DNA of 64,000 bases, taken from NCBI RefSeq assembly GCF_016900045.1, contig NZ_JACSNP010000002.1, positions 1-64,000 of the forward strand, read 5' to 3'. This document shows, piece by piece, positions 1-64,000 of the stretch. Under the pieces are notes generated by a model, which saw nothing but the letters and a program-made list of their open reading frames with translations, was not told the origin of the DNA and searched no databases. The DNA is from Fusobacterium mortiferum (GTDB lineage: Bacteria; Fusobacteriota; Fusobacteriia; Fusobacteriales; Fusobacteriaceae). The translations under genes were made by a program, and so were the position numbers. Positions within the stretch are counted from its first letter, which is position 1; each line of letters starts with the position of its first letter.

Positions 1-33
1 ATCTGCAAATTCTCCTATTGAGTAATATTTCAT
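1..33 (-). CDS. MerR-family-like regulator, N-terminal fragment (runs off the window)
   Basis: Only the first eleven codons are in the window, reading leftward from the ATG at 33 (MKYYSIGEFAD). A good Shine-Dalgarno (GAGGTGAG) lies just upstream. The Y-S-I-G-E-F start is typical of the winged-helix DNA-binding domain of MerR-type regulators and also of the small regulator/resolvase of IS607-type elements, so the family call rests on very little sequence. It is divergent from the secreted-protein gene at 268. Confidence 0.45.
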   Translation of the reverse strand, partial: MKYYSIGEFAD

Positions 34-191
34 TTTCTCACCTCAATAGTATTATACCATAATCTATAAATTATTTATAGAAATTTACATTAAATTATAT
101 TTTTTTTATAACAGTCATACCCCTCTATCTTTAATTTTTTTAATATTATATCAATTTTTTCTAAATTATTAAATAGATTTTAAAATAATTT

Positions 192-225
192 TTGACATAC
201 TTAGGTCATAATTAAAGGATATACT
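192..225 (+). promoter_or_regulatory. Possible promoter of the small secreted protein gene
   Basis: A consensus TTGACA lies at 192-197. The best -10-like box is TATACT at 220-225, giving a 22-bp spacer, longer than the usual 17. Long spacers are a feature of MerR-activated promoters (19-20 bp is typical), and a MerR-like gene starts divergently at 33, but this link is inference. The other 34-267 sequence is A/T-rich with no ORF. Confidence 0.35.
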
Positions 226-267
226 TTAACCATAAAGAATAGAGATAAAAATTAGGAGGTATATAAA

Positions 268-645
268 ATGAAAAAATTAACAATGTTAGTAGGAGCAATT
301 ACATTATTAGCAGGAACTACTTTATTTGCAGTAAATACGAATGAGCCTGTAGTAAATAAAAATATTAATGAAAAATTTAACTACTCAATGAATATGGAAG
401 GAAGAGGGAGACACCACTTTCCAAGAGGATATTGTAATGATGGAAGAATGGGATACATTCAAAATAAAGAGATAGAGAGAAATAGAATAGATATAATGGA
501 GAAGAGATTAGAATTAAGAAAAGAGTTGATAAAAGATAGACCAGATTGGAAAAAGGTAGAGAGATTAAATCAAGAGATAGCTTTAAAAAGAGCAAATAAT
601 CATACAATTATAATGAAAGAAAGAATGCTAAATCCTAAAGTTTAA
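268..645 (+). CDS. Small secreted Spy/CpxP-like protein
   Basis: This 125-residue protein has an N-terminal signal peptide (MKK, then a hydrophobic stretch to about residue 21, ending LFA). The mature part has a His/Arg/Gly patch (GRGRHHFPRG) and then a highly charged helical half rich in Arg, Lys and Glu (about residues 65-110). A short secreted helical protein with R/E-rich helices resembles periplasmic Spy/CpxP-type chaperones or metal-sensor proteins, but no diagnostic motif is complete. The ATG at 268 has an AGGAGG site. The gene stands alone and ends at a strong terminator. Confidence 0.6.
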   Translation: MKKLTMLVGAITLLAGTTLFAVNTNEPVVNKNINEKFNYSMNMEGRGRHHFPRGYCNDGRMGYIQNKEIERNRIDIMEKRLELRKELIKDRPDWKKVERLNQEIALKRANNHTIIMKERMLNPKV

Positions 646-655
646 AGAGAATTAA

Positions 656-702
656 GAAAAGTGGTATAAGCTGATGAGGAGTTAGTTTATACCACTTTTT
701 TG
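656..702. terminator. Bidirectional intrinsic terminator
   Basis: Inverted repeat AAAAGTGGTATAA ... TTATACCACTTTT with T-runs on both strands. It lies between the convergent secreted-protein gene and the ABC binding protein gene and can serve both. Confidence 0.85.
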
Positions 703-703
703 A

Positions 704-1459
704 TTATTTATTTTCTTTTAAAGATTTATATTTTTCAACCTTATCTGGAAAATATTTTTGTAAAATTTGAAGATAAGTACCATCGTTATCAAGTTTTAAA
801 ATAGCTTGATTAATTTGTTCAGCTAATTTAGTTTCTCCTTTTCTAAGAGCAATAGAAGCTCCAGGTTGAGTATCGATTACAACATCAACTTTTTTAAGAC
901 CACTCATGGATTTTAGATATTCTTCTCCAGTTACATCTGCAATAATAACAGCATCAATTTTATTATTTTGTAAATCCATTAATGCTCCAGTCCAAGAGTT
1001 GTATAATTGAGGAGTAGCTCCAAGTTCTTTTGTAAACTCTTCTTGAATAGTTCCTATTTGAACTCCTACTTTTTTACCCTTTAACTCTTCTTTTTTAACT
1101 AGAGGACTATTTTCATTTACAATAACAAAATGTTCATCAGAAGAGACTAACATATAAGGCATAGAGAAAGTAACAGCTTTTTGTCTTTCTGGAGTTTGTG
1201 ACATACCAGCAATAACAGCATCAATTTTTTTCATTTGAAGAGCTGGAAGTAGTCCATCAAATCCCATATTGCTCCATACGATTTCATAACCTAATTCTTT
1301 TCCAATGGCGTCCATAAGCTCGATATCAAATCCTACCATTTTTCCATTTTCAAGATATTCGTAAGGCATAAATTCAGCATTTGTACCTACATACAGTTTT
1401 TTAGCAGAAAATGATAGTGAAGATAAAACCAACATTAATAATAAGATAACTTTTTTCAT
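704..1459 (-). CDS. Amino-acid ABC transporter substrate-binding protein
   Basis: A 251-residue periplasmic binding protein of the SBP_bac_3 family (the GlnH/ArtJ type). It has a signal peptide of about 18 residues (LLLMLVLSSLSFSA). The mature N-terminus (LYVGTNAEFMPYEY) and the GFDIELMDAIGKELG segment are characteristic, followed by the DAVIAGMSQTPER and GVQIGTIQEE regions of the two lobes. No permease or ATPase follows, so it must work with a transporter encoded elsewhere. It is 27 bp downstream of the amidohydrolase and probably shares its leader-controlled transcript. This suggests uptake and hydrolysis of a peptide-like or acylated amino acid. Confidence 0.88.
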   Translation of the reverse strand: MKKVILLLMLVLSSLSFSAKKLYVGTNAEFMPYEYLENGKMVGFDIELMDAIGKELGYEIVWSNMGFDGLLPALQMKKIDAVIAGMSQTPERQKAVTFSMPYMLVSSDEHFVIVNENSPLVKKEELKGKKVGVQIGTIQEEFTKELGATPQLYNSWTGALMDLQNNKIDAVIIADVTGEEYLKSMSGLKKVDVVIDTQPGASIALRKGETKLAEQINQAILKLDNDGTYLQILQKYFPDKVEKYKSLKENK

Positions 1460-1486
1460 AAAAATCCCTCCATATTTTATATAAGT

Positions 1487-2659
1487 TTATTTAGAACAAT
1501 TTTGAAATTCCTCTTTAATCTCTTTTAAAAGTTGAGGATTAGTAAATACATCTATAGCTGTAAGAGCCATAGCAATAGCAGCTTCTTTCATTCCTTTATA
1601 GGCTTCAGGTTGAATAGTAGCACAAGCAAATTCTACACTGTGACCAGTTAGATGGTTTGTAGTAAGTGGGAATGATGGATGTATAGTAGGACAACAATGG
1701 CTTACATCACCCATATCAGTTGAACCAAATCCCTTTTTATCTACAATCTTTGTAACCCCTTGAAGTTTTAAGTTTTTCTCATAAGTTTCAGACAATTTTT
1801 TATTTGTAACAAGGTTAGCAAAACTAGTCTCGTAGTTTTCCATCTCAAGTGTAGTACCAGTAGCAATAGCAGCTCCTCTGGCACAGTTTTTAACTCTTTC
1901 AACCAATTCCTTTAAATAAGATAAAGTTTCAGCTCTTACATAGAAATTAGCAACAGCTAAATCTGGAATAATATTAGCAGCTTTTCCACCATTACTAATG
2001 ATTCCATGAATTCTAGCAGTCTCTACTGTTTGTTGTCTTAGTGCGTTGATAGAATTGAATAACATAAGTACTCCATCAAGAGCATTGATTCCCTCGTGTG
2101 GAGAACCAGCAGCATGAGCTGTTTTACCTTTAAATGTAAATTGAATAGCTTCCATAGCTTGAGATTTTCCACTTCTAGTATGTGCCTCTCCAGTAGGATG
2201 AACAGCCATAGCTATATCAATATCATTAAATATTCCGGCTTTAGCCATATCAACTTTGGCTCCACAAGTTTCTTCAGCAGGTGTACCAATTACCAATATT
2301 TCACCAGCTATATCTCCTATAACTTCTTTTAAAAGTATTCCAGTTGCAACACTAGTTACACCAAAAATATTGTGTCCACAACCATGTCCTATTCCAGGAA
2401 GAGCATCATACTCAGCAAGGATAGCTACTTTAACTCCTCCATTTCCAGATTTATATCTTCCTATAAAAGCTGTAGGAATATCAGCAAAATTATCAGAAGT
2501 CTCAAATCCATGTTTTTTTAAAAGTTGAGTAAGTGTACTACAAGCTTTAAACTCCTTGTGTCCAAGTTCAGGGTTATTGTAGATATACTCATTTGCTTCT
2601 TTAAACTCCTCAAGATAATTATCAAAGATCTTTGAAAGTTTTTCTTTTAATTGTTCCAT
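1487..2659 (-). CDS. M20-family amidohydrolase (AbgB/N-acyl-amino-acid hydrolase type)
   Basis: A cytosolic metal-dependent amidohydrolase of 390 residues. Visible motifs are the metal-binding HGCGHN, the TPAEETCG region with the catalytic Glu pair, the AVHPTGEAHTRSG strand, and AHAAGSPHEG in the lid domain. The family cleaves N-acyl amino acids, p-aminobenzoyl-glutamate or dipeptides; the substrate cannot be told from sequence. The start is set at 2659 (MEQLKEKL) because GGGAGG lies directly upstream. A longer reading frame to 2695 would run through the terminator hairpin. It is preceded by a leucine-rich leader peptide and attenuator-like hairpin, and followed by the binding protein. Confidence 0.88.
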   Translation of the reverse strand: MEQLKEKLSKIFDNYLEEFKEANEYIYNNPELGHKEFKACSTLTQLLKKHGFETSDNFADIPTAFIGRYKSGNGGVKVAILAEYDALPGIGHGCGHNIFGVTSVATGILLKEVIGDIAGEILVIGTPAEETCGAKVDMAKAGIFNDIDIAMAVHPTGEAHTRSGKSQAMEAIQFTFKGKTAHAAGSPHEGINALDGVLMLFNSINALRQQTVETARIHGIISNGGKAANIIPDLAVANFYVRAETLSYLKELVERVKNCARGAAIATGTTLEMENYETSFANLVTNKKLSETYEKNLKLQGVTKIVDKKGFGSTDMGDVSHCCPTIHPSFPLTTNHLTGHSVEFACATIQPEAYKGMKEAAIAMALTAIDVFTNPQLLKEIKEEFQNCSK

Positions 2660-2683
2660 TTTTCCCTCCCGATGTAAATAAAT

Positions 2684-2715
2684 AAAAAAAGTCAATACAC
2701 CTTATATGTATTGAC
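2684..2715 (-). terminator. Terminator hairpin in the amidohydrolase leader (candidate attenuator)
   Basis: On the minus strand, GTCAATACA and TGTATTGAC form a perfect 9-bp stem with a 7-nt loop, followed by seven T residues, 25 bp before the amidohydrolase ATG. An upstream segment (2747-2743 with 2713-2709, and 2740-2734 with 2726-2720) can pair with the 5' arm and would exclude this hairpin. It could also simply end phoU transcription, but the promoter at 2889-2917 and the leader ORF lie between phoU and it. Confidence 0.7.
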
Positions 2716-2754
2716 TCAAAATTTTTCTATGTTAAAAATTGCCAATAGAAATTT

Positions 2755-2850
2755 CTATAAGCTTAGAGCAATATTAATACTAGGTATATATAAAGATAAG
2801 GTATTCAATTTTATATTAAATTTCCTTAACTTTAATGTCCTTAGTAACAT
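2755..2850 (-). CDS. Leucine-rich leader peptide (31 aa)
   Basis: A short ORF reads leftward from the ATG at 2850 to a TAG at 2757-2755. It begins MLLRTLKLRK and ends IALSL, with nine leucines in 31 residues, two of them as the last and third-last codons. The Shine-Dalgarno GGGGGAGG is one of the strongest in the window, 6 nt from the ATG, and a near-consensus promoter lies about 40 bp upstream. The stop codon is about 40 nt before the terminator hairpin, the layout expected of a translated attenuation leader sensing charged tRNA-Leu. No homologue is known to me. Confidence 0.65.
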   Translation of the reverse strand: MLLRTLKLRKFNIKLNTLSLYIPSINIALSL

Positions 2851-2888
2851 ATTGTTCCTCCCCCTTTTTAAAACTTCTATTTGAAATA

Positions 2889-2917
2889 TATATACCACAT
2901 TCAGAAAGAAATGTCAA
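2889..2917 (-). promoter_or_regulatory. Promoter of the leader peptide/amidohydrolase operon
   Basis: On the minus strand, TTGACA (2917-2912), a 17-bp spacer and TATATA (2894-2889). It sits right at the phoU stop codon, so the downstream operon is not dependent on pst-phoU transcription. Confidence 0.8.
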
Positions 2918-2923
2918 ACTTTT

Positions 2924-3610
2924 TTAAATTTTTTTATCTTCAAGTAATTCTAATTTTCTCATATTTTCACCTTTTAAGATGTATATTAAATCAAATACAA
3001 GGTGAAGTATGTGGTCAGCAAATCTCTCTAATTTTTTACAAAGTAGGATTAATTCAGTTCCACTTTGAATATTTTCAGGTTTTTTCTTCATAAGTTCAAT
3101 AATATTTTCAGTATCAGTTTTAGTTAAATCATCAATCTCTTCATCCATAGTTAAAAGTGAGAAAAGAATCTTCTCATCATTTTTTATAAAGGCATTGATA
3201 TATCCTTCATAAATATTTTTTGTTTTTAGAGCTATTGGATAAATAGTATTTTTTAATTCAGCTGCCATTTCAGTAGAACTTTCTTCAATAGACTTTATAA
3301 TTTTTAAGTTAGCTTTTAAAAGGTCTCCCATTCTTTCAGTAAGTCTAGCACTATTAATTAACATTATAAGAAGTCTTAAGTTTCCAGCAGCTGGTTGGAA
3401 TCTAGCCATTGTAAAGATAGAATCCTCTTTTATCTTAACTTCAAAGTTATTAATAGTATCTTCAAGTAGTAAACACTCTCCATAAAGAGCTGTATCAAAT
3501 GAAGATTTTTCAAACATCTCAAGATTGATATCTAGAACTCTATTAAGATTTTTTAAAAGCTCTAAGTAATGCTCTCTCAATCCTTTTATACTTTCATCTA
3601 GGTTTTTCAT
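2924..3610 (-). CDS. phoU: Phosphate transport system regulator PhoU
   Basis: A 228-residue all-helical protein with two PhoU repeats; the first carries MARFQPAAGNLRLLIMLIN, the conserved core near the metal-binding helix of the family. PhoU damps Pst transport and signals phosphate sufficiency to the PhoR-type kinase. It is the last gene of pstC-pstA-pstB-phoU, with 9 bp separating it from pstB. Length is normal for the family. Confidence 0.95.
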   Translation of the reverse strand: MKNLDESIKGLREHYLELLKNLNRVLDINLEMFEKSSFDTALYGECLLLEDTINNFEVKIKEDSIFTMARFQPAAGNLRLLIMLINSARLTERMGDLLKANLKIIKSIEESSTEMAAELKNTIYPIALKTKNIYEGYINAFIKNDEKILFSLLTMDEEIDDLTKTDTENIIELMKKKPENIQSGTELILLCKKLERFADHILHLVFDLIYILKGENMRKLELLEDKKI

Positions 3611-3619
3611 AATATCCTC

Positions 3620-4384
3620 CTATCCAAATTTTCCTGTTATATAGTCTTCTGTTTTTTTCTTGTGTGGTGTTGTAAATATAAGCTCAGTCTTATCGAACTC
3701 TTCTAATACTCCTTGATAGAAAAATCCAGTGTATTCAGAAATTCTTGAAGCTTGTTGCATATTATGTGTAACGATGATGATACTATATTTTTCTTCAAGT
3801 TGTCTTATTAGCTCTTCTATTTTTGATGTAGATATAGGGTCAAGAGCAGATGTAGGCTCATCCATTAGAAGAATTTCTGGATTGATAGAGATAGCTCTTG
3901 CTATACATAATCTTTGTTGTTGACCTCCAGAAAGTCCAAGTGATGATTTATGAAGTTTATCTTTAACCTCGTCCCAAAGAGCAACTGATTTTAGAGAAGT
4001 TTCAACTATTTCATCTAATTTATCTTTATCTTTTTCCCCGTGTAATTTAGGAGCATAAACAAGATTTTCATAGATACTCTTAGGGAATGGATTTGGTTTT
4101 TGGAAAACCATTCCTATTTTTTTTCTAAGTTCAACAATATCATAGTCTTTATCGAAGATATTTTTACCATCAAAGATGATGTTTCCCTCATATTTAACAT
4201 TAGGAATTAAGTCGTTCATTCTGTTGATAGATCTTAAAAATGTAGATTTTCCACAACCAGAAGGCCCTATTAGAGCAGTAACTTTATTCTTTTTTATTTC
4301 CATATTAATATCTTTTAATGCTTTAAAATCACCATAGTAAAAGTTAAAATCTTTTACTAAAATTCTTGTATCATTAGAATTCAT
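3620..4384 (-). CDS. pstB: Phosphate ABC transporter ATP-binding protein PstB
   Basis: A 254-residue ABC ATPase that powers high-affinity phosphate import. It shows Walker [11 protein letters not shown]-loop [15 protein letters not shown] (a PstB hallmark), signature LSGGQQQRL, Walker [13 protein letters not shown] and the H-loop VTHNMQQA. The MNDLIP region after Walker A is also typical of PstB. It lies between pstA and phoU in the same operon. Confidence 0.97.
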
Positions 4385-4416
4385 ATTTCCTCCTAAAACT
4401 CTATAAAATCTTTTCG

Positions 4417-5265
4417 TTATTTATTTTTTGAATTAAATCTTTGTCTGACAAAAGCTCCAAACAGGTTAAAGCTAAGTGTTATTAAAACAAGAACAAATAG
4501 TGTTCCACTTATAAAAGAAGCAGGCATATTAGGTACTTGTGTAGATATAACATATAGGTGATATGGTAGAGCCATAACTTGATCCCAATATGATATTGGT
4601 AAGAAAGGCAGATAGAAAGCTACAGCTGTAAACATAATTGGAGCTGTTTCTCCTGCTGCTCTTGATATACTTAAGATAACTCCTGTTAAAATTCCAGGCA
4701 TAGCTGCAGGAAGAATTACCTTAGTTGTAGTTTCCCATTTTGTAGCTCCAAGAGCAAGTGAAGCTTCTCTTAGATGCTTAGGAATAGCAAGTAGAGACTC
4801 TCTAGTAGCTGTTATAATAACAGGTAAACACATTATTCCTAATGTTAATGAACCTGAAAGAATCGAAACATCAAAACCTAAGAAAATTACAAATAGTGCC
4901 ATACCAAATAAACCATAGATTATGCTTGGAATACCAGCTAGATTTATAATTGTAAGATTTATAATTCTAGTCAACATATTATCTTTAGCATACTCTACTA
5001 AGTATACTCCTGTCAAGATACCAAATGGAACAGATACAATAATTGTTCCAAGTGTTAACCAAAGAGTTCCTACTATTGCTGGAAAGATTCCTCCAGCTCT
5101 CATTCCATTAGAAGGCATCTCAGTTAGGAAACTCCAAGATATTGATGGAATACCAGTGTAGAAGATATATCCTATTATTAAAAATACAGGAATTATAGTA
5201 AGTAGTGTCATTAATTTTATTATTAATTCAAGCACAGTGGCTTTTGATTTTTTTATAATAAGCAT
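4417..5265 (-). CDS. pstA: Phosphate ABC transporter permease PstA
   Basis: A 282-residue inner-membrane permease with about six hydrophobic segments and the EAA-type coupling loop ([27 protein letters not shown], given here only as landmark: EASLALGA then LPAAMPGI). [11 protein letters not shown] segment near residue 210 is typical of PstA. It pairs with PstC to form the channel. RBS AGGAGG is close to the ATG. Spacing of 15 bp to pstC indicates one operon. Confidence 0.95.
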
Positions 5266-5280
5266 CTTTTCCTCCTAAAA

Positions 5281-6153
5281 TTACATCTCTCTTGCTTTTC
5301 TTATAAATCTATCAGCGATACAGTTAGTTATGAAACTTATTATGAAAAGAACAATTCCAATAGCAAATAGAGCATAGTAGTGTGTACTTCCTTGTACAAC
5401 TTCTCCCATCTCAGCAGCTATAGTAGCTGTTAATGTTCTTACTGCCGAAAGAGGTGTTGTAGCTAAAATTGGTGAGTTACCTGTTATCATAAGTACAGTA
5501 AGTGTTTCTCCGATAATTCTTCCAAATCCTAACATGATACCAGCAAATATTCCTGGGAAAGCTGCTGGAAGAAGAATATTAAATATTGTTTCAACTTTGT
5601 TTGCTCCAAGGGCAAGTGAAGCTTCTTTATAAGATTTATCAAGAGCTTTTAAAGAGTCATCAGCTATACTGATTATTGTAGGAAGAGCCATGAAGGCAAG
5701 CATTATTCCACCAGTAAGTGCTGTTAGACCACTTGGAAGATTGAATAACTCTTTAATAGGACCAGATAAAACATACAGCCCGATAACTCCAAGAACAACA
5801 GATGGAATAGCTGACATTGTTTCAATAACAACTTTTAAAATTGTTCTTATTTTAGGTGAAGCATATTCAGCTATGTAAATTGCTGTAAAAATTCCAATTG
5901 GAACGGCTATAACTAAAGCTACGATAGTAACCCAGAAAGAACCAACTAAAAGAGGTAAAAGCCCATATAACTCAGATAGAGATATCCACTTTTTACCAAA
6001 GAAGAAATCTAAAATTGGATATGAAGAGAAAAACTTCAGTCCATTAACAACTATAAATAAGAAAATTAGAAATATTATTAGTATATTTGAAACACCAACT
6101 CCGAAAAGAACATGTTTCATGGCATTATCTTTTATTCTTCTTATGCCTTGCAT
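5281..6153 (-). CDS. pstC: Phosphate ABC transporter permease PstC
   Basis: A 290-residue permease, first gene of the leftward pst operon. It has six predicted membrane segments, the [13 protein letters not shown] coupling loop, and FGRIIGETLTVLMITGNSP, a segment conserved in PstC. RBS AGGAGG precedes the ATG. It is divergent from pstS across an intergenic region containing two Pho-box-like arrays. Confidence 0.95.
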   Translation of the reverse strand: MQGIRRIKDNAMKHVLFGVGVSNILIIFLIFLFIVVNGLKFFSSYPILDFFFGKKWISLSELYGLLPLLVGSFWVTIVALVIAVPIGIFTAIYIAEYASPKIRTILKVVIETMSAIPSVVLGVIGLYVLSGPIKELFNLPSGLTALTGGIMLAFMALPTIISIADDSLKALDKSYKEASLALGANKVETIFNILLPAAFPGIFAGIMLGFGRIIGETLTVLMITGNSPILATTPLSAVRTLTATIAAEMGEVVQGSTHYYALFAIGIVLFIISFITNCIADRFIRKAREM

Positions 6154-6217
6154 AAAAACCTCCTAAAATACATCAAATTACATTAATTTATATAACGAAA
6201 TAATAATAAAATATTTG

Positions 6218-6256
6218 TGTAAAAAGAGTATTAATTTAATGTTAAAATTATGTAAA
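6218..6256 (-). promoter_or_regulatory. Pho-box-like array for the pstCAB-phoU promoter
   Basis: Read on the minus strand, four TT(T/A)A(C/T)A-like hexamers start every 11 bp: TTTACA (6256-6251), TTAACA (6245-6240), TTAATA (6234-6229) and TTTACA (6223-6218). PhoB/PhoP-type regulators bind direct repeats with this period. An A/T-rich -10-like sequence follows toward pstC. Confidence 0.75.
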
Positions 6257-6262
6257 AAAATT

Positions 6263-6301
6263 TTTACATAAAATTTACATTGAATTAATATTAGATTTAC
6301 A
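6263..6301 (+). promoter_or_regulatory. Pho-box-like array for the pstS promoter
   Basis: Four hexamers on the plus strand at 11-bp period: TTTACA 6263-6268, TTTACA 6274-6279, TTAATA 6285-6290 and TTTACA 6296-6301. TATTAT/TATATT at 6308-6316 can act as the -10. It mirrors the minus-strand array, so a response regulator of the type encoded at 7340 could activate both directions. Confidence 0.8.
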
Positions 6302-6361
6302 GAGAAATATTATATTTAATGTGTAAAATGTGAAAAAGAAAAATAAATTGGAGGGAATGAA

Positions 6362-7207
6362 ATGAATATTTTTAAAAAAGGTTTATTAGGAATGTTAGTT
6401 GTAACAGGATTATTATTAAGTGCAAATACAGCGGAAGCTAGATCAAAGGTTATCCAAGTTAAAGGATCAGATACTATATTAAATGTGTCTCAATCAATAG
6501 CTGAAAACTTTATGAAAGAGAATAGAAAAGCAAGAATAGCTGTTACAGGTGGAGGTTCAGGAGTAGGAATTTCAGCTCTTATCAATGGAACAACAGATAT
6601 AGCTATGGCTTCAAGAAATATAAAATCTAAAGAGTTAGAGCAAGCAAAAGCAAAAGGATTAGATGTAAAAGAAGTAGTATTAGGATTTGATGGAATAACA
6701 ATAATAACAAACCACTCAAATCCGGTAAAAGATATTGATGATGTAACATTAGGAAAAGTATTTAGAGGAGAGATTACTAACTGGAAAGAGTTAGGAGGAG
6801 ACGATGCTCCAATCGTTGTACTATCAAGAGATTCATCATCAGGAACACACGAATTCTTTAAAGAGCATATAATCAGAGAAAATAATACTAAAAAAGATTT
6901 AGAATATGGACCAAAAACTTTATATATGCCATCTAATGAAGCTATAAAACAAGAGATAAAATCAAATAAATATGCAATTGGATATATTGGAATGGGATAT
7001 ATGGATGATTCAGTAGAAGCTATAAAAGTAGATGGAGTAGAAGCGAGTGTAGAGAACGTAGCAAATAAAAAATATCCAATAGCTAGAGAAGTATATTGGT
7101 ATGTAGATAATAAAGCATCAGATAATGTAAAAAATCTTGTAGATTATGCACTTTCTCCTAAAGGGCAAGAATTAGTTAAAGAGGAAGGGTTTGTTCCTGT
7201 TAAATAA
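6362..7207 (+). CDS. pstS: Phosphate-binding protein PstS
   Basis: A 281-residue periplasmic phosphate-binding protein. The signal peptide ends near TAEA/RSK (about residue 27) without a lipobox cysteine. Phosphate-contact motifs are visible: KGSDTILN near the N-terminus, GGGSGVGISALINGTTDIAMASR, and SRDSSSGTHEFF. RBS GGAGG precedes the ATG. Separation of pstS from the other pst genes onto the opposite strand is unusual compared with the common pstSCAB order, but both promoters carry the same regulatory array. Confidence 0.95.
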   Translation: MNIFKKGLLGMLVVTGLLLSANTAEARSKVIQVKGSDTILNVSQSIAENFMKENRKARIAVTGGGSGVGISALINGTTDIAMASRNIKSKELEQAKAKGLDVKEVVLGFDGITIITNHSNPVKDIDDVTLGKVFRGEITNWKELGGDDAPIVVLSRDSSSGTHEFFKEHIIRENNTKKDLEYGPKTLYMPSNEAIKQEIKSNKYAIGYIGMGYMDDSVEAIKVDGVEASVENVANKKYPIAREVYWYVDNKASDNVKNLVDYALSPKGQELVKEEGFVPVK

Positions 7208-7235
7208 GATACTCAAAACTAAATAAATAATTATT

Positions 7236-7301
7236 AAGAGAGAGCCTTAAAAATAGTCAAAAGTTGTAAAAATCCTTTTACTTTTTGGGCTCTCTCTTTT
7301 A
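7236..7301 (+). terminator. Terminator after pstS
   Basis: AGAGAGAGCC at 7237-7246 pairs with GGCTCTCTCT at 7288-7297, followed by TTT. An inner hairpin (GTAAAA/TTTTAC) closes the long loop. Confidence 0.75.
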
Positions 7302-7339
7302 TAATTTATATAGAGATTAAAAGACTATGTGGAGGCAAG

Positions 7340-8023
7340 ATGAAAGTATTAGTAGTAGAGGATGATAAAGAGATACAGGAATTAATAGCATATTTTTTAA
7401 CAAAAGAGGGGTATGAAGTTGATCAAGCAGATGATGGACTAGATGGGCTTAGACTTCTAAAAGAGAAACAACATAATTTGGTAGTTTTAGATTTAATGTT
7501 ACCTAATTTGGATGGAAAGAATTTTACCAAGATAGTAAAAGGGATATCTTCAGAGTATGGAAATCCAGCTATAATAATGTTAACTGCCAAAACAGAGATA
7601 GAAGATGTTTTAGAAGGATTAGAAATAGGGGCTGATGACTATATGAAGAAACCTTTCGATCCAAGAGAGTTAGTATTGAGAGTAAAAAGGTTTTTTAAAG
7701 AAGAGAAAAAAGAGGAAGAGGATAATAGAAAATATGAGTTTCTTGATTTAGTAATAGAGGATGACAAGCATAGAGTGCTTTATAATAAAGAGGAAATAGA
7801 GCTTTCTAAAAAAGAGTATGACCTATTACTTATGTTAGTATTAAATAAAAATTTAGTTATAACTAGAGAGAAAATATTAGATAAGATTTGGAAAAGTAAT
7901 TATTATACTGGGGATAGAACAGTTGATGTTTATATATCAAAATTAAGAGATAAACTTCCAGAGATAAGCGAATATATAAAGACAATAAAAGGAGTTGGAT
8001 ACAAATTAGAAGAAAAGAGATAG
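7340..8023 (+). CDS. phoB: OmpR/PhoB-family response regulator
   Basis: A 227-residue regulator. The receiver domain (residues 1-120) has the acidic pair D8/D9, phosphoacceptor D51 in VVLDLMLPN, and K in the KKPFDPREL loop. The winged-helix effector domain (about 130-225) ends with the RTVDVYISKLRDK and TIKGVGYKLE signatures. Its place between pstS and a histidine kinase, and the Pho-box-like repeats upstream of pst, support a phosphate-regulon role. The symbol reflects that inference. GGAGG precedes the start. Confidence 0.9.
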   Translation: MKVLVVEDDKEIQELIAYFLTKEGYEVDQADDGLDGLRLLKEKQHNLVVLDLMLPNLDGKNFTKIVKGISSEYGNPAIIMLTAKTEIEDVLEGLEIGADDYMKKPFDPRELVLRVKRFFKEEKKEEEDNRKYEFLDLVIEDDKHRVLYNKEEIELSKKEYDLLLMLVLNKNLVITREKILDKIWKSNYYTGDRTVDVYISKLRDKLPEISEYIKTIKGVGYKLEEKR

Positions 8024-8034
8024 TAATATTAATA

Positions 8035-9699
8035 TTGATATTAATATTAGAGGGGATATTTATAGGAATAAATTCAAAAATACTTTCAAATCTGTATCAA
8101 GAAAGAGCAAAACAGATTTTAAAAGAGGATACAATATTAGTTAAATTAGTAGCAGAAGGAAACCCTAGAACCAAGTATCAAGAGTTATTTTCAAATAATG
8201 CTCTAAGATTTACTTTGGTAGATTTAACAGGAAGAGTTGTATTTGACTCTAAAAAGACAGAGGAAGAGGAGAAAAAGATGGAGAATCACCTCCAAAGAGA
8301 GGAGATTCAAGAGGCGATAGAGAAAAAAGAGAGTTTTAAGATTAGATATAGTAAAACTTTTGATACGGAGATGGCTTATTATGCTGTTTATGTAAAAAAT
8401 AGTATGGGAGAGGAATATATACTGAGAACAGCTAGTGATTATAGTGAAGAGCTTTTACAGATAAAAGAGTTCCTATTTGTGCAGATATTATTTTTCTTAA
8501 TTTTAAACTACGCTATTCACTTTTTCTATAAAAATTATATAAAAAGAGATTTCTATACAAAGATAAAGAGAATGAGAAAATTTCTTGAAAGTGGAGAACT
8601 AGAGAAGATAAACTATTCTAAAGATGAGTACTGGCTTTTTGAGTTTTGGGATATATTAAAGGATTGGCAAGGAAAAAATTTAGAAAATATCTCAAGATTA
8701 GAAAATGAGAGAAGAATACTTTCTGAGGTTTTACACTCAGTAGATTTATTTATAGGGCTTTTAGATAGTAACGGAAAGTTTATAGTGAAAAATACTTCAT
8801 TGAAATATATAGTTGATCCATATGAGGAGCAATATCTTGAGGCTATAAAATTTTTAGAGTTAATAAATCCGATAAAAAATGGTTTAATAACTAAAAAAGA
8901 TTATAGAGAGGATATATATATTCAAAGTTTAAAGAAACATTTTCTTTTTACAATGAAATACCTTGAATTTAGTAATAGATATATTATAACAATAAAGGAT
9001 ATAACTAATACTAAAGAAGCAGTAGAGGTTCAGAAAACATTTATAAATAATGTAAGTCATGAATTAAAAACACCTCTTACTAATATAAAGGGGTATCTAA
9101 TAGCTTTAGAAGATGCACCAGAAACTATGAGGAAAAAATTTCTAAATACTATTAAAACTAATGTAGAGAGATTAGAAAATATTGTTTTAGATTTTTTAAA
9201 TATCTCAAAAATAGAGAATTCAAATCTTATTAATATCTCACAGGTAGGAGTTGAAAAGTTAAAAAAAGAGCTTTTAGATATACTTGCAGGAAAAATTAAT
9301 GAGAAAAAAGCTCAGGTAGAGTTTATGATAGAGTTGACAGATAGAAGAGATTATTTAAAAGTAGATTCTGAAAAATTATCAATGATATTAAAAAACCTTA
9401 TTGAAAATGGTATTGTTTATAATAAAAATCCTCAACCTAAGGTAACTATAAAGATAATTGAAAAAGGAGATAGATACAATATAGAAGTAGAGGATAATGG
9501 AATCGGAATACCAATCTATGAACAGGATAAAATTTTTGAAAGATTCTATAGAATAGATAAAGCTAGAACAAGCAACTTAGGAGGTACGGGGCTAGGATTA
9601 TCTATAGTAAAAACCCTTGTAGAGAAATGTGGTGGAGGTTTAAGTATAGACTCTATTGAAGGAAAGGGAACTGTATTTTCTTTCTACATTTCAAAATAA
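8035..9699 (+). CDS. phoR: PhoR-like sensor histidine kinase
   Basis: A membrane histidine kinase, partner of the preceding regulator. It has an N-terminal membrane segment, a short extracytoplasmic region, a second membrane segment (about residues 145-165), a PAS-like region, the H-box VSHELKTPLTN (His at about 342), N-box NLIENGIVYN, and ATP-lid motifs DNGIGIP and GGTGLGLSIVK. The given start is a TTG at 8035 with no clear Shine-Dalgarno. The frame is open further left and would add the basic residues RRKE before the first membrane helix, from ATT at 8005 ten bases after a GGAG, overlapping the regulator's stop. The true start is therefore uncertain and probably translationally coupled. Confidence 0.88.
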   Translation: MILILEGIFIGINSKILSNLYQERAKQILKEDTILVKLVAEGNPRTKYQELFSNNALRFTLVDLTGRVVFDSKKTEEEEKKMENHLQREEIQEAIEKKESFKIRYSKTFDTEMAYYAVYVKNSMGEEYILRTASDYSEELLQIKEFLFVQILFFLILNYAIHFFYKNYIKRDFYTKIKRMRKFLESGELEKINYSKDEYWLFEFWDILKDWQGKNLENISRLENERRILSEVLHSVDLFIGLLDSNGKFIVKNTSLKYIVDPYEEQYLEAIKFLELINPIKNGLITKKDYREDIYIQSLKKHFLFTMKYLEFSNRYIITIKDITNTKEAVEVQKTFINNVSHELKTPLTNIKGYLIALEDAPETMRKKFLNTIKTNVERLENIVLDFLNISKIENSNLINISQVGVEKLKKELLDILAGKINEKKAQVEFMIELTDRRDYLKVDSEKLSMILKNLIENGIVYNKNPQPKVTIKIIEKGDRYNIEVEDNGIGIPIYEQDKIFERFYRIDKARTSNLGGTGLGLSIVKTLVEKCGGGLSIDSIEGKGTVFSFYISK

Positions 9700-9771
9700 A
9701 GTATAGACTAGATTAACAGAAATATGATATTATTAAATAGTGTATAAAATACAGAGAAAAGGGGTAAAAAA

Positions 9772-10479
9772 ATGGCAAAAGTAAAACATATTATAACAGC
9801 TTATAAAGCACAGATGAATCCACAAGTAAATGGAGTTATAGATATATTTGGAGAGTTTGATAACCTTATTCAACCGATGTTTCCATTCCCAATGGCAAAT
9901 CTTTCTGTTGTAGTAACTATGGAAGGATTAGAGAGACCAACTATGTTTGAAGTAAGATTAAATGCTCCAGATGATACTTTAATAACAAAGGGAGAGTTTG
10001 GAATTTTACCAGACCCTTTTGGAGTAGGAAAGAAAATTTTAGATTTAGAAAAATTCTTAGTTGGAGAAAGAGGAAAATATACAATAGATATATTTGAGAA
10101 AGTAGCTCAAGATAAGGTAAAATTTATCTCAACTGAGGATCTATTTATAGCTGATTATCCACCTCAAAGAAGATTATCAGATGAAGATAAAGCTAAAATT
10201 TTAGCAACAGAGGGAGTAATCAAAACAGTTAGAACTGAATTTAAAGCTGGAGATGAAATTATAAAACTTCAAGTAAACCTAGATAAGAATGCTACTATAG
10301 ATGAAGGACATATTGCTATTCCAGAAAATGATAGATTAACAGTAGGAGAAAGAGTATTTGATTTAACTGGAATTAGAAGACAAATAGAGTGGCTATTTGG
10401 AAATCCATTACCAAAAGCTCCAGAAAAAACTGAAGAGCAAGCAGATAAAACAGTTGAAAAAGTTGAGGAAAATCAATAA
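9772..10479 (+). CDS. Conserved protein of unknown function
   Basis: A 235-residue soluble protein with no signal peptide or membrane segment. The N-terminal two thirds look like a beta-rich domain (HIITAYKAQMNPQVNGVIDIFGEFDN, here a landmark only: YKAQMNPQVNG), and the C-terminus after about 215 is an acidic/lysine-rich tail (EKTEEQADKTVEKVEE). It stands between the phosphate two-component genes and rplM with 72 bp upstream, so it is probably its own unit. I do not recognise a characterised family. Confidence 0.75.
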   Translation: MAKVKHIITAYKAQMNPQVNGVIDIFGEFDNLIQPMFPFPMANLSVVVTMEGLERPTMFEVRLNAPDDTLITKGEFGILPDPFGVGKKILDLEKFLVGERGKYTIDIFEKVAQDKVKFISTEDLFIADYPPQRRLSDEDKAKILATEGVIKTVRTEFKAGDEIIKLQVNLDKNATIDEGHIAIPENDRLTVGERVFDLTGIRRQIEWLFGNPLPKAPEKTEEQADKTVEKVEENQ

Positions 10480-10486
10480 AAAAACC

Positions 10487-10515
10487 TTGACATAATAAAG
10501 GAAAACTAATATAAT
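10487..10515 (+). promoter_or_regulatory. Consensus promoter of rplM-rpsI
   Basis: TTGACA at 10487-10492, 17-bp spacer, TATAAT at 10510-10515: a perfect match to the housekeeping consensus, as expected for ribosomal protein genes. Confidence 0.93.
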
Positions 10516-10519
10516 AGTA

Positions 10520-10596
10520 AGGTATATTAAACCTTTCCCACAAAGGACCGTTGCGTTATATTAGAACGATATAACATAATTAGGAGGAAATTTTAA
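10520..10596 (+). ncRNA. Structured 5' leader of rplM (possible ribosomal-protein autoregulation)
   Basis: Between the promoter and the rplM start are two hairpins: CCTTT/AAAGG (10532-10546) and a 7-bp GTTATAT/ATATAAC stem with a 7-nt loop (10555-10575), then the AGGAGG. L13-S9 operons in other bacteria have leader RNAs recognised by a ribosomal protein. I cannot assign this one to a known leader class from sequence alone. Confidence 0.45.
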
Positions 10597-10597
10597 A

Positions 10598-11032
10598 GTG
10601 AAAAAGTATACTTTTATGCAAAGAAAAGAAGATGTTGTTAGAGAATGGCATCACTATGACGCTGAAGGGCAAATATTAGGAAGATTAGCAGTTGAGATTG
10701 CTAAAAAATTAATGGGTAAAGAAAAAATAACTTTTACTCCACACGTTGACGGAGGAGACTTCGTAGTAGTTACAAACGTTGAGAAAATAGCTGTAACTGG
10801 AAAAAAATTAACAGATAAGAAATACTATAACCACTCAGGATTCCCAGGAGGAATAAGAGAAAGAAGATTAGGAGAAATCCTAGAGAAAAAGCCAGAAGAA
10901 CTATTAATGCTAGCTGTTAAGAGAATGCTTCCAAAAAATAAATTAGGAAGACAACAATTAACTAGATTAAGAGTATTTGCTGGAGCAGAGCACGCTCATA
11001 CTGCACAAAAACCAGTAAAGGTAGAATTTTAA
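10598..11032 (+). CDS. rplM: 50S ribosomal protein L13
   Basis: 144 residues, with the family landmarks WHHYDAEGQILGRLA, FTPHVDGGDFVVV and HSGFPGGIRERR. It starts at a GTG with AGGAGG 8 bases upstream. It is co-transcribed with rpsI, 10 bp downstream, the standard pairing. Length is normal. Confidence 0.97.
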   Translation: MKKYTFMQRKEDVVREWHHYDAEGQILGRLAVEIAKKLMGKEKITFTPHVDGGDFVVVTNVEKIAVTGKKLTDKKYYNHSGFPGGIRERRLGEILEKKPEELLMLAVKRMLPKNKLGRQQLTRLRVFAGAEHAHTAQKPVKVEF

Positions 11033-11042
11033 TAGGGGGTAA

Positions 11043-11447
11043 ATGACAGTGGCTGAAATGATTCAATATAGAGGAACTGGTAGAAGAAAAACTTCTGTAG
11101 CAAGAGTAAGATTAATTCCTGGAGGAAAAGGAATTGAAATAAACGGAAAAACTATGGCTGACTACTTTGGAGGAAGAGAAATCCTTTCTAAAATAGTTGA
11201 GCAACCTTTAGCTTTAACAGAAACTTTAGATAAATTTGAAGTTAAAGTTAATGTAATCGGAGGAGGAAACTCTGGACAAGCTGGAGCTATCAGACACGGA
11301 GTAGCAAGAGCTTTAATATTAGCTGACGAGACTTTAAAAGGTGCTTTAAAAGAAGCTGGATTCTTAACTAGAGACTCAAGAATGGTTGAAAGAAAGAAAT
11401 ACGGAAAGAAAAAAGCAAGAAGATCTCCTCAATTCTCAAAAAGATAA
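11043..11447 (+). CDS. rpsI: 30S ribosomal protein S9
   Basis: 134 residues, ending in the invariant S9 tail RRSPQFSKR that reaches into the P site. The ATG at 11043 is only 4 bases after GGGGG; a GTG at 11049 would have better spacing. The last 17 coding bases lie within a 72-bp direct repeat repeated at 36838, so an integrative element entered here and left rpsI intact with its own terminator. Confidence 0.96.
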
Positions 11448-11502
11448 TTGCATGGAATTTATATACCTCACAAACTCAATGTTTGTGGGGTTTTTTCTTT
11501 AT
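11431..11502. repeat. Left attachment repeat (attL) over the rpsI end and terminator
   Basis: Identical over 72 bp to 36838-36909. It covers the last 17 bases of rpsI and the terminator hairpin, so recombination anywhere in it regenerates a working gene end. Confidence 0.9.
11465..11497 (+). terminator. rpsI terminator
   Basis: CCTCACAAAC (11466-11475), loop TCAAT, GTTTGTGGGG (11481-11490), then TTTTTT. The same hairpin is present in the right repeat. Confidence 0.92.
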
Positions 11503-11538
11503 CTGAAGTTTTAAAAAGTTAAGAAAAATGATAGCCGT

Positions 11539-11568
11539 AGGTAACACACAGGTAACATACAGGTAACA
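11539..11568. repeat. Three phased AGGTAACA sites (integrase/Xis arm-type site candidates)
   Basis: AGGTAACA occurs at 11539, 11550 and 11561, an exact 11-bp period, about 37 bp inside the left repeat. Two more copies with the same period and orientation lie just inside the right end. The stretch 11503-11804 has no gene; besides these sites it holds a hairpin at 11699-11740. Confidence 0.75.
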
Positions 11569-11698
11569 AAGTAATTTTTCTCTAACTAGCTAAAAATAGT
11601 ACTTTGTAGAGAGTTTTTAAGGAGTCTTAAAATTTTGATAAATTGGGAATGAATATGCTTTAAAATTCTCTAAAAAATATTATTTTACTTAATAAAAA

Positions 11699-11740
11699 AT
11701 GGAAATCTATATACCTAAAAATAGATATATAAATTTCCAT
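11699..11740. terminator. Hairpin downstream of the integrase
   Basis: ATGGAAATCTAT and ATAGA...ATTTCCAT form a long interrupted stem in the integrase 3' region. It is probably the integrase transcript end; A/T tracts flank it on both sides. Confidence 0.5.
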
Positions 11741-11804
11741 AGTAGAGCTATTTATTTTTATCATATTATTTTAAAGAATAATGTGTAAACCTCCACATAA
11801 TTTA

Positions 11805-12839
11805 TTATTTTATTAACTCTACATTTTTTCTTAATTCTTCAATATCTTTATGAGTATATATTTTTTCAGTTGTAGCATAGCTTTCATGTCCTATCATCTT
11901 CTTAATAGCAGTAGCATTTGCATTAGCATTACTAAGAAGTGTAGCAAAGGTATGACGGCAATCATGAGGTCTATGTTTCATATTTAGTTGCTCCATAATG
12001 GGAATGAATTTTTCTCTGTAGTAGTTATCATACTTCATCTTTTTACCTTTAAAATTAATAATTAGATACTGATTATCTTTATTATATCTCTTTTCAATTA
12101 AAGGTAATATTTTGGGATGAATAGGTACTAATCTATTTTTACCTGCTTCTGTTTTTAATCCTCCAGTCATAGTCATATTAATAAGGTCTATATTCTTAGT
12201 TTCAAGTTCCAGTAATTCTCCTATTCTAAAACCACTATATATCATAATAAGTATAGTATCTATAAATTCAATATCATTTATATGCTTCCATAGTAACTCT
12301 ATCTCTTTATTACTAAATGGCTCTCTCTTACTCTCTTCACTAGATTTTCCAATATCAACAAATTCACTATAATCTTTTGTTATAATATCATTTTGCATAG
12401 CATAGGCAAACATTTGTCCAAATAGAAATTTTATCTTCTTTTTAGTAGCTTGTCCTTTAGAACAGTTATCTATTGCTTCTTGTAAATGTCTAGCTTTAAT
12501 ATCTTTTATTTTCATATTATGAAGCTTTTCAACATTATTATAAGCAGATTGATAACCTAGTATAGCAGAATGACTAACTTTAGGATATTTAAGTTTACTC
12601 CATTTTTCATATACATCTTTAAATAAGATATTTGCCAAATCTAAATCATATGGATTATCTAAATAATCAATCAGAGCCTTTTGAGCTTCTTTTTGTGTAG
12701 CGTATGTTCCTATCAATTTTCTAATTTGTTTTCCTCCCTCTTCCCAACCCAGTGTAATTCGTACCATAAATGGTTTTTTCCTATTTCCCTTAAGTTTTAC
12801 AATACTTCCATTTCCGTTGGCTTTTCTCAATTTTATCAT
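11805..12839 (-). CDS. Tyrosine recombinase (integrase)
   Basis: 344 residues. Domains: an N-terminal AP2-like arm-binding region (about 1-55), a SAM-like core-binding domain (about 60-160) and a C-terminal catalytic domain. Catalytic residues seen are Arg in YSGFRIGELLELE, His-x-x-Arg in HRPHDCRHTFATLLSNA, the GHESYATTEKIYTH segment, and its Tyr. The ATG at 12839 immediately follows AAAGGAG with no spacer; a TTG at 12830 would have a 9-base spacer and is a serious alternative. Located next to attL, as is usual for integrases of integrative elements. Confidence 0.93.
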   Translation of the reverse strand: MIKLRKANGNGSIVKLKGNRKKPFMVRITLGWEEGGKQIRKLIGTYATQKEAQKALIDYLDNPYDLDLANILFKDVYEKWSKLKYPKVSHSAILGYQSAYNNVEKLHNMKIKDIKARHLQEAIDNCSKGQATKKKIKFLFGQMFAYAMQNDIITKDYSEFVDIGKSSEESKREPFSNKEIELLWKHINDIEFIDTILIMIYSGFRIGELLELETKNIDLINMTMTGGLKTEAGKNRLVPIHPKILPLIEKRYNKDNQYLIINFKGKKMKYDNYYREKFIPIMEQLNMKHRPHDCRHTFATLLSNANANATAIKKMIGHESYATTEKIYTHKDIEELRKNVELIK

Positions 12840-12865
12840 CTCCTTTAAAATATAGCTTTATTAAA

Positions 12866-12917
12866 AATACCAGAGATGATATACTCTAATTGCGGTAAGG
12901 GTATATTCTCTGGTATT
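12866..12917 (-). terminator. Terminator/attenuator hairpin between the Xis-like gene and the integrase
   Basis: AATACCAGAGA (12866-12876) pairs with TCTCTGGTATT (12907-12917), extended by ATATAC/GTATAT. On the minus strand it ends in a short T-run about 26 bp before the integrase start, so transcription from the Xis side would be stopped or throttled before the integrase. Confidence 0.6.
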
Positions 12918-12944
12918 AATAACCTAGAATACTCTTGAGTCTAT

Positions 12945-13154
12945 TTAGATGGCAGTCTGAATAGGCTCTTTTATATTTAGATATTCATATAGTCTAGTAG
13001 CATTGATATAGTATATCCAATGTTTAGACCCTTCTTTTTTGATAGCACTAGCAAACTCTAGAAACTTACCCTGTTGTATAAAGACTCTCAATGTCTGTAC
13101 AGGTAGCCCTAATAATTGAGCTGCTTTTTCAGTTTTTATTCTTTCTGATTTCAT
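12945..13154 (-). CDS. Excisionase-like helix-turn-helix protein
   Basis: A 69-residue basic protein with a MerR-type helix-turn-helix (TEKAAQLLGLPVQTLRVFIQQGKF, here landmark AAQLLGLPVQTLR) of the excisionase DNA-binding kind. Strong RBS GGAGG. Position directly upstream of the integrase supports a recombination directionality factor role. It might also repress the integrase. Confidence 0.75.
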   Translation of the reverse strand: MKSERIKTEKAAQLLGLPVQTLRVFIQQGKFLEFASAIKKEGSKHWIYYINATRLYEYLNIKEPIQTAI

Positions 13155-13211
13155 TTGTTCCTCCTTCTTTTTTAGATTAGGTAGATTTCAATTTATAATA
13201 TATACTTAAGT

Positions 13212-14654
13212 TTATAAAAAATTTATAATTTTAAATTCGCCAGTACTAGCATTATATCCAATATCCTCTCTATTAAGAGTTTTTCCTAAACTAGCTATTA
13301 AAGTTATAAAATTAGTAGAAATATCTTGTGTATAATAAGAAATTGTATAGGGAATAGGTCTAGGAGTACCGGTAGCTAATTCGATAGTATATTTTACTAA
13401 CATATTATAATTCTGTGTAAGAATATTTAATGTTTGTGTAAGAGTGTTGTTAGCTTTTTCTAAATTTTCTATTCTTTCTACTGCTTTTTCTAAAGGTGTC
13501 AAGTTAGAGAACTTAAATTCAAATTTTTTATCTAATATTTCATAAAATCCCTGTAAAATTACATTATATTCTTGACCAGTTTTAATTATAGGAGATATAT
13601 AAGGCTTAATAGTTTGATTATTTATATAATTATTGTATTCGGTTTCGTTCTCTTTAACTCCATATTTATTAATAGCAATCTTATAATATTTAGAAGGATC
13701 TTCTTTTATTTGCACCAAAATTCTATTTGAATAAAAATAAATCTTTTTGATAGTTGAATTTGGTGGTAAATAAAGTGGAACAAAGTTTACTAAAAATTTT
13801 TTTCCATAATCACTATTCCAAAAATTGTGATATTTTCCATTTTCTATATTTAATATAAATTCAGTAAATTCTAATAACTCATTGATATTCTCGTCGGAAA
13901 AATTCTTTTCATATAGTGAAGTAATAAAAAAAGTTATTATTTTTTGTGCTTTTTTTACAAGTCTTGTATTAGAAGTAAATGGGACTTGAATTTTATTATT
14001 TTCTCTAGTTCTATTTTTATCTATAAAATTTTTAATTTCTTCATATGCATCTTCGCTCTCTTTTTCAGTAAGGTTAGAGCTAGAAGTTTTTGTTAAAAGC
14101 CATCCAGGATTCCAAATTAAACGCTCAACCATAGCTTCCTCTCTAAAGAAAATTGGTATATTGCTATAAAAAGTATTACTACTATAACTTAAAGGATCTC
14201 TATCTAATGACTCTTGGAGTGAATCATAGCTATTTCCTACAAAGTAACAAGAGGTAGTTTGTTCAAGTATTTCGCTTCCCCGAGAAAAACTATCCCCATT
14301 TAAATAAGTTTTAAATGAACTCCTTAAGTTAGAATCTATATCTGACTGGGAAAGATTTGAAATTTCATCAATTAAGATTGCTTTATTTTTTTTACAAATA
14401 TAACCATCCATATTTTTATTGAGAGAGCCAAATAATTGTGCAACAGAGAGTGCTTTAACTAGTTCAAAAATCTCGTTGAATCTTTTAGAAATGTATGACT
14501 TTCCAGTATTTGGAGCTCCAAGTTCTATTAGGTGTCCATGCTCTATCAATAAGGGTAAAAATCTCATAAATCTAACTAATATATCTGTAATAGTAAAAGT
14601 TTTGATATCTAATCCTAAAGCCATAAAAAATAGTATCAATAATTCTAAATTCAT
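13212..14654 (-). CDS. BrxL-like AAA+ ATPase lacking the Lon-type protease domain
   Basis: About 480 residues. The N-terminal half carries Walker A ELGAPNTGKS, Walker B AILIDEIS, and then GDSFSRGSEI ... CYFVGNS, which matches the pattern of the BREX protein BrxL. The C-terminal half is not a Lon protease: it has no recognisable Ser-Lys dyad and instead a beta-rich segment and a short coiled coil (about 395-425, rich in L/N/T). The start is the ATG at 14654 with GGAGGAGG upstream; a further upstream ATG at 14672 overlaps the preceding gene. No other BREX gene is in the window. Function unknown: defence, replication or element maintenance are all possible. Confidence 0.65.
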   Translation of the reverse strand: MNLELLILFFMALGLDIKTFTITDILVRFMRFLPLLIEHGHLIELGAPNTGKSYISKRFNEIFELVKALSVAQLFGSLNKNMDGYICKKNKAILIDEISNLSQSDIDSNLRSSFKTYLNGDSFSRGSEILEQTTSCYFVGNSYDSLQESLDRDPLSYSSNTFYSNIPIFFREEAMVERLIWNPGWLLTKTSSSNLTEKESEDAYEEIKNFIDKNRTRENNKIQVPFTSNTRLVKKAQKIITFFITSLYEKNFSDENINELLEFTEFILNIENGKYHNFWNSDYGKKFLVNFVPLYLPPNSTIKKIYFYSNRILVQIKEDPSKYYKIAINKYGVKENETEYNNYINNQTIKPYISPIIKTGQEYNVILQGFYEILDKKFEFKFSNLTPLEKAVERIENLEKANNTLTQTLNILTQNYNMLVKYTIELATGTPRPIPYTISYYTQDISTNFITLIASLGKTLNREDIGYNASTGEFKIINFL

Positions 14655-14655
14655 T

Positions 14656-15288
14656 TTAATTTCCTCCTCCAATTTGTATTTCTAGACTTTTTTCAAAGTA
14701 AAATTTTAAAAAGTTAGCATTAGAAGAATGAGTCAAGTTTATAGTTCCGCATTTAGGGCAAAAAGGCTCTAATCCACCATACATAAAATTTCCACAGTTA
14801 TTACAACTGAGAGGAAATAATAAAGGTCTTAAATGAGAGTAATTTTTAGTAACAATTTTATTATTAAATACCCCTAAATTATTTTCAGAATCTTCAGTAG
14901 ATAATGAGAAGACGTATGGCATAATGTTTCGATTATAAATGGAATACTGATAATAGTTAAAGGGCTCTATATTTTTATCAAAGTTTTGAAAAATTGGCTT
15001 GACAAGAATACCAAAATTTTGATTGAAATAGGGTCTTCTAAATCCCCAAATCTGTATTGGATATTCTTGTAAGATACATCCTATTTGGAATTCAAGAGCA
15101 TTAAGGAAATTACCTTGCCGATTTTTAGCAACCCAAATGGAAGAATAAGAATAATAATTAATATAAATTCGGTTTTCATCTTCTGTATAGGAAAGTTGTG
15201 GATAATATTGTGATAAAATATTAGAAAAAGAAAGTTCACAATTTTGAAAAAGAAAAATAAGTGTAGTGATTAAATCTGTTAAGTTCAT
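14656..15288 (-). CDS. Orphan protein with a C-terminal zinc ribbon, partner of the BrxL-like ATPase
   Basis: 210 residues. A beta-rich, Tyr/Asn-rich N-terminal part is followed by a four-cysteine zinc ribbon (CNNCGNFMYGGLEPFCPKCG, residues about 163-182). One base separates its stop from the start of the ATPase, so the two are translationally linked. I recognise no family. A zinc ribbon next to a DNA-type AAA+ ATPase suggests a nucleic-acid or protein adaptor, which is inference. Confidence 0.6.
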   Translation of the reverse strand: MNLTDLITTLIFLFQNCELSFSNILSQYYPQLSYTEDENRIYINYYSYSSIWVAKNRQGNFLNALEFQIGCILQEYPIQIWGFRRPYFNQNFGILVKPIFQNFDKNIEPFNYYQYSIYNRNIMPYVFSLSTEDSENNLGVFNNKIVTKNYSHLRPLLFPLSCNNCGNFMYGGLEPFCPKCGTINLTHSSNANFLKFYFEKSLEIQIGGGN

Positions 15289-15420
15289 AGAATACCTCCA
15301 AATTAATTTTATATTTTTGTTTCAACTACCTATTATTTCTCATTGCTATTTTGAAGATTTGATGGTATACTAATAATATAGCAAACAAAATATCAATTTA
15401 AAATAAAATATAAGTTTGAA

Positions 15421-15467
15421 ACATATAAACATAATATTTATTATAAATAAACGGTATGTTTATATGT
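15421..15467. promoter_or_regulatory. 13-bp inverted repeat in a divergent promoter region
   Basis: ACATATAAACATA (15421-15433) and its perfect reverse complement (15455-15467) are separated by 21 bp, between genes at 15288 (-) and 15513 (+). A candidate operator; spacing of the half-site centres is 34 bp, close to three helical turns. Confidence 0.5.
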
Positions 15468-15512
15468 ATATTAGCATATTTTTTTATAAAAGTCAAGAGA
15501 AGGGAGTAAAAA

Positions 15513-16766
15513 ATGAAAATATACCTTAAAACAGAGAATATAGAGAAGTTCTTACAAACTAAAGCTTCGCTGGTCAATACAATTGTTGGAGTTGTTACTT
15601 CAGATTCGGATATAGTGAAGATAAAATTAACTAATACAGCAAATTTCGTTGGAAATTTGGCAAATGATAATCTACTGAATGAATGGAATTTACTATATAA
15701 AATTTCGAATTTTACACAATATAAAAAAATAGTTTTAGATATAGATTCTAATATTATTAAATTTTCAGGATACCAATATTTAGATTTGGATATTATTGAT
15801 GACTTAGATCCAGAATTTTATAATGAGATTAAAAAAATTTATTTTAAATTTAATACAGCAGAGCTTGAGTTAAATGAGATTGAAATAAAAAGGAATTGTA
15901 TTGGTGAACTTATAGAAAACTTACATCAAAGATTGGAAAATAATGATAATTTGTATTGGAAATTAAATTTATTAATAGTTTTTGAATACCTGTTCTTATT
16001 TATACAAGAAATGGGAGATGATATTTCCTTAGAAGATTCTTTAAATATAAAGTTAAAAAATATAATAAAAATTCTTTTAAATGAGGAAGAAATAAGTTTT
16101 GAAACTGGATTAAGTAGTCTAGGAAAAGAGTTCTATAATATACTAGATAAGTTATCAAATAACCAAACTTATGATTTAAAATTTATTTTTTTATCTTCAC
16201 CTTTAAGAGAAAAAGAATGGTTTTTATATAATTTATTAAAAAAGATGAAATCAGAGATTGGGAATGAGTTCTTGGCAAAATCTAGTAATAGAATGAAAAT
16301 CAGTTACTTTCACACACATAAAGATAATAGAAAGCCAACATATGATTTTATTTTTGGATTTTTAAATACATTAGATAATAATGCAAAAAAAGATGAATAC
16401 TTAAATTTTTTTAATAGATTTAATGAAGTAAATAGTTTTTTAGCAGCAGTATCAAAGGAAAATATATTAATAAATATTAATACTTTTTTTTCTTATCGTC
16501 AAACAATTCCAGGATTTTATTTAGATATGAGTGAGTTTTATATTGATATTCTTATTCCTATGTCAGATAATTTTAATATTAATTTAAGATTTGGATGCTC
16601 AGGTGATTTAAATAATCAAACACCATATTCAAGAGTAGGATTATTCACTTATAATCCTCAGATAGAACAATACTCATTAAATGCATTATATAGAACTCCT
16701 AATATGTTACCTCCAGTTGGTTTAAATCAAGCATATTATATTATAAAATGGATAACTATAGTATAA
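15513..16766 (+). CDS. Hypothetical protein of unknown function
   Basis: 417 residues, no signal peptide or clear membrane segment. The middle (about 100-300) is predicted helical and charged; the last 120 residues are beta-rich and Asn/Tyr-rich (for example FNINLRFGCSGD). It is divergent from the ATPase/zinc-ribbon pair and separated from it by an inverted repeat. Very A/T-rich, like its neighbours. RBS AGGGAG. I recognise no domain. Confidence 0.55.
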   Translation: MKIYLKTENIEKFLQTKASLVNTIVGVVTSDSDIVKIKLTNTANFVGNLANDNLLNEWNLLYKISNFTQYKKIVLDIDSNIIKFSGYQYLDLDIIDDLDPEFYNEIKKIYFKFNTAELELNEIEIKRNCIGELIENLHQRLENNDNLYWKLNLLIVFEYLFLFIQEMGDDISLEDSLNIKLKNIIKILLNEEEISFETGLSSLGKEFYNILDKLSNNQTYDLKFIFLSSPLREKEWFLYNLLKKMKSEIGNEFLAKSSNRMKISYFHTHKDNRKPTYDFIFGFLNTLDNNAKKDEYLNFFNRFNEVNSFLAAVSKENILININTFFSYRQTIPGFYLDMSEFYIDILIPMSDNFNINLRFGCSGDLNNQTPYSRVGLFTYNPQIEQYSLNALYRTPNMLPPVGLNQAYYIIKWITIV

Positions 16767-16784
16767 ATATATATTATAAAATGT

Positions 16785-16812
16785 AAAAAGATTCCTATGG
16801 GAATCTTTTTTA
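16785..16812 (+). terminator. Terminator
   Basis: AAAAAGATTCC and GGAATCTTTTT form an 11-bp stem with a TATG loop, followed by more T. It separates the orphan gene from the recombination/anti-restriction gene block. Confidence 0.85.
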
Positions 16813-16838
16813 TTTTATATAATAGAGGATGTGATAGT

Positions 16839-17333
16839 ATGAAAGCTTATGAGATTAAAAATGCGATGATTGATACTTTGGATATATTTTTAGAGAGCAA
16901 CCAAGATGAGATGGACAAAGAGAACTATGATGATGTGATGGAGTATTTGAGAGAGGAATTAGAGAGCAAGAGTTCAAATATAGTGAGATACATTAGAAAC
17001 TTAGAGCTAGAGAATATAGTAGCTAAAACAGAGATAGATAGATTGGAGGAACTTAAGAAAAGTAGAGAGAAGAAAATAACTTCATTGAAAGGGTATATCA
17101 AAGGAATCCTATTAGAACTAGATAAAAAGAAGATTGAAACAGATTTAGGAAATCTTAGCTTGAGAAAAACTACGAGTGTAGAGATAATTGATTTATCTAA
17201 GATACCTAAAGAATACTTAACAGTAAAAGAGGAAGTAACACCATCTAAGAAGTTGATAGGAGATTGTCTTAAGAAAAATATAGCAGTTAGTGGAGCTATG
17301 CTTAGAGAGGACTATTCATTACAAATTAAATAG
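16839..17333 (+). CDS. Siphovirus Gp157-like protein (host-nuclease inhibitor type)
   Basis: 164 residues from the ATG at 16839 (MKAYEIKNAM), chosen because AGAGG lies just upstream and a longer start would run into the terminator. The long central coiled coil (about 45-100) followed by a lysine-rich segment and a short beta/LRKT..EIID tail with IPKEYL matches the phage Gp157 pattern. Such proteins are found beside single-strand annealing genes in phages and plasmids and are annotated as Gam-like nuclease inhibitors. Here it heads a co-directional block with ArdC-like and Rad52-like genes. Confidence 0.75.
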   Translation: MKAYEIKNAMIDTLDIFLESNQDEMDKENYDDVMEYLREELESKSSNIVRYIRNLELENIVAKTEIDRLEELKKSREKKITSLKGYIKGILLELDKKKIETDLGNLSLRKTTSVEIIDLSKIPKEYLTVKEEVTPSKKLIGDCLKKNIAVSGAMLREDYSLQIK

Positions 17334-17346
17334 GGGGAATAATAAT

Positions 17347-18192
17347 ATGGAAAATAAAGAGTTTATGAGCATTATAGATGGACTAAAAGAGAATATAAAT
17401 GATAAAATAAAAGATTTCTTAGAGAACTCACAAGAGCTAAAGGACTTCATAGAATTTAGGAGAAAGAACTTTTATCACTATAGTATTAGAAATAATATCT
17501 TAATCTATAAGCAAGATAAGACAGCGACCATGATAGCTAGTTTTAAAAGATGGAAAGAACTTGGGTATAATATTAAAAAGGGAGCTAAAGCCATTCATAT
17601 ATTAGTACCACTTATCAGTAAGAAAGTAGTTGATGGAAAAGAAGAGCAATATGTCTATGGATATAAATATGCTAATGTATTTGATATTAAAAGTACTATT
17701 CCTACTGATAAAGCAGTAGCTGTTCCAGAGATTGACACTAGGATGAAGCGAGGGGATAGTAAATATAAGATAACTGAATTATTTAAAAAATCTAAGGAAA
17801 TAGTAGAGCAGTATCTTCCAGTTAATATAGTTAAAGAACTTTATGCTAAAGGTTGTACTGATGGAAATACCATTACACTTAGAAAAGATAGATATGTAGC
17901 TATGAGTGGAACTCTTATGCATGAGTTTACTCATTATCTAAATCATTTTGGAGAAAATACTAAAAGTCAAAATCAAGATGAAGTAGAAGCAGAGATAGGA
18001 GCCATGTTATATGGTTCCTATTTTAATTTGGACATAAGTGGGAAGTATAAGTACATAGCCTTATGGAAAAGTAAGGATGTAAGACTAGATGAAGCATTTG
18101 ATGTAGCTCTATCATCATTTGAAGAGTTGCTATATGGAAGTATTGATAAAAAAGGATTGATAGATTTAATTGAAGGAAAAGAGGAGGAATAA
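17347..18192 (+). CDS. ArdC-like antirestriction protein with zinc metallopeptidase domain
   Basis: 281 residues from the ATG at 17347 (RBS GGGGG). The N-terminal ssDNA-binding ArdC domain shows YHYSIRNNILIY and ASFKRWKELGYNIKKGAKAI. The C-terminal zincin has the metal site MHEFTHYLNH and a downstream acidic segment with Glu (EVEAEIGAML). ArdC proteins coat incoming single-stranded DNA and protect it from restriction during mobile element entry. The presence next to Gp157-like and Rad52-like genes is a standard plasmid/phage context. Confidence 0.85.
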   Translation: MENKEFMSIIDGLKENINDKIKDFLENSQELKDFIEFRRKNFYHYSIRNNILIYKQDKTATMIASFKRWKELGYNIKKGAKAIHILVPLISKKVVDGKEEQYVYGYKYANVFDIKSTIPTDKAVAVPEIDTRMKRGDSKYKITELFKKSKEIVEQYLPVNIVKELYAKGCTDGNTITLRKDRYVAMSGTLMHEFTHYLNHFGENTKSQNQDEVEAEIGAMLYGSYFNLDISGKYKYIALWKSKDVRLDEAFDVALSSFEELLYGSIDKKGLIDLIEGKEEE

Positions 18193-18194
18193 TT

Positions 18195-18491
18195 ATGTTA
18201 AGTACAAAGAGAGTTATCAAAATATTAGAGAGATTAATAGAAGAGATGGAAAAAATCAATGTAAGGAAGGTTATAAGCATATCATTATCTGAAACTAATA
18301 GAAACATTCCAAAAGTTCCAAAAACAGTTATAAAGGAAATGTTAGAGGAAGTTAAGCAAAAGAATAAGACTAATCTATCTATTGTAGATATACCTGATGA
18401 CGATTCAAGATACATATTTCAAGATATTTTAAATGGAAAGTTAGTAGTAAATAACTTAAGTAAAGAAGTAATCATAGGAGTGAGAATTTAA
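18195..18491 (+). CDS. Hypothetical small protein
   Basis: 98 residues, beginning two bases after the ArdC-like stop, in the same transcript. A basic helical N-terminus (MLSTKRVIKILERLIEEMEK, a probable amphipathic helix) is followed by mixed alpha/beta sequence. No family recognised. Start supported by GAGGAGGAAT upstream. Confidence 0.65.
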   Translation: MLSTKRVIKILERLIEEMEKINVRKVISISLSETNRNIPKVPKTVIKEMLEEVKQKNKTNLSIVDIPDDDSRYIFQDILNGKLVVNNLSKEVIIGVRI

Positions 18492-18505
18492 AAAGGAGAG
18501 AGATA

Positions 18506-18799
18506 ATGAGAACTATATTTATGACACCACTAATAAGACATGATTTAGATGTAAGAGCATTACTAATGGTAGTATCAGCTATAAGGTTAAAAGAGGAAAG
18601 AGAGGAAGCTCAAGGATTAGACCCATTTCAGATATTTGAGTTCAAAGATAAAAAGATGATTAATAGACAGGAAGAACCACAGGATAAAAGAGAATTTGAC
18701 CTAAGCTATGAAGTTAAAGATTGTAAAGTATGGGCAGTACTAGGATTAGATGAAACATTTGGAGAATACTGGACTATTATGTTTCCAAGCGAATATTAA
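18506..18799 (+). CDS. DUF960-like small protein
   Basis: 97 residues. The order of FMTPLI at the N-terminus, DPFQIFEF, a NRQEEPQ segment, and a C-terminal VWAVL...YWTIMFPSEY resembles the DUF960 family found on Gram-positive plasmids and phages; function unknown. RBS AAAGGAG. It sits in the same block, 14 bp after the previous gene. Confidence 0.55.
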   Translation: MRTIFMTPLIRHDLDVRALLMVVSAIRLKEEREEAQGLDPFQIFEFKDKKMINRQEEPQDKREFDLSYEVKDCKVWAVLGLDETFGEYWTIMFPSEY

Positions 18800-18815
18800 A
18801 AGGAGGATTGAGAGT

Positions 18816-19451
18816 ATGGATAAGTTATTAGAAAAATTAAGAGAACCATTTGCTAGAGAGGAATTAGAATTTAGAGTTGGAGTAGTAAATAAGGATAAAA
18901 TGGAGGGATTGGCTCTTGCTTATGTACAAGCAAGAGCTATTCAAAATAGATTAGATGAGCTATTTGGAATAGATGGATGGACTGTAGCATATAGAGAAGT
19001 ATCAGCAGGATTTATTTGTTCTCTATCTATCAAAATTAATGATAGATGGATAACCAAAGAAGATGGAGCCAGTATGACAGAGTATGAAAGTATAAAAGGG
19101 GGAATATCTAATGCTTTTAAAAGAGTGGCAAGTAGTGGATTTGGAATAGGAAGATATTTATATAAAGCTAAGAATAGATGGTATCCAGTAAGACAGCAAG
19201 GAAAAGGATATGTATTTACAGTAGAGCCAGAGTTAGAACTTGAAGATAATCAATTAACATTTAAAAAGTTAGAAGCAGAGAAAGACGAACCTAAGGTAGT
19301 AGGAAGTACTAAGATAGTAATAGAGTTTGGAAAATACAAAGGAATGACACTACAAGAGATTTATGAGAAAGACATTAATTACATCAAATATCTAAGAGCT
19401 AATGCCAAAGATAAGAAAATATCACAAGCATGTGCAGAAATGATAGCTTAA
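18816..19451 (+). CDS. Rad52-like single-strand annealing protein
   Basis: About 211 residues from the ATG at 18816 (AGGAGG upstream). Residues 1-130 fit the Rad52/Rad22 DNA-annealing domain: LALAYVQARAIQNRLDE, GWTVAYREV, and GGISNAFKRVASSGFGIGRYLY. The last 50 residues form a second module (FGKYKGMTLQEIYEKD) like that at the C-terminus of some exonuclease X-type proteins. The gene would repair or recombine element DNA after single-strand transfer or replication. An upstream in-frame ATG at 18750 overlaps the previous gene and lacks an RBS. Confidence 0.8.
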   Translation: MDKLLEKLREPFAREELEFRVGVVNKDKMEGLALAYVQARAIQNRLDELFGIDGWTVAYREVSAGFICSLSIKINDRWITKEDGASMTEYESIKGGISNAFKRVASSGFGIGRYLYKAKNRWYPVRQQGKGYVFTVEPELELEDNQLTFKKLEAEKDEPKVVGSTKIVIEFGKYKGMTLQEIYEKDINYIKYLRANAKDKKISQACAEMIA

Positions 19452-19462
19452 TGGGAGATATT

Positions 19463-19723
19463 ATGGAGAGATATATTCAATTATTTAAAGAATACAGAAT
19501 TATAAGGAAAAATCTATTAGAGAGATTTGAAAAACAGGTAAAGGAAATTATAGAAGAGTTAAAGTTCTATACTGATGTTATGGTTTATTTGAAAGATAAT
19601 AAAGAAATAGATTTTGAAAGAATATCTTCATTATCTACAATTTATTACCTATATAAAATGAATAGAAGAAAATATCCAAAGGTAGAAATATACTTAGAAA
19701 ACTATTTTAGAAGGGAGAATTAA
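19463..19723 (+). CDS. Tandem paralogue A, small helical protein
   Basis: 86 residues from the ATG at 19463 (GGGAG five bases upstream; an ATG at 19451 overlapping the previous stop is the alternative). It shares with the next two proteins a pattern of EY near the start, KFYTDVMVYL in the middle, and a LSTIYYLY-type segment. Predicted all-helical and charged. Function unknown. Confidence 0.65.
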   Translation: MERYIQLFKEYRIIRKNLLERFEKQVKEIIEELKFYTDVMVYLKDNKEIDFERISSLSTIYYLYKMNRRKYPKVEIYLENYFRREN

Positions 19724-19724
19724 A

Positions 19725-20009
19725 ATGAAGAATTATCAAAAGTTACTAGATGAGTATATAGTATTTGAAAAGGAAACCTTAGAAAAAGATAGTAGAGAAG
19801 TTTATTCTATGGCAGAACAGATAAAATTCTATAATGATGTTATGAATTATCTTGAGTATGGAGATATAAAGGTAAGAGATTTAGAAAAGATAAAATCACT
19901 TAAGGACTTATATTACTTCTATATGGAAAGTGATGACTATATTGTAGGAAGATTTGAAGATACACAAAATCTCATAGAAGCATATATAAAAAGAATGGAG
20001 GGTAATTAA
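19725..20009 (+). CDS. Tandem paralogue B, small helical protein
   Basis: 94 residues, with LLDEYIVFEKE, IKFYNDVMNYLEYG and LKDLYYFYMES marking the same three-block pattern as its neighbours. It begins one base after gene A's stop and its last base is the first of the next start, so A, B and C are translationally coupled. Function unknown. Confidence 0.7.
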   Translation: MKNYQKLLDEYIVFEKETLEKDSREVYSMAEQIKFYNDVMNYLEYGDIKVRDLEKIKSLKDLYYFYMESDDYIVGRFEDTQNLIEAYIKRMEGN

Positions 20010-20269
20010 TGGATAGATTAACAGAGGAATATTTAAAATTTAAAAGTTCAATATTAGCACTAAATAAGGAAGAGATATTTGAAAGAGCATTTAAAATAGT
20101 ATTCTATAATGAGATTTATAGATACTTCAAAAATACTGGAGCTAAAGTTGATAAGGATATGAGTATAGTTAGTCTATATAACTTTTACATTAAGTATGAA
20201 AGTTTAAATGTAAATAATATTGAAGATATAGCAAAGTTTTTAAATGTATATAGAAAATATGTAGCATAA
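20009..20269 (+). CDS. Tandem paralogue C, small helical protein
   Basis: 86 residues. LTEEYLKFKSS, KIVFYNEIYRYFKN and IVSLYNFYIKYE repeat the pattern of paralogues A and B. ATG overlaps B's stop codon (TAATGG). The three look like products of local duplication that have diverged strongly. Function unknown. Confidence 0.65.
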   Translation: MDRLTEEYLKFKSSILALNKEEIFERAFKIVFYNEIYRYFKNTGAKVDKDMSIVSLYNFYIKYESLNVNNIEDIAKFLNVYRKYVA

Positions 20270-20284
20270 AGAGGAGGAATTAAT

Positions 20285-20365
20285 ATGTTAGGAATAGTTG
20301 GAGGAATATTAGTAGCAATAGGAACAGCAGTAACAGCTATAGATGGAATTATTAATAAGAAATAA
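20285..20365 (+). CDS. 26-residue hydrophobic peptide
   Basis: The short ORF begins MLGIVGGILVAIGTAVTAID and ends in INKK. It is a single Gly/Ala/Ile-rich membrane helix. RBS AGGAGG is 8 bases upstream, as strong as any in the block, and a terminator follows at 20382. Candidate small membrane protein; could be holin-like or toxin-like, or serve another role. No homologue known to me. Confidence 0.5.
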   Translation: MLGIVGGILVAIGTAVTAIDGIINKK

Positions 20366-20381
20366 GAGTAAAATGATAGTG

Positions 20382-20412
20382 AAAAGGACTTCTTAATAGG
20401 AGTCCTTTTACT
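20382..20412 (+). terminator. Terminator ending the recombination gene block
   Basis: AAAAGGACT (20382-20390) pairs with AGTCCTTTT (20401-20409) across a 10-nt loop. Confidence 0.8.
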
Positions 20413-20428
20413 TTATTGGAGGAAACTT

Positions 20429-20950
20429 ATGAAAAAGATATTAAAGTTTTTAAAATGTAAAGATAAAGAGGAAGTTATATATAAAATGAGAAGTTACGAA
20501 GGAACACAAGAGATAGAGGAACTAAAAGAACTTATACACTACATCAGCAAAGAAGGAATAAAAAGAAGAGATTTAACTACTATAAAGAATAAAGAGAACC
20601 TTCTTGAGTTTTTAAAGATAAATCTCTCTCCAAGACATAATGAGGAGTTTAAAATATTATTTCTAAATAATGCTAATAAACTGATAGCTGAAAAGACACT
20701 ATTCTATGGAACTATAGATAAATCAGCAGTATATCCAAGAGTAGTATTAGAAGAGGTATTGAGATATAACTCTGCAGGGGTAATACTAGCACATAACCAC
20801 CCAAGTGGAAATCTTAGACCAAGCAAACAAGATATACAACTGACAGAAGCACTTCAAGAACTATTAGAAAAGATAAATGTAATGGTACTAGACCATGTGA
20901 TAATAGGGGATGATGAGTATTTTAGTTTTAGAGAAGAAGGACTAATTTAG
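20429..20950 (+). CDS. RadC-family JAB-domain protein
   Basis: 173 residues. The metal-binding JAMM motif is intact: HNHPSGNLRPSKQD, with the upstream Glu in the VLEEVLRYNS region. The helix-hairpin-helix domain of chromosomal RadC is missing or reduced, as in most mobile-element copies. The family's biochemical role is unsettled. It has its own RBS (GGAGG) after the terminator. Confidence 0.85.
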   Translation: MKKILKFLKCKDKEEVIYKMRSYEGTQEIEELKELIHYISKEGIKRRDLTTIKNKENLLEFLKINLSPRHNEEFKILFLNNANKLIAEKTLFYGTIDKSAVYPRVVLEEVLRYNSAGVILAHNHPSGNLRPSKQDIQLTEALQELLEKINVMVLDHVIIGDDEYFSFREEGLI

Positions 20951-21128
20951 ATACAAATAACTCATTAGAACCTATATAAAATAAATATTTTTTTATAAAA
21001 ATAGGAACTTAAAACAAGAAAAAGCTTTCTATAAAAAGAAAGATAAAATAGAAAAACATATGTATTTAAAAGGTTTGGATTAGATTATATAATAGAAATA
21101 GTATATTAGAAGTTTGAGGAGAAAGAAG

Positions 21129-21632
21129 TTGAAGAAGAAAATGAGAGTTTTAGTACCTAGATTAATAATTGATGTCATAGAAAAAGACTGTAGATTTTTT
21201 GGAATAACAAAAGAAAAGTTGTGTAATGAGATTCTCTTTAAATTCTCCTTAAAGTTTAGATCAAGATACCAAGAGGAGATGATATTTGAGGAGAAAGAGT
21301 ACTTACAATTTAATTTAAGTAAAGCAAATCAAAGATACTATTCAGAGTTACTAAGTGAATTAAAAAATATTAATGAGTCTGAAGTAATAAGAGAGATTTT
21401 TTCATCTTATGCAGTTTTAGTACCATTTTTAAGAGAGATGAATCTATTCAGAGAAAAGATAATATTTTTGAGTTCAGCTAATAAGGAATATCGAGTATTG
21501 AAGATAGATACTCCTAGTGGAATAGTAGAAGGGAGGATAGAAAAAATATTTAGGTGTAAAGAAACTGGTTATTTAAAACTAGAAGTAAATGAAAGAGAGT
21601 ATTATGTAGGACAATTAAGAGTTATTTCTTAA
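21129..21632 (+). CDS. Hypothetical protein
   Basis: 167 residues. I prefer the TTG at 21129 because GAGGAG ends eight bases upstream; the longer frame starting at 21114 begins inside that RBS, and ATG 21141 is a third option. Very basic start, helical middle, and a beta-rich C-terminal 50 residues (YRVLKIDTPSGIVEGRIEKI as landmark) that may form a small barrel. No family recognised. The gap 20951-21128 before it holds only A/T-rich sequence with a short hairpin and a possible TATAAT. Confidence 0.55.
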   Translation: MKKKMRVLVPRLIIDVIEKDCRFFGITKEKLCNEILFKFSLKFRSRYQEEMIFEEKEYLQFNLSKANQRYYSELLSELKNINESEVIREIFSSYAVLVPFLREMNLFREKIIFLSSANKEYRVLKIDTPSGIVEGRIEKIFRCKETGYLKLEVNEREYYVGQLRVIS

Positions 21633-21658
21633 AAATAAGATAAAAGGAGAGATTTAAA

Positions 21659-22231
21659 ATGATAATTAATGATTTATGTAAATATTCTAAAGAAGAACTA
21701 TATGAGAAATTAACAACAACATATCAAAATCAAAAATTAGGAACATTAGGAAATATTATAGCTCGTTCAATTGCTATAGCAGTATTAGTTTTAGCAGTCC
21801 AAAGTTCAGATGGAATGATATATAAGATATTTGGAGGAATAGGAATTGCCTTTTCTGCTTATAAAATAATTAAACCACATGGTGAAGATGAAGAGATATT
21901 TAGTGAATTAAAAGAAGTAGTTAATTTATTAGAAAACTATAAAAAATGTAAGGATGGAATAGCAACAATAGATATAACAGATAAACAATTTCAAAATGCA
22001 ACTCGTAATATAGAAAAACGTTTACCAAAACTTTTAGAAAATTCAACGTTTAATAAGGTTTTAGCATTTATTCCTGTATTTAATATTTTTGTAGATGAAT
22101 TAGGAACATATAGAGGGCGTAAAAATAGTGGGCATTTAGAGTGTTTACTAGATAACGGAATAGGAAGAGTTGGACTAAGAGTTTTTACAGATGAGAATAT
22201 AAAAATTAAAGATACAAAGGAAAATAATTAA
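21659..22231 (+). CDS. Membrane-associated hypothetical protein
   Basis: 190 residues with two hydrophobic segments close together (about 35-70: IAIAVLVLAVQSS, then GGIGIAFSAYKII). The rest is soluble, with NKVLAFIPVFNIF forming a weaker hydrophobic patch and a C-terminal beta-rich end. RBS AGGAGAG. It begins a group whose next two products are lipoproteins. Function unknown. Confidence 0.6.
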   Translation: MIINDLCKYSKEELYEKLTTTYQNQKLGTLGNIIARSIAIAVLVLAVQSSDGMIYKIFGGIGIAFSAYKIIKPHGEDEEIFSELKEVVNLLENYKKCKDGIATIDITDKQFQNATRNIEKRLPKLLENSTFNKVLAFIPVFNIFVDELGTYRGRKNSGHLECLLDNGIGRVGLRVFTDENIKIKDTKENN

Positions 22232-22259
22232 ATGTAAGAGGAGGATTGAGGATTATCAT

Positions 22260-22619
22260 ATGAATATGAAAAAAATAATAGTGGCTATTTTATTAAGTAC
22301 TTTATTTTTAGCTTGCATGGAATCTAAAGAAGTAAAATTAGTAAAAAATGGAATTTTATATGGATATGAAAATAAAACTTTAGGAGAAGCTGTAGAAGGA
22401 TTTTTTGAGGATCCAACATGGGAGAAAATAAAAGGAACAGATGGAAATACATATGTTAATGTTAGTGGAAAAATCCTATATGGAGATTTAGAAGTTGAAG
22501 TTATTTTGCAATATTTAGTTGAATCAGATGGAAGTTTTACTTTTAATGCAATAGAAGTAGATGATGTTCCTCATGACGTATATGTATATAGAGAATTATT
22601 AGAAAAAATGTATGAATAG
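22260..22619 (+). CDS. Putative lipoprotein
   Basis: 119 residues. Lipobox LFLAC at about residue 19 after a basic N-terminus and hydrophobic stretch. The mature part is small and beta-rich (TYVNVSGKILYGD, VILQYLVESDGSFTFNAI) and resembles the small lipoproteins that accompany YwqK-type proteins. Two possible starts, 22260 and 22266. Cell-envelope location. Function unknown. Confidence 0.7.
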   Translation: MNMKKIIVAILLSTLFLACMESKEVKLVKNGILYGYENKTLGEAVEGFFEDPTWEKIKGTDGNTYVNVSGKILYGDLEVEVILQYLVESDGSFTFNAIEVDDVPHDVYVYRELLEKMYE

Positions 22620-22620
22620 G

Positions 22621-22645
22621 GATTGGTAAAAACCAATCTCTTTTT
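22621..22645 (+). terminator. Terminator after the small lipoprotein gene
   Basis: GATTGGT and ACCAATC around an AAAA loop, then TCTTTTT. Confidence 0.75.
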
Positions 22646-22665
22646 ATAAAATGATAGGAGAGTAT

Positions 22666-24540
22666 ATGAAAAAATTAGTTATATTAATAATGATGATAAT
22701 TTTAATGGGATGTGGAGATAAAGAAATAACAGAAAAAGATATAAAAACTTTAACAGAAGGAGAAAAACAAGCTTTATTGTTAATAAATAGAGTAACTAGT
22801 AAAAATCCAAATATAATTACTATAAAAGATAGATTAATTGTTGATTCCTTAATAGTCGAACTATATGGTAAAGGAGCTCTTAAAGGAGGAACAAAAGAAA
22901 ATTTAGAAAGTATTGGACTAGCTAGAATATTAAAAGCTGGTGGTATAAATAAAAGTGATGGATTTAATGAAATATTTAAAAAAGAGATTAAGTTAGTAAA
23001 ATCATTAAGAATACCTCAATTACATACTTATATAATAGATAATTACTTAGTTAGTGATTATGAAAATGTAAAGATAAAATGGAAAATATTTAAAGATAAA
23101 AATGGTAGTTTTCAGTTAACAGATTATTTAGAATACTATTATAATAATAAATTAGTAACAATAACAAAGGAACAAGAAGAACTGGCATTAGAATTTTTAA
23201 AATATAACCCTATTATTAATGGTTATATAGAAGGGAAACAAAAATATATTTTTTTAGATGAAGATGATAACGGAAATACAATTGCTTTAAAAATAGAGGA
23301 AAGCCAGAATAATAATATTACAAAACAGATTATATATAATTATTTAGGTGAAAGATATATAGAAGCAGAGTACTTTAAGGGAGAACTTCCAATAAAAGTA
23401 AAAGTTTATAATTTATTAGGAGAAAATACATTAGATTTTGAAAGAAAAGAAGTAAATGGAAAAGCAAAATCAACTTTTAAATTTTTTAAAGATGGAAATA
23501 AAATAATAGAATTTGAAAAAGATAATATAATTAGATCTTTTGATAGTGAAGGAAATGTAAAAGGAACTATTGATTTGGATACTGGGATGTTAGATGAAGT
23601 AGATGGTGGCTATAAAATACAAGGAAGGCATTTAGATAAAGAAGATATGATTATCTATGTAATGGATATATCAAAATTATTTAAAATTAAAACTTTAAAG
23701 GATGTTTATACAAATATAATTACAGGTTTAAAAGTTATTACTGAATATGAAAATGATAAAGTAATCAAAAAAGAAGTATGGAAAGATTTTGGAAAACATG
23801 GAGAAAGTAAAGAGTGGTATTTAAATGGTAACTTAAAAAGTACGAAAAAATATTACTATGGTAAGTTAATTGATAATTCTAAAGAGTATTATGAGAATGG
23901 AGCAATTAAAGAGCTTGTAAAATATAGTTCAAGTAATATATATCATTATGCAAATGTTAAGGAATATTATAAAAATGGAAAAATGAAAAAATCATATCCT
24001 AGTCTACTTGTAGCTGGAAAGAGAATATATGATGGAGAAGTTACAGAGTATTATGAAAATGGAAAAAAGAAACAAGAAAGTAAATATAAAACATATCCAC
24101 CTAAATTTGATGTAGCTTATAAAGATGGGACTTGGAAGTATTATAATACTAAAGGGAACTTAGAAAAAGAAGAGATATATAAAGATGGAGAATTAAAGAC
24201 AATAAATGAATATAAAAATAATAATCGTATAAAAGAAATTCAATTAACTGAAAATGAATATAAATATGTACAAGAGTATAAATATGTTGATTCTTATAGT
24301 TACTATATAGAGAAAAAATACTATTTAGACCAAAATAATAATCTTATTTGGAATTATGAAGAATATGGGCTTAAAAATTATAGAAGTTATCTTAAATTAA
24401 AAGGAGAATATAAAAATGGAGTAAGAGAAGGAGAATGGAAAAAATATGATGCTAATGGTAATTTAATTGAAACTATCATTTATATGGATGGGAAAGATAT
24501 TAATGACATAGCTGATAAAATAGAAAAACAAGAAAAATGA
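22666..24540 (+). CDS. Large lipoprotein with YwqK/MORN-like repeats
   Basis: About 624 residues from the ATG at 22666 (GGAG six bases upstream). Lipobox ILMGC at about residue 16. The C-terminal half (about 370 onward) contains repeated units of the form E-Y-Y-x-N-G-x-x-K, e.g. KEYYENGAIKEL, EYYKNGKMKKS, EYYENGKKKQES, KYYNTKGNLEKEEIY. This is the pattern of YwqK-family proteins, annotated as antitoxin-like partners of secreted toxins. The frame stops at a TGA at 24538 but the reading frame stays open beyond it (see the next entry). Confidence 0.72.
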   Translation: MKKLVILIMMIILMGCGDKEITEKDIKTLTEGEKQALLLINRVTSKNPNIITIKDRLIVDSLIVELYGKGALKGGTKENLESIGLARILKAGGINKSDGFNEIFKKEIKLVKSLRIPQLHTYIIDNYLVSDYENVKIKWKIFKDKNGSFQLTDYLEYYYNNKLVTITKEQEELALEFLKYNPIINGYIEGKQKYIFLDEDDNGNTIALKIEESQNNNITKQIIYNYLGERYIEAEYFKGELPIKVKVYNLLGENTLDFERKEVNGKAKSTFKFFKDGNKIIEFEKDNIIRSFDSEGNVKGTIDLDTGMLDEVDGGYKIQGRHLDKEDMIIYVMDISKLFKIKTLKDVYTNIITGLKVITEYENDKVIKKEVWKDFGKHGESKEWYLNGNLKSTKKYYYGKLIDNSKEYYENGAIKELVKYSSSNIYHYANVKEYYKNGKMKKSYPSLLVAGKRIYDGEVTEYYENGKKKQESKYKTYPPKFDVAYKDGTWKYYNTKGNLEKEEIYKDGELKTINEYKNNNRIKEIQLTENEYKYVQEYKYVDSYSYYIEKKYYLDQNNNLIWNYEEYGLKNYRSYLKLKGEYKNGVREGEWKKYDANGNLIETIIYMDGKDINDIADKIEKQEK

Positions 24541-24873
24541 AATATTCCAAGAGTAGAGTATTATCCTAGTGGAAGAGTAAAATCATATTCTGATGGACCA
24601 TTTGAAGCTATATATGAAGATAAAGATATTAATTTTATTGAATTAGAAAATTTTGTTAAAAATATAGAAAAAGAAGTAGAAGAGTATATTAAAACTAAAG
24701 ATGAAGAAATAGGATATTCTATTAGCATAAGTTTAAATGAAGGGATGGGAAGTAATATACCTATTTATTCTTTAAATAAAAATCTAACATCAGAAGAAAA
24801 GAAAAAATTACAAGAATTACAAGTTAGAATAGAAAAGTGTCATGAAAAGGCAAGTCAAATTTGGGGAGCTTAA
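24541..24873 (+). pseudogene. In-frame continuation/remnant of a YwqK-type gene
   Basis: Directly after the TGA at 24538-24540 the same frame stays open for 110 codons to a TAA at 24871-24873. It starts NIPRVEYYPSGRVKSYSDG, again a YwqK-like unit, and continues with a helical, charged tail. There is no ATG or RBS at its beginning. Either the upstream gene lost its end by a nonsense mutation, or this is the tail of a second gene fused by recombination. Confidence 0.55.
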
Positions 24874-24883
24874 TAACTCTTTA

Positions 24884-24916
24884 AAGAAGTTACTTTAAAT
24901 AGTAGCTTCTTTTTTT
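24884..24916 (+). terminator. Terminator
   Basis: AAGAAGTTACT and AGTAGCTTCTT (one G-T pair) with a short loop, then a long T-run. Confidence 0.8.
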
Positions 24917-24928
24917 ATATATGTACAA

Positions 24929-24990
24929 CAATATACATGTATATTATATTGATACTTTTATTAAATAACTATAACAATGTACGTGTATAT
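24929..24990. promoter_or_regulatory. Paired palindromic operators of the AbrB-like gene
   Basis: CAATATACATGTATAT (24929-24944) and CAATGTACGTGTATAT (24975-24990) are near-identical 16-mers 46 bp apart. The first contains the perfect palindrome ATATACATGTATAT. They end about 26 bp before the AbrB-like start, suggesting autoregulation. Confidence 0.55.
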
Positions 24991-25015
24991 CATAAAGAAA
25001 GGAGGTCTATTTATT

Positions 25016-25183
25016 ATGGAAAAAAACTTAACTTATAGAAGTTCTAGTAAAGGAGTAGCTGAACAATATGGAATAAGTCTATCTAAAAAAATGTTAACTG
25101 ACATGGGTATTACACCCGCTAATAGAAAAGTTTTAGTCAATTATGATGAAAAAACAAAGACTATTACTATAACTAAAAAATAA
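25016..25183 (+). CDS. AbrB/SpoVT/MazE-like DNA-binding protein
   Basis: 55 residues from the ATG at 25016, with a very strong AAAGGAGG. A short beta-alpha-beta pattern (GISLSKKMLTDMGI ... KVLVNYDEKTKTITITKK, the swapped-hairpin fold of AbrB/MazE) is visible. No adjacent toxin gene follows; the next ORF is a replication-type protein, so it is either a solitary regulator or a solitary antitoxin-type protein. Confidence 0.65.
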   Translation: MEKNLTYRSSSKGVAEQYGISLSKKMLTDMGITPANRKVLVNYDEKTKTITITKK

Positions 25184-25196
25184 CTTTTCTATTTTT

Positions 25197-25228
25197 ATCC
25201 CCCTATACATTTGGGGGTATTAAATTTT
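25197..25228 (+). terminator. Weak GC-rich hairpin after the AbrB-like gene
   Basis: CCCCC and GGGGG around a 9-nt loop (25199-25217), followed by TATTAAATTTTT. It stands out in A/T-rich surroundings. Probably a terminator with an imperfect T-run. Confidence 0.5.
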
Positions 25229-25260
25229 TCATAATTTATATAAAAAACTCTAATTTTTTT

Positions 25261-25310
25261 AAATACCTAAAAAACTATGGATATTTTCATAATTTTAGGT
25301 ATTTTTTTTA
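25261..25310 (+). terminator. Long A/T hairpin with T-run
   Basis: AAATACCTAAAA (25261-25272) and TTTTAGGTATTT (25293-25304), then T8. A second terminator-like structure before the nested palindrome. Confidence 0.65.
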
Positions 25311-25323
25311 TTTTTTTACTAAA

Positions 25324-25383
25324 GTGAGCAGGAAAAATGAGTATAAAACCGATTATGAGGTTTTATACGAATTCAATGCTCAC
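25324..25383. repeat. Nested palindrome upstream of the replication initiator (candidate origin)
   Basis: Outer arms GTGAGCA (25324-25330) and TGCTCAC (25377-25383) enclose inner arms GTATAAAACC (25341-25350) and GGTTTTATAC (25359-25368), with 10-, 8- and 8-base single-stranded parts between. All arms are perfect. Its place 52 bp upstream of a CRI/gene II-like initiator suggests a rolling-circle origin or nick site. It could alternatively be an RNA structure in that gene's leader. Confidence 0.55.
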
Positions 25384-25435
25384 TGAAATTAATACTTTAT
25401 TTTATTAATTATTTAATTTTTTAGGAGGAACTATA

Positions 25436-26485
25436 ATGGATACAATAGAAATAGGATTAAAAATTAAAGATCATATTAATTTAACTATTCAAGAACTAGA
25501 AACAATGAAAAGAGAAATCGAAGGATTAATGAGTCCTTTTGGATATAATTATTGTAATTATCTTAGCTTTTCTAGTGCTAAAAAAATTATAATAAAAATA
25601 TCATATCCAAGATTTTTTGCTGGGACAAATGCTTACTTAATCACTAAAAGAAGTGAATGTTTTCAAGTTCAAAATCATTTTGTTAATAATTTTTTATCTG
25701 ATATTTTATGGAGTAACTATATAGAAGGAATATCTTTAAATAGAGTAGATATTCCTTTTACATATCTAATGGAAACTACAGAGGAGTTTGCAAGTTATCA
25801 AAATATCTACTATATTTTTGCTCATGTATATGATAAAAAGATAGAAAATGCTAGAACTAAAGCATATTTAGACCTTATCAATAAAGGTTATGAAACATTA
25901 ATTTATGCACCTAATGGTAGTGTTGGAAAGAGTTATAATAATAGATTAGAAGTATATAATCAAGCTTTGAATTTATCAGAAAAATTAGATGAAGATATGA
26001 AAGAAAGTATCTTTAATACCTATAAAGACTTACCACAAAGAATAAGAATGGAAGTATCAAAGAGAATAAGGTTAAGAAATCTAATAGGGATTTATGATTT
26101 TGCTAATTATGATATATTGGGAAATTACTTTCTTAGCTACAAAAATTATATTTTAGAGAATATTTTAGATTTTAAGGTAATAGATGAGTTATACAATTAT
26201 TGGGCAAATATATTAAGCCAAAAGTTAATAGCTGAAAGAAATAATGGAAAGATTAACTATGCAAATTTTATTTATCAAAATCAGCAAATAATATATGATT
26301 ATGAGATAGTAAGAAGAGCATTCGGAATAAGCATTGATAATGAAAATACTCGCGAAAATGCTATTACTAGAGTAAGACAAGTTTTAATACAATATGAAAA
26401 TACACATAATATTATTTTAATGGATGTGTATGGTACTTTGAAGAAAATAGAAACACAAATAAAAACAACATATTTACTTGATTAA
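25436..26485 (+). CDS. Phage CRI/gene II-like replication initiator (putative rolling-circle Rep)
   Basis: 349 residues. The start MDTIEIGLKIK, the block IKISYPRFFAGTNAYLI with a following N-rich helix, SLNRVDIPFTYLM, and YNNRLEVYNQALNL resemble the Phage_CRI (gene II-type) replication proteins of filamentous phages and related elements. I cannot see a clean HUH metal motif, so the catalytic assignment is tentative. RBS AGGAGG. The gene lies alone between a nested palindrome and a 256-bp A/T-rich gap. Confidence 0.6.
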   Translation: MDTIEIGLKIKDHINLTIQELETMKREIEGLMSPFGYNYCNYLSFSSAKKIIIKISYPRFFAGTNAYLITKRSECFQVQNHFVNNFLSDILWSNYIEGISLNRVDIPFTYLMETTEEFASYQNIYYIFAHVYDKKIENARTKAYLDLINKGYETLIYAPNGSVGKSYNNRLEVYNQALNLSEKLDEDMKESIFNTYKDLPQRIRMEVSKRIRLRNLIGIYDFANYDILGNYFLSYKNYILENILDFKVIDELYNYWANILSQKLIAERNNGKINYANFIYQNQQIIYDYEIVRRAFGISIDNENTRENAITRVRQVLIQYENTHNIILMDVYGTLKKIETQIKTTYLLD

Positions 26486-26494
26486 AAAATAAAG

Positions 26495-26521
26495 TAGGTA
26501 GTGACACTATGTCATTACCTA
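26495..26521 (+). terminator. Hairpin after the Rep-like gene
   Basis: AGGTAGTGAC (26496-26505) and GTCATTACCT (26511-26520) form a 10-bp stem with one G-T pair. The following sequence is not a clean T-run. Possible terminator or second structural element of the replicon. The rest of 26522-26741 is A/T-rich without an ORF. Confidence 0.4.
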
Positions 26522-26741
26522 TCTTATATTATGATAATATTTATGATAAAATTTTTAAAAAAATTAATGGGATTTATATTTTGTTCTAAAAATTTTAATA
26601 TATATTCATTTATGAATATATATTAAAAAATAAAAAAAGTCAAGTTTTTGTTTTATATATCTCCCATATTTTTATTATATAATCATATATTATAATATTA
26701 TGATATAATAATAATAATATATAATAAGGAGAAGAGAGGAA

Positions 26742-27554
26742 ATGGAGTATTCATTTACACAACTTGAGAAAGAATTTGATAGATTAGGAATAGAATTAAC
26801 AGATGAAAAATTAGTAGAATTAAATCTGCTATCTAATAACGGAGAGGTAAATTATGAGGGAATATTATTATCAGACCAGTGTACTCATCGAGTAAAACTT
26901 ATAGACTATACAGATAATGAGAAGGTAGAGATAGTTACAGGCTCTTTAATAGCTCAATATGTAGGTATAAAAGAAAAGTTGATACAAATATCAAATGAAA
27001 TGAAATATCCAATAAAAGCACTAATAGAAGCTCTTAAAAATATAATTCTACATAGAGATTATAGTTATAAGGGAGATTCTATCATAAGAATATATAAAGA
27101 TAGAATAGAATTTACCTCTTTAGGTGAATTAATAGGTAATTTAACAATGGAAGGAATAGAGCTAGGTATATCAGTATTAAGAAATCTTAATCTAATGAGA
27201 GTATTTCAAGAGATAGGTATTACTAAAGGGAATGGAGAGGGAATCCAAGAGATATTATCAGCATATAAGGAGTATAAAGTAAAACCAGTATTTAAGTCTA
27301 TTGGTGGAGTATTCCAAGTTATTTTACCTAAACCAGAGTACACAATCAATGGGAAGGTTATAAATGGCAAATATAGAAGAGTACTAGAGTTTATGGAGAA
27401 GAGAGGAACAGCAAATAATAAAGAGATACAAGAACACCTAGAACTTAAGAGTACAAGTGTAGTGAACTATCTTAAGGAGATGTTAGAGCTGGAATTGATA
27501 GAAAAGATTAGAGATGGTAGAAATATTAGTTATAAGATAAAAACATCAAAATAG
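26742..27554 (+). CDS. RecG-like/AlbA-type ATP-binding transcriptional regulator (short form)
   Basis: 270 residues. Central features of the HATPase_c_4-type regulator family are present: ALIEALKNIILHRDYSY (the N-box region), IIRIYKDRIEFTSLGEL, and GNGEGIQEIL. The C-terminal 65 residues form a winged helix (NKEIQEHLELKSTSVVNYL). The N-terminal Schlafen/AlbA_2 domain of the full-length family is reduced to about 70 residues. RBS AGGAGA. Regulatory target unknown. Confidence 0.75.
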   Translation: MEYSFTQLEKEFDRLGIELTDEKLVELNLLSNNGEVNYEGILLSDQCTHRVKLIDYTDNEKVEIVTGSLIAQYVGIKEKLIQISNEMKYPIKALIEALKNIILHRDYSYKGDSIIRIYKDRIEFTSLGELIGNLTMEGIELGISVLRNLNLMRVFQEIGITKGNGEGIQEILSAYKEYKVKPVFKSIGGVFQVILPKPEYTINGKVINGKYRRVLEFMEKRGTANNKEIQEHLELKSTSVVNYLKEMLELELIEKIRDGRNISYKIKTSK

Positions 27555-27600
27555 TTGGAAAACGTGAGATTTAAGCTAAAAAATATATTGGAAAACGTGA
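27555..27600. repeat. 13-bp direct repeat TTGGAAAACGTGA
   Basis: TTGGAAAACGTGA occurs at 27555-27567 and 27588-27600, spacing 33 bp (three helical turns), right after the regulator stop codon. Candidate binding sites or recombination scar. Confidence 0.55.
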
Positions 27601-27626
27601 AAAATTATAAATTTAAAGTTGAATTG

Positions 27627-27639
27627 CTATCAGTGATAG
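27627..27639. promoter_or_regulatory. CTATCAGTGATAG palindrome (operator-like)
   Basis: A perfect 13-bp palindrome with central G, identical to the core of a TetR-type operator. No tetR-like gene is in the window. Sits in the 245-bp gap before the AAA-ATPase gene, which otherwise contains only A/T-rich sequence and the direct repeat. Confidence 0.35.
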
Positions 27640-27799
27640 TATAGGATATTATTGTGTTAAGATGTGTTAGATTAGTGTTAGGATTGATAGAGTAGTAGAA
27701 ACATAAGGAAAAAATGTTAGTTATAAAATAAAATAGGGATTTTCTTTATACTGTGGTATAATAAATATTATATATTTAAGGAAGGAGAGTAATATAGCC

Positions 27800-29431
27800 A
27801 TGAAAAAAATATCTATTGCAGTAGAAGATTTTAAAAAAATAATTGAAGAAAATTATTATTATATAGATAAGACAAAGTTTATAGAAGATATACTAAATGA
27901 TGGAGCAGAAGTAAAACTATTTTGTCGTCCTAGAAGATTTGGAAAGACTCTTAATATGTCTACACTTAAATATTTCTTTGATATAGAAAATAAAGATGAG
28001 AATAGAAAGCTATTCAATAGCTTATGTATAGAAAACTCTCCTATGATGAAGGAACAAGGAAAATATCCTGTAATATTTCTTAGCTTGAAAGGAATAACTG
28101 GTAATACATGGAAAGATATAATTATAGAAATCAAAGGTAAAATATTTAAGTTATATAATCAATTTGAGGAAATAATTACTCCTATTTTATCAGAAAGTGA
28201 GAGTAAAATATTTAAAAGATTACTCAATAAAGAAAGTGATGAAGGAGAATTAAAAACTGCATTATCATTTTTAACACTATTATTATATAAATATTATAAT
28301 CAAAAGGTAGTAGTATTAATAGATGAGTATGACTCTCCAATAATATCAGCTTATGAAAAAGGCTACTATACAGAAATGAAAGATTTTTTAAAGGCTTTCT
28401 ATGGAGAGGTACTTAAAACAAATGAATACTTACAGATGGGAGTACTTACTGGAATAATAAGAGTAGCTCAAGCAGGAATATTTTCTGATTTAAATAACTT
28501 TACAAACTACACAATATTAAATAATGAGTATAGCAATAGTTTTGGATTAGTAGAAAATGAAGTGAAAGCTATGTTAGATTATTATAATATAGGGTATGAG
28601 ATGCCAGAGGTAAAAGAGTGGTATGATGGATATAGTTTTGGAAAAGATGAAATATACAATCCTTGGAGTATTTTAAAATTTGTACAAAGTAAGGAGTTAA
28701 AATCTCATTGGGTAAATACTTCTGGAAATGCTTTAATATTAAATATGTTATTAGCTTCAAACTCAACTGTATTTGAGTACTTAAATGACTTGATAAATGG
28801 CAAGGATATAATAGTCTATATCAATGAAAGTATAAGAATGGGAGATAACCTTTCTCCTAATAATATTTGGGAGATAATGTTATTCTCTGGATATCTAACA
28901 ATTAAGGAAAAACTTAGTGAAACAATGTTTACCTTAAGACTACCTAATAAAGAGATACAAAAACTATTTAAAGGCTTATTTGTAGATGCTATTTTTAGAG
29001 AGAGTAACAATGTTGGAAGTTTGATTCAAGCTTTGGTTACTAAGAATATATCTCAAATAATAAAAAGTTTAGAAGATGTAGTTGTTAATGCTATTAGTTT
29101 CTATGATACAACTAAAAAGTATGAGAATCCTTATCAAGCATTATTAGGGGGATTCTTATATGCTTTAGATGATTATTATATAATGCATCCCAATATGGAG
29201 AGTGGTTATGGAAGAGCTGATATAATTTTAGAGCCAAGAAATAAAGCTTGGGCAGGATATATTTTAGAACTAAAAAGAGCTAGTACCAATGATATAGAAA
29301 AAGAAGCAGAAAAGGCTCTACAACAAATAGAAGCTAAAAAATATGAAACTTTATTAAAGAAAAATGGAGTAAAGGATATAGTGAAAATTGGTTTAGTTTT
29401 TGATGGTAAAAAAGCCATAGCCTATTATTAA
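27800..29431 (+). CDS. AAA-ATPase-like protein with C-terminal PD-(D/E)XK domain
   Basis: 543 residues. The N-terminal AAA-ATPase_like domain begins with the typical YYYIDKTKFIEDIL and the modified P-loop FCRPRRFGKTLNMS, with VVLIDEYDSPI as Walker B. The C-terminus carries a nuclease-like motif: GYGRADIILEP ... YILELKRA. Such proteins occur in many copies in Fusobacterium and some other anaerobe genomes; function is not established. RBS GGAGAG. Single gene unit, followed by a terminator. Confidence 0.85.
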   Translation: MKKISIAVEDFKKIIEENYYYIDKTKFIEDILNDGAEVKLFCRPRRFGKTLNMSTLKYFFDIENKDENRKLFNSLCIENSPMMKEQGKYPVIFLSLKGITGNTWKDIIIEIKGKIFKLYNQFEEIITPILSESESKIFKRLLNKESDEGELKTALSFLTLLLYKYYNQKVVVLIDEYDSPIISAYEKGYYTEMKDFLKAFYGEVLKTNEYLQMGVLTGIIRVAQAGIFSDLNNFTNYTILNNEYSNSFGLVENEVKAMLDYYNIGYEMPEVKEWYDGYSFGKDEIYNPWSILKFVQSKELKSHWVNTSGNALILNMLLASNSTVFEYLNDLINGKDIIVYINESIRMGDNLSPNNIWEIMLFSGYLTIKEKLSETMFTLRLPNKEIQKLFKGLFVDAIFRESNNVGSLIQALVTKNISQIIKSLEDVVVNAISFYDTTKKYENPYQALLGGFLYALDDYYIMHPNMESGYGRADIILEPRNKAWAGYILELKRASTNDIEKEAEKALQQIEAKKYETLLKKNGVKDIVKIGLVFDGKKAIAYY

Positions 29432-29535
29432 AAAAGAAGTTATTATCAAAAATATTATTATTTAGATAGGTACAATAGGATAATAAAGATTTAATAGAGG
29501 AATAGAATATATTTTTAATAAAAATTTATAATTAT

Positions 29536-29570
29536 AAAATAGTGAAGAGTAAAATCTTCACTATTTTTTA
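29536..29570. terminator. Bidirectional terminator between convergent genes
   Basis: AAAATAGTGAAGA (29536-29548) and TCTTCACTATTTT (29555-29567) flank a GTAAAA loop, with A and T tracts on the two sides. Confidence 0.85.
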
Positions 29571-29600
29571 TATTTTAATCAATTAAAATAGAGTAAGTTA

Positions 29601-30101
29601 TTATAATTGTCTAGGTTCTAACCAAAATTTAACTCCCATTTGAGTGTTTTCCATACAAACTACATTTTTTTGTGAAACTGACACTAAACGAAGTAAAGCA
29701 AAATTAAAATCTGCTGATCCAATATAAGATCTATTTTGTGAATCAAATAAATAGTTTATTTGAAAAGTATAGTAATTTTGAGAATTGAAATACTGATAAC
29801 AATTTTGTAGTCTTTCTCTTTCTTGTATAGAAATCTCTTCGTTGTTAATCATTAGATCTAAATAATTTATTATATCACTTCCTAGAAAATAGCAACCATT
29901 AACAGGACCATTTTCTCTATAACGTATTTCACCATTATATGAAACTTCAGTAACTCCATGTGTTTGGGCATTTATACTAAAGAAATTACGATAATCTAGG
30001 TCTGTATAATTTCCTCTTAAGTAAAGTTTTCCCTCTCCATGTCCAACTCCAAAATTCATTATTACAAAAGAATCTCCAGCATTTGTTATGATAGGTATAA
30101 T
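29601..30101 (-). CDS. Orphan beta-rich protein, probable ATT start
   Basis: The first ATG of the frame (30059) is not preceded by an RBS. The frame is open to 30101, where an ATT follows AGGGGAG by five bases, giving 166 residues starting MIPIITNAGDSFVIMNFG. This start, if correct, is non-canonical. The product is Asn/Tyr-rich and beta-rich (YYTFQINYLFDSQNRSYIG as landmark), similar in composition to the orphan proteins near the left end of the element. No family recognised. Divergent from the restriction operon. Confidence 0.5.
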   Translation of the reverse strand: MIPIITNAGDSFVIMNFGVGHGEGKLYLRGNYTDLDYRNFFSINAQTHGVTEVSYNGEIRYRENGPVNGCYFLGSDIINYLDLMINNEEISIQERERLQNCYQYFNSQNYYTFQINYLFDSQNRSYIGSADFNFALLRLVSVSQKNVVCMENTQMGVKFWLEPRQL

Positions 30102-30175
30102 ACCAACTCCCCTAATGATTTTTTACTATTGTGATACTTAATTTAATTCAAAAAGTCAAATTCTTTATTGCAAAA

Positions 30176-30199
30176 ATGAAAAAAGGGTCTTTTTTTCAT
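30176..30199. promoter_or_regulatory. Inverted repeat in the divergent promoter of the restriction operon
   Basis: ATGAAAAAA (30176-30184) and TTTTTTCAT (30191-30199) with a 6-bp centre. It overlaps the -35 position of the rightward promoter whose -10 is TATAAT at 30213-30218, and lies upstream of the leftward TTGACT at 30159-30154. Candidate operator of the RHH-like protein encoded next. Confidence 0.45.
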
Positions 30200-30243
30200 A
30201 ATATAGATATGATATAATATTACTATAATATAAAGGAGTTAAT

Positions 30244-30414
30244 ATGGCTAGAGGCGGTAAAAGAGAAAATAGTGGAAGAAAAAAAATAGAAGGTAAAAAG
30301 GTAAAAGTGATATTAGATAAAGATATCATACTTAAAATTAATGAAAATATTACTGGAAAAACATTTTCTGAAAAAATAAGAAAATGTTTAGAGAAAGGAT
30401 TGAATGATGATTAG
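30244..30414 (+). CDS. Small RHH-like protein heading the restriction operon
   Basis: 56 residues with RBS AAAGGAG. Basic N-terminus (MARGGKRENSGRKK) followed by KVKVILDKDIILKI and TFSEKIRKCLEKGL, the strand-helix-helix pattern of ribbon-helix-helix DNA-binding proteins. Its last 11 bases overlap the methyltransferase start. A small regulator as first gene recalls the C proteins of restriction-modification operons, which delay the nuclease; this function here is inference. Confidence 0.65.
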   Translation: MARGGKRENSGRKKIEGKKVKVILDKDIILKINENITGKTFSEKIRKCLEKGLNDD

Positions 30415-32104
30415 GTTAGGAACAGTATTTAGTGGTGTAGGAGCAATAGAACATGCTTTTAAAAGATTAAATTTGAAACATAAAATTATCTTTGCATGTG
30501 ATAATGGTGGTGTAGATATTTTTGGGAAGAAAATTGGAGATAATTTTTTAGAAATTGATGAAGAAATTATCTATCTAGATAAAATAATTAAAAATTTAAA
30601 CATTCCAAATTTTGAAGAATATATAGATAAATTAAAAAATGATTTAAAAAGTTTAATTGTAGAAGTTTCCAACTTAAAAATCAATTTTTTAAGTAGAGAT
30701 ATAGATATACAAGAAATAAAAGAACAATTAAAATTAGTTTTTGAAGAAATAGATTTTACTGATATAAAAGAATTTAAAAAGTTTATTCCTTTAGAAAATC
30801 AAGATATTTCAAATGTTTTAATATTAGTTAATGAACTAGAGAAATATATAACTAAAAATTTTATAGATAATCATTTTTTAAAAGAAAAAGCTGAATATTT
30901 AAAAAAAGTTACTGAGAATAAAGAATATCGTAAAATGAGAAGAGAAATTAAAGAAATTCCTAAAAAACTTTCAGAATTACATTCAACAATAAAAACATTA
31001 GAAGTCCTTTCGGAATTGAGTAAAATCAATGAGTATGAAGAGAAAAAAAGATATATTGATTCATTGTATTCATCAAAAGAAAATTCCAATTTTGTAAAGA
31101 AATCATATGTAGCAAATTACGAGATTCAAGATAAAGACTTTCATTGGAATGTTTCTTTTTTAGATGGTAATCAATACAAAGGGCAAGTTGATTTGTTTGT
31201 TGGAGGAAGTCCATGTCAATCATTTTCTATGGTGGGAAAAAGAAAGGGATTTGAAGATACTAGAGGAACTTTATTTTATGAATTTGTAAGAATTTTAAAA
31301 GAAGTAGAGCCAAAATTTTTTATATATGAAAATGTACAAGGAGTTTTAAGCCATGATGGTGGACAAACTTGGGAAATTATGCAAAATTCTTTTAGAGAGG
31401 CAGGATATTATTTTAAATATTATGTTCTAAATGCTAAAAATTTTGGAATTCCTCAAAATAGAAATAGAATTTTTGTAGTTGGAGCTAAAAATGAAGAAGA
31501 TTTTAAAAAGTTTGGTTCTCCACAAGAAATAGAATTAGAATTAACTTTATCGAACTTTTTAGAAGATACAATTGAAAATAAATATTTTTTGCCTGAAAAA
31601 GGAATAAAATTTGTAACAGATCCAAAAAATTTAGATAAACAATATACTCAGATTAATGGGAAAATTGCTCTTTGTCAAAAAGCAAACCAACAATTTAACT
31701 GGCATGGAGATTTTATTGAGTATTATAGTGAAAATGAGTTAGAAAGAATTTCTAAAATAGACCAAAAATATTTCTTATCAGATAAAGTAAAAAATTATGT
31801 ACTTTCAGAAGAAGATTCTTTAATAAAACCAGAGGTTGATTTAAAAATAGCAAGACCATTAACTGCTACAATGCACAAGATGCATCGTGCAGGTGTTGAT
31901 AATTATATTAGTTATGGGAAGAATTTGCCTTTAGAAAAAAGAAAAATAAGAAAGCTTACTCCAAGAGAATGTTTTAGACTTATGGGATTTAGTGATGATT
32001 TTAAAATAGTTGTTTCTGATACTCAAGCATATCAACAGGCGGGAAATTCAATAGTAGTTGATATTTTAATTAATCTTTTGGAAAATGTTTTTAAATTTTA
32101 TTAA
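30404..32104 (+). CDS. C5-cytosine DNA methyltransferase with a large helical insertion
   Basis: 566 residues. Motif I FSGVGAIEHAF (about 8-18), motif II HKIIFACD, motif IV GGSPCQSFS (catalytic Cys at about 271), motif VI IYENVQG, motif VIII PQNRNRIFVVG, and motifs IX/X RKLTPRECFRLMGF and QAGNSI. About 180-190 residues of Lys/Glu-rich helical sequence are inserted between motifs II and IV, where most relatives have only 40-60. It is first of a three-gene tail (methyltransferase, McrB-like, McrC-like) and would protect host DNA. Confidence 0.92.
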   Translation: MMIRLGTVFSGVGAIEHAFKRLNLKHKIIFACDNGGVDIFGKKIGDNFLEIDEEIIYLDKIIKNLNIPNFEEYIDKLKNDLKSLIVEVSNLKINFLSRDIDIQEIKEQLKLVFEEIDFTDIKEFKKFIPLENQDISNVLILVNELEKYITKNFIDNHFLKEKAEYLKKVTENKEYRKMRREIKEIPKKLSELHSTIKTLEVLSELSKINEYEEKKRYIDSLYSSKENSNFVKKSYVANYEIQDKDFHWNVSFLDGNQYKGQVDLFVGGSPCQSFSMVGKRKGFEDTRGTLFYEFVRILKEVEPKFFIYENVQGVLSHDGGQTWEIMQNSFREAGYYFKYYVLNAKNFGIPQNRNRIFVVGAKNEEDFKKFGSPQEIELELTLSNFLEDTIENKYFLPEKGIKFVTDPKNLDKQYTQINGKIALCQKANQQFNWHGDFIEYYSENELERISKIDQKYFLSDKVKNYVLSEEDSLIKPEVDLKIARPLTATMHKMHRAGVDNYISYGKNLPLEKRKIRKLTPRECFRLMGFSDDFKIVVSDTQAYQQAGNSIVVDILINLLENVFKFY

Positions 32105-32121
32105 TATAGGAGAGATATATT

Positions 32122-34299
32122 ATGAGTCCAATGGCAAGAGTTAAAAATTTTTCCTTACAAACATTAAAGGAATTTTTAACATTATATAAAGAAGAATATT
32201 ATAATCAGAATTTACAAGAAATTTATCCAATTATAGAAGCTGAAAGAAAAGGATATGGAAAAAGTCATTATCAATTAGCAGAACAATTCGGAATCGTTTT
32301 TCATGATAAAGATAATAATATTTTTAGATTTCATAAATACTTAAAGCAGAAAAATGAAGATGAACTTAAATTATTTTTAAATTTTTGGTTTTCTGTATAC
32401 TATGCACCAAATTATAGAATGCCTCGTTATGAGAAACCAATGATATTTTATTATGAAATTTTAAAAATTCTTCTTAAAAGAAAAAATATTCCAATTTCAT
32501 ATAAAGAGTTAACTGAACTATTGGCTATTACAGGGAATGAAGATATTTTTTTTAATAGTCTAAAAGAAAGTAGTTTATTTCTAAATGTAAGTAAAGAGCA
32601 AATCCAAATAGAAGAAAATTCTATAAATAAAGCAATAGCTTTAAAAAAATTTATTGAAACTGAATTTGAAATACCAATTTACTATGGTGATAGCAAACTT
32701 TTTTATAATAGATTCTCTGAAGAGAATTACAATAAATTTATTGATGAGTTAAATTTTATTTGTCTTGAAACCAATGAAATTCAATCTAAAAACAAAAATT
32801 ATCAAAAAATAGTATATGGAGCTCCAGGAACTGGGAAAAGTTATAGTTTAAATCAAGAAGCTAAAGAAACTTTTAAAAGAGAAATATTATTAGAAAAATT
32901 TTCAGATGAGATTTCTACAAAAAAATATTGGATTGTTACTTGTGGAGAAAATAACTGGGCATTTGAAGAATTTAAAAGACAAGGGATTTATTCAATAGGT
33001 TGGGAAGCGATTAAAAATATTTCTAAATTGACATATGCACAATTAGAAAAAGAAGTAGTAGAAAAATATAATAATAAATTTGGTGCTACTCAATTAAATA
33101 ATATAGCTCATGAAATGAAAGTTGGAGATATTCTTTTGGTAAGAAAAGGAGTTAAAAATAAAGAAATTGTTGGATATGGGGTAATTTCCCAAGAGCATTA
33201 TGAAGAGGAAGTTAAGGATAATACTGGGAAAAAAGTAAGTGATTTCTATCATAATATAGGAGTAGATTGGAAAGAGTTTTCTCCTACTAAATTAGAAGAG
33301 TATCCTAAATATTTTCAAAGAATTACTACATATAAAGCTAATCCAGAGTTAATAAAAGAGTTTGAAAAAATTTATCCTCAAGAAACACCTTCTAAATTTG
33401 ATACTAAAGAAGTTTCTACTATTGAAAGAGTTACTTTTTATGATGGATATACATATGGGCAATTTGTGGGGATGTATAAACCTATAACTTTAGATAATGG
33501 AGATATTAGTTACGAATATGTTCCAGGACCATTTATGAAGCAATTAGTCTTAGCATATAAAAACTCTAAGGATAAATTTTGTTTATTAATTGAAGAGATA
33601 AATAGAGCTAAAGCAGATAAAGTATTTGGAAATATATTTCAATTGTTAGATAGAAATAGTCAAGGAGAAAGTGAGTATCCTATTTCAGTATCTAAAGAAC
33701 AATATAAATATTTAAAAGAGCATTTAGAGGAAGAAGAAGATATTTTAGAAAGAATAGAAAATGAAGGATTGTACTTACCAAATAATTTATATATATGGGC
33801 AACTATGAACTCAGCTGATGATGGAGTTCAACCTTTAGATACTGCATTTAAAAGAAGATGGAAATTTAATTATATTAGTTTAAATGCTAATGAAGGAAAT
33901 TTTGGAAATGGAGAAACTTTTATTATTGGACAATATAAAGATAAAGATATACTATGGAATGAGTTTAGAACTACTTTAAATGATACATTAAAAGCTAATA
34001 TAACAGAAGATAGACTTATAGCTCCTTTCTTTATATCTCCAAATGATTTTGAAGAAATAGATACAAGTATCAAAAAAATAGATAAAAATATTTTATCTGA
34101 AAAGGTTTTAATGTATATTTTCGATGATTTATTAAGACACTATCCTAAATTAAGAAAGGAGATATTTCATAATGATGTAAAAACTTTTTCTGATATTCAT
34201 GAAAAGGTTACTGAAAATGAGAACTTTTTAGAATTAATATTTAATGAAGGCTTCCTTAGTCAGATATTAGGTAGTGATGGAATTGATGGAAAAGATTAA
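32122..34299 (+). CDS. McrB-like AAA+ restriction ATPase with an internal EVE/PUA-like domain
   Basis: 725 residues. An N-terminal unknown domain (about 1-220) precedes Walker A YGAPGTGKSYS (about 232-242). Then comes an EVE/PUA-like domain (about 266-400: KKYWIVTCGENNWAFEEF, GDILLVRKGV, IVGYGVI). The ATPase resumes with TFYDGYTYGQFVGMYKP (about 436), Walker B CLLIEEINRA (about 490), and WATMNSADDGVQPLDTAFKRRW, the McrB sensor/arginine-finger region. Placement of an EVE-like fold between Walker A and the FxxxYxYxxFxxxxxP block is unusual. GTP or ATP use cannot be told. Confidence 0.85.
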   Translation: MSPMARVKNFSLQTLKEFLTLYKEEYYNQNLQEIYPIIEAERKGYGKSHYQLAEQFGIVFHDKDNNIFRFHKYLKQKNEDELKLFLNFWFSVYYAPNYRMPRYEKPMIFYYEILKILLKRKNIPISYKELTELLAITGNEDIFFNSLKESSLFLNVSKEQIQIEENSINKAIALKKFIETEFEIPIYYGDSKLFYNRFSEENYNKFIDELNFICLETNEIQSKNKNYQKIVYGAPGTGKSYSLNQEAKETFKREILLEKFSDEISTKKYWIVTCGENNWAFEEFKRQGIYSIGWEAIKNISKLTYAQLEKEVVEKYNNKFGATQLNNIAHEMKVGDILLVRKGVKNKEIVGYGVISQEHYEEEVKDNTGKKVSDFYHNIGVDWKEFSPTKLEEYPKYFQRITTYKANPELIKEFEKIYPQETPSKFDTKEVSTIERVTFYDGYTYGQFVGMYKPITLDNGDISYEYVPGPFMKQLVLAYKNSKDKFCLLIEEINRAKADKVFGNIFQLLDRNSQGESEYPISVSKEQYKYLKEHLEEEEDILERIENEGLYLPNNLYIWATMNSADDGVQPLDTAFKRRWKFNYISLNANEGNFGNGETFIIGQYKDKDILWNEFRTTLNDTLKANITEDRLIAPFFISPNDFEEIDTSIKKIDKNILSEKVLMYIFDDLLRHYPKLRKEIFHNDVKTFSDIHEKVTENENFLELIFNEGFLSQILGSDGIDGKD

Positions 34300-35683
34300 T
34301 CATAAAAATATAGAATATATTAGAGAATTATCAAGGTTTGATAATTCGGAATTAATTTCAGAATTAGAGTCCACAAATATATTAAAGTATGATTCAAAGA
34401 ATGAAAATCATTATTTCCAATATGTTGGGTTGATAGGATTAAAAGATGGAAGAATACTATCTATTCTTCCTAAATGTATCTCAGAAGATATATTAAATGA
34501 TAAGGATGAATGTATCCAATACACTAAAAATATTCTTAATGCAATAGAAAAATATAATCATAAAAGATTTGATAATACCTTTATTTATAATTTGGATATT
34601 GAAAAAGAAGAAAAGAATTTTAATCTTTTTGCACTATATGATTTTCTTATAGTAGATTATTTAGAATATGGACTTTATAGAGAAACGAAAGAAGTTTATG
34701 AAGAAAATGGAGATAGTGAAATTGACTGGGAACATACTTTAGAGGTTGAAACTGGATATATTACTAAGAAAAAACAACCAGTCTATTTAAATTATCATAA
34801 TATAACTACGATTGATAATAATAACAATCTTATTCAAGAAGTTCATAAATTTTTATTAAATAGAGCTAGTTCTTACTTTCAAGAGATTTCATTTTTTATA
34901 GATTCTAAACCAATATTAGATTTTTATTGTAAAATTGATATTGGAGTTGAAAATCAAGATAAAATCATATATTTAATTGAAAAGGTATTAAGAAGAACTT
35001 TTAATCAAAGAAAGATAAGACTTTTAAATTTGTTACTGTTGATATTAAGAAAAAATTTACATTCTCAGCAGAATGGAATTAATTTATATGGGATAACTAA
35101 TTTTCATTCTGTTTGGGAAGACATGTGTAAAGTTTTATTTGATAATTCTTATCTTGATGGTAGTAAGTATAAAGAGGTTATTAGGGAATTAACTGCTCCT
35201 CGATATGTACTAAATAAAGAACTTCAAGGTAAAAAAGATGGAAATCCATTAATCCCTGATGTTGTTACTAAATATAAAGATACATTTTTTGTTATTGATG
35301 CCAAATATTATAATATATCAATTCAAAGTTCAGAAAATGATGATGAGATAACTAACGATATTGAAATTAATGATAATGAGAATACTCAGCTAGATAAATT
35401 ACAAGGATTTTTACCTGGAACTTATGATGTTTTAAAACAGATAATATATATGGAAGCCTTTTTAAAGGAAAAAGAAAAACTAGGAATAAATGATAAAAAA
35501 GTAAAGAATATATTTATTATTCCTGGTACTGAAGATAGATTTATTGGAAAAGTTGGAATGGAATTATTTTTAGAAAAAGATATCGAGTTATGGCTAATGG
35601 ATATAAAACAAGCATTGGATTTTTATTTAAAAAATAAAACTAATACAAAGTTACTAGATACTATTTTATTAGATAACATCTAG
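34286..35683 (+). CDS. McrC-like PD-(D/E)XK nuclease subunit
   Basis: About 465 residues. The N-terminal part is the McrC/LlaJI type (GLIGLKDGRILSILPKCIS). The catalytic PD-(D/E)XK site is IPDVVTKYKDTFFVIDAKYYN (given as landmarks PDVV and DAKYY). It overlaps the McrB-like gene; ATG 34286 (MEKINHK) is my choice, with GTG 34274 and ATG 34277 possible. It would form the cutting subunit with the McrB-like motor. Ends before a terminator at 35694. Confidence 0.87.
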   Translation: MEKINHKNIEYIRELSRFDNSELISELESTNILKYDSKNENHYFQYVGLIGLKDGRILSILPKCISEDILNDKDECIQYTKNILNAIEKYNHKRFDNTFIYNLDIEKEEKNFNLFALYDFLIVDYLEYGLYRETKEVYEENGDSEIDWEHTLEVETGYITKKKQPVYLNYHNITTIDNNNNLIQEVHKFLLNRASSYFQEISFFIDSKPILDFYCKIDIGVENQDKIIYLIEKVLRRTFNQRKIRLLNLLLLILRKNLHSQQNGINLYGITNFHSVWEDMCKVLFDNSYLDGSKYKEVIRELTAPRYVLNKELQGKKDGNPLIPDVVTKYKDTFFVIDAKYYNISIQSSENDDEITNDIEINDNENTQLDKLQGFLPGTYDVLKQIIYMEAFLKEKEKLGINDKKVKNIFIIPGTEDRFIGKVGMELFLEKDIELWLMDIKQALDFYLKNKTNTKLLDTILLDNI

Positions 35684-35691
35684 TGAAGATA

Positions 35692-35724
35692 AAAATACCA
35701 CAATCAAATTTAGTGGTATTTTTT
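35692..35724 (+). terminator. Terminator of the restriction operon
   Basis: AATACCAC (35694-35701) and GTGGTATT (35713-35720) then TTTT. It separates mcrC-like from the EVE-HNH gene, which has its own TATAAT-like box near 35735. Confidence 0.8.
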
Positions 35725-35772
35725 AATTTACCATGTTATAATAAAATCATAAAATATATAAAGGGAGTTATA

Positions 35773-36741
35773 ATGAAAAAGGGAAAAATTAATTATACAG
35801 GTTATTGGATATTTATGAATAATCCAAATAATTGGGAGTTGGATAGGTTTTTGGAAGATAACATAGGTAATATAGGATTAAAATTAGCTTGGACTTTACC
35901 AGAATGGCAAAAAGATAAATTCAATGTAGGTGAATATGGTATTTTTAGAATAGGGAAAGATAGGAGAAATAAAGAACAATTAGCAGGAAGAAAAAAATTA
36001 GAATCGGGAGTTTATGCAATAGGAAAAGTTATAACTTTACCTCGCTTAAAAGATAAGGAGGAGATTTGGGATAACGAGTATAATATAAATAAAGAAAGCA
36101 GTTATCTAAAAAGTTATTATTGTATAGATATAGAGATTATAGCTAATTTAGTAAAAAAGCCTTTAATATTTAATGAAATTAGGAATATACAAGAAATAGA
36201 GGAGGATAGTTATTTAATACCAGGATTTCAAAGTGCAACTATTCCATTATCTAAAGTAGCTTTTGATAAAATATTAGAGTTAGCTAAAATTAATAAAAAT
36301 AAGGATGTAATTGAAATTTCTGATTCTTTAAAAGATATAGAGAGTTTAGATTTAATAGGAGATGAAAGAGAAACACTTATAAAATCAAGAATAGGACACT
36401 CTAAATTTAAAGAGTTATTAAAGTTAGAAAATCACTATTGTCCTATTTGTGGACTAAATAATTCTTCTCTTTTAATAGCAAGTCATATAAAACCTTGGAG
36501 TAAATCAGATAGTAAAGAGAAAGTTGATATAGATAATGGAATTTTATTTTGTCCTAATCATGACTATCTTTTTGATAAAGGATTAATTTCATTTGATAAT
36601 GAAGGGCAAGTATTAATTTCATCTTTATTAAGCCAAGAAGATAAAATAATTTTGGGAATAAAAGAAAGTATAAAAATAAACTTATCTGAAAAAAAGAAAA
36701 AATATTTAGAGTGGCATAGAAAAAATATTTATAAGAAATAA
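35773..36741 (+). CDS. EVE-like domain fused to HNH endonuclease
   Basis: 322 residues from the ATG at 35773 (GGGAG upstream). The N-terminal EVE-like domain begins GYWIFMNNPNNWEL and has VGEYGIFRIGKD and GVYAIGKVI. The C-terminal HNH_2-type nuclease shows CPICGLNNSSLLIASHIKPW (zinc and HNH first His) and NGILFCPNHDYLFDKG. EVE domains read modified bases; with an HNH nuclease this is a typical modification-dependent restriction design. It lies at the right end of the element, after the restriction operon, as an independent unit. Confidence 0.85.
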   Translation: MKKGKINYTGYWIFMNNPNNWELDRFLEDNIGNIGLKLAWTLPEWQKDKFNVGEYGIFRIGKDRRNKEQLAGRKKLESGVYAIGKVITLPRLKDKEEIWDNEYNINKESSYLKSYYCIDIEIIANLVKKPLIFNEIRNIQEIEEDSYLIPGFQSATIPLSKVAFDKILELAKINKNKDVIEISDSLKDIESLDLIGDERETLIKSRIGHSKFKELLKLENHYCPICGLNNSSLLIASHIKPWSKSDSKEKVDIDNGILFCPNHDYLFDKGLISFDNEGQVLISSLLSQEDKIILGIKESIKINLSEKKKKYLEWHRKNIYKK

Positions 36742-36782
36742 TTATTTAAAAACTATAAAAATACATATAAAAATCCCATTGT

Positions 36783-36801
36783 AGGTAACATATAGGTAAC
36801 A
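36783..36801. repeat. Two phased AGGTAACA sites near the right end
   Basis: AGGTAACA at 36783 and 36794, 11 bp apart, same orientation as the three copies at 11539-11568. Candidate arm-type sites for the integrase. Confidence 0.7.
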
Positions 36802-36837
36802 AAATGTATATTCACACTAATAAAATCAAGGATTTCA

Positions 36838-36909
36838 AATTCTCAAAAAGATAATTGCATGGAATTTATATACCTCACAAACTCAATGTTTGTGGGGTTT
36901 TTTCTTTAT
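36838..36909. repeat. Right attachment repeat (attR)
   Basis: Perfect 72-bp copy of 11431-11502, including the last 17 bases of rpsI and its terminator hairpin. Divergence begins on both sides at the next base. Confidence 0.9.
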
Positions 36910-36925
36910 AAAACCCAAAAAAGTA

Positions 36926-36967
36926 AAAAGGTGTTAATACCTAAATATCTATAGGTACCAACACCAA
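36926..36967 (-). terminator. glyA operon terminator
   Basis: On the minus strand GGTGTTGGTACC and GGTATTAACACC arms are followed by TTTTTACTTTTTT (36930-36965 stem). Confidence 0.85.
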
Positions 36968-36985
36968 AAATTATACACCCGTTTT

Positions 36986-38224
36986 TTATTGATATAATGG
37001 AAATTTAGAGCAAAGAGTTTTAACTTCTTCTTTAATTTTTAGAAGTTCACTTTCATTATTAATATTGTCTATAACTCTTAGAATAAATTTACCAATCTCT
37101 TCCATCTCTTTTTCTTTCATACCTCTAGTTGTCATAGCAGGAGTACCTATTCTTATTCCACTTGTAACCATAGGTTTTTCAGTATCATAAGGGATACCAT
37201 TTTTGTTGACAGTTATGTGAGCAATATCTAGAGCTTTTTCAACTTGAGCCCCAGTTAATCCCTTAGATTTTACATCAATAAGCATCATATGATTATCAGT
37301 TCCACCACTTACAATTCTAAGTCCACCATTTTCTAAAACTTTAGCTAATGTTTGAGCATTTTTTACTATTTGCTTTTGATAGTCTACAAATTCTGGAGCA
37401 AGAGCTTCTTTAAAAGCTACAGCTTTAGCCGCTATTATATGCATAAGTGGTCCACCTTGAATTCCAGGGAATATAGCTTTATCAATCTTTTTTGCAATTT
37501 CTTCATCGTTTGTCATAATCATACCACCACGAGGACCTCTTAAAGTTTTATGTGTAGTAGTTGTTACAACATGAGCATAAGGAACAGGAGAAGGGTGTAC
37601 ACCAGTTGCTACAAGTCCAGCTATATGGGCTATATCAACCATAAGGTAAGCTCCAACTTTGTCAGCTATCTCTCTAAATCTTTTGAAATCAATTATTCTA
37701 GAGTAGGCACTAGCACCAGCAATTATCATTTTAGGATGAGTTTCAAGTGCTATTCTTTCAACTTCATCATAATCTATTCTTTCATCCTCTTTAGAAACAC
37801 TGTATGAAACAATATTATAATCTTTTCCTGAGAAGTTTACATTTTTACCATGAGTAAGATGCCCACCATGGTCTAATTTCATTCCTAATACTGTATCACC
37901 AATATTTAATAGAGCTTTATAAACTCCCATATTAGCTTGAGAACCAGAGTGAGGTTGAACATTGACATAGTTCACATTAAAAAGTTTTTTAGCTCTTTCA
38001 ATTGCTAATTTTTCAGCTACGTCTACAATCTGACATCCACCATAATATCTTTTGTCTGGGTATCCTTCTGCATATTTATTTGTCATTATACTTCCAGCAG
38101 CTTCAAGTACAGCTTCAGAAACAAAGTTTTCAGAAGCTATTAACTCAATACCCTCATTTTGTCTTTTCTTTTCAGCTTCAATAGCATCAAAGATCTCTCT
38201 ATCAACTTCATAAAGTTTTTTCAT
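36986..38224 (-). CDS. glyA: Serine hydroxymethyltransferase
   Basis: 412 residues, PLP enzyme interconverting serine and glycine with tetrahydrofolate. Landmarks: [10 protein letters not shown] at the N-terminus, [14 protein letters not shown], the PLP-lysine segment [15 protein letters not shown], and [13 protein letters not shown] at the C-terminus. RBS AGGAGG. First gene right of the element; 22 bp from the ArsC-like gene, probably one operon. Confidence 0.97.
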
Positions 38225-38246
38225 AGCATTCCTCCTTAAAAGTTTA

Positions 38247-38603
38247 TTATTTAAAAAACTCTTCCCATTTATCTTTTTTAAAACCGATTAAAACACCTTT
38301 ATCAGTGATAACTAAAGGTCTTTTAACTAACATTCCATTCGAAGATAAAATCTCAATCATTTCATCTTCTGTAGCAGTTGTAAGTTTTTCTTTTAAATTC
38401 ATCTCTCTATATAGAATTCCACTTGTATTAAAGAATTTTTTTGCTGGCAATCCACTTAAAGATATGAAATGTTTTAACTCTTCCTTTGTAGGATTATTTT
38501 CAACAATATGTCTACTTTCAAAATCTATCTTATTTTCTTCTAACCATTTTCTTGCATTTACACAAGTACTACATTTAGGATAATTAATAAATAATACTGA
38601 CAT
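38247..38603 (-). CDS. ArsC/Spx-family (YffB-like) protein
   Basis: 118 residues with the thioredoxin-like ArsC fold: [19 protein letters not shown] (single CxxC-like pair C11/C14) and [14 protein letters not shown]. The family includes arsenate reductases and Spx-type transcription factors; this one lacks clear evidence for either and no ars genes are nearby. RBS AGGAGG. Co-transcribed with glyA. Confidence 0.85.
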
Positions 38604-38717
38604 ACTCTTCCTCCTATAAATTTTCTCTTGAATTAATTATACTAAATTTATCAGAATAAAAGCAAGATAAAATTAAAAAGCTTAAGTGTGAATATTTATA
38701 AAGTAGAGTAGTTGAAA

Positions 38718-40082
38718 TTATGAAACTGTTCTATTGAGTTTCCAAATTATTAAGGAGAAAAATAAAATTAATGCTCCATTAAAAATTATAGGAAAAATAG
38801 GATTATAGTTCACACTTAAAGATATAGAAGTTATTATCATCAATGGACCAACTAGGGCAGTGAGTGAAAAACCTAGAGAATAATCTCCAAGTACCGGTGA
38901 GGAAAATTCAGGATCACAAATTTTTAAAAGTAAAATTCCAGTAAGAAAAACTCCAAAACTAGTTCCTGCCATAGAGATAGCTCTTTCAAAAGGATAGTTA
39001 TTTTTAAAATATTTATAGCAATAAAATTTTATACAGTACCATGTAGCTAAAAATCCAAGTATAATCATTAATGAAATAGGAATTAAATATGTAAATATAG
39101 CTTTTAAAGGTAAAGAGGCTATTGCACTAACTACTGCAAATTCTGTAAAAAGAGCGGATATTCTACTCTTTACTTTTATATCAACACACCACTCTAATTT
39201 TAATTTTTTTATAGTATTCCAAACCAGCATCATAATTATCATAGCAAAAGCCCAAATAGATAGTGATGATAAAATAGGAATGTGGTATTTTTTTACAATA
39301 TTTAAAATTAGATATGATAAGCCACATACTGAAAAAATAATTGCCATATGAAAGGCTAGGGTATCAATTGATGATGAAAGCATAGTTTCTCTACCTAAAG
39401 AGTTTTGTTTTGATATATCTGTATAGTATCCACGTTTCAACTCTTGTGGAATATCATTGGGTTGTTTTAATATAGAGGTTTCTTCATTTCTACAAGCTTT
39501 ATTGATGAGAAATATTCCAATTAAAATACCACCAACTAGTCCAAAAGTGGCAGTAGTTACAGCTATTCCTTGAGCAGTAGACCAATAATCTAAATTCATC
39601 TCTTGTAAAACTCTTCCTATCATACCAGCTGTTCCATGTCCGCCAGCAAATCCAGTATTTAATTCAGCACCAAAGGCAGAATATAGAGGTTTATCTAAAA
39701 TGTATGTATAGAAGGAGTTTATAGTATATCCAAGAGCAAGCTGTAAAAAAGTTACAATAAATAGAATAAATCCAGTAATCAAGATATCTCTAGCTTCTCC
39801 ACGACTATTTTTTATTTTTAAATCCATTCCAAGAGGAATACTTGCAATAACAGGAACAATCAGTAGACTTGGAAGAAGTGAGATATCCTTACTCCAACTT
39901 ATAGGGATTGAGAAAGATAGAAATCTTCCCATAACTTCTGGACTTAAAAGTAATCCAATGGCTCCTCCAATAACTGAAGCTGGAATAAAAAGTTCCTGAA
40001 AAATTTTAATCTTCGCTTTGATAATAACTCCTAAGAGAAGAAGAAAACTAAGATAACAAAGGATATAGAAAAATTGTTGCAT
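38718..40082 (-). CDS. GltS-type sodium/glutamate symporter family protein
   Basis: 454 residues with about 11-12 hydrophobic segments. FNTGFAGGHGTAGMIG-like re-entrant sequence (NTGFAGGHGTAGMIGRVL landmark) and LVGPLMIITSISL are characteristic of the glutamate:Na+ symporter family. It contains a hydrophilic loop in the middle (about 195-240). Substrate is inferred from family only. RBS AGGAGG; flanked by unrelated genes and a 110-bp gap before ispF's terminator. Confidence 0.85.
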   Translation of the reverse strand: MQQFFYILCYLSFLLLLGVIIKAKIKIFQELFIPASVIGGAIGLLLSPEVMGRFLSFSIPISWSKDISLLPSLLIVPVIASIPLGMDLKIKNSRGEARDILITGFILFIVTFLQLALGYTINSFYTYILDKPLYSAFGAELNTGFAGGHGTAGMIGRVLQEMNLDYWSTAQGIAVTTATFGLVGGILIGIFLINKACRNEETSILKQPNDIPQELKRGYYTDISKQNSLGRETMLSSSIDTLAFHMAIIFSVCGLSYLILNIVKKYHIPILSSLSIWAFAMIIMMLVWNTIKKLKLEWCVDIKVKSRISALFTEFAVVSAIASLPLKAIFTYLIPISLMIILGFLATWYCIKFYCYKYFKNNYPFERAISMAGTSFGVFLTGILLLKICDPEFSSPVLGDYSLGFSLTALVGPLMIITSISLSVNYNPIFPIIFNGALILFFSLIIWKLNRTVS

Positions 40083-40140
40083 AGGTACCTCCTAAAAATT
40101 AATAAATAATTATATCATTAATTAATATTTAGGTAAATAA

Positions 40141-40184
40141 AAAAATGACCAATGTAAAAGTTATAAAATACAATAGTCATTTTT
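40141..40184 (-). terminator. Terminator after ispF
   Basis: AAAAATGAC (40141-40149) and GTCATTTTT (40176-40184) on either side of a 26-nt loop, T-run on the minus strand. Confidence 0.6.
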
Positions 40185-40192
40185 ATTTGTTA

Positions 40193-40666
40193 TTATTTTT
40201 CTAGTAAAACAACACAGTAAGATTTTACACCAGACTCATCTCCAGTAAAACCTAACTTCTCTTCAGTAGTTGCCTTGATACTAACTTGTTCTATATCTAT
40301 TTCCAATACTTCGGCTACTCTCTTTCTCATAGCTTCAATATATGGTTTTACTTTTGGTTTTTGTAAAACAATTATAGAATCAAGATTGATAATTTTATAT
40401 CCTCTTTCAGCTATTAACTCTTTAACTCTAGTTAAAAGGATAGTACTATCAATATTTTCATACTTCATATCAGTATCTGGAAAATGTTGTCCAATATCAC
40501 CTAAAGCTAGAGCTCCTAACATAGCATCCATGATAGCATGGATTAGAACATCTCCATCTGAGTGTCCTAAAACTCCCTTAGCATGAGGAATTTCAATGCC
40601 ACCAAGAATTAATTTTCTACCTTCTACTAATTTATGTACATCATATCCATTTCCTATTCTAAGCAT
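40193..40666 (-). CDS. ispF: 2-C-methyl-D-erythritol 2,4-cyclodiphosphate synthase
   Basis: 157 residues of the non-mevalonate isoprenoid pathway. Motifs: GNGYDVHKL (zinc Asp/His), HSDGDVLIHAIMDAMLGALALGDIGQHFPD and KATTEEKLGFTG. Start set at 40666 (MLRIGNG), 8 bases after GGGAG, rather than 40687. Overlaps the end of rfaE1 by eight bases, so the two are coupled. Confidence 0.96.
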   Translation of the reverse strand: MLRIGNGYDVHKLVEGRKLILGGIEIPHAKGVLGHSDGDVLIHAIMDAMLGALALGDIGQHFPDTDMKYENIDSTILLTRVKELIAERGYKIINLDSIIVLQKPKVKPYIEAMRKRVAEVLEIDIEQVSIKATTEEKLGFTGDESGVKSYCVVLLEK

Positions 40667-41657
40667 TATGACACTCCCATCTCTCATAAATTTGGTTATA
40701 GAATTCTAAAATCTCCTCTTTAGTAACAGTTGATGTTCCCATCTTACCCACTACTACTCCAGCAGCTGTATTAGCTATCTTAGCTGATTCATGCCAATCC
40801 ACTCCAGCTGCACTAGCTAAAGTAAATACTGATATTACTGTATCTCCAGCACCTGTTACATCATATACCTCTTTAGCAAAAGTAGGTATATTTATAATTT
40901 CATCTAAGAATAAACTCATTCCCTCTTCACTTCTAGTTAATAAAAGATTATCAAGTTGTAATTTTTCCTTTAACTCTTTTCCTAAAGTTTCAAAATCTGT
41001 AACTTTACTTTTTCCTAGACATTCCATAGCTTCTTTTCTATTTGGAGTCATAGATGTAGCTCCAATATAGTTCATAGCATTTTTAGGTTTTGGATCAACA
41101 GTAACTATTTTCTTTTTCTCTCTACACAATTTTACTATCTCTTTTGCTACTCTTGGTGTAAGAACTCCTTTATCATAATCAGATAGTATAACTGCATCTA
41201 AAGAATCTATTTTTGAGTTAAAATTTTCTAATAAAGCATCTTCTAACTCCTTAGATATAGGTTCAGCTTTTTCCCAATCTATTCTTAAAAGTTGTTGATT
41301 TCCAGCTAAGATTCTTCTCTTTACAATAGTAGGAATATTATTAGCTCTAATTATTCCACTGTGATCTATTCCTTTTTCATCAAAAGTTTTTATAAGTCTA
41401 TCCCCATTGTCATCAGCTCCAATAACACCAAAACATATAGTTTGAGCCCCTAATACAGAAAGGTTATTAACAACGTTAGCTGCCCCTCCTAGTACAAATC
41501 TTTCCTCTTTTACATTAACAACAGGAACAGGAGCTTCAGGAGATATTCTATCCACTACACCGATAATATAATCATCTAGCATTAGATCTCCTACTACACC
41601 GATCTTTATATTTTTGAAGCTATCTAATATTTTTTGTAAATTTAATCTGTTTTTCAT
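40659..41657 (-). CDS. rfaE1: D-glycero-beta-D-manno-heptose-7-phosphate kinase
   Basis: 332 residues of the PfkB/ribokinase family. GDLMLDDYIIGVVDRISPEAPVPV is the HldE/RfaE kinase start (shown as landmark DRISPEAPVPVV); VYDVTGAGDTVISVFTLA holds the catalytic Asp. Only the kinase half is present; the adenylyltransferase half of HldE is absent. It makes activated heptose for LPS core, supporting a diderm host. It is 15 bp downstream of the secretin gene. Confidence 0.93.
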   Translation of the reverse strand: MKNRLNLQKILDSFKNIKIGVVGDLMLDDYIIGVVDRISPEAPVPVVNVKEERFVLGGAANVVNNLSVLGAQTICFGVIGADDNGDRLIKTFDEKGIDHSGIIRANNIPTIVKRRILAGNQQLLRIDWEKAEPISKELEDALLENFNSKIDSLDAVILSDYDKGVLTPRVAKEIVKLCREKKKIVTVDPKPKNAMNYIGATSMTPNRKEAMECLGKSKVTDFETLGKELKEKLQLDNLLLTRSEEGMSLFLDEIINIPTFAKEVYDVTGAGDTVISVFTLASAAGVDWHESAKIANTAAGVVVGKMGTSTVTKEEILEFYNQIYERWECHNA

Positions 41658-41672
41658 ATTTATCCTCTTTTC

Positions 41673-43334
41673 TTAATAAATTTTTCTATTTATTATATCC
41701 TTTGCTCTCTGATGTATCTCATCTTTTTCAAAGGATTCTTTTTCATTGTTAACAATATTAACTCTCATCTTTACATAGATATCAGTAATTTCATGACTGA
41801 TGTTTTGATTTTTAAAGAATAGATTGATCATAGGTAAAGTTCCAAAGAATGGAATTTGACTATTAAGATTGTGTACAGTAGCTTTCTTTAGTCCACCGAT
41901 AAATATAGTTTCTCCATCTCTTATTTTGATAGTAGTTTCAAGGCTCCTACCTACCTTTGACCCACCTTCAGAATTATATGTACCACTTTCTTGAGAGTCA
42001 TCTTTACTATTTTTTAATTTAAAATTACTTACTTCTATAACTACTTTCAGGATTATCCAACCATCTTTTCTAATCGTTGGTGTTACTTTTAGAATTATTC
42101 CAGCCTCTTTGAATATTGGAGTAGAGATAACCCTATCATTATTATCATTTTCCTCTCTTTTTTCTCCAACAATTACCTCTTCAGTTACCTTAAAACTTCC
42201 TTCAACACCATCTAGTACAAGTATAGAGGGTCTAGCACTTACAACTAAATCTTGTGTAGACTCTAAAAGATTAATTCCAAGATTGAGTATATCATTTCCA
42301 CTGTTAAATTGCTTAGAAATAGCAATTGAAGATGAATAAATGTTTCCTAATCCCATAAGGCTACTATTTCCAAGTAAGGAGGTAGTCCATTCATTGCTTC
42401 CGTTTAAGTTTCCACCATTACTATATATCCAATTAAAACCAAGGGATTCAAATAGATTGTCAGTTACATCTAAAATCTGAGCATCTACCCTAATTTGTTC
42501 TATATCTCTATCTAGATCTTGAATGAGAGATTTAGAACTTTTTATAATTTCCTCTTTTCCAGAGAGAATAAGAAGATTTTTTTTAGGAAGAGTAGAGATT
42601 TTAAGAGAGTTTCCAAAGGTTTCAACTAATAGTTTCTTAAGCTCTTCACAACTATTATTATATAGATATATATTTTCTGTAATGACTTCTTCTCTATTAA
42701 TTATATTTTTATGGAAGTTTTTTTCTGGATAGAAAATATCTTTTTTATTTGAAAAATCATTTTTTCTTTTCATACTGATATTTAATGAGTTATTCTTTTC
42801 AGTTAAGTCAATAATATCAGTTACTGTAGAGTATCCTTCCTTTTCAAATTGTACAATATATACAGCTGGATCAATATCATTTAGTATAAAATTTCCATTA
42901 TAAGCTGATAGAACTGGAGGAGAAAAGCTATTAACTAATGTTATCTTAACTCCTTCTAATCCCTTACCAGAGCTTTCAGATTGTACTCTTCCAGAAAAGA
43001 TGTAGCTACTATTATTTCCTCTTTTAGACAGTATAAAAATCTCTCCACTTTTAGAAAGTTTTAAGTTATATAGATTTATAAAAGCGTTGAGTATATCCTC
43101 TAATTTTGTATTTATAGGGAAATAAATATCAAGGGGAATATCTTTAATCTCGTCACTAGGAAGGATTGCAATATCACTCTCTTGACTTATAATATTTAAA
43201 GTTTCTCCTAAAGTTATATCCTGTAAATTTAATTCATAGGTAATTTTATTTTTTAATTTTGGACTATTAAATTGTCCATAACTATTATAACAAATAAAGA
43301 AAATTATTAAAAGTATAAGATTTCTTTTTATCAT
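41673..43334 (-). CDS. Secretin (PilQ/GspD-like) with a carboxypeptidase regulatory-like domain
   Basis: 553 residues: signal peptide (about 1-20), STN/N0-like domain (about 32-105), a carboxypeptidase-regulatory-like beta sandwich (about 112-185: SGRVQSESSGKGLEGVKITL, SAYNGNFILNDI), a ring-building N domain (about 225-295), and the secretin barrel (about 300-530: VDAQILDV, SARPSILVLDGV, IKIRDGETIFIGGLKK). The internal beta-sandwich is not a usual part of PilQ or GspD. Forms the outer-membrane pore of the pilus/secretion system. Last gene of the pilus operon before rfaE1. Confidence 0.88.
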   Translation of the reverse strand: MIKRNLILLIIFFICYNSYGQFNSPKLKNKITYELNLQDITLGETLNIISQESDIAILPSDEIKDIPLDIYFPINTKLEDILNAFINLYNLKLSKSGEIFILSKRGNNSSYIFSGRVQSESSGKGLEGVKITLVNSFSPPVLSAYNGNFILNDIDPAVYIVQFEKEGYSTVTDIIDLTEKNNSLNISMKRKNDFSNKKDIFYPEKNFHKNIINREEVITENIYLYNNSCEELKKLLVETFGNSLKISTLPKKNLLILSGKEEIIKSSKSLIQDLDRDIEQIRVDAQILDVTDNLFESLGFNWIYSNGGNLNGSNEWTTSLLGNSSLMGLGNIYSSSIAISKQFNSGNDILNLGINLLESTQDLVVSARPSILVLDGVEGSFKVTEEVIVGEKREENDNNDRVISTPIFKEAGIILKVTPTIRKDGWIILKVVIEVSNFKLKNSKDDSQESGTYNSEGGSKVGRSLETTIKIRDGETIFIGGLKKATVHNLNSQIPFFGTLPMINLFFKNQNISHEITDIYVKMRVNIVNNEKESFEKDEIHQRAKDIINRKIY

Positions 43335-43344
43335 AAAATCTCTC

Positions 43345-44130
43345 CTAATTTTTTATAAGTTCTAAAAAAGGAGAGTTGTTATTTAAAATAATTTTATATT
43401 TTAGATTGTTAAATACTATCTCCTCTCCATTATAAAATATCTTTTTACTGCCGTTTTTGTAATTAAGTATAATATAGATTTTGTCGTTAAATTTTATATG
43501 CTTAATTTTAGTTATTTTATTATTACTTAATTTAGAGATAGGAAGAAGATTATTTTCCTTTAACTCTTCCTCTTTTAAATTCAGAATATTAGCTGAGAGT
43601 TTAGTTGTGATTTTGCCATGGGGGAGTAAAGAGATATTGGTACTACTATCAGTAAGACTTATCTTTTTATCATTATTTTCTAGTTCTTCAATAAAAGAGA
43701 GTATATCTGATATATCCCCGTTTAAAATATAAGGAATAAATAGTTTATCAGTTTCACTTATTTTTTCAACTCTTCCAATGGTTTCAATGTTGAGATTATA
43801 TAGTTGGGCTTTTTCACTGATAAACTTTTCAAAACTACTGATATTTTTAAAACTATTTTTGATATTTTTATTTTCTAAATCACTGTAATATTTTTTAGTT
43901 TTTTCTAACTCTTCTATCATTTTACTATGTTTTTGATTGTTAGCTTGGTTTGCTTTTTCCTCTTTACGAATTTTAACCTCAAATGAGTTAGCTCTATCTT
44001 TTTTATTTGTATAATTTTGAAAAGGTAAAAAAATAAGATAATATAGGATAAAAATACCTATAGAAAAAGATATAAGGAAGAGACATTTACTCTTATGTTC
44101 TTGATAGTCAAATTTTTTTAGAAGCTCCAT
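43345..44130 (-). CDS. PilO-like inner-membrane protein
   Basis: 261 residues from the ATG at 44130 (RBS GAGGTGG), one membrane helix (about 15-35), a coiled coil (about 40-95) and an alpha/beta periplasmic domain. This layout and its position between the PilM/N-like protein and the secretin identify it as PilO-like by context; sequence similarity is weak. It overlaps the end of the preceding gene. Confidence 0.65.
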   Translation of the reverse strand: MELLKKFDYQEHKSKCLFLISFSIGIFILYYLIFLPFQNYTNKKDRANSFEVKIRKEEKANQANNQKHSKMIEELEKTKKYYSDLENKNIKNSFKNISSFEKFISEKAQLYNLNIETIGRVEKISETDKLFIPYILNGDISDILSFIEELENNDKKISLTDSSTNISLLPHGKITTKLSANILNLKEEELKENNLLPISKLSNNKITKIKHIKFNDKIYIILNYKNGSKKIFYNGEEIVFNNLKYKIILNNNSPFLELIKN

Positions 44131-45271
44131 TATCCACCTCAATCTCTATATGAAATTCATAGTTCTTATCATTAAGTTTAATAAAGTCGTGATTGAAATT
44201 TTTGAAAAAATTGTAATCTAATATATTATTTTGAAATCTATAAATTTCATTTTCAGAGGAACTAAATCCTTTTAAAATTATTAATCTATCACTATATTCA
44301 ATAGATGAAAACTCCAAATCTCCACAACTATATATAGCCTTTAAAAGTTGGGTGAGTTTAATATTTTTAAACTCTCTTACTCTACTTTTCTCTTTTATAT
44401 CTTTTATTTCACTCTCTAAATTTAATATCTCCTCTCTTAGTTGTAGATTTTTTTCATGTAAATTAGAATAGTTCTCTTCTAAAATATTCAATCTATTCTG
44501 CTCTTTTTTTATAAAAAATTGTAATGAAAAAAAGAGTAGTGTGGAGATAATTGTAACAACAGAAAGAGTTAAAATAGCTAGTTTTAAATTTTTTTTATAG
44601 TTGATCTCCTTGATATAATCTGCTGGAAGAAAGTTAAGATCATCTTTAAGATTTAAAGAATAGTTATTCCAACTTCTAACTTTGAGCATTGGAAAAAATT
44701 CTTGTATCTCTAATTGATTAGGGTATATAAAACTTTCTCCATTTAGATTTTCTTCTAAGTAAGTGGGATTAGTAATCAACTCATCTCTATCAAAGTCAAT
44801 CTCTTGATAATTTATTAACTTATTTTCTAAAAAGTGGTAAATTCTATATTTTTCACTCTCTATTTCAACATAAGTTTTTTCAAGATTATCTTTATTGAAA
44901 AGTTCAACTAAAAAGAGTGGATAGATACCTAAAAGAGAGATTTTTTTCTCTTTTAAATTATCAAGAAGTGTATAAATCTTATCCTTTTCTATTAGGATAA
45001 GAAGAGTTTTTTCAGTACTTTCATTACTTTCTAAGGAGAGCTCTTTTTCTAAAAAGTAAAAGCTATCATACTCTTCAAAAAGAGTTTCAAGCTTTTCATT
45101 TATTTCAAACTCTCTTTCTCTTTCGTCCATATCCTTAGGAAAGGTAAAAGTCAAAAGATGAAAGAAATTACTTTCAAGTAAAAGAACTCCACTTCTATAA
45201 TTTTCAATATTTTCAAGTGTAAAAAAATTTAAACTCTCTTTTTTAAAAATTTTATTCAAAATTAGCCACAA
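44108..45271 (-). CDS. PilM/PilN (GspL-like) fusion protein
   Basis: 387 residues. A cytosolic N-terminal part (about 1-225), then one membrane helix (about 228-248: LAILTLSVVTIISTLLFFSL), a coiled coil (about 255-300) and a small periplasmic domain. This corresponds to PilM plus PilN in one chain, as in GspL. The N-terminal half lacks a complete actin-like nucleotide site. Start is a TTG at 45271; a TTG at 45259 is possible. Overlaps the upstream gene. Confidence 0.6.
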   Translation of the reverse strand: MWLILNKIFKKESLNFFTLENIENYRSGVLLLESNFFHLLTFTFPKDMDEREREFEINEKLETLFEEYDSFYFLEKELSLESNESTEKTLLILIEKDKIYTLLDNLKEKKISLLGIYPLFLVELFNKDNLEKTYVEIESEKYRIYHFLENKLINYQEIDFDRDELITNPTYLEENLNGESFIYPNQLEIQEFFPMLKVRSWNNYSLNLKDDLNFLPADYIKEINYKKNLKLAILTLSVVTIISTLLFFSLQFFIKKEQNRLNILEENYSNLHEKNLQLREEILNLESEIKDIKEKSRVREFKNIKLTQLLKAIYSCGDLEFSSIEYSDRLIILKGFSSSENEIYRFQNNILDYNFFKNFNHDFIKLNDKNYEFHIEIEVDNGASKKI

Positions 45272-45854
45272 ACTCCTTTAATATTTCGACATCTGGAGAG
45301 CTTGGATCTTTATTTCCATTTTTATACTCCAGTTGAATAATAGCTGTGAGTAAAATAGAGCTATTATCATTAGTTTTAGTAAAATTCTTTCTTAGTTCAA
45401 CAATTAAAGAATTTTTACTTAAACCTGATCTCATAATGTTATATGAGATAATCTCTTTAAAGTCCTCATAAACTTCAGCTTTATATGTATAGAAGGTACT
45501 TCCATTGAATTTCATTTTATATATTTGATAGTTATTTTTACTAAAACTATTGTTACTATTTCCAAGCCAAACTCGATTGAAGTTTTCCTCTATCCCTATA
45601 TATTCAGCACCATTTTTGTACTCTCCACTGGAGATTTTACTATCTATTCTCAACAATTCATCATAAACAAGTATTTTTAGGTTATGTACTTGAGAGTTGA
45701 TAGATATGCTATTGATATTTGAATTCAGTCTCTCCCCTTTTCTATAGATAATTCTATATCCTAATAGAAAATTTCCCATTATAAAAATAATTAGAATAAG
45801 AGTACTAATTAAAATAAAACCTTTATTTTTAAATATCTTTTTTAAAATTTGCAT
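45252..45854 (-). CDS. PilX/GspK-like minor pseudopilin-type protein
   Basis: 200 residues with a hydrophobic N-terminal helix (FKNKGFILISTLILIIFIMGN, shown as landmark KGFILISTLILI) of the prepilin type, with a G at the -1 position and no Glu at +5, as in GspK/PilX. The rest is a mixed alpha/beta domain. Overlaps both neighbours in the operon. Confidence 0.7.
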   Translation of the reverse strand: MQILKKIFKNKGFILISTLILIIFIMGNFLLGYRIIYRKGERLNSNINSISINSQVHNLKILVYDELLRIDSKISSGEYKNGAEYIGIEENFNRVWLGNSNNSFSKNNYQIYKMKFNGSTFYTYKAEVYEDFKEIISYNIMRSGLSKNSLIVELRKNFTKTNDNSSILLTAIIQLEYKNGNKDPSSPDVEILKEFVANFE

Positions 45855-46422
45855 ATCCCTTTAAACTCCTAGTTTCTGAAAAATCACTATTTGAAATATT
45901 TAAATTAATAATGACACCAGTTTCTGTTTTTTCAAAACTACCATAAACCTTTTTAAGAACAATACTACTGTTTTCAACTACAATATCATTAAAAGATTCT
46001 TTACACTCTAAAATTATTAATTCTCCAGCAAAAAATTGAAAAATAATAAAAGTGTAAAAAACAGTATTTCCATCACTTACAGGATATTCTAAAAAGAGTG
46101 TATTACCTTTTTGAGAGACACACTTAAAAAAATTTTCTTTTAGAACAAGCTCTATTACTTGTTCATGATTTAAGATAGCAACCCCATTTTTAATATATTC
46201 TTTTCCAGAATATTCACTCTTAAGTATATTACTATTTTCAATACAATCTTCAATTAATGAGATAATTTTAACTTCATCTTTTTCAAGTAAACTCTGTTTA
46301 ATAATAGCAGTATTGAGAGAGTGTGAAACTCTTAATAAAGGAAATACAATGAGTGAAAAAATAGAAAAGAGCCCTAAAGTAACTATTAATTCGAGAAGTG
46401 AAAAACCTCTATTTTTCTTCAT
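45829..46422 (-). CDS. Prepilin-type protein (GspJ/PilW-like)
   Basis: 197 residues from MKKNRGFSLLELIVTLGLF (class III signal with G-1 and E+5). Start placed at 46422 by GGTGAG upstream. The C-terminal domain is beta-rich. Minor pilin position in the operon. Confidence 0.8.
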   Translation of the reverse strand: MKKNRGFSLLELIVTLGLFSIFSLIVFPLLRVSHSLNTAIIKQSLLEKDEVKIISLIEDCIENSNILKSEYSGKEYIKNGVAILNHEQVIELVLKENFFKCVSQKGNTLFLEYPVSDGNTVFYTFIIFQFFAGELIILECKESFNDIVVENSSIVLKKVYGSFEKTETGVIINLNISNSDFSETRSLKGYANFKKDI

Positions 46423-46427
46423 AAAAC

Positions 46428-46850
46428 TCACCAATTACCAACTAGATTATTACTTTTAAAACTTTTATTATTGTTTATATACATAATTTTTATTTCAATA
46501 TAATTATATTTTTCATCTTTAGTTTGATAGCAAACTTCAAAGATTTCAAGTTCAAGTAGAAAATTTCTATTTAATTCATATGGAAGGTAGATACTTTCAG
46601 TTAGAGAATCTTTTCCAAAGGTTTCGTAGTTGTACTCTTTTTTACCTAAATAGTTTCTTAAAAAAAGAGAGGTTTTAGCTTGCATCTGTTTTTCAAGAGC
46701 TTTAAAATTTATAAAATCCTCCTCTAATTTTAAATATTTTCTATGAGTAATAAAGGAAAAGTGCACATATTTAAGTAGTGGAAAAAGAGTGATGAAAAAA
46801 AGTGTCATTGATAAAATTAACTCAATAAATGTAAAGGCTCTTCTTTTCAT
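46428..46850 (-). CDS. Prepilin-type protein (minor pilin)
   Basis: 140 residues from ATG 46850 (GAGGGA upstream). Signal MKRRAFTFIELILSM: the residue before the mature F is Ala rather than Gly, and the prepilin helix follows. Short C-terminal domain. Likely a GspI/PilV-like minor pilin by position. Confidence 0.72.
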   Translation of the reverse strand: MKRRAFTFIELILSMTLFFITLFPLLKYVHFSFITHRKYLKLEEDFINFKALEKQMQAKTSLFLRNYLGKKEYNYETFGKDSLTESIYLPYELNRNFLLELEIFEVCYQTKDEKYNYIEIKIMYINNNKSFKSNNLVGNW

Positions 46851-47287
46851 AGATATTCCCTCAACCACAGAAAAAGAAATCCAATTATTAAAAAAGGTGA
46901 AAATGGAATCTCTTTTCTTTTTTCTCTCCTTAATAAAAATAAAACTCCTATGATAGAAGCTGAAATAAAGGAGATAAGATAATAGATGTAGATATCAAAA
47001 AAGTTGCTATATCCAAGAATGTATCCAAAATTCATTAAAATTTTTATATCTCCAAAACCAAAGACCTCTTTTCCAAGTAAATCACTAAGATAGCCATAAA
47101 GAATTAGTAAAGGTAGTGGATATAATCCCATACCAATTATAGAGTTTTCTATAATATTAAATTCAAAACCTTTAAAAATAATAGACAAAATAAAAAGAAG
47201 TATATTAAGAGTATTAGGAATATACAGCTTTTTTATATCAATATAAATAATCAAAAAAAGAAGAGATATAATTAGTATTCTATCCAT
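46847..47287 (-). CDS. A24-family prepilin peptidase (short form)
   Basis: 146 residues with five to six hydrophobic segments. The catalytic aspartates are visible: YIDIKKLYIPN and the FGFGDIKILM (GxGD-type) motif. The N-terminal methyltransferase domain of classic PilD is absent, as in TadV/CpaA types. It processes the prepilins of this operon. Overlaps gspG by 16 bases. Confidence 0.83.
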   Translation of the reverse strand: MDRILIISLLFLIIYIDIKKLYIPNTLNILLFILSIIFKGFEFNIIENSIIGMGLYPLPLLILYGYLSDLLGKEVFGFGDIKILMNFGYILGYSNFFDIYIYYLISFISASIIGVLFLLRREKRKEIPFSPFLIIGFLFLWLREYL

Positions 47288-47766
47288 TTATTTCCCTTAG
47301 TATCATATTCTTTTCCAGCACTAGGTTTGAACCAAATGTATACACCATCACTTCCACTACTTTTGTTAATATCAGGATTTTTAAAAGTAAGAGAGATAGT
47401 TCCACCATAGTTAATATCAGTTTCTGCCTCATCAACATCAGATTTTTGAGCTCTACTACCACCAATATCTAACTCTCCATCTTCAATCTCTTTAAAGGTT
47501 TTCTCATCAAGATAGGGTTCAAGTTTTTTTAAAGCAGTAATAACACTTTGAGTTTCATCAGAGCTAGGAGTATCAGAGATAGGTTCATTATTTTCAATAA
47601 AATATAGTTCACTAGCAGTTCGTAAAGTTCCAAGTGTTGCTATCGCCTTTGTATCTCTTCCTAAAGCCATCTGTCTTCTGAGTTTAGGAACTCCCACTCC
47701 TGCCATAATTCCAATAAGAGCTATGGCTACAGTGATTTCAATTAAACTAAAGCCTCGATTTTTCAT
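47272..47766 (-). CDS. Major pseudopilin GspG-like
   Basis: 164 residues. Class III signal KNRGFSLIEITVAIALIG with E+5, then a C-terminal domain ending with SDGVYIWFKPSAGKEYDTKG, the GspG calcium-loop region. It is the longest-expressed candidate for the main pilus subunit. RBS GGAGG. Located between the platform protein and peptidase genes. Confidence 0.87.
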   Translation of the reverse strand: MKNRGFSLIEITVAIALIGIMAGVGVPKLRRQMALGRDTKAIATLGTLRTASELYFIENNEPISDTPSSDETQSVITALKKLEPYLDEKTFKEIEDGELDIGGSRAQKSDVDEAETDINYGGTISLTFKNPDINKSSGSDGVYIWFKPSAGKEYDTKGNKWIEY

Positions 47767-47780
47767 AAATTTTTCCCTCC

Positions 47781-48947
47781 TTACATTAATATATCTGATA
47801 TATTGAATATAGGTAAATATATAGCCAAAACTATGATACCTATAATAATTCCTAAAAATAGTAGTAATAGTGGTTGTAAAAGTGTAGTTAGTTTGAAGAG
47901 GTATGTTTCAAAATCTTTTTGTAAAACAAAAGATATAGATGAAAAAGCCTCACTTAATTTACCACTTCTCTCACCAATTGAGATAATTTTTAATTGAGTG
48001 GGAGAGAAGAGAGAGGTTGAAGCTAAAGCCTCCTCAATACTATTACCAATTTTTATTTTTAATTGGACCTTTTCCAAGTCCTTTTTTAAAAAAATATACG
48101 GTGTTGCTTTTTTTAAAATTTCTAAAATATCAATAATATTTATCCCTGTTTCATTCATTATAGAAAAATTTTGACATAATGAGATGATAAGCTCCTCTTT
48201 AACAATTTTCCCATAGATAGGTATTGAAATTTTTAAATTTTGTTTTTTCTCTAAAGGGAGTTTTTTTAATATAAAGAAGATAACTCCAATGAAAAAAATT
48301 GTTATAGAGAGAATATAGAGAATATTTTGACTAATAAACATGATAATTTGTGTAAGTAATGGTAATGGAGTAGAGGTATCATGAAATAGTGTTAAAAAAT
48401 TAGGAAATACAAATGTAAGCATAAATATTAGTAGAAATATTGCAAATATTAAGACTATTGTTGGATAAAAAAGAGCCTCTTTTATACTTTTTTTAATTTT
48501 TTCCATAAGAGCTATATTTTTACAAATTTTATCAAGGTTTTCTACTAAATTTCCGGATTCTTCACCTGCTAAAAGTAGATTGAGATATGTATCATTAAAT
48601 ACCGTTTTATAATTTGAGAAAGCTAGATAGATACTACTTCCACTGAGTATCTGCTCCTTGATATTATTTATAATACTACTAAAATGTTTATCTTTTTCTT
48701 GAGATGCGAGGATACTCAAGGTTAAAGATAGCGTAAGTCCACTGTTTAGAAGAGTTTTGAAATTTTGTGTGAATACCAAAAGATTTTCTGAAGTAACTTT
48801 ATATCTCGGAGTAACTAATTTGTAAGATATAAGGGTTAATCTATTTTTTATTAAGTATCTATGAAAATCTTGAAAAGTATTGAATTCTAAAGTGTTTGAG
48901 ATTTTTTTTCTATCAAGAGTATAAGCTTTAAAGAAGTAGGTTTTCAT
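47781..48947 (-). CDS. Platform protein GspF/PilC-like
   Basis: 388 residues, inner-membrane. Two repeats of the T2SSF domain with FTQNFKTLLNSGLTLSLTL and LLLAGEESGNL, then ETGINIIDIL and ISIGERSGKLSEAF; three membrane helices. Start is taken at MKTYFFKAYT (48947). Works with the assembly ATPase upstream to drive pilin polymerisation. Ends 14 bp before gspG. Confidence 0.92.
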   Translation of the reverse strand: MKTYFFKAYTLDRKKISNTLEFNTFQDFHRYLIKNRLTLISYKLVTPRYKVTSENLLVFTQNFKTLLNSGLTLSLTLSILASQEKDKHFSSIINNIKEQILSGSSIYLAFSNYKTVFNDTYLNLLLAGEESGNLVENLDKICKNIALMEKIKKSIKEALFYPTIVLIFAIFLLIFMLTFVFPNFLTLFHDTSTPLPLLTQIIMFISQNILYILSITIFFIGVIFFILKKLPLEKKQNLKISIPIYGKIVKEELIISLCQNFSIMNETGINIIDILEILKKATPYIFLKKDLEKVQLKIKIGNSIEEALASTSLFSPTQLKIISIGERSGKLSEAFSSISFVLQKDFETYLFKLTTLLQPLLLLFLGIIIGIIVLAIYLPIFNISDILM

Positions 48948-48949
48948 AA

Positions 48950-50218
48950 TTAACACTGCCTTATAACTTCATCTAGAGAAGTTATTTTATTTAAAGCTTT
49001 CTCTATTCCATCTTCTATTAAAGTGTTTATTTTCTTGTTTTTTAGAAGTACTTGAAGTTCATGTATAGAAGCTCCTGTCTCAATAAAATTTTTTATTTCA
49101 TCATCTATTGCAAGTAGTTCAAAAATAGCAGTTCTTCCAGAATAACCAGTGTAATTACAATATTCACAACCAACACTAGTATAAAAAGTTTTATCTCTAT
49201 AAAATGTTGGGTCCAATTTTAGAAGAGTAAGTTTAGCAATAAAATCTTTATCTAAGGTTAAGCAGTGTGGACAAAGTTTTCTTACTAAACGTTGGGCTAC
49301 TATTCCAATAACAGATGCTGAAATCATATATCTTTCAATCCCGATATTAAGTAATCTAAATATTCCACTTATAGTATCATAGGTATGTAAAGTCGAAAGA
49401 ACAAGATGACCTGTAAGAGCTGCTTTTACTCCTATCTCTGCAGTTTCATAATCTCTTATCTCTCCAATCATTAAAATATCTGGATCCTGTCTAAGATATG
49501 CCTTTAAAATTGTAGAAAAATCTCTTCCTACATCTGAATTATACTGTACCTGATTTATTCCAGCAATCTCATATTCCACAGAATCTTCAACAGTGGAGAT
49601 ATTAACCTCACCATTATTTAATCTCTTTAAAATAGAATAGATAAGACTACTTTTTCCAGAGCCAGTAGGCCCACAAGCTAAAATTATTCCATTTTTTTTG
49701 CTAATAAGTGTAGATAATTTTTTGTAATCAGTAGAGTTAAGTCCAAGATTTTCCAAGTTAAAATCATAGCTCTGACTATCTAAGATTCTAATTACTCCTT
49801 TTTCTCCAGTAATAAGAGGTACAATGGATACACGGAAATCAATAGTTTTTTCTCCTATTTTCATTCTAAATTTTCCATCTTGGGGTATTTTTTTCTCTGT
49901 AATATCTAATTTAGATAGAATTTTTAATCTAGAAATAATAGAGGAATGAAGTGATATATCAAAATCCATCTCTTCATATAGAATCCCATCTATTCTATAG
50001 CGTATTCTACTTCGATCTTTTTGTGGCTCTATATGAATATCACTAGCTTTTTTTTCAACTCCAGATAAGATGATTGCTCCTAATCCTTTTACAACAATAG
50101 GATTATTTGCCTCTAGAGATGAATCAATTTTTAATTCAGAGGTGTTTTTAGATTTTTTAGTATGATGATTTAATTCTTTAAATATATCCTTAATTTTATC
50201 AGAATTACTTTTTATCAT
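48950..50218 (-). CDS. Assembly ATPase GspE/PilB-like
   Basis: 422 residues. Walker A GPTGSGKSSLIYSIL, Asp box RIDGILY, Walker B ILMIGEIRDYETAEI, His box GHLVLSTLHTYD, and a C-terminal zinc site CPHC ... CEYCNYTGYSG. The N-terminal N1 domain of PilB is missing, so it is a short form. No retraction ATPase (PilT) is in the window. Confidence 0.94.
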   Translation of the reverse strand: MIKSNSDKIKDIFKELNHHTKKSKNTSELKIDSSLEANNPIVVKGLGAIILSGVEKKASDIHIEPQKDRSRIRYRIDGILYEEMDFDISLHSSIISRLKILSKLDITEKKIPQDGKFRMKIGEKTIDFRVSIVPLITGEKGVIRILDSQSYDFNLENLGLNSTDYKKLSTLISKKNGIILACGPTGSGKSSLIYSILKRLNNGEVNISTVEDSVEYEIAGINQVQYNSDVGRDFSTILKAYLRQDPDILMIGEIRDYETAEIGVKAALTGHLVLSTLHTYDTISGIFRLLNIGIERYMISASVIGIVAQRLVRKLCPHCLTLDKDFIAKLTLLKLDPTFYRDKTFYTSVGCEYCNYTGYSGRTAIFELLAIDDEIKNFIETGASIHELQVLLKNKKINTLIEDGIEKALNKITSLDEVIRQC

Positions 50219-50394
50219 AGTTTTTCACCTACAATAAAAAAATTATTCTTCTTTTCAGTAGAGGAGAGAATAGCATAGGAGATATAATTCTTTCCTTTAA
50301 CAACAATTCTAACTTTTACAATCTCTTGAGATATGTTATCTCCAAAAAGTAAAGTAGATACAAAATATAGAAAAAATACAAAAAGAGGTCTCAT
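50215..50394 (-). CDS. Small exported protein in the pilus operon
   Basis: 59 residues from ATG 50394 (AGGAGG upstream). Signal-like N-terminus (MRPLFVFFLYFVSTLLFG) and a short beta-rich tail. It overlaps the ATPase start by four bases. Might play a PilP/GspC-like role, but it is too short to be sure. Confidence 0.6.
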   Translation of the reverse strand: MRPLFVFFLYFVSTLLFGDNISQEIVKVRIVVKGKNYISYAILSSTEKKNNFFIVGEKL

Positions 50395-50396
50395 AA

Positions 50397-50948
50397 TTAT
50401 TCCTCCTGCCATTTGGGATTTGTAGTAGTCCAGTTGTTGTGAAAATTTAAGATTGTTCTATATTTAGGTGTTTTATCACTAATATTTCTATATACATTAA
50501 TTTGCATATATCTGATTAGATCAAAACCATAAAAAGATATTCTATATTGAGCAATATCATTATAATCAAAAATATAGATACTAAAAGATGGTGTAATATT
50601 TCCATGAGAAGTAATTTTAGTAGTGAATTTTTGTTGAGTTTGTTTATCAAAGATTGTAATATATTTTAAATTTTTCGGAAGATGTATAACCTCCTTTTGT
50701 GTAACAGATGATTGTGAAATAATTATTGTTTTTTTTAAGTAATCAAGTTCTACCCCATAACTTGTCCTGCTGTTATAAGCTTTAGTAGCATATGTTGTAA
50801 ATAATTCATAAATTTCAGTTTTAGCCTTTATCAACTCCTCCCTTTCTAAAGATTTTTTAAAGTAAATAAAACCAAAACTTAATAACAATAGAATTATACT
50901 AACTTGGAGTAATATATCTATGAAACAAAATCCTTTTTTGTTCTTCAT
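50397..50948 (-). CDS. Atypical prepilin-type protein, first gene of the pilus operon
   Basis: About 183 residues from MKNKKGFCFIDILLQVSIILLLL. The G-F signal is intact but the +5 residue is Asp instead of the usual Glu. No Shine-Dalgarno precedes this ATG; the ATG at 50978 also lacks one, so the start is uncertain. A TATACT box at 50968-50963 (minus strand) may be the operon's -10. Possibly a GspH-like minor pilin. Confidence 0.65.
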   Translation of the reverse strand: MKNKKGFCFIDILLQVSIILLLLSFGFIYFKKSLEREELIKAKTEIYELFTTYATKAYNSRTSYGVELDYLKKTIIISQSSVTQKEVIHLPKNLKYITIFDKQTQQKFTTKITSHGNITPSFSIYIFDYNDIAQYRISFYGFDLIRYMQINVYRNISDKTPKYRTILNFHNNWTTTNPKWQEE

Positions 50949-51067
50949 CTGATAAAGCTTAGTAAGAGTATACCTCATTTTTTTAAATAATCAAGAGAGA
51001 AAACAGAAAAAATTAAAAGAGAAAAGTATATTTTTTAAAATGCATAGAAAAAAAGAGAAAAATAAAG

Positions 51068-51073
51068 TATAAT
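51068..51073 (+). promoter_or_regulatory. -10 box of smpB
   Basis: TATAAT, 34 bp before the smpB start; the -35 region is weak. Confidence 0.5.
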
Positions 51074-51106
51074 ATTAAAAAATATAGTAAAAGTTTGGAG
51101 GAAATT

Positions 51107-51547
51107 ATGGTTTTAGCAGGAAATAAAAAAGCCTACTTCGATTATTTTATAGAGGATAAATTTGAAGCGGGAATAGAATTAGTAGGAAGTGAAGTTAAAT
51201 CAGCTAAAGCTGGAAAAGTAAGTATAAAAGAATCTTTTATTAGAATAATAAATGGAGAAGTTTTTATAATGGGAATGTCTATTGTTCCTTGGAGTTTTGG
51301 AAGTGTTTATAATCCAGAGGAAAGAAGGGTTAGAAAATTATTACTACATAAAAAAGAGATAAAAAAATTACATGAAAAAGTTACTCAAAAGGGATATACA
51401 ATAGTTCCATTGGATGTTCATCTTTCTAAGGGATATGTGAAACTTTCTATTGCATTAGCTAGAGGTAAGAAAACTTACGATAAGAGAGAAACTATCGCCA
51501 TGAGAGATGCTCAAAGAGATATTCAAAGAATGGCAAAAATTAGATAG
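51107..51547 (+). CDS. smpB: SsrA-binding protein SmpB
   Basis: 146 residues. Landmarks KKAYFDYFIEDKFEAGI, ELVGSEVKSAKAGKVSI and the lysine/arginine-rich C-terminal tail. Start at 51107 (MVLAGNKK), preceded by TTTGGAGG; a longer frame is not supported. It binds tmRNA, encoded 46 bp downstream, for ribosome rescue. Confidence 0.97.
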   Translation: MVLAGNKKAYFDYFIEDKFEAGIELVGSEVKSAKAGKVSIKESFIRIINGEVFIMGMSIVPWSFGSVYNPEERRVRKLLLHKKEIKKLHEKVTQKGYTIVPLDVHLSKGYVKLSIALARGKKTYDKRETIAMRDAQRDIQRMAKIR

Positions 51548-51579
51548 AAATTTTTTTCAAAATATGATATACTAATACG

Positions 51580-51585
51580 TATAAT
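51580..51585 (+). promoter_or_regulatory. -10 box of ssrA
   Basis: TATAAT ending eight bases before the mature tmRNA 5' G. -35 is poor. Confidence 0.55.
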
Positions 51586-51593
51586 TGAATAAT

Positions 51594-51944
51594 GGGGATG
51601 CAAAGGTTTCGACGGGGTTATGAGGTTATAGGTAGCATGCCAGGGTGACCGCTGTGAGAGGTCAACTCATCGTTTAGATGGAAACAGAAATTACGCTTTA
51701 GCTGCTTAATTAGTCAGCTCACCTTTGAACTCTCTCTTCTGTAGGAGAGCTCTAACAAGGTGTTACCAATATACAGATTACCTTTAGTGATTTCTCTAAG
51801 CTCAAAGGGACATTTTAGAGGATAGCTTCAGTCAGCCCTGTCTGTGGGAGTGGCTGTTGCGAAATCTAATAGCAGACTAAGCATTGTAGAAGCCTATGGC
51901 GCTGATAATTTCGGACACGGGTTCGATTCCCGTCATCTCCACCA
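51594..51944 (+). ncRNA. ssrA: tmRNA
   Basis: Begins GGGGATGCAAAGGTTTCGAC and ends GGTTCGATTCCCGTCATCTCCACCA, the alanyl-tRNA-like domain. The tag reading frame is at 51680-51709: GNRNYALAA then TAA. GGGGATG pairs with CATCTCC in the acceptor stem (with a G-T pair). CCA is encoded. Works with SmpB, directly upstream. Confidence 0.97.
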
Positions 51945-51956
51945 AAAAAAATTTTT

Positions 51957-51992
51957 AAGACTAAAGTGGTGATAGCTTTGGTCTTTTTTTAC
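51957..51992 (+). terminator. ssrA terminator
   Basis: AAGACTAAAG (51957-51966) and CTTTGGTCTT (51976-51985), then T-run. Confidence 0.88.
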
Positions 51993-52077
51993 AACACAAA
52001 CTAAGAGAAAAGATTTACAAAAAATTTAAAGTATGATAAAATTTATATTGATAAAAAATTTTAGGAGGAGTTTGTCG

Positions 52078-53175
52078 ATGATTGGAATAGGAATAGTAGG
52101 ACTTCCAAATGTAGGTAAATCAACACTTTTTAATGCTATAACAAAAGCTGGAGCAGCAGAAGCAGCAAACTATCCATTTTGTACAATAGAGCCAAATGTA
52201 GGAATGGTAACTGTACCAGATTCAAGATTAGATGAGTTATCAAAAATAATCAATCCACAAAGAGTAGTTCAAGCAACAGTAGAGTTTGTGGATATAGCTG
52301 GACTTGTAAAGGGAGCAGCAAAGGGAGAAGGGCTAGGTAATAAATTCTTATCAAACATTAGAACAACAGCAGCTATTTGCCAAGTTGTAAGATGTTTTGA
52401 AGATGATAACGTAATTCATGTAAGTGGTTCAGTAGACCCTATAAGAGATATAGAGGTAATTAATACAGAATTAATATTTGCAGATATGGAAACTGTAGAT
52501 AAAGCTATAGAGAAACATAAAAAATTAGCTATGAATAAAAATAAAGAATCAATGGCTCTTATGCCAGTTTTAGAGAAATGTAAAGCTCACTTAGGGAATT
52601 TTCAACTTCTTAAAACTTTAACTATGAATGAAGAAGAGTTAGAGTTAGTTAGAACTTACCAATTACTAACTTTAAAACCTATGATATTTGCAGCTAATGT
52701 ATCTGAAGATGATTTAGCTACAGGAAATGAGTATGTAGAAAAAGTTAGAGAGTACGCTAAAGGATTAGGTTCAGAAGTTGTAATAGTTTCAGCAAAAGTT
52801 GAGGCTGAGTTACAAGAGATGGATGATGAAGAGAGTAAAAAAGAGTATCTAGAAGCTTTAGGAGTAGAAGAGGCTGGATTAAATAGATTGATCAGAGCAG
52901 GATATAAGTTATTAGGACTTCAAACGTATTTTACTGCTGGGGTAAAAGAAGTAAGAGCTTGGACAATAAGGATAGGAGATACAGCACCAAAAGCTGCTGG
53001 AGAGATTCATACAGACTTTGAAAAAGGATTTATCAGAGCTAAAGTAGTATCATTTGAAGATTTTATAAAGTATTCTGGATGGAAGGGAGCACAAGAAGCT
53101 GGTGTTCTAAGACTAGAAGGAAAAGAGTACATAGTACAAGATGGAGATTTAATGGAATTTTTATTCAATGTGTAG
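52078..53175 (+). CDS. ychF: Redox-regulated ATPase YchF (Obg-like)
   Basis: 365 residues from ATG 52078 (TTAGGAGGAG). G1 [16 protein letters not shown]3 [17 protein letters not shown], NxxE-type specificity region (FAANVSE) and a C-terminal TGS domain ending [11 protein letters not shown]. Universal Obg-family protein that prefers ATP. An upstream in-frame ATG at 52033 overlaps the promoter region. Confidence 0.96.
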
Positions 53176-53205
53176 AATAAAAAATCCTTTGTTAAGAAAA
53201 ATTAC

Positions 53206-53234
53206 TTGACAATATCTAAAAAAGTTAGTAAAAT
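53206..53234 (+). promoter_or_regulatory. Promoter of the yceD-rpmF unit
   Basis: TTGACA 53206-53211, 17-bp spacer, TAAAAT 53229-53234. Confidence 0.8.
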
Positions 53235-53263
53235 ATCTAGGTGTACGATTGGAGGAAATTGTT

Positions 53264-53746
53264 TTGAAATTAGAGATTAAAGATTTTCAAAACCAGATTT
53301 TAGAGTTCGATTTTTATATGAAGAACATAGAAGATATTGAACTTGTAGAAAGAGTACATGTTATTGGAACAGCTGTAAATAACAATGGAAAAGTTGAAAT
53401 AAGTGGACATTACTCAACAACATTAAGGGTACAATGTGTAAGATGTTTAAAAGAGTTTGATTTGAAATTAGAAAATGATTTTATGGGAACTTTTTTAGAT
53501 GAGAATCAATATACTCAGTATTTAAAGAGCTTGAATACAGAGTGTGAAATTGATAAAAATGAGATTTATGATCCTATAGAAAATGGGATTATAGATTTAG
53601 AAAGTTTGGTAAGAGAGTATATATTATTAGATATGCCACCATACCCACAATGTGAGCCTAGTTGTGAAGATGATTCAGAAATAGAGAAACATAGTAATGA
53701 TGGAATAGATCCACGTTGGCAACAATTATTGCAGATAAAAAATTAA
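53264..53746 (+). CDS. YceD/DUF177-family protein
   Basis: 160 residues, TTG start at 53264 with GGAGG upstream (53249 would be inside the RBS). CVRCLKEFDL and a C-terminal YPQCEPSCEDD segment with further cysteines match the YceD pattern. In other bacteria it accompanies rpmF and is linked to 23S rRNA accumulation. 36 bp before rpmF. Confidence 0.9.
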   Translation: MKLEIKDFQNQILEFDFYMKNIEDIELVERVHVIGTAVNNNGKVEISGHYSTTLRVQCVRCLKEFDLKLENDFMGTFLDENQYTQYLKSLNTECEIDKNEIYDPIENGIIDLESLVREYILLDMPPYPQCEPSCEDDSEIEKHSNDGIDPRWQQLLQIKN

Positions 53747-53782
53747 TTTTTAAATAAGATTGTAAGTAGGAGGGAAACTAAG

Positions 53783-53965
53783 ATGGCAGTACCTAAGAAG
53801 AAAACATCTAAAGCTAAGAAAAACATGAGAAGATCTCATCACGCTTTAACTGGAACTGGATTAACAACTTGTGAGAAATGTGGAGCTCCAAGAAGACCAC
53901 ACAGAGTATGTCTTGCATGTGGAGATTACAACGGTAAACAAGTTCTAGCAGGACAAGCTGAGTAA
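53783..53965 (+). CDS. rpmF: 50S ribosomal protein L32
   Basis: 60 residues: [20 protein letters not shown], then the zinc-binding CEKCG...CLACG, so the C+ form of L32. RBS AGGAGG. Same unit as the YceD-like gene, ended by a terminator. Confidence 0.97.
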
Positions 53966-53985
53966 TTAGATTGTTTAATTAGATA

Positions 53986-54017
53986 AAAAAAGACAAGATA
54001 AGCTCTTGTCTTTTTTT
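53986..54017 (+). terminator. rpmF terminator
   Basis: AAAGACAAGA and TCTTGTCTTT around TAAGC, then T-run. plsX therefore has its own promoter (TATAAT at 54063-54068). Confidence 0.88.
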
Positions 54018-54101
54018 ATTATAAATTATATAAAAATAATTTTAAAATTTTAAAATATGATGTATAATATAAAAGAAGAAATTTTATATGGGAGGACAAT
54101 A

Positions 54102-55121
54102 ATGAAAATAGCGCTGGATGCTATGGGAGGAGATAAAGCACCTTTTGAAGCAATAAAAGGAGCTATTAAGGCATTAGAGGAAGTTGAAGCTCTAAATCTT
54201 GTACTTGTAGGAAAGAAAGAAGTCATAGAAGAGGAGTTAAAAAAATATAAATATGACAATAAAAGAATAGAGATAGTTGATGCTAGAGAAGTTATAGAGA
54301 TGACTGATGACCCTGTTATAGCTGTTAAGAGTAAAAAGGATTCATCTATGAATAGAACTTTAGAGCTAGTAAAAGAGGGAGTTGTAGATGCGTCTGTATC
54401 TGCAGGAAATACTGGAGCTTTAATTACAGCTAGTCAATTAAAGTTAAAGAGAATAAAAGGTGTATTAAGACCTGCTATTGCGACAATGTTTCCTAATAAG
54501 AAAGATAAGATGTTGATGTTAGATGTGGGAGCAACTGCAGATTGTAAACCTGAGTTTTTAAATCAGTATGCTATGATGGGTTCAAAATACTTAGAAATCC
54601 TTTTAGGAAAGAAAAATCCTACTGTAGGTTTGTTAAATATAGGAACTGAAGAAGGAAAAGGAAACGAAGTAACAAGAGAGGCATATAATCTATTAAGAGA
54701 GAATAAAAGTATAAATTTTGCTGGAAATATTGAGAGTACAGAAGTAATGAATGGTAAAATAGATGTAGTAGTTACAGATGGATTCACTGGAAATATGGTA
54801 TTGAAAACTGCTGAGGGAATAGCTAAATTTGTAGTCTCGTCTTTAAAAGAAGAGATTAGTAAAAGTTTTATTTATAAAATAGGAGCGTTACTATTAAAGC
54901 CAGCTATGAAACATGTAATGAAGAAAATGGATTCTTCTGAGTATGGTGGAGCAATGTTTTTAGGTTTAAATGGACTTTCTATAAAAGCTCATGGAAATTC
55001 AGATTCAAACGGGATAAAGAATGCAATAAAAGTAGCTAATAAATTTGCAGAGATGAATTTTGTTGAAGAGCTTAAAAAAGTTATTGATATGGATAACAGT
55101 GTTGAAAAAACCTTAGATTAG
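54102..55121 (+). CDS. plsX: Phosphate acyltransferase PlsX
   Basis: 339 residues from ATG 54102 (GGAGG upstream). MKIALDAMGGDKAP start, GNTGALITAS, VGLLNIGTEEGKGN and DGFTGNM(V)LKTAEG are PlsX motifs. It makes acyl-phosphate from acyl-ACP for phospholipid synthesis. First gene of the fatty acid block. Confidence 0.97.
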   Translation: MKIALDAMGGDKAPFEAIKGAIKALEEVEALNLVLVGKKEVIEEELKKYKYDNKRIEIVDAREVIEMTDDPVIAVKSKKDSSMNRTLELVKEGVVDASVSAGNTGALITASQLKLKRIKGVLRPAIATMFPNKKDKMLMLDVGATADCKPEFLNQYAMMGSKYLEILLGKKNPTVGLLNIGTEEGKGNEVTREAYNLLRENKSINFAGNIESTEVMNGKIDVVVTDGFTGNMVLKTAEGIAKFVVSSLKEEISKSFIYKIGALLLKPAMKHVMKKMDSSEYGGAMFLGLNGLSIKAHGNSDSNGIKNAIKVANKFAEMNFVEELKKVIDMDNSVEKTLD

Positions 55122-55129
55122 GAGGAAAA

Positions 55130-56122
55130 ATGGAATTTAAAAGTATAGGTATCAAAGGATTAGGATATTATGTTCCAGAGAAAGTAATGACAAACTTTGA
55201 TTTTGAAAAAATTATAGATACAAGTGATGAGTGGATAAGAACTAGAACTGGAATAGAAGAAAGAAGATTTGCCTCTTCAGAACAAGCAACATCAGATCTA
55301 TGTGCATCTGCAGCAAAACAAGCATTAGAGAAAGCAAATATGTGCATAGAAGATATAGATATGATAATAGTTGCTACTTGTACACCTGATTATTTAGTAC
55401 AAGCTACTGCCTGCCTAGTTCAACAAAAATTAGGAGCTAAAGGGATACCTTGTTTTGATTTAACAGCAGCATGTAGTGGATTTATCTATGGTTTAACAGT
55501 TGCAGGTGGAATGATAAGAGGAGGAATTTATAAAAATATCCTAGTAATAGGTGGAGAAACACTTTCGAGAATAATTGACATGCAAGATAGAAATACTTGT
55601 ATATTATTTGGTGATGGAGCAGCAGCAGCTGTAGTAGGAGAGGTAGAAGAAGGATTTGGAATGTTATCTACTTATCTAGGAGCAGAGGGTGAAGATGATG
55701 ATATATTAAGAACACCAGCTGGAGGAAGTAAAAAACCAAATAATATTCAAACTATAGAAAATAGAGAAAATTTTATGAGAATGAAGGGGCAAGATGTATT
55801 CAAATTTGCTGTACATGCACTTCCTAGTGCTACAAATAAAGCTTTAAAGATAGCAAATGTAAAAGCAGAGGAGCTTAGTATGATATTTCCACATCAAGCA
55901 AATGTAAGAATAATAGAAGCGGCTTCTAAGAGAATACATGTTCCAGTAGATAAATTCTATATGAATCTAAAAAAATATGGAAATACTTCAGCAGCTTCAG
56001 TAGGACTTGCTTTAGGGGAAGCTTTAGATAAAGGATTAGTAAAAAAAGGAGATCTAATAGCTTTAACTGGATTTGGAGCAGGACTTACTTATGGTTCAAT
56101 AATAATGAAGTGGGCTTATTAA
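55130..56122 (+). CDS. fabH: 3-oxoacyl-ACP synthase III FabH
   Basis: 330 residues, initiates fatty acid synthesis from acetyl-CoA and malonyl-ACP. Catalytic Cys in DLTAACSGFIYGL, His in FPHQANVRI, and Asn in YGNTSAASV. SDEWIRTRTGIEERR is typical. 8 bp after plsX. Confidence 0.97.
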   Translation: MEFKSIGIKGLGYYVPEKVMTNFDFEKIIDTSDEWIRTRTGIEERRFASSEQATSDLCASAAKQALEKANMCIEDIDMIIVATCTPDYLVQATACLVQQKLGAKGIPCFDLTAACSGFIYGLTVAGGMIRGGIYKNILVIGGETLSRIIDMQDRNTCILFGDGAAAAVVGEVEEGFGMLSTYLGAEGEDDDILRTPAGGSKKPNNIQTIENRENFMRMKGQDVFKFAVHALPSATNKALKIANVKAEELSMIFPHQANVRIIEAASKRIHVPVDKFYMNLKKYGNTSAASVGLALGEALDKGLVKKGDLIALTGFGAGLTYGSIIMKWAY

Positions 56123-56201
56123 AGAGTAAGAGTAATAAATATTGACATATTTATATAGCTATGATATATTAAAAGACAGGTGTTTTATTAAGGAGGATAA
56201 T

Positions 56202-57113
56202 ATGTCTAAAATCGCTTTTGTATTCCCAGGACAAGGGACGCAATATGTTGGAATGGGAAAAGAATTATATGAAAATAGTGAATTAGCTAGAAAAGAGTTT
56301 GATAATCTATTTTCAAAATTGGATTTTGATTTAAAAACAGTTATGTTTGAAGGACCAGAAGAAGCATTAAAAGAGACTAAAAATACACAACCAGCAATAG
56401 TATCAATGAGTTTAATTTTAACAAAATTATTAGAAGATAAAGGAATAAAAGCTGACTATGTAGCAGGACACTCTGTAGGAGAGTATGCAGCTTTTGGAGC
56501 GGCTGGTTATTTATCAGTAGAAGATACAGTAAAATTAACAGCAGCTAGAGGGAAATTTATGAATGAGGTAGCTCAAAAAGTAAATGGTGGAATGGCTGCA
56601 ATAATTGGACTTGATTCAGATAAAATTGTTGAAGAGTTAAAAAAGGTAGATGGAGTAGTAGAGGCAGTAAACTTTAATGAACCTAAACAAACAGTAATAG
56701 CTGGAGAAAAAGCAGCTATAGAAAAGGCTTGTGAGGTATTAAAGGAAGCTGGAGCAAGAAGAGCTATGCCGTTAGCTGTATCAGGACCTTTCCACTCATC
56801 GCTTATGCAAGAGGCAGGAGAGAGATTAAAAGAGGAAGCGAATAAATATAATTTTAATATGACAGATATAAAATTAGTAGCTAATACCAATGCTGAAATT
56901 TTAACATCTGTAGCTGAAGTAAAAGAAGAGATATATAGACAAAGTTTTGGACCAGTAAAATGGGTAGATACTATAAATAAATTAAAATCTGAAGGAGTTA
57001 CAACTATTTACGAAATAGGACCTGGAAAGGTTTTAGCAGGACTTATTAAAAAAATTGATAAAGAAATTGAAGTAAAAAATATAGAAAAACTTGAAGATTT
57101 ATCAAATATATAG
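56202..57113 (+). CDS. fabD: Malonyl CoA-ACP transacylase FabD
   Basis: 303 residues from ATG 56202 (AGGAGG). FPGQGTQYVGMGK, the nucleophile motif GHSVGEYAA, and His in SGPFHSSLM. The longer frame from 56142 lacks an RBS. Supplies malonyl-ACP. Confidence 0.97.
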   Translation: MSKIAFVFPGQGTQYVGMGKELYENSELARKEFDNLFSKLDFDLKTVMFEGPEEALKETKNTQPAIVSMSLILTKLLEDKGIKADYVAGHSVGEYAAFGAAGYLSVEDTVKLTAARGKFMNEVAQKVNGGMAAIIGLDSDKIVEELKKVDGVVEAVNFNEPKQTVIAGEKAAIEKACEVLKEAGARRAMPLAVSGPFHSSLMQEAGERLKEEANKYNFNMTDIKLVANTNAEILTSVAEVKEEIYRQSFGPVKWVDTINKLKSEGVTTIYEIGPGKVLAGLIKKIDKEIEVKNIEKLEDLSNI

Positions 57114-57168
57114 TAAAATCTATTATATATAACGTTTTATATAAAGAAAAAATTAAGGAGGAAGAAAA

Positions 57169-57390
57169 ATGTTAGATAAAATAAGAGAAATAGTAGTTGA
57201 GCAATTAGGAGTAGACGCTGAGCAAGTAGTACCTGAGGCAAACTTCGTAGAGGATTTAGGAGCAGATTCATTAGATACTGTTGAGTTAATAATGGCTTTC
57301 GAAGAAGAGTTCGACGTAGAAATCCCTGATACAGATGCAGAAAAAATCAAAACAGTTCAAGACGTTATTGATTATATCGAATCTAAATAA
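57169..57390 (+). CDS. acpP: Acyl carrier protein
   Basis: 73 residues, acidic, with the phosphopantetheine serine in [20 protein letters not shown]. Strong RBS AGGAGG. Codon use is visibly less A/T-biased than in neighbours, as for a highly expressed gene. Confidence 0.97.
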
Positions 57391-57410
57391 TTAAATCAAA
57401 TAAGAAAAGG

Positions 57411-57430
57411 CGGGGTATGAAAGTACCCCG
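57411..57430 (+). terminator. Hairpin after acpP (partial terminator)
   Basis: CGGGGTA and TACCCCG around TGAAAG. Not followed by a T-run; may attenuate or stabilise the acpP mRNA, letting less pass to fabF. Confidence 0.55.
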
Positions 57431-57466
57431 TTACTTATATATAGTAAAATAAAATGAGGTGATATT

Positions 57467-58705
57467 GTGAATAGAGTAGTAGTTACAGGAATAGGACTAA
57501 TAACTGCACTAGGAACAGGAATTGAAAAAAGTTGGAAAAGAATAGTTGCTGGGGAAACAGGAGTAGGAAGAATAGAGTCGTATGATTCAACTGATATGCC
57601 AGTGCAAATAGCAGCAGAAGTAAAGGATTTTGATGCTGTTGAATTTGGAATTGAGAAAAAAGAGGTAAAGAAATTAGCAAGAAATACTCAATTTGCTATA
57701 GCAGCTACAAAAATGGCATTAGAGGATTCTAAATTAGTAATAGATGAAAATAATGCTGAAGATGTTGGAGTAATTGTATCTTCTGGTATAGGAGGAATAG
57801 AAATATTTGAAGCTCAACATCAAACTATGATAGAAAAAGGAGTAAAAAGAATATCTCCATTTACTATTCCAGCAATGATAGCTAATATGGCATCTGGTAA
57901 TATAGGAATTTATTTTGGAGCAAAAGGACCAAATAAATCAGTTGTTACAGCTTGTGCTGCAGGAACTCACTCAGTTGGAGATGCTTTTGAAATGATAAAA
58001 AATGGAAGAGCAAAGGTTATGATAGCAGGAGGAACAGAGGCATCAATAACTCCATTTGCTATGAACGCTTTTGCAAATATGAAAGCATTATCTACAAGAA
58101 ATGATGAGCCTACAAAAGCTTCTAGACCATTTAGTGCAGATAGAGATGGATTTGTAATGGGAGAGGGAGCAGGAATATTAATTCTTGAAGAATTAGAACA
58201 TGCGAAAGCTAGAGGAGCAAAAATATATGCTGAAGTAATAGGATATGGAGAGACTTGTGATGCTTACCATATAACAGCTCCAGCAGATGGTGGAGAGGGA
58301 GCAGCAAGAGCATTTAAAATGGCTCTTAAAGAGGGAAATATAGCTCTTGAAGATGTAACATATATCAATGCTCATGGGACATCAACACCGGCAAATGATA
58401 GAAATGAAACAGCAGCTATAAAATCAGTATTTGGAGAGCACGCTAAAGATTTAATGGTATCTTCAACTAAGGGAGCAACAGGGCATGGACTAGGAGCAGC
58501 TGGAGGAATAGAGGCTGTAATAATAGCTAAAGCTATATCAGAAGGAATTGTTCCACCAACAATAAACTATGATAATCCAGATGCAGAATGTGACTTAAAT
58601 TATGTACCAAATAAAGCTATAGAGAAAGAGATAAATGTAGCGATGTCAAGTTCATTAGGATTTGGAGGACATAACGCTGTAATAGCTATGAAAAAGTTTA
58701 AATAA
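57467..58705 (+). CDS. fabF: 3-oxoacyl-ACP synthase II FabF
   Basis: 412 residues, GTG start with GAGGTGA upstream. Catalytic Cys VVTACAAGTHSVGDAF, His in NAHGTSTPANDRNE and KGATGHGLGAAGG. Elongating condensing enzyme. Followed 16 bp later by rnc. Confidence 0.97.
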   Translation: MNRVVVTGIGLITALGTGIEKSWKRIVAGETGVGRIESYDSTDMPVQIAAEVKDFDAVEFGIEKKEVKKLARNTQFAIAATKMALEDSKLVIDENNAEDVGVIVSSGIGGIEIFEAQHQTMIEKGVKRISPFTIPAMIANMASGNIGIYFGAKGPNKSVVTACAAGTHSVGDAFEMIKNGRAKVMIAGGTEASITPFAMNAFANMKALSTRNDEPTKASRPFSADRDGFVMGEGAGILILEELEHAKARGAKIYAEVIGYGETCDAYHITAPADGGEGAARAFKMALKEGNIALEDVTYINAHGTSTPANDRNETAAIKSVFGEHAKDLMVSSTKGATGHGLGAAGGIEAVIIAKAISEGIVPPTINYDNPDAECDLNYVPNKAIEKEINVAMSSSLGFGGHNAVIAMKKFK

Positions 58706-58721
58706 AATTTAGGAGGAAATA

Positions 58722-59444
58722 ATGAAGAAGAACTACTTGGATTTCGAAAAAAATCTAGGGTATTCTTTTAAAAATAAAGAACTTCTAAAAAATTCACTTA
58801 TTCATCGTTCTTTTGGAAATGAGCATAGAAGATATAAAAAGATAAGTAATGAGAGACTAGAACTGCTTGGTGATGCAGTTCTAGATCTTGTTGTTACTGA
58901 ATATTTGTATAAAAGTTATGCTGATTCAACTGAGGGAGATTTAGCTAAGGTAAAGTCAATGGTAGTAAGTGAACCAGTATTAGCAGGAATATCTAAAAAG
59001 TTAGAGGTAGGAAAGTATCTTTTACTTAGTAGAGGAGAGGAGCTAACTGGAGGAAGAGAGAGAAGTTCAATTTTAGGAGATGCCTTTGAAGCTATTTTAG
59101 GTGCCATATATATGGATTCAAATTTTGAAACAGCTAAAAAATTTGTGCTAACACATATAAAAGATGCAATTGATCATGTAGATAGTAATGAAGATATTTT
59201 AGATTTTAAAACAATATTACAAGAGTATAGCCAAAAAACATATAAGGTTATTCCAGAGTATTCTGTAATTAGAGAGATAGGTCCAGATCATCAAAAAATA
59301 TTTGAGATAGAGGTAAAAATTAATAATGGTATAGATAAAGAAGAGACAGAAAGTGGAACTGGAAAAAATAAGAAAACAGCAGAGCAAGCAGCTGCTAAGT
59401 CTCTTTGTAAAAAGTTAGGAGTAAAGATTCATGAAGCACTATAA
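58722..59444 (+). CDS. rnc: Ribonuclease III
   Basis: 240 residues: catalytic domain with NERLELLGDAVLDLVVTEYL and EGDLAKVKS, ELTGGRERSSILGDAFEAILGAIY; dsRNA-binding domain at the C-terminus (GTGKNKKTAEQAAAKSLCKK). Processes rRNA and structured mRNA. Overlaps the radical SAM gene by 14 bases. Confidence 0.97.
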   Translation: MKKNYLDFEKNLGYSFKNKELLKNSLIHRSFGNEHRRYKKISNERLELLGDAVLDLVVTEYLYKSYADSTEGDLAKVKSMVVSEPVLAGISKKLEVGKYLLLSRGEELTGGRERSSILGDAFEAILGAIYMDSNFETAKKFVLTHIKDAIDHVDSNEDILDFKTILQEYSQKTYKVIPEYSVIREIGPDHQKIFEIEVKINNGIDKEETESGTGKNKKTAEQAAAKSLCKKLGVKIHEAL

Positions 59445-60456
59445 TATTCCAATATTTATAAGTCATTTTGGATGTCCTAACTCTTGTGTATTTTGTAATC
59501 AAAAAAAGATAAATGGTAGAGAGACAGATGTTACAATGGAGGATTTAAAGAATACTATAGAGATGTACTTAGAAACTCTTCCAAAGAATTCCAAGAAAGA
59601 AGTGGCTTTCTTTGGTGGAACTTTTACAGGGATCTCTATGAAACTCCAAGAAGAATACTTAAAGACAGCATATGAATATATAAAAAAAGGTGATATTGCT
59701 GGAATTAGGTTATCTACAAGACCAGATTGTATAAATGATGAGATAGTAGCTCAATTAAAAAAATATGGGGTAACTTCTGTAGAATTGGGTGTACAATCTT
59801 TAGATGAGAAAGTTTTATTAGCAACTGAAAGATATTACCCAGTAAGTGTTGTTGAAGAAGCTTGTAAAACAATAAAAAAATATGGAATAGAATTAGGAAT
59901 ACAGCTGATGATTGGTTTACCACAATCAACAGATGAAAATGATTATGAAACAGCTGTGAAAGCACTAAGTATGAAACCTGATATGGTAAGAATATATCCT
60001 ACTTTAGTAATAAAAAATACTAAAATGGAGAAAATGTTTTTAGATGGAGAGTATTTACCATTATCACTAGAGGGAGCAATAGAGAGAACTAGAAAGATAT
60101 ATGCTCTTTTGGAAAGTAATAATATAAATATAATCAGAGTTGGCTTACAACCAAGTGAGGATTTAAGAGAGGATGGAGTAGTATTAAGTGGTCCATTTCA
60201 TCCAGCTTTTAGAGAGTTAGTTGAAACAGAAATTTATTATGATTTTTTAAAGAAAATTATAGCTGAAGAGAGAAAATTAGAAATAATAGCAAATGAAAAA
60301 GATATATCTAAAATCGTTGGAATAAAAAAAGCAAATAGAGTAAGACTAAAAGAATATTTTAATATAAAGATAGATAATTCGATTGAAAAAGATAATATAG
60401 TTGTAAATGGAAAAAAATATTCTAGGTTAGATGTACTTAGAGGAGAGTTAAAATAG
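59431..60456 (+). CDS. Radical SAM protein (Elp3-like domain)
   Basis: 341 residues. The iron-sulfur motif CPNSCVFC (CxxxCxxC) is near the start, FFGGTFTGIS and LSTRPDCIND follow, then VELGVQSLDEKVL. This is the Elp3-like radical SAM core without an acetyltransferase domain. Conserved next to rnc in Fusobacteria by my recollection; the substrate is unknown. Confidence 0.85.
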   Translation: MKHYNIPIFISHFGCPNSCVFCNQKKINGRETDVTMEDLKNTIEMYLETLPKNSKKEVAFFGGTFTGISMKLQEEYLKTAYEYIKKGDIAGIRLSTRPDCINDEIVAQLKKYGVTSVELGVQSLDEKVLLATERYYPVSVVEEACKTIKKYGIELGIQLMIGLPQSTDENDYETAVKALSMKPDMVRIYPTLVIKNTKMEKMFLDGEYLPLSLEGAIERTRKIYALLESNNINIIRVGLQPSEDLREDGVVLSGPFHPAFRELVETEIYYDFLKKIIAEERKLEIIANEKDISKIVGIKKANRVRLKEYFNIKIDNSIEKDNIVVNGKKYSRLDVLRGELK

Positions 60457-61923
60457 ATGAATCAAATAGTAATCAACATAGATGAGTTTCAATCAAGAGC
60501 AGCTATAATAGAAGATGGAAAGGTAGTAGAGATCCTTATAGAGAGGGAGGAAGAGAGAAGAATAAACTCAAATATCTATAAGGGAAAGGTAGCTAATGTT
60601 CTTCCGGGAATGGAGTCAGCCTTTGTAAATATAGGATTAGAGAAAAATGCTTTTTTGTATGTAAACGATTTAAGAGAGTTTGAAGAAAAATATTTAGATG
60701 GAATATGTAATAGTGATAGACCAATTGAAGATATATTAACAGTTGGAGATGAGGTTGTGGTTCAAGTTTTAAATGAGCCAAGAGGGACTAAAGGAGCTAG
60801 GGTTACAACTCACTATACCATTCCAGGAAAATATTTAGTATTGATGCCAAATAATAATCATATAGCAATATCAAAGAAAATAAAAGATGAAGAAGAAAGA
60901 AAAAGATTAGAGGAGCTTGTAGGGGAATTAAAACCTGAAAATATGGGAGTGATAATTAGAACAGCTGCTCAAGATAAGACTATTTTTCATTTCGAAAGAG
61001 AAATGGAGTATTTAGTAAAAAAATGGGAAGATATTGATAAAAAAACAAGTACTGCTAAAATAGGAGAGGTACTTTATAAGGATAATGGAATAGTAGCAAC
61101 AGTTTTGAGAGATATTTTTTCAAATGATATAGATGAGCTTATTGTAGATAATGAAGAAGTCTATTGGGAAGTTATAGACTATATAAATGCTTTTAGTGAA
61201 AAAACATTAAAAACAAAGATAAAGTTATTTACTGATGAAAATAAAGGTATTTTTGAGATTTATGGAGTGGAAAGAGAGATAGAGAATGCTTTAAAAGAGG
61301 AAGTAAGATTGGATTGTGGTGGATATTTAGTAATCCAGAAAACAGAGGCTTTAATAAGCATAGATGTAAATACAGGTAAAAATACTGGAAGTTATAACTT
61401 AGAGCAGACAGTTTTAAATACTAATTTAGAAGCAGCTAGAGAGATACCAAGACAATTGAGATTACGAAATTTTGGTGGAATTATTATAATAGATTTTATT
61501 GATATGAGATTGGAAGAGGACAAAATAAAGGTATTAGAAGAGTTAGAAAAAAATCTTTCAAAGGACAGAATAAAAAATAATATAGTTCACTTTACTGATT
61601 TGGGTCTTATTGAGATGACAAGGAAGAGAACAGGAAAACCACTTTATAGCTATTTTCAAGAGAGATGTCCTATGTGTGATGGAACTGGAAAAATAAAATC
61701 AAAAGATGCTACTATACATGAGATAATAGCTGAGATAAAAGAGTGTGTAAAAGATGAAGATATAGGAACTATAAAGGTAATTTTATCTAAAAAATTAAAA
61801 GTGAATTTTAAAGAGTTATATTTTGAATTTGTAGATGAATATGTGAAAAATAGAAAGAAAAAACTTCTTCTAGAAGAAAATAGTCAAAATGATTATAGTT
61901 ATGAAATTGTTTTGATGAAGTAA
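60457..61923 (+). CDS. rng: Ribonuclease G/E family protein
   Basis: 488 residues. S1-like domain (GKVANVLPGMESAFVNIGLEKNAFLYV), then catalytic DNase I-like region with ISIDVNTGKNTG and IIIDFIDMR, and the zinc-link CPMCDGTGK (CxxC). RNase G length; no RNase E C-terminal scaffold. Starts directly after the radical SAM stop. Confidence 0.95.
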   Translation: MNQIVINIDEFQSRAAIIEDGKVVEILIEREEERRINSNIYKGKVANVLPGMESAFVNIGLEKNAFLYVNDLREFEEKYLDGICNSDRPIEDILTVGDEVVVQVLNEPRGTKGARVTTHYTIPGKYLVLMPNNNHIAISKKIKDEEERKRLEELVGELKPENMGVIIRTAAQDKTIFHFEREMEYLVKKWEDIDKKTSTAKIGEVLYKDNGIVATVLRDIFSNDIDELIVDNEEVYWEVIDYINAFSEKTLKTKIKLFTDENKGIFEIYGVEREIENALKEEVRLDCGGYLVIQKTEALISIDVNTGKNTGSYNLEQTVLNTNLEAAREIPRQLRLRNFGGIIIIDFIDMRLEEDKIKVLEELEKNLSKDRIKNNIVHFTDLGLIEMTRKRTGKPLYSYFQERCPMCDGTGKIKSKDATIHEIIAEIKECVKDEDIGTIKVILSKKLKVNFKELYFEFVDEYVKNRKKKLLLEENSQNDYSYEIVLMK

Positions 61924-61933
61924 AGGTGAAAAT

Positions 61934-62428
61934 ATGAAAATAGGTGTTTATGCAGGAAGTTTTGATCCAATAACTAAAGGGCATTTAGATGTAATAAAGA
62001 AGTCATTAAAGATTACAGACAAGTTAATTGTAGCTGTAATGAATAATACAAATAAAAAATGTTGGTTTTCATTGGAAGAAAGAAAACAGATGATAGATAT
62101 ATTGGTATCAGAATTTGGAGATAAAGTTGAAGTTAAAAGTTTTGATGGACTTTTAATAGAGTTTATGAAGAAAAATGGTGCTGAGATAATTATTAGAGGA
62201 TTGAGAGCTGTATCTGATTTTGAATATGAGTTAGGTTATGCTTTTGTAAATCACGATCTATCTTATGGAGAGATAGAAACTATATTTGTACCTGCAGCTA
62301 GAGAGTATATGTACTTAAGTTCAAGTTCTGTAAGAGAGGCAGCAACAGTAGGAGCTAGATTGGATATATTTGTGGATGAAAGAATTATAGATATAATTAA
62401 GAAAAAGGCAGAGAGTCTAAAAGGATAG
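61934..62428 (+). CDS. coaD: Pantetheine-phosphate adenylyltransferase
   Basis: 164 residues. Nucleotidyltransferase motif GSFDPITKGHLDVI (HxGH-type) and IIRGLRAVSDFEYEL; SSSSVREAA at the C-terminus. Fourth step of coenzyme A synthesis. 10 bp after rng. Confidence 0.97.
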   Translation: MKIGVYAGSFDPITKGHLDVIKKSLKITDKLIVAVMNNTNKKCWFSLEERKQMIDILVSEFGDKVEVKSFDGLLIEFMKKNGAEIIIRGLRAVSDFEYELGYAFVNHDLSYGEIETIFVPAAREYMYLSSSSVREAATVGARLDIFVDERIIDIIKKKAESLKG

Positions 62429-62435
62429 GTTGTAG

Positions 62436-63824
62436 ATGGCAAAAACGAAGAGCTTTTATGTATGTAGTGAATGTGGATATAAGGCTAGTAAATGGGCTGG
62501 AAAGTGTCCACAATGTGGTAGTTGGGGAAGTTTTGAAGAGGAGTTAGAAGTATCTTCTTCAGTGGGAGCTCCTATAGTATCATCAGTTACTTCTATAAGA
62601 GAGACTTCAGAGAAAGTGTTTTCTTTTGATGAGGTAATAACAGAAGAGAGTGATAGATATAAGACTAGAATAGGAGAGTTTGATAGAGTATTAGGCGGAG
62701 GATTACTATGTGGAGAAGTGGTACTAATAACTGGTAATCCTGGAATAGGGAAATCAACTTTACTGTTACAAGTAGCAAATGAGTATACTGCATATGGAGA
62801 TGTAATCTATATATCAGGAGAGGAATCTCCAGCTCAAGTTAAAAACAGAGGAGAAAGATTAAAGATAAAGAGTAAAAATCTTTTTTTAATGTCGGAAACA
62901 GATATCTCAAAAATTTATGAATATTTAATATCAAAAAAACCAAAAGTTGTTATTGTAGATTCTATACAAACATTGTATAATTCTATTGTGGATTCAATAC
63001 CAGGAACTCCGACTCAAATAAGAGAGTGTACATTAAAAATTATAGAATTAGCTAAAAAATATGGAATATCATTTTTTATAGTTGGACATATAACAAAAGA
63101 TGGAAAAGTGGCAGGACCAAAATTACTAGAACATATGGTAGATGCTGTATTTAACTTTGAAGGAGAAGAGGGACTCTTTTACAGAATTTTAAGAAGTACT
63201 AAAAATAGATTTGGATCAACTAATGAGTTAGCAGTGTTTAGCATGGAAGAGGATGGCATGAAAGAGATTAAAAACTCTTCAGAATATTTTTTAAGCGAAA
63301 GAGAAGAAAAAAATATAGGGAGCATGGTTGTTCCTGTTTTAGAAGGAACAAAAGTTTTTTTGCTAGAGATACAAACTCTTCTTACTGATGTAACAATAGG
63401 TATTCCTAAAAGAATTGTACAGGGATTTGATAGAAATAGAATTCAAATTCTTACGGCAATTGCTGAAAAAAAGATGTATATGAATTTAGCTATGAAAGAT
63501 CTTTTTGTAAATATTCCTGGAGGTCTTAATATAGAAGATCCAGCAGCTGATTTAGCTGTACTTATTTCAATGTTATCAATTTATAAAGGTGTTGAAATAA
63601 GCCAGAAAATTGCAGCTATTGGAGAATTGGGACTAAGAGGAGAGATTAGAAAGGTATTTTTCATTGATAAAAGACTTAGAGAATTGGAAAAATTAGGATT
63701 TAAGGGTGTTTATATTCCTGAGGCTAATAGAAAAGAGATAGAGAAAAATAGTTATAATTTAAAATTAATATATTTAAAAAATTTAGAAGAACTTTTGGAG
63801 AGGATGAATAAGGATGGACAGTAA
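62436..63824 (+). CDS. radA: DNA repair protein RadA
   Basis: 462 residues. N-terminal zinc finger CSECGYKASKWAGKCPQCGSW (as landmarks CSEC, CPQC), Walker A GNPGIGKSTLLL, KNRFGSTNE motif, C-terminal Lon-like domain with GLNIEDPAADLAVLIS. Branch-migration helicase acting with RecA. Last 11 bases overlap disA. Confidence 0.97.
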   Translation: MAKTKSFYVCSECGYKASKWAGKCPQCGSWGSFEEELEVSSSVGAPIVSSVTSIRETSEKVFSFDEVITEESDRYKTRIGEFDRVLGGGLLCGEVVLITGNPGIGKSTLLLQVANEYTAYGDVIYISGEESPAQVKNRGERLKIKSKNLFLMSETDISKIYEYLISKKPKVVIVDSIQTLYNSIVDSIPGTPTQIRECTLKIIELAKKYGISFFIVGHITKDGKVAGPKLLEHMVDAVFNFEGEEGLFYRILRSTKNRFGSTNELAVFSMEEDGMKEIKNSSEYFLSEREEKNIGSMVVPVLEGTKVFLLEIQTLLTDVTIGIPKRIVQGFDRNRIQILTAIAEKKMYMNLAMKDLFVNIPGGLNIEDPAADLAVLISMLSIYKGVEISQKIAAIGELGLRGEIRKVFFIDKRLRELEKLGFKGVYIPEANRKEIEKNSYNLKLIYLKNLEELLERMNKDGQ

Positions 63825-64000
63825 AAAATTAGAGGAGATGCTGTCATTTGTAATACCTGGGACTGCTTTAAGAGAGGGATTGAATAATATACTTGAAGCT
63901 GGTCTGGGAGCTTTGATAGTAGTTGGTTATGATGAAAATGTAGAAAAAATATCAGATGGGGGATTTTATTTAGCATGTGATTTTACACCAGAAAGAGTGT
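63814..64000 (+). CDS. disA: Diadenylate cyclase DisA, N-terminal fragment (runs off the window)
   Basis: First 62 codons from ATG 63814. PGTALREGLNNILEAGLGAL and the DGGF segment belong to the DAC domain of DisA, which makes c-di-AMP and scans DNA. Overlaps radA; radA-disA is a common pair. Confidence 0.9.
   Translation, partial: MDSKKLEEMLSFVIPGTALREGLNNILEAGLGALIVVGYDENVEKISDGGFYLACDFTPERV

Follow-up and report, generated by a model that had tools for sequence, protein, structure and literature searches.

The leader of an M20 peptidase operon

The window analysed here, the whole stretch of 64,000 nucleotides at positions 1 to 64,000 of contig NZ_JACSNP010000002.1 from Fusobacterium mortiferum, carries on its minus strand an M20 peptidase/amidohydrolase gene followed by the gene of a family-3 amino-acid binding protein (Table 1). 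The M20 protein scores 221.8 bits against TIGR01891 (cut-off 153.75) and, compared with solved structures, matches HmrA (3ram, 282.6 bits) and the Xaa-Arg dipeptidase PM20D2 (8xzc, 216.9 bits). The enzyme may be an Xaa-Arg peptidase, although HmrA is the closer of these two relatives. The best NCBIfam match of the binding protein is the Lys/Arg/Orn subfamily at 159.1 bits, which lies below the cut-off of 256.35.

Upstream of the operon, a sequence-only reading of this DNA had described a promoter, a ribosome site, a 31-codon ORF with nine Leu codons, and a terminator ending 25 nt before the M20 gene, all of which are present. The leader ORF further contains two Arg codons, both of them AGG. 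Promoter boxes resembling those of the window also occur in the upstream DNA of relatives. The window promoter does not appear in the output of the promoter scanner because the scanner rule demands a T at the last −10 position, and the three promoter matches that were returned are at chance level (3.6 expected). Two terminator-like sites, one palindrome recognized on both strands, lie between 2560 and 3060, compared to 0.1 in shuffled sequences. The terminator itself was correctly placed 25 nt before the M20 start codon at 2659, while its stem, taken to be 9 bp long, comprises 12 pairs.

In the leader stretch of the window, neither a T-box nor any other Rfam element matches at the gathering score, and scans at low threshold return only far sub-threshold matches (best 31.6 bits versus 59). 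The 31-residue leader peptide has no Pfam match at E 0.001, DUF2618 (SpeFL/orf34) included, which is a weak test for such a short peptide. AAGGA repeats in the leader called to mind GGA motifs of the CsrA type. Elsewhere in the window, a tmRNA gene (RF00023, 161.7 bits) is located on the plus strand at 51594-51944.

Table 1. Positions in the window of the leader elements and of the genes that follow them.
Feature	Positions	Strand	Remarks
Promoter	2889-2917	-	TTGACA (2917-2912), spacer of 17 nt, TATATA (2894-2889); read from sequence
Shine-Dalgarno sequence of leader ORF	2857-2864	-	GGGGGAGG; part also pairs with region 2
Leader ORF (predicted)	2755-2850	-	31 codons, ATG 2850 to TAG 2755; MLLRTLKLRKFNIKLNTLSLYIPSINIALSL; orthologous ORFs in 20 loci
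Arg codon 4	2839-2841	-	AGG; presumed sensing codon from Arg enrichment
Arg codon 9	2824-2826	-	AGG; presumed sensing codon; TAAGG (2828-2824) pairs with CCTTA
CCTTA	2797-2801	-	Pairs with the stretch over the second Arg codon in the leader hairpin
Region 2	2765-2774	-	ATATTGCTCT; alternative partners are the SD/start region or the terminator 5' arm
Region 3	2709-2717	-	GAGTCAATA; terminator 5' arm
Intrinsic terminator	2684-2717	-	12-pair stem 2717-2689, T run to 2684
M20 peptidase/amidohydrolase gene	1487-2659	-	390 aa; relative of HmrA / Xaa-Arg dipeptidase
Family-3 amino-acid binding protein gene	704-1459	-	Second in operon, 27 nt after the M20 gene

Conservation of the leader in Fusobacteriaceae

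The search for M20 orthologues covered all 61 available genomes of the family, 39 of which contain an orthologue at E 1e-120, and the upstream DNA of 34 orthologues was read. A leader ORF with Shine-Dalgarno (SD) sequence, ATG, and stop codon, together with a terminator 22–59 nt before the M20 gene, is present in 20 of these 34 loci, and the binding-protein gene follows the M20 gene in every one of the 20. A 21st leader (L014), which was left out of the leader counts, consists of a similar ORF (MFFKSRIRKQ...) displaced to 442 nt upstream of the gene. In the respective genome (G018), the M20 and ABC transporter leaders (L014 and L213) both appear to be pushed off their gene by a similar insert, perhaps a small mobile repeat. 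No recognized leader precedes the M20 gene in the remaining 13 loci read; three of these (L017, L020, and L117) possess a terminator along with a very short ORF that holds a single Arg. By eye, seven orthologues from beyond the family (L035-L039, L041, and L107; 80 loci fetched) show no such leader. In L113 and L034, from uncultured Cetobacterium, the M20 orthologue is 84% identical to that of the window, no leader is seen, and the binding-protein gene was not found in the flank examined.

The initial choice of M20 leaders was made by eye. Selection of the ORF with the strongest SD, ignoring residues, yields the same ORF in 17 of the 20 loci and a different one in L004, L018, and L112. The SD, the ATG, and the Arg codons are kept across genera, as is the position of the stop codon, whether this is TAA, TGA, or TAG. 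While phoU is found upstream in 11 of the 20 leader-bearing loci, it was not seen within roughly 1.5 kb upstream in the other nine. Since the leader has its own promoter and nine leader loci show no phoU within that flank, the reading in which the hairpin merely ends phoU transcription is not supported.

Arginine codons at the start of the leader

The leader was originally thought to respond to leucine. In codons 2–12 of the 13 distinct sequences among the 20 M20 leaders, 34 of 143 residues are Arg, compared to 6.6 expected from the composition of 59 window ORFs. The same positions hold 26 Leu (17.0 expected) and 19 Lys (19.8 expected). Each of the 20 leaders has Arg within codons 2–12, and 19 have at least two. 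AGG accounts for 43 of the 51 Arg codons in codons 1–12 of the 20 leaders versus 41 of 626 in the window ORFs. Use of this rare codon may sharpen the response; moreover, the AGG stretch base-pairs within the leader hairpin. The number of Arg codons is small in some leaders, with just the two in the window and a single one in L004, where it is combined with a premature stop; the ribosome on L004 would therefore not cover region 2.

Three of the 20 M20 leaders contain no Leu in codons 2–12, and the leader of L018 (MRKIRMRHRRTKNRISV) contains none at all. Thus, of the Leu-rich short ORF anticipated in relatives, the ORF is kept in 20 loci and the Leu codons are not. The Leu enrichment is modest both in the M20 leaders (P 0.018) and in the leaders of argG described below (28 versus 15.7 expected, P 0.0016), in each case with related rows uncorrected, and the ABC transporter leaders show no excess (20 versus 23.4).

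Alternative pairings of the leader RNA

The leader hairpin of the window combines a pairing of the SD/start region with ATATTGCTCT (region 2) and a pairing of TAAGG, which covers the second Arg codon, with CCTTA. When folding starts at the stalled ribosome, ATATTGCTCT pairs with the terminator 5' arm GAGTCAATA. The strongest single duplex formed with this arm in the window is TATTGGC/GTCAATA (−7.0 kcal/mol, P 0.17 versus shuffles), with a partner 6–15 nt past the leader stop. The competing pairing put forward earlier is possible in the window, but conservation of this exact pairing is not supported, as the best partner lies elsewhere in L003, L004, and L005. Both ATATTGCTCT and the TATTGGC site are located where a ribosome at the stop codon would interfere.

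Across 16 leaders, the leader hairpin has a mean z of −3.1 and is weak in L004, L018, and L119. Duplex tests leader by leader are mostly not significant, and therefore we asked where the partner sits with respect to the stop codon. In 13 of 16 leaders, the terminator arm finds its best partner at the leader stop (−25 to +12), compared to an expectation of 5.9 under dinucleotide shuffling (P about 2e-4, related rows uncorrected), the exceptions being L004, L012, and L018. Further, we calculated partition functions with the terminator 3' arm not yet made and a ribosome placed at the last of the early Arg codons. Under these conditions, upstream pairing of the terminator arm exceeds the value without a ribosome in 14 of 16 leaders and the value with a ribosome at the stop codon likewise in 14 of 16. 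Mean arm pairing amounts to 0.51 for the stalled ribosome, 0.29 for no ribosome, and 0.26 for a ribosome at the stop; L016 fails both comparisons, and L005 and L018 fail one each. By eye, changes in the Arg stretch are matched by changes in its partner from lineage to lineage, as in GATAAGG/CCTTATC, GGATAAGG/TTTTATCC, and GAGACAA/TTGTCTT. In these predicted folds, the mutually exclusive 1:2, 2:3, and 3:4 pairings typical of trp and his attenuators occur in this leader type at places suited to respond to ribosome position, with the exceptions of L004, L012, L016, L018, and L005.

Arg-coded leaders in front of other arginine genes

In the source genome, Arg-coded leaders are also located before the genes of an amino-acid ABC transporter, before a binding protein (SBP) gene together with argG (L159), and before argH; in relatives, such a leader is additionally found before argC-argJ-argB. 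The identity of argG is supported by a score of 580.3 bits (cut-off 334). For the ABC transporter proteins, even the best-matching models give scores under cut-off, and arginine is therefore only presumed as substrate.

In a search of 12 genomes of the genus for SD + ATG + AGG-x-AGG, downstream genes were ignored. The pattern as such is barely enriched, with 656 matches versus 525 for the reversed control, and in the source genome 36 versus 49. Six stretches, chosen by eye among 150 of the 656 matches listed, are all leaders, situated before a permease-ATPase-binding protein operon (L153, L154, L155, and L158) or before binding protein and argG (L156 and L157). Five of the 36 matches in the source genome are in frame. 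Two are the ABC and SBP-argG leaders, and the others fall in a lysine riboswitch (RF00168), inside the coding sequence of another gene (L161), and on contig C218. The riboswitch (95.3 bits; L160:4153-4338, minus strand) precedes another amino-acid transporter-like operon of the source genome.

Picking the ORF with the strongest SD, again irrespective of residues, results in at least two Arg in codons 2–12 in 23 of 24 ABC picks (from 27 regions) and in 20 of 23 SBP-argG picks (from 29 regions). Distinct picks hold 60 Arg among 197 residues for ABC (9.1 expected) and 27 among 132 for SBP-argG (6.1 expected), and a terminator follows the leader in 21 of the 24 and 21 of the 23 picks, respectively. 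In genomes G014, G022, G033, and G082, the M20, ABC permease, and argG genes are clustered in about 9 kb. A Na+/H+ antiporter-like gene is inserted between the Arg-coded leader and argH in L223, L255, L256, L261, and L265. Its sole NCBIfam match (L255) reaches 125 of 750 bits, far under the cut-off, so that the gene may carry an arginine-related solute.

The N-terminal domain of ArgR (PF01316) scores over cut-off in 0 of the 61 family genomes compared to 8 of 14 controls; genome G021 has one weak sub-threshold match. On the best reading of these sequences, the window attenuator would belong to an arginine regulon of Fusobacteriaceae. Leucine is very likely the wrong amino acid because the same leader type precedes the other arginine genes of the genome: the described parts are real, and their amino acid appears to have been misread.

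A hairpin shared by ABC and argH leaders

ABC and argH leaders contain a further element, R1, between the Arg-coded leader and the terminator. R1 is composed of TTTTGNAAAGATT, a short stem, and ATGAGYATA. In an alignment of 23 sequences, including L222:1233-1290 and L192:1321-1386, two-sided changes occur at all five stem pairs, and 94.8% of cells pair compared to 78.3% in shuffles. The tandem G-A pattern of R1 may point to a k-turn.

At E 0.01, the R1 model identifies 46 places in 31 of the 61 family genomes; at E 0.001, it detects R1 in 29 of 98 genomes of the phylum, every one in Fusobacteriaceae. According to coordinates, 29 of the 46 places lie before ABC permeases; 21 of these 29 also served as model rows. 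Among the remaining 17 places, 14 were read (two of them model rows), and 12 of these precede arg genes. The arrangements comprise argC-argJ with argB or others, the antiporter-like gene with argH, argH, argH-argG-argC, and SBP-argG. R1 at L257 precedes an amino-acid permease-like gene, and L264, the weakest match, has no arginine gene. An Arg-coded ORF stands ahead of R1 in 11 of the 14 places read, with L257, L262, and L264 as exceptions. While argH (L222) as well as argC, argJ, and argB (L260) score above curated cut-offs, the genes at other R1 loci were named from translated starts.

The window leader lacks R1, and no match better than E 0.4 is found in 23 M20 and 12 SBP-argG loci, which include that of the window; L263, an SBP-argG locus outside those 12, is matched weakly (E 0.0025). 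The M20 leaders of L006, L007, L009, and L010 contain a stretch (AAGATTTGGG ... CCCATGATCATA) that by eye resembles a degenerate R1 and goes unscored by the R1 model. R1 has no Rfam match at gathering score in the 20 loci scanned and represents a candidate new RNA motif linked to arginine genes. A joint reading, which we consider rather unlikely, would place the whole Fusobacteriaceae arginine regulon under leader attenuation instead of ArgR and add R1 as a second sensor, an RNA that would either bind arginine itself or serve as the site for a further regulator. With similar reserve, the regulon would then comprise argC-argJ-argB, argG, argH, the presumed arginine ABC transporter, and the presumed Xaa-Arg peptidase.

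A proposed model for arginine-dependent attenuation

The window leader very likely acts as an arginine-sensing transcription attenuator, ribosome-mediated and of the trp type. We infer both the signal and the direction of the response from the leader sequences. With charged tRNA-Arg plentiful, a ribosome at the leader stop would cover region 2, and the terminator would form before the M20 and binding-protein genes. On a leader free of ribosomes, the start region would hold region 2 and the terminator would form as well. If arginine is short, the ribosome would stall at the early AGG codons, open the leader hairpin, and free region 2, which would pair with the terminator 5' arm. The operon would then be transcribed, and arginine could be recovered from peptides. 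The leader thus probably switches on an arginine-scavenging operon when arginine is scarce. This agrees with the first description of the locus in so far as a leader-peptide transcription attenuator precedes a scavenging-type operon. As in trp- and his-type leaders, the conserved codons match the presumed pathway, being Arg codons with sister leaders before argG, argH, and argC-argJ-argB.

In a leucine attenuator, stalling at Leu codons under leucine shortage would bypass the terminator. Nine of the 31 window codons encode Leu, and the M20 and argG leaders share the slight Leu excess given above. However, early Leu is missing from three M20 leaders and any Leu from L018, Arg is kept in 20 of 20, the ABC leaders show no Leu excess, and the sister leaders precede arginine genes, which leaves leucine control highly improbable. 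A second reading retains the RNA switch and replaces its trigger: a basic R-x-R nascent peptide would stall the ribosome in response to a small molecule, be it arginine, an arginine relative, or a drug. Macrolide-dependent leaders with an RLR-type (+X+) arrest motif are known, and basic-x-basic occurs in codons 2–12 of 19 of 20 M20, 23 of 24 ABC, and 16 of 23 argG leaders. Yet seven argG leaders and L016 keep Arg without this motif, and the C-terminal peptide is not kept, the segment AATACCTTATC being read in differing frames. Moreover, genes for arginine synthesis and uptake fit induction by scarcity better than by excess, and in the window the downstream genes encode an M20 peptidase and a binding protein rather than drug resistance as for macrolide-type RLR leaders. 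We therefore regard nascent-peptide arrest as unlikely.

The position of phoU directly upstream in the window might suggest a terminator that works independently of translation, given that an intrinsic terminator after phoU would be ordinary. It would end upstream transcription or fix a constant level, and the ORF would be incidental. Such a terminator hardly accounts for the retention of SD, ATG, Arg codons, and stop position across relatives, for the stability of the leader hairpin, or for an antiterminator placed at the stop codon. In addition, a promoter separates phoU from the terminator, and phoU is not found within the upstream flank in 9 of the 20 loci; we assign this reading very little probability. 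Transcription attenuation at Arg codons, in a leader that belongs to a set before arginine genes, is the best-supported mechanism.

Relation to known systems

If true, attenuation at Arg codons would explain arginine sensing in a family without recognizable ArgR and widen the reach of classical, codon-sensing attenuation of transcription to include arginine as well as the Fusobacteriota. It would also provide the M20 peptidase with a likely role and link the predictions for several operons through one signal and one codon class. Literature searches limited to PubMed Central listed no arginine leader-peptide attenuator in Fusobacteria.

Like trp- and his-type attenuators, the leader combines sensing codons in a short ORF with pairings that exclude each other and an intrinsic terminator before the first gene. 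It differs in its Arg sensing codons, in its Fusobacteriaceae host, and in an operon that serves to scavenge the amino acid and not to synthesize it. As stated in the relevant parts of PMC2965389, leaders of this type were previously known to its authors only in Proteobacteria and Actinobacteria, to which they added Firmicutes; the word arginine is absent from its main text. For Actinobacteria, the sections of PMC1262725 on arginine operons report no RNA element, and they mention arginine T-boxes outside that group. In systems with ArgR/AhrC, arginine synthesis and uptake genes are likewise under one signal; unlike those systems, none of the 61 Fusobacteriaceae genomes searched carries the ArgR N-terminal domain over cut-off.

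Sensing of arginine through Arg codons of leader peptides is already published for Salmonella speF and Staphylococcus rbf, where it acts by other mechanisms. In Salmonella, Arg codons of the leader ORF orf34, rare AGG among them, sense arginine supply and control speF (ornithine decarboxylase) by Rho termination, RNase G decay, and masking of the ribosome binding site, as described in the corresponding passages of PMC6386406. In contrast, an intrinsic terminator before an M20 peptidase gene is found here. In S. aureus, according to the portions of PMC13009471 dealing with rbfL/rbf, translation becomes arginine-sensitive through rare AGA/AGG codons that encode part of a short leader peptide, and stalling blocks the ribosome site of the biofilm regulator rbf, whereas stalling on the Fusobacterium leader is proposed to relieve transcription termination.

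Follow-up and report, generated by a model that had tools for sequence, protein, structure and literature searches.

In the 2026 survey of BREX, BrxL is treated as specific to BREX types 1 and 4. These proteins combine the AAA+ domain PF13337 with the N-terminal domain PF20442, end in a Lon/HKD C-terminus and are covered by the NCBIfam model TIGR02688. Their ATPase domain has been described as belonging to the MCM family (PMC10164562, PMC12839542), and helicase activity has not been demonstrated even for BREX BrxL (PMC10164562). Integrative plasmids and prophages of bacteria can encode MCM-like helicases, and those described are tied to archaeo-eukaryotic primases (PMC5862659). In pattern 1 of SCCmec, the small ssDNA-binding protein LP1413 is followed by the MCM-like helicase Cch and then by the recombinases; Cch and Cch2 have been argued to make SCCmec replicative, and in SCCmec LP1413–Cch–ccr and SaPI Rep a small protein, an MCM-like helicase and a recombinase share one operon of an integrative element (PMC7581432). 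The 'Lon-like' ATPases of rudiviruses and lipothrixviruses are recorded as predicted Lon proteases (PMC4124505).

Here we describe a BrxL-type ATPase encoded on an integrative element of Fusobacterium mortiferum. The window, 64,000 nucleotides of contig NZ_JACSNP010000002.1, contains a 25.4-kb island at the 3' end of rpsI, lying between two perfect 72-nt direct repeats. The left, attL-like copy (11431..11502) covers the 3' end of rpsI, whose stop is at 11447, and the terminator. The attR-like copy at the right end of the element (36838..36909) is 100% identical to it. The same-species genome G149 has a single att copy (71/71) at rpsI with the right-flank gene directly after it, and thus an empty site. 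The repeats at the end of a conserved gene, the empty site in a relative and a tyrosine integrase identify the island as an integrative element, in agreement with the original prediction.

The integrase (344 aa; 11805..12839, minus strand) matches phrog_1 (integrase, E=3e-60) and an XerA-type NCBIfam model (E=2e-26). Adjoining it is a gene for a small, excisionase-like helix-turn-helix protein of 69 aa (12945..13154, minus strand), which matches phrog_6058 (E=3e-11) and, weakly, the excise model TIGR01764 (E=0.07), and has a 99% identical copy in genome G010. Three AGGTAACA direct repeats with 11-nt spacing are found at the left end (11539..11568, plus strand) and two, equally spaced, at the right end (36783..36801, plus strand). 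These five, out of seven occurrences in the window, are at the inner margins of the element ends; shuffled sequences hold 1.7 on average, and none of 100 shuffles reaches seven. Judging from this repeat count, they are probable integrase arm-binding sites.

Within the genus, the 3' end of rpsI serves as a hot spot for integration. At this site, G010 (C1:46110-86254; L060, L019, L020) has three full or partial att copies, with an island of metabolic genes followed by a window-like element, and G009 (C3:115061-125350; L059) has a 10-kb remnant in which only the end of the integrase gene is left. The G010 integrase (L019 11991-13018) is frameshifted, its first 95 residues being 81% identical to those of the window's integrase and the remainder 97%, as in a recombinant or decayed gene.

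The genes of the element are divergently arranged. One strand carries, in this order, a small partner gene, the ATPase, the excisionase-like gene and the integrase. Upstream of the partner lies an AT-rich divergent intergenic region of 19% GC (15289..15512), a candidate promoter or origin region. The opposite (plus) strand begins with a 417-aa protein (15513..16766) that has no assigned function and is related to a protein of the G030 element (31% over 181 aa, E=7e-11). It is followed by a backbone composed of a Gp157 family protein (16797..17333; PF05565, E=4e-35), an ArdC-type antirestriction protein (17290..18192; PF08401, E=2e-7; phrog_7245, E=3e-11), an Erf/Rad52 single-strand annealing protein (18750..19451; phrog_1097, E=1e-42; PF04098, E=6e-15) and a RadC-like JAB protein (20429..20950; PF04002, E=2e-42), with two small proteins between ArdC and Erf. 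Lipoproteins, an AAA/PD-(D/E)XK protein and the cargo complete this strand, the latter being an LlaJI-type restriction-modification cluster (30404..36741) with a C5 methylase, a McrB-like AAA protein, an LlaJI/McrC-like nuclease and an EVE-HNH protein. After Erf (19430-20269) there are two or three small, similar-looking tandem genes (86-97 aa, weak DUF3848 matches), the number of which varies between elements. The protein at 27800-29431, with AAA-ATPase_like and PDDEXK_9 domains, has counterparts in a number of related elements (G010, G009, G051, G149).

The ATPase open reading frame, as called, runs from a TTG at 14672 to 13212 on the minus strand and encodes 486 aa. An ATG at 14654 and a Shine-Dalgarno sequence inside the 3' end of the partner gene are both visible in ...aaattggaggaggaaattaaaATG..., and GGAGGAGG is located within the last codons of the partner gene, ahead of this ATG. 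The ATPase is therefore most likely a protein of 480 aa (13212..14654), starting one base past the partner's stop, which confirms the position and strand first given for both genes.

In domain profile searches, the ATPase matches PF13337 (BrxL_ATPase) with E=5.4e-24 and 85 bits, the cut-off being 25. It also matches the PADLOC BrxL model (E=3e-16) and, in a sequence search of the PDB, the BrxL structures 8EMC (E=1e-7) and 8EMH. The score against TIGR02688 is far under the equivalog cut-off (E=8e-22, only 78 bits, cut-off 329). On these sequence matches, the protein is therefore a real but divergent BrxL-type ATPase, and a chance match is excluded.

It is, however, not a BREX BrxL. Four defining features were tested; the PF13337 domain is present and the other three fail, namely BrxL_N, the NCBIfam cut-off and a BREX locus with PglZ and BrxC. 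BrxL_N (PF20442; a helix-turn-helix and an OB fold) is absent from the ATPase, which has fewer than 20 residues ahead of the PF13337 match; two positive controls, the BrxL proteins of L021 and L018, both match PF20442. The neighbours of the ATPase are the integrase and recombination genes, and PglZ (PF08665) is found nowhere in the window's genome by a search that finds it in two BREX-bearing relatives. The original prediction had correctly placed the ATPase outside any BREX locus; it had not noticed that the N-terminal half of BrxL is missing.

An alignment shows that Walker A G57/K58, Walker B E103, sensor-1 N147, R184 and R237 are common to element and BREX ATPases. The AlphaFold (AF2) model of the ATPase is confident for approximately residues 10-350. 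Foldseek comparison of this model with the PDB returns BrxL first (E=7e-15 to about 1e-14) and MCM2-7 subunits next (E=4e-6), so that the BrxL relationship originally proposed is also supported at the level of the predicted fold. In the viral library, the best matches are the 'Lon-like' ATPases of SIRV9 (435 aa) and AFV2 (ORF425), with E about 3e-8. These proteins, of the SIRV ORF440 group and AFV2, are likewise found outside BREX, but they come from archaeal linear viruses and are only 16-17% identical. The modelled protein combines an AAA+ fold closest to BrxL and MCM with a complete active site, the features of an MCM-clade helicase.

Directly after the ATPase domain, residues 288-351 form a confidently modelled alpha-beta-beta-beta-alpha module, which is not found in BREX BrxLs. 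The Lon-type half had been described as replaced by a beta/coiled-coil part. Domain profile searches give no Lon match and the module contains the beta structure; the coiled coil is unproven because most of residues 355-486 are modelled with pLDDT <50. Leave-one-out profiles recovered the module in six element proteins, including that of the window, and marginally in L093; it was not recovered in L095 and L097. The latter two have about 165 residues ahead of the ATPase, like type-4 BrxL, yet without a BrxL_N match. The window ATPase thus shares the AAA+ domain, catalytic residues and predicted fold of BREX BrxL, but differs in both termini, in its element-specific C-terminal module and in its linkage to integrases instead of BREX genes.

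The partner is a protein of 210 aa (14656..15288, minus strand), delimited by its ORF call and start region, and its 3' end holds the ATPase ribosome-binding site. It ends in a CxxC...CxxC ribbon, as had been noted, with the motifs at residues 162 and 177. Its AF2 model has a mean pLDDT of 38, too low to use. The idea of the partner as a split-off BrxL_N domain found no support in any similarity.

We sought relatives in whole genomes of 98 species-level Fusobacteriota (one per species, two for the window's species), using a protein query followed by growing profiles. Element-type ATPases were found in ten of them, with 16-28% identity except for one copy at 94%; G010 carries a copy of the window element at the same rpsI site, 94-99% identical. 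These ATPases usually lie beside a tyrosine integrase (also G036/L034, G056/L057 and G046/L091) or a serine recombinase (G057/L058, G030/L093, G149/L095 and G029/L097); in G051/L092, a resolvase-type gene is located some kilobases away. A small partner gene of the same orientation immediately precedes the ATPase in nine loci; in the tenth, L092, it lies downstream. A large uncharacterised protein of 417-644 aa is encoded divergently from the ATPase wherever the contig reaches, except in L092, and Erf, Gp157 and RadC come next in most loci.

The zinc-ribbon partner is found only in the window and in the G010 copy (99% identical). Seven other partners were compared; they have no CxxC and are not convincingly related to that of the window (best L093, E=0.002). 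By this sequence comparison, the zinc ribbon is peculiar to the window's element, and the partners in the same slot elsewhere are unrelated. The proposal of a conserved pair of ATPase and zinc-ribbon protein is therefore not upheld. Among the outcomes set beforehand as speaking against the original prediction, the pair is indeed not conserved together and the fold is like that of a replicative helicase, yet the BrxL relationship stands.

The same searches recovered fusobacterial BrxLs of 460-480 and 670-760 aa that form a separate set with BREX architecture; those examined adjoin large PglZ/BrxC-like genes. Among the genomes that carry an element-type ATPase, nine lack PglZ and the tenth, G010, has one borderline match elsewhere. 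Tree analysis neither establishes a single clade for the nine element ATPases nor rejects one (AU p=0.36). A subset of seven clusters with support of 73/77; the tree is unreliable owing to its long branches.

Both the ATPase and the integrase frames are broken in G010. Together with the sequence relationship to BrxL, the broken ATPase copy would fit a decayed or captured brxL, left over from a degraded BREX locus and carried along by the island with no present function. We regard this as highly improbable, as the catalytic residues are kept across great divergence, the frames of eight distant relatives, in equivalent positions, are intact and no other BREX gene lies near any relative.

Because the loci had been found through the ATPase itself, Erf was used as an independent anchor; 14 genomes qualify with a strong match (E at most 1e-50). 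Element-type ATPases are present in 10 of these 14 and in 0 of the 84 others (Fisher p=7e-11, a count that ignores phylogeny), with ATPase and Erf on different contigs in G036 and G046. BREX-type BrxL shows no such association (1/14 against 10/84, p=1). Four genomes have the Erf backbone without an element-type ATPase, so the ATPase is not universal in Erf-backbone elements; no replacement replication gene could be named in these four. In G016, an Erf backbone gene is located near ParA and two uncharacterised proteins on an 8.5-kb contig (C224, L103), and the Erf recombination backbone may thus also occur on a plasmid.

Pairwise comparison separates core from cargo. The G010 copy retains the ATPase of the window element and has other genes in place of the restriction cluster, the reverse of the behaviour expected of defence cargo. 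Between the window and an element in the same-species genome G149, the stretch from Gp157 to RadC is 84-92% identical in DNA, whereas the integrase, the ATPase (22% over 109 aa), the partner and the divergent gene are all replaced. The left end is therefore exchanged as one module, comprising the integrase and the BrxL-type ATPase in these elements. The G149 sibling element (L095/L096, C16 about 65400-89300), with a serine recombinase, a near-same backbone and a different integrase/ATPase module, lies next to smpB and probably beside or in the tmRNA gene. The ATPase is a core gene tied to the integrase and backbone of this element family, in a recombinase-linked module as for a mobile-element helicase of the MCM clade, and the restriction genes at the opposite end are exchangeable cargo.

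These observations bear on the proposal of an undescribed defence or replication module. A two-gene anti-phage system, in which the ATPase would load on phage DNA like BREX BrxL, with the zinc-ribbon protein providing recognition and phage replication being blocked, is favoured by the fact that the only characterised homologues are BREX BrxLs. Sibling elements differ in ATPase and partner through rapid turnover, as an arms race would also produce, and the island itself carries restriction cargo. However, the ATPase sits at the integrase end and is exchanged together with the integrase, is strictly associated with the Erf backbone and is retained by elements with quite different cargo; moreover, BREX BrxL does not act alone, and nine of the ten genomes have no PglZ. 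We consider a defence role of the pair improbable, and this half of the proposal is not supported, while the replication half stands.

In its gene context, the window ATPase appears to resemble most the MCM-clade helicases of mobile elements. As on the integrative plasmids and prophages, an MCM-clade ATPase is found on an integrated bacterial element, although no primase was recognised here. The order of small protein, helicase-like ATPase and recombinase resembles that of SCCmec, with differences in the ATPase (PF13337 here, DUF927 in Cch), in the recombinases (tyrosine or serine integrases here, ccr there) and in the origin repeats, none of which were found in the window element; a relationship between the partner and LP1413 is not claimed. 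From the BrxL/MCM likeness, the occurrence of MCM-like helicases on mobile elements and the SCCmec-like gene order, we infer that this BrxL-type ATPase of the MCM clade acts as a helicase for replication, or for maintenance after excision, of the element (probability roughly 0.58), with the partner as its cognate accessory.

The excisionase-like protein and the integrase would excise the element in circular form. The ATPase, aided by its small co-translated partner, which may be a loader, an ssDNA-binding protein or an origin-recognition factor, would form a ring at the origin of the element and unwind this DNA, allowing host polymerases to copy the circle. The Erf and Gp157 proteins would anneal and protect ends, and the integrase would put the circle back at rpsI.

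The helicase reading is favoured by the gene content of the element, in which domain and phrog profile searches recognised no primase, DnaB, Rep, relaxase or capsid gene. The ordered operon between the att repeats, the linkage of the ATPase to integrases of either family and to the Erf backbone, the replacement of the left-end module in G149 and the BrxL/MCM-like fold favour it as well. It is disfavoured by the intergenic regions, where no iterons or other origin signature were found and short repeats are no commoner than in shuffled sequence. Not every origin has iterons, so their absence weakens this reading without excluding it. Further points against it are the four Erf-backbone genomes that lack the ATPase, the broken frames of the G010 copy, the lack of an extrachromosomal form in the plasmid and phage collections, and the undemonstrated helicase activity of BREX BrxL itself.

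The exchange of the ATPase together with the integrase also counts against the helicase reading, since a role in excision or integration would fit it too. The ATPase could then be an accessory of site-specific recombination or transfer, either an AAA+ remodeller aiding the integrase or a motor moving DNA into a capsid or conjugation channel. Its position nearly always beside the integrase and the lack of a recognisable origin agree with such a role. Nevertheless, the ATPase is found alongside both tyrosine and serine integrases, which are unrelated to each other and neither of which is known to require an AAA+ partner, and after BrxL its fold is closest to MCM helicases. We therefore judge an accessory role unlikely, and retain replication helicase as the preferred reading.

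Beyond the phylum, about 290 genomes sampled by profile gave only BREX-like matches, as judged by match extent. In phage and plasmid collections, the ATPase finds, among the matches listed, only BREX BrxL or BrxL-like proteins and no element-type relative, and no extrachromosomal form of the element was seen in them. Two phage records from human faeces labelled 'Bacteriophage sp.' (MT835963.1 and MT835511.1; L017, L018) look like pieces of bacterial chromosome with a BREX type 4-like gene order. Scans of IMG/VR and genome contigs with short exact peptides, which distant relatives could escape, returned nothing. Plasmids of Leptotrichia wadei that encode an integrase of 71% similarity are circular, phage-like molecules with no annotated ATPase of this kind.

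Since the survey limits BrxL to BREX types 1 and 4 and we found no paper on BrxL-like proteins outside BREX in the open-licence literature, integrative elements with a BrxL-type ATPase among their core genes appear not to have been described within that literature. The part of BrxL in BREX defence is unsolved, although the MCM likeness of its ATPase was noted before, and elements that carry a BrxL-type ATPase without BREX offer a simpler system for testing whether this fold unwinds DNA. The wiring of such ATPases to integrases also suggests where BREX may have acquired BrxL. Tentatively, BrxL-type ATPases might form an undescribed class of MCM-like replication helicases of integrative elements with interchangeable small loaders, from which BREX borrowed its BrxL; if so, the phage block of BREX would be the work of a replication helicase taken from mobile elements. 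The loci described here define a family of islands in Fusobacteriota that swap their replication or excision module en bloc. In Fusobacteria, a type of protein known only from a bacterial anti-virus system is encoded in the core of a family of mobile islands, beside the integrase, and most likely aids the copying of the island and not defence against viruses.
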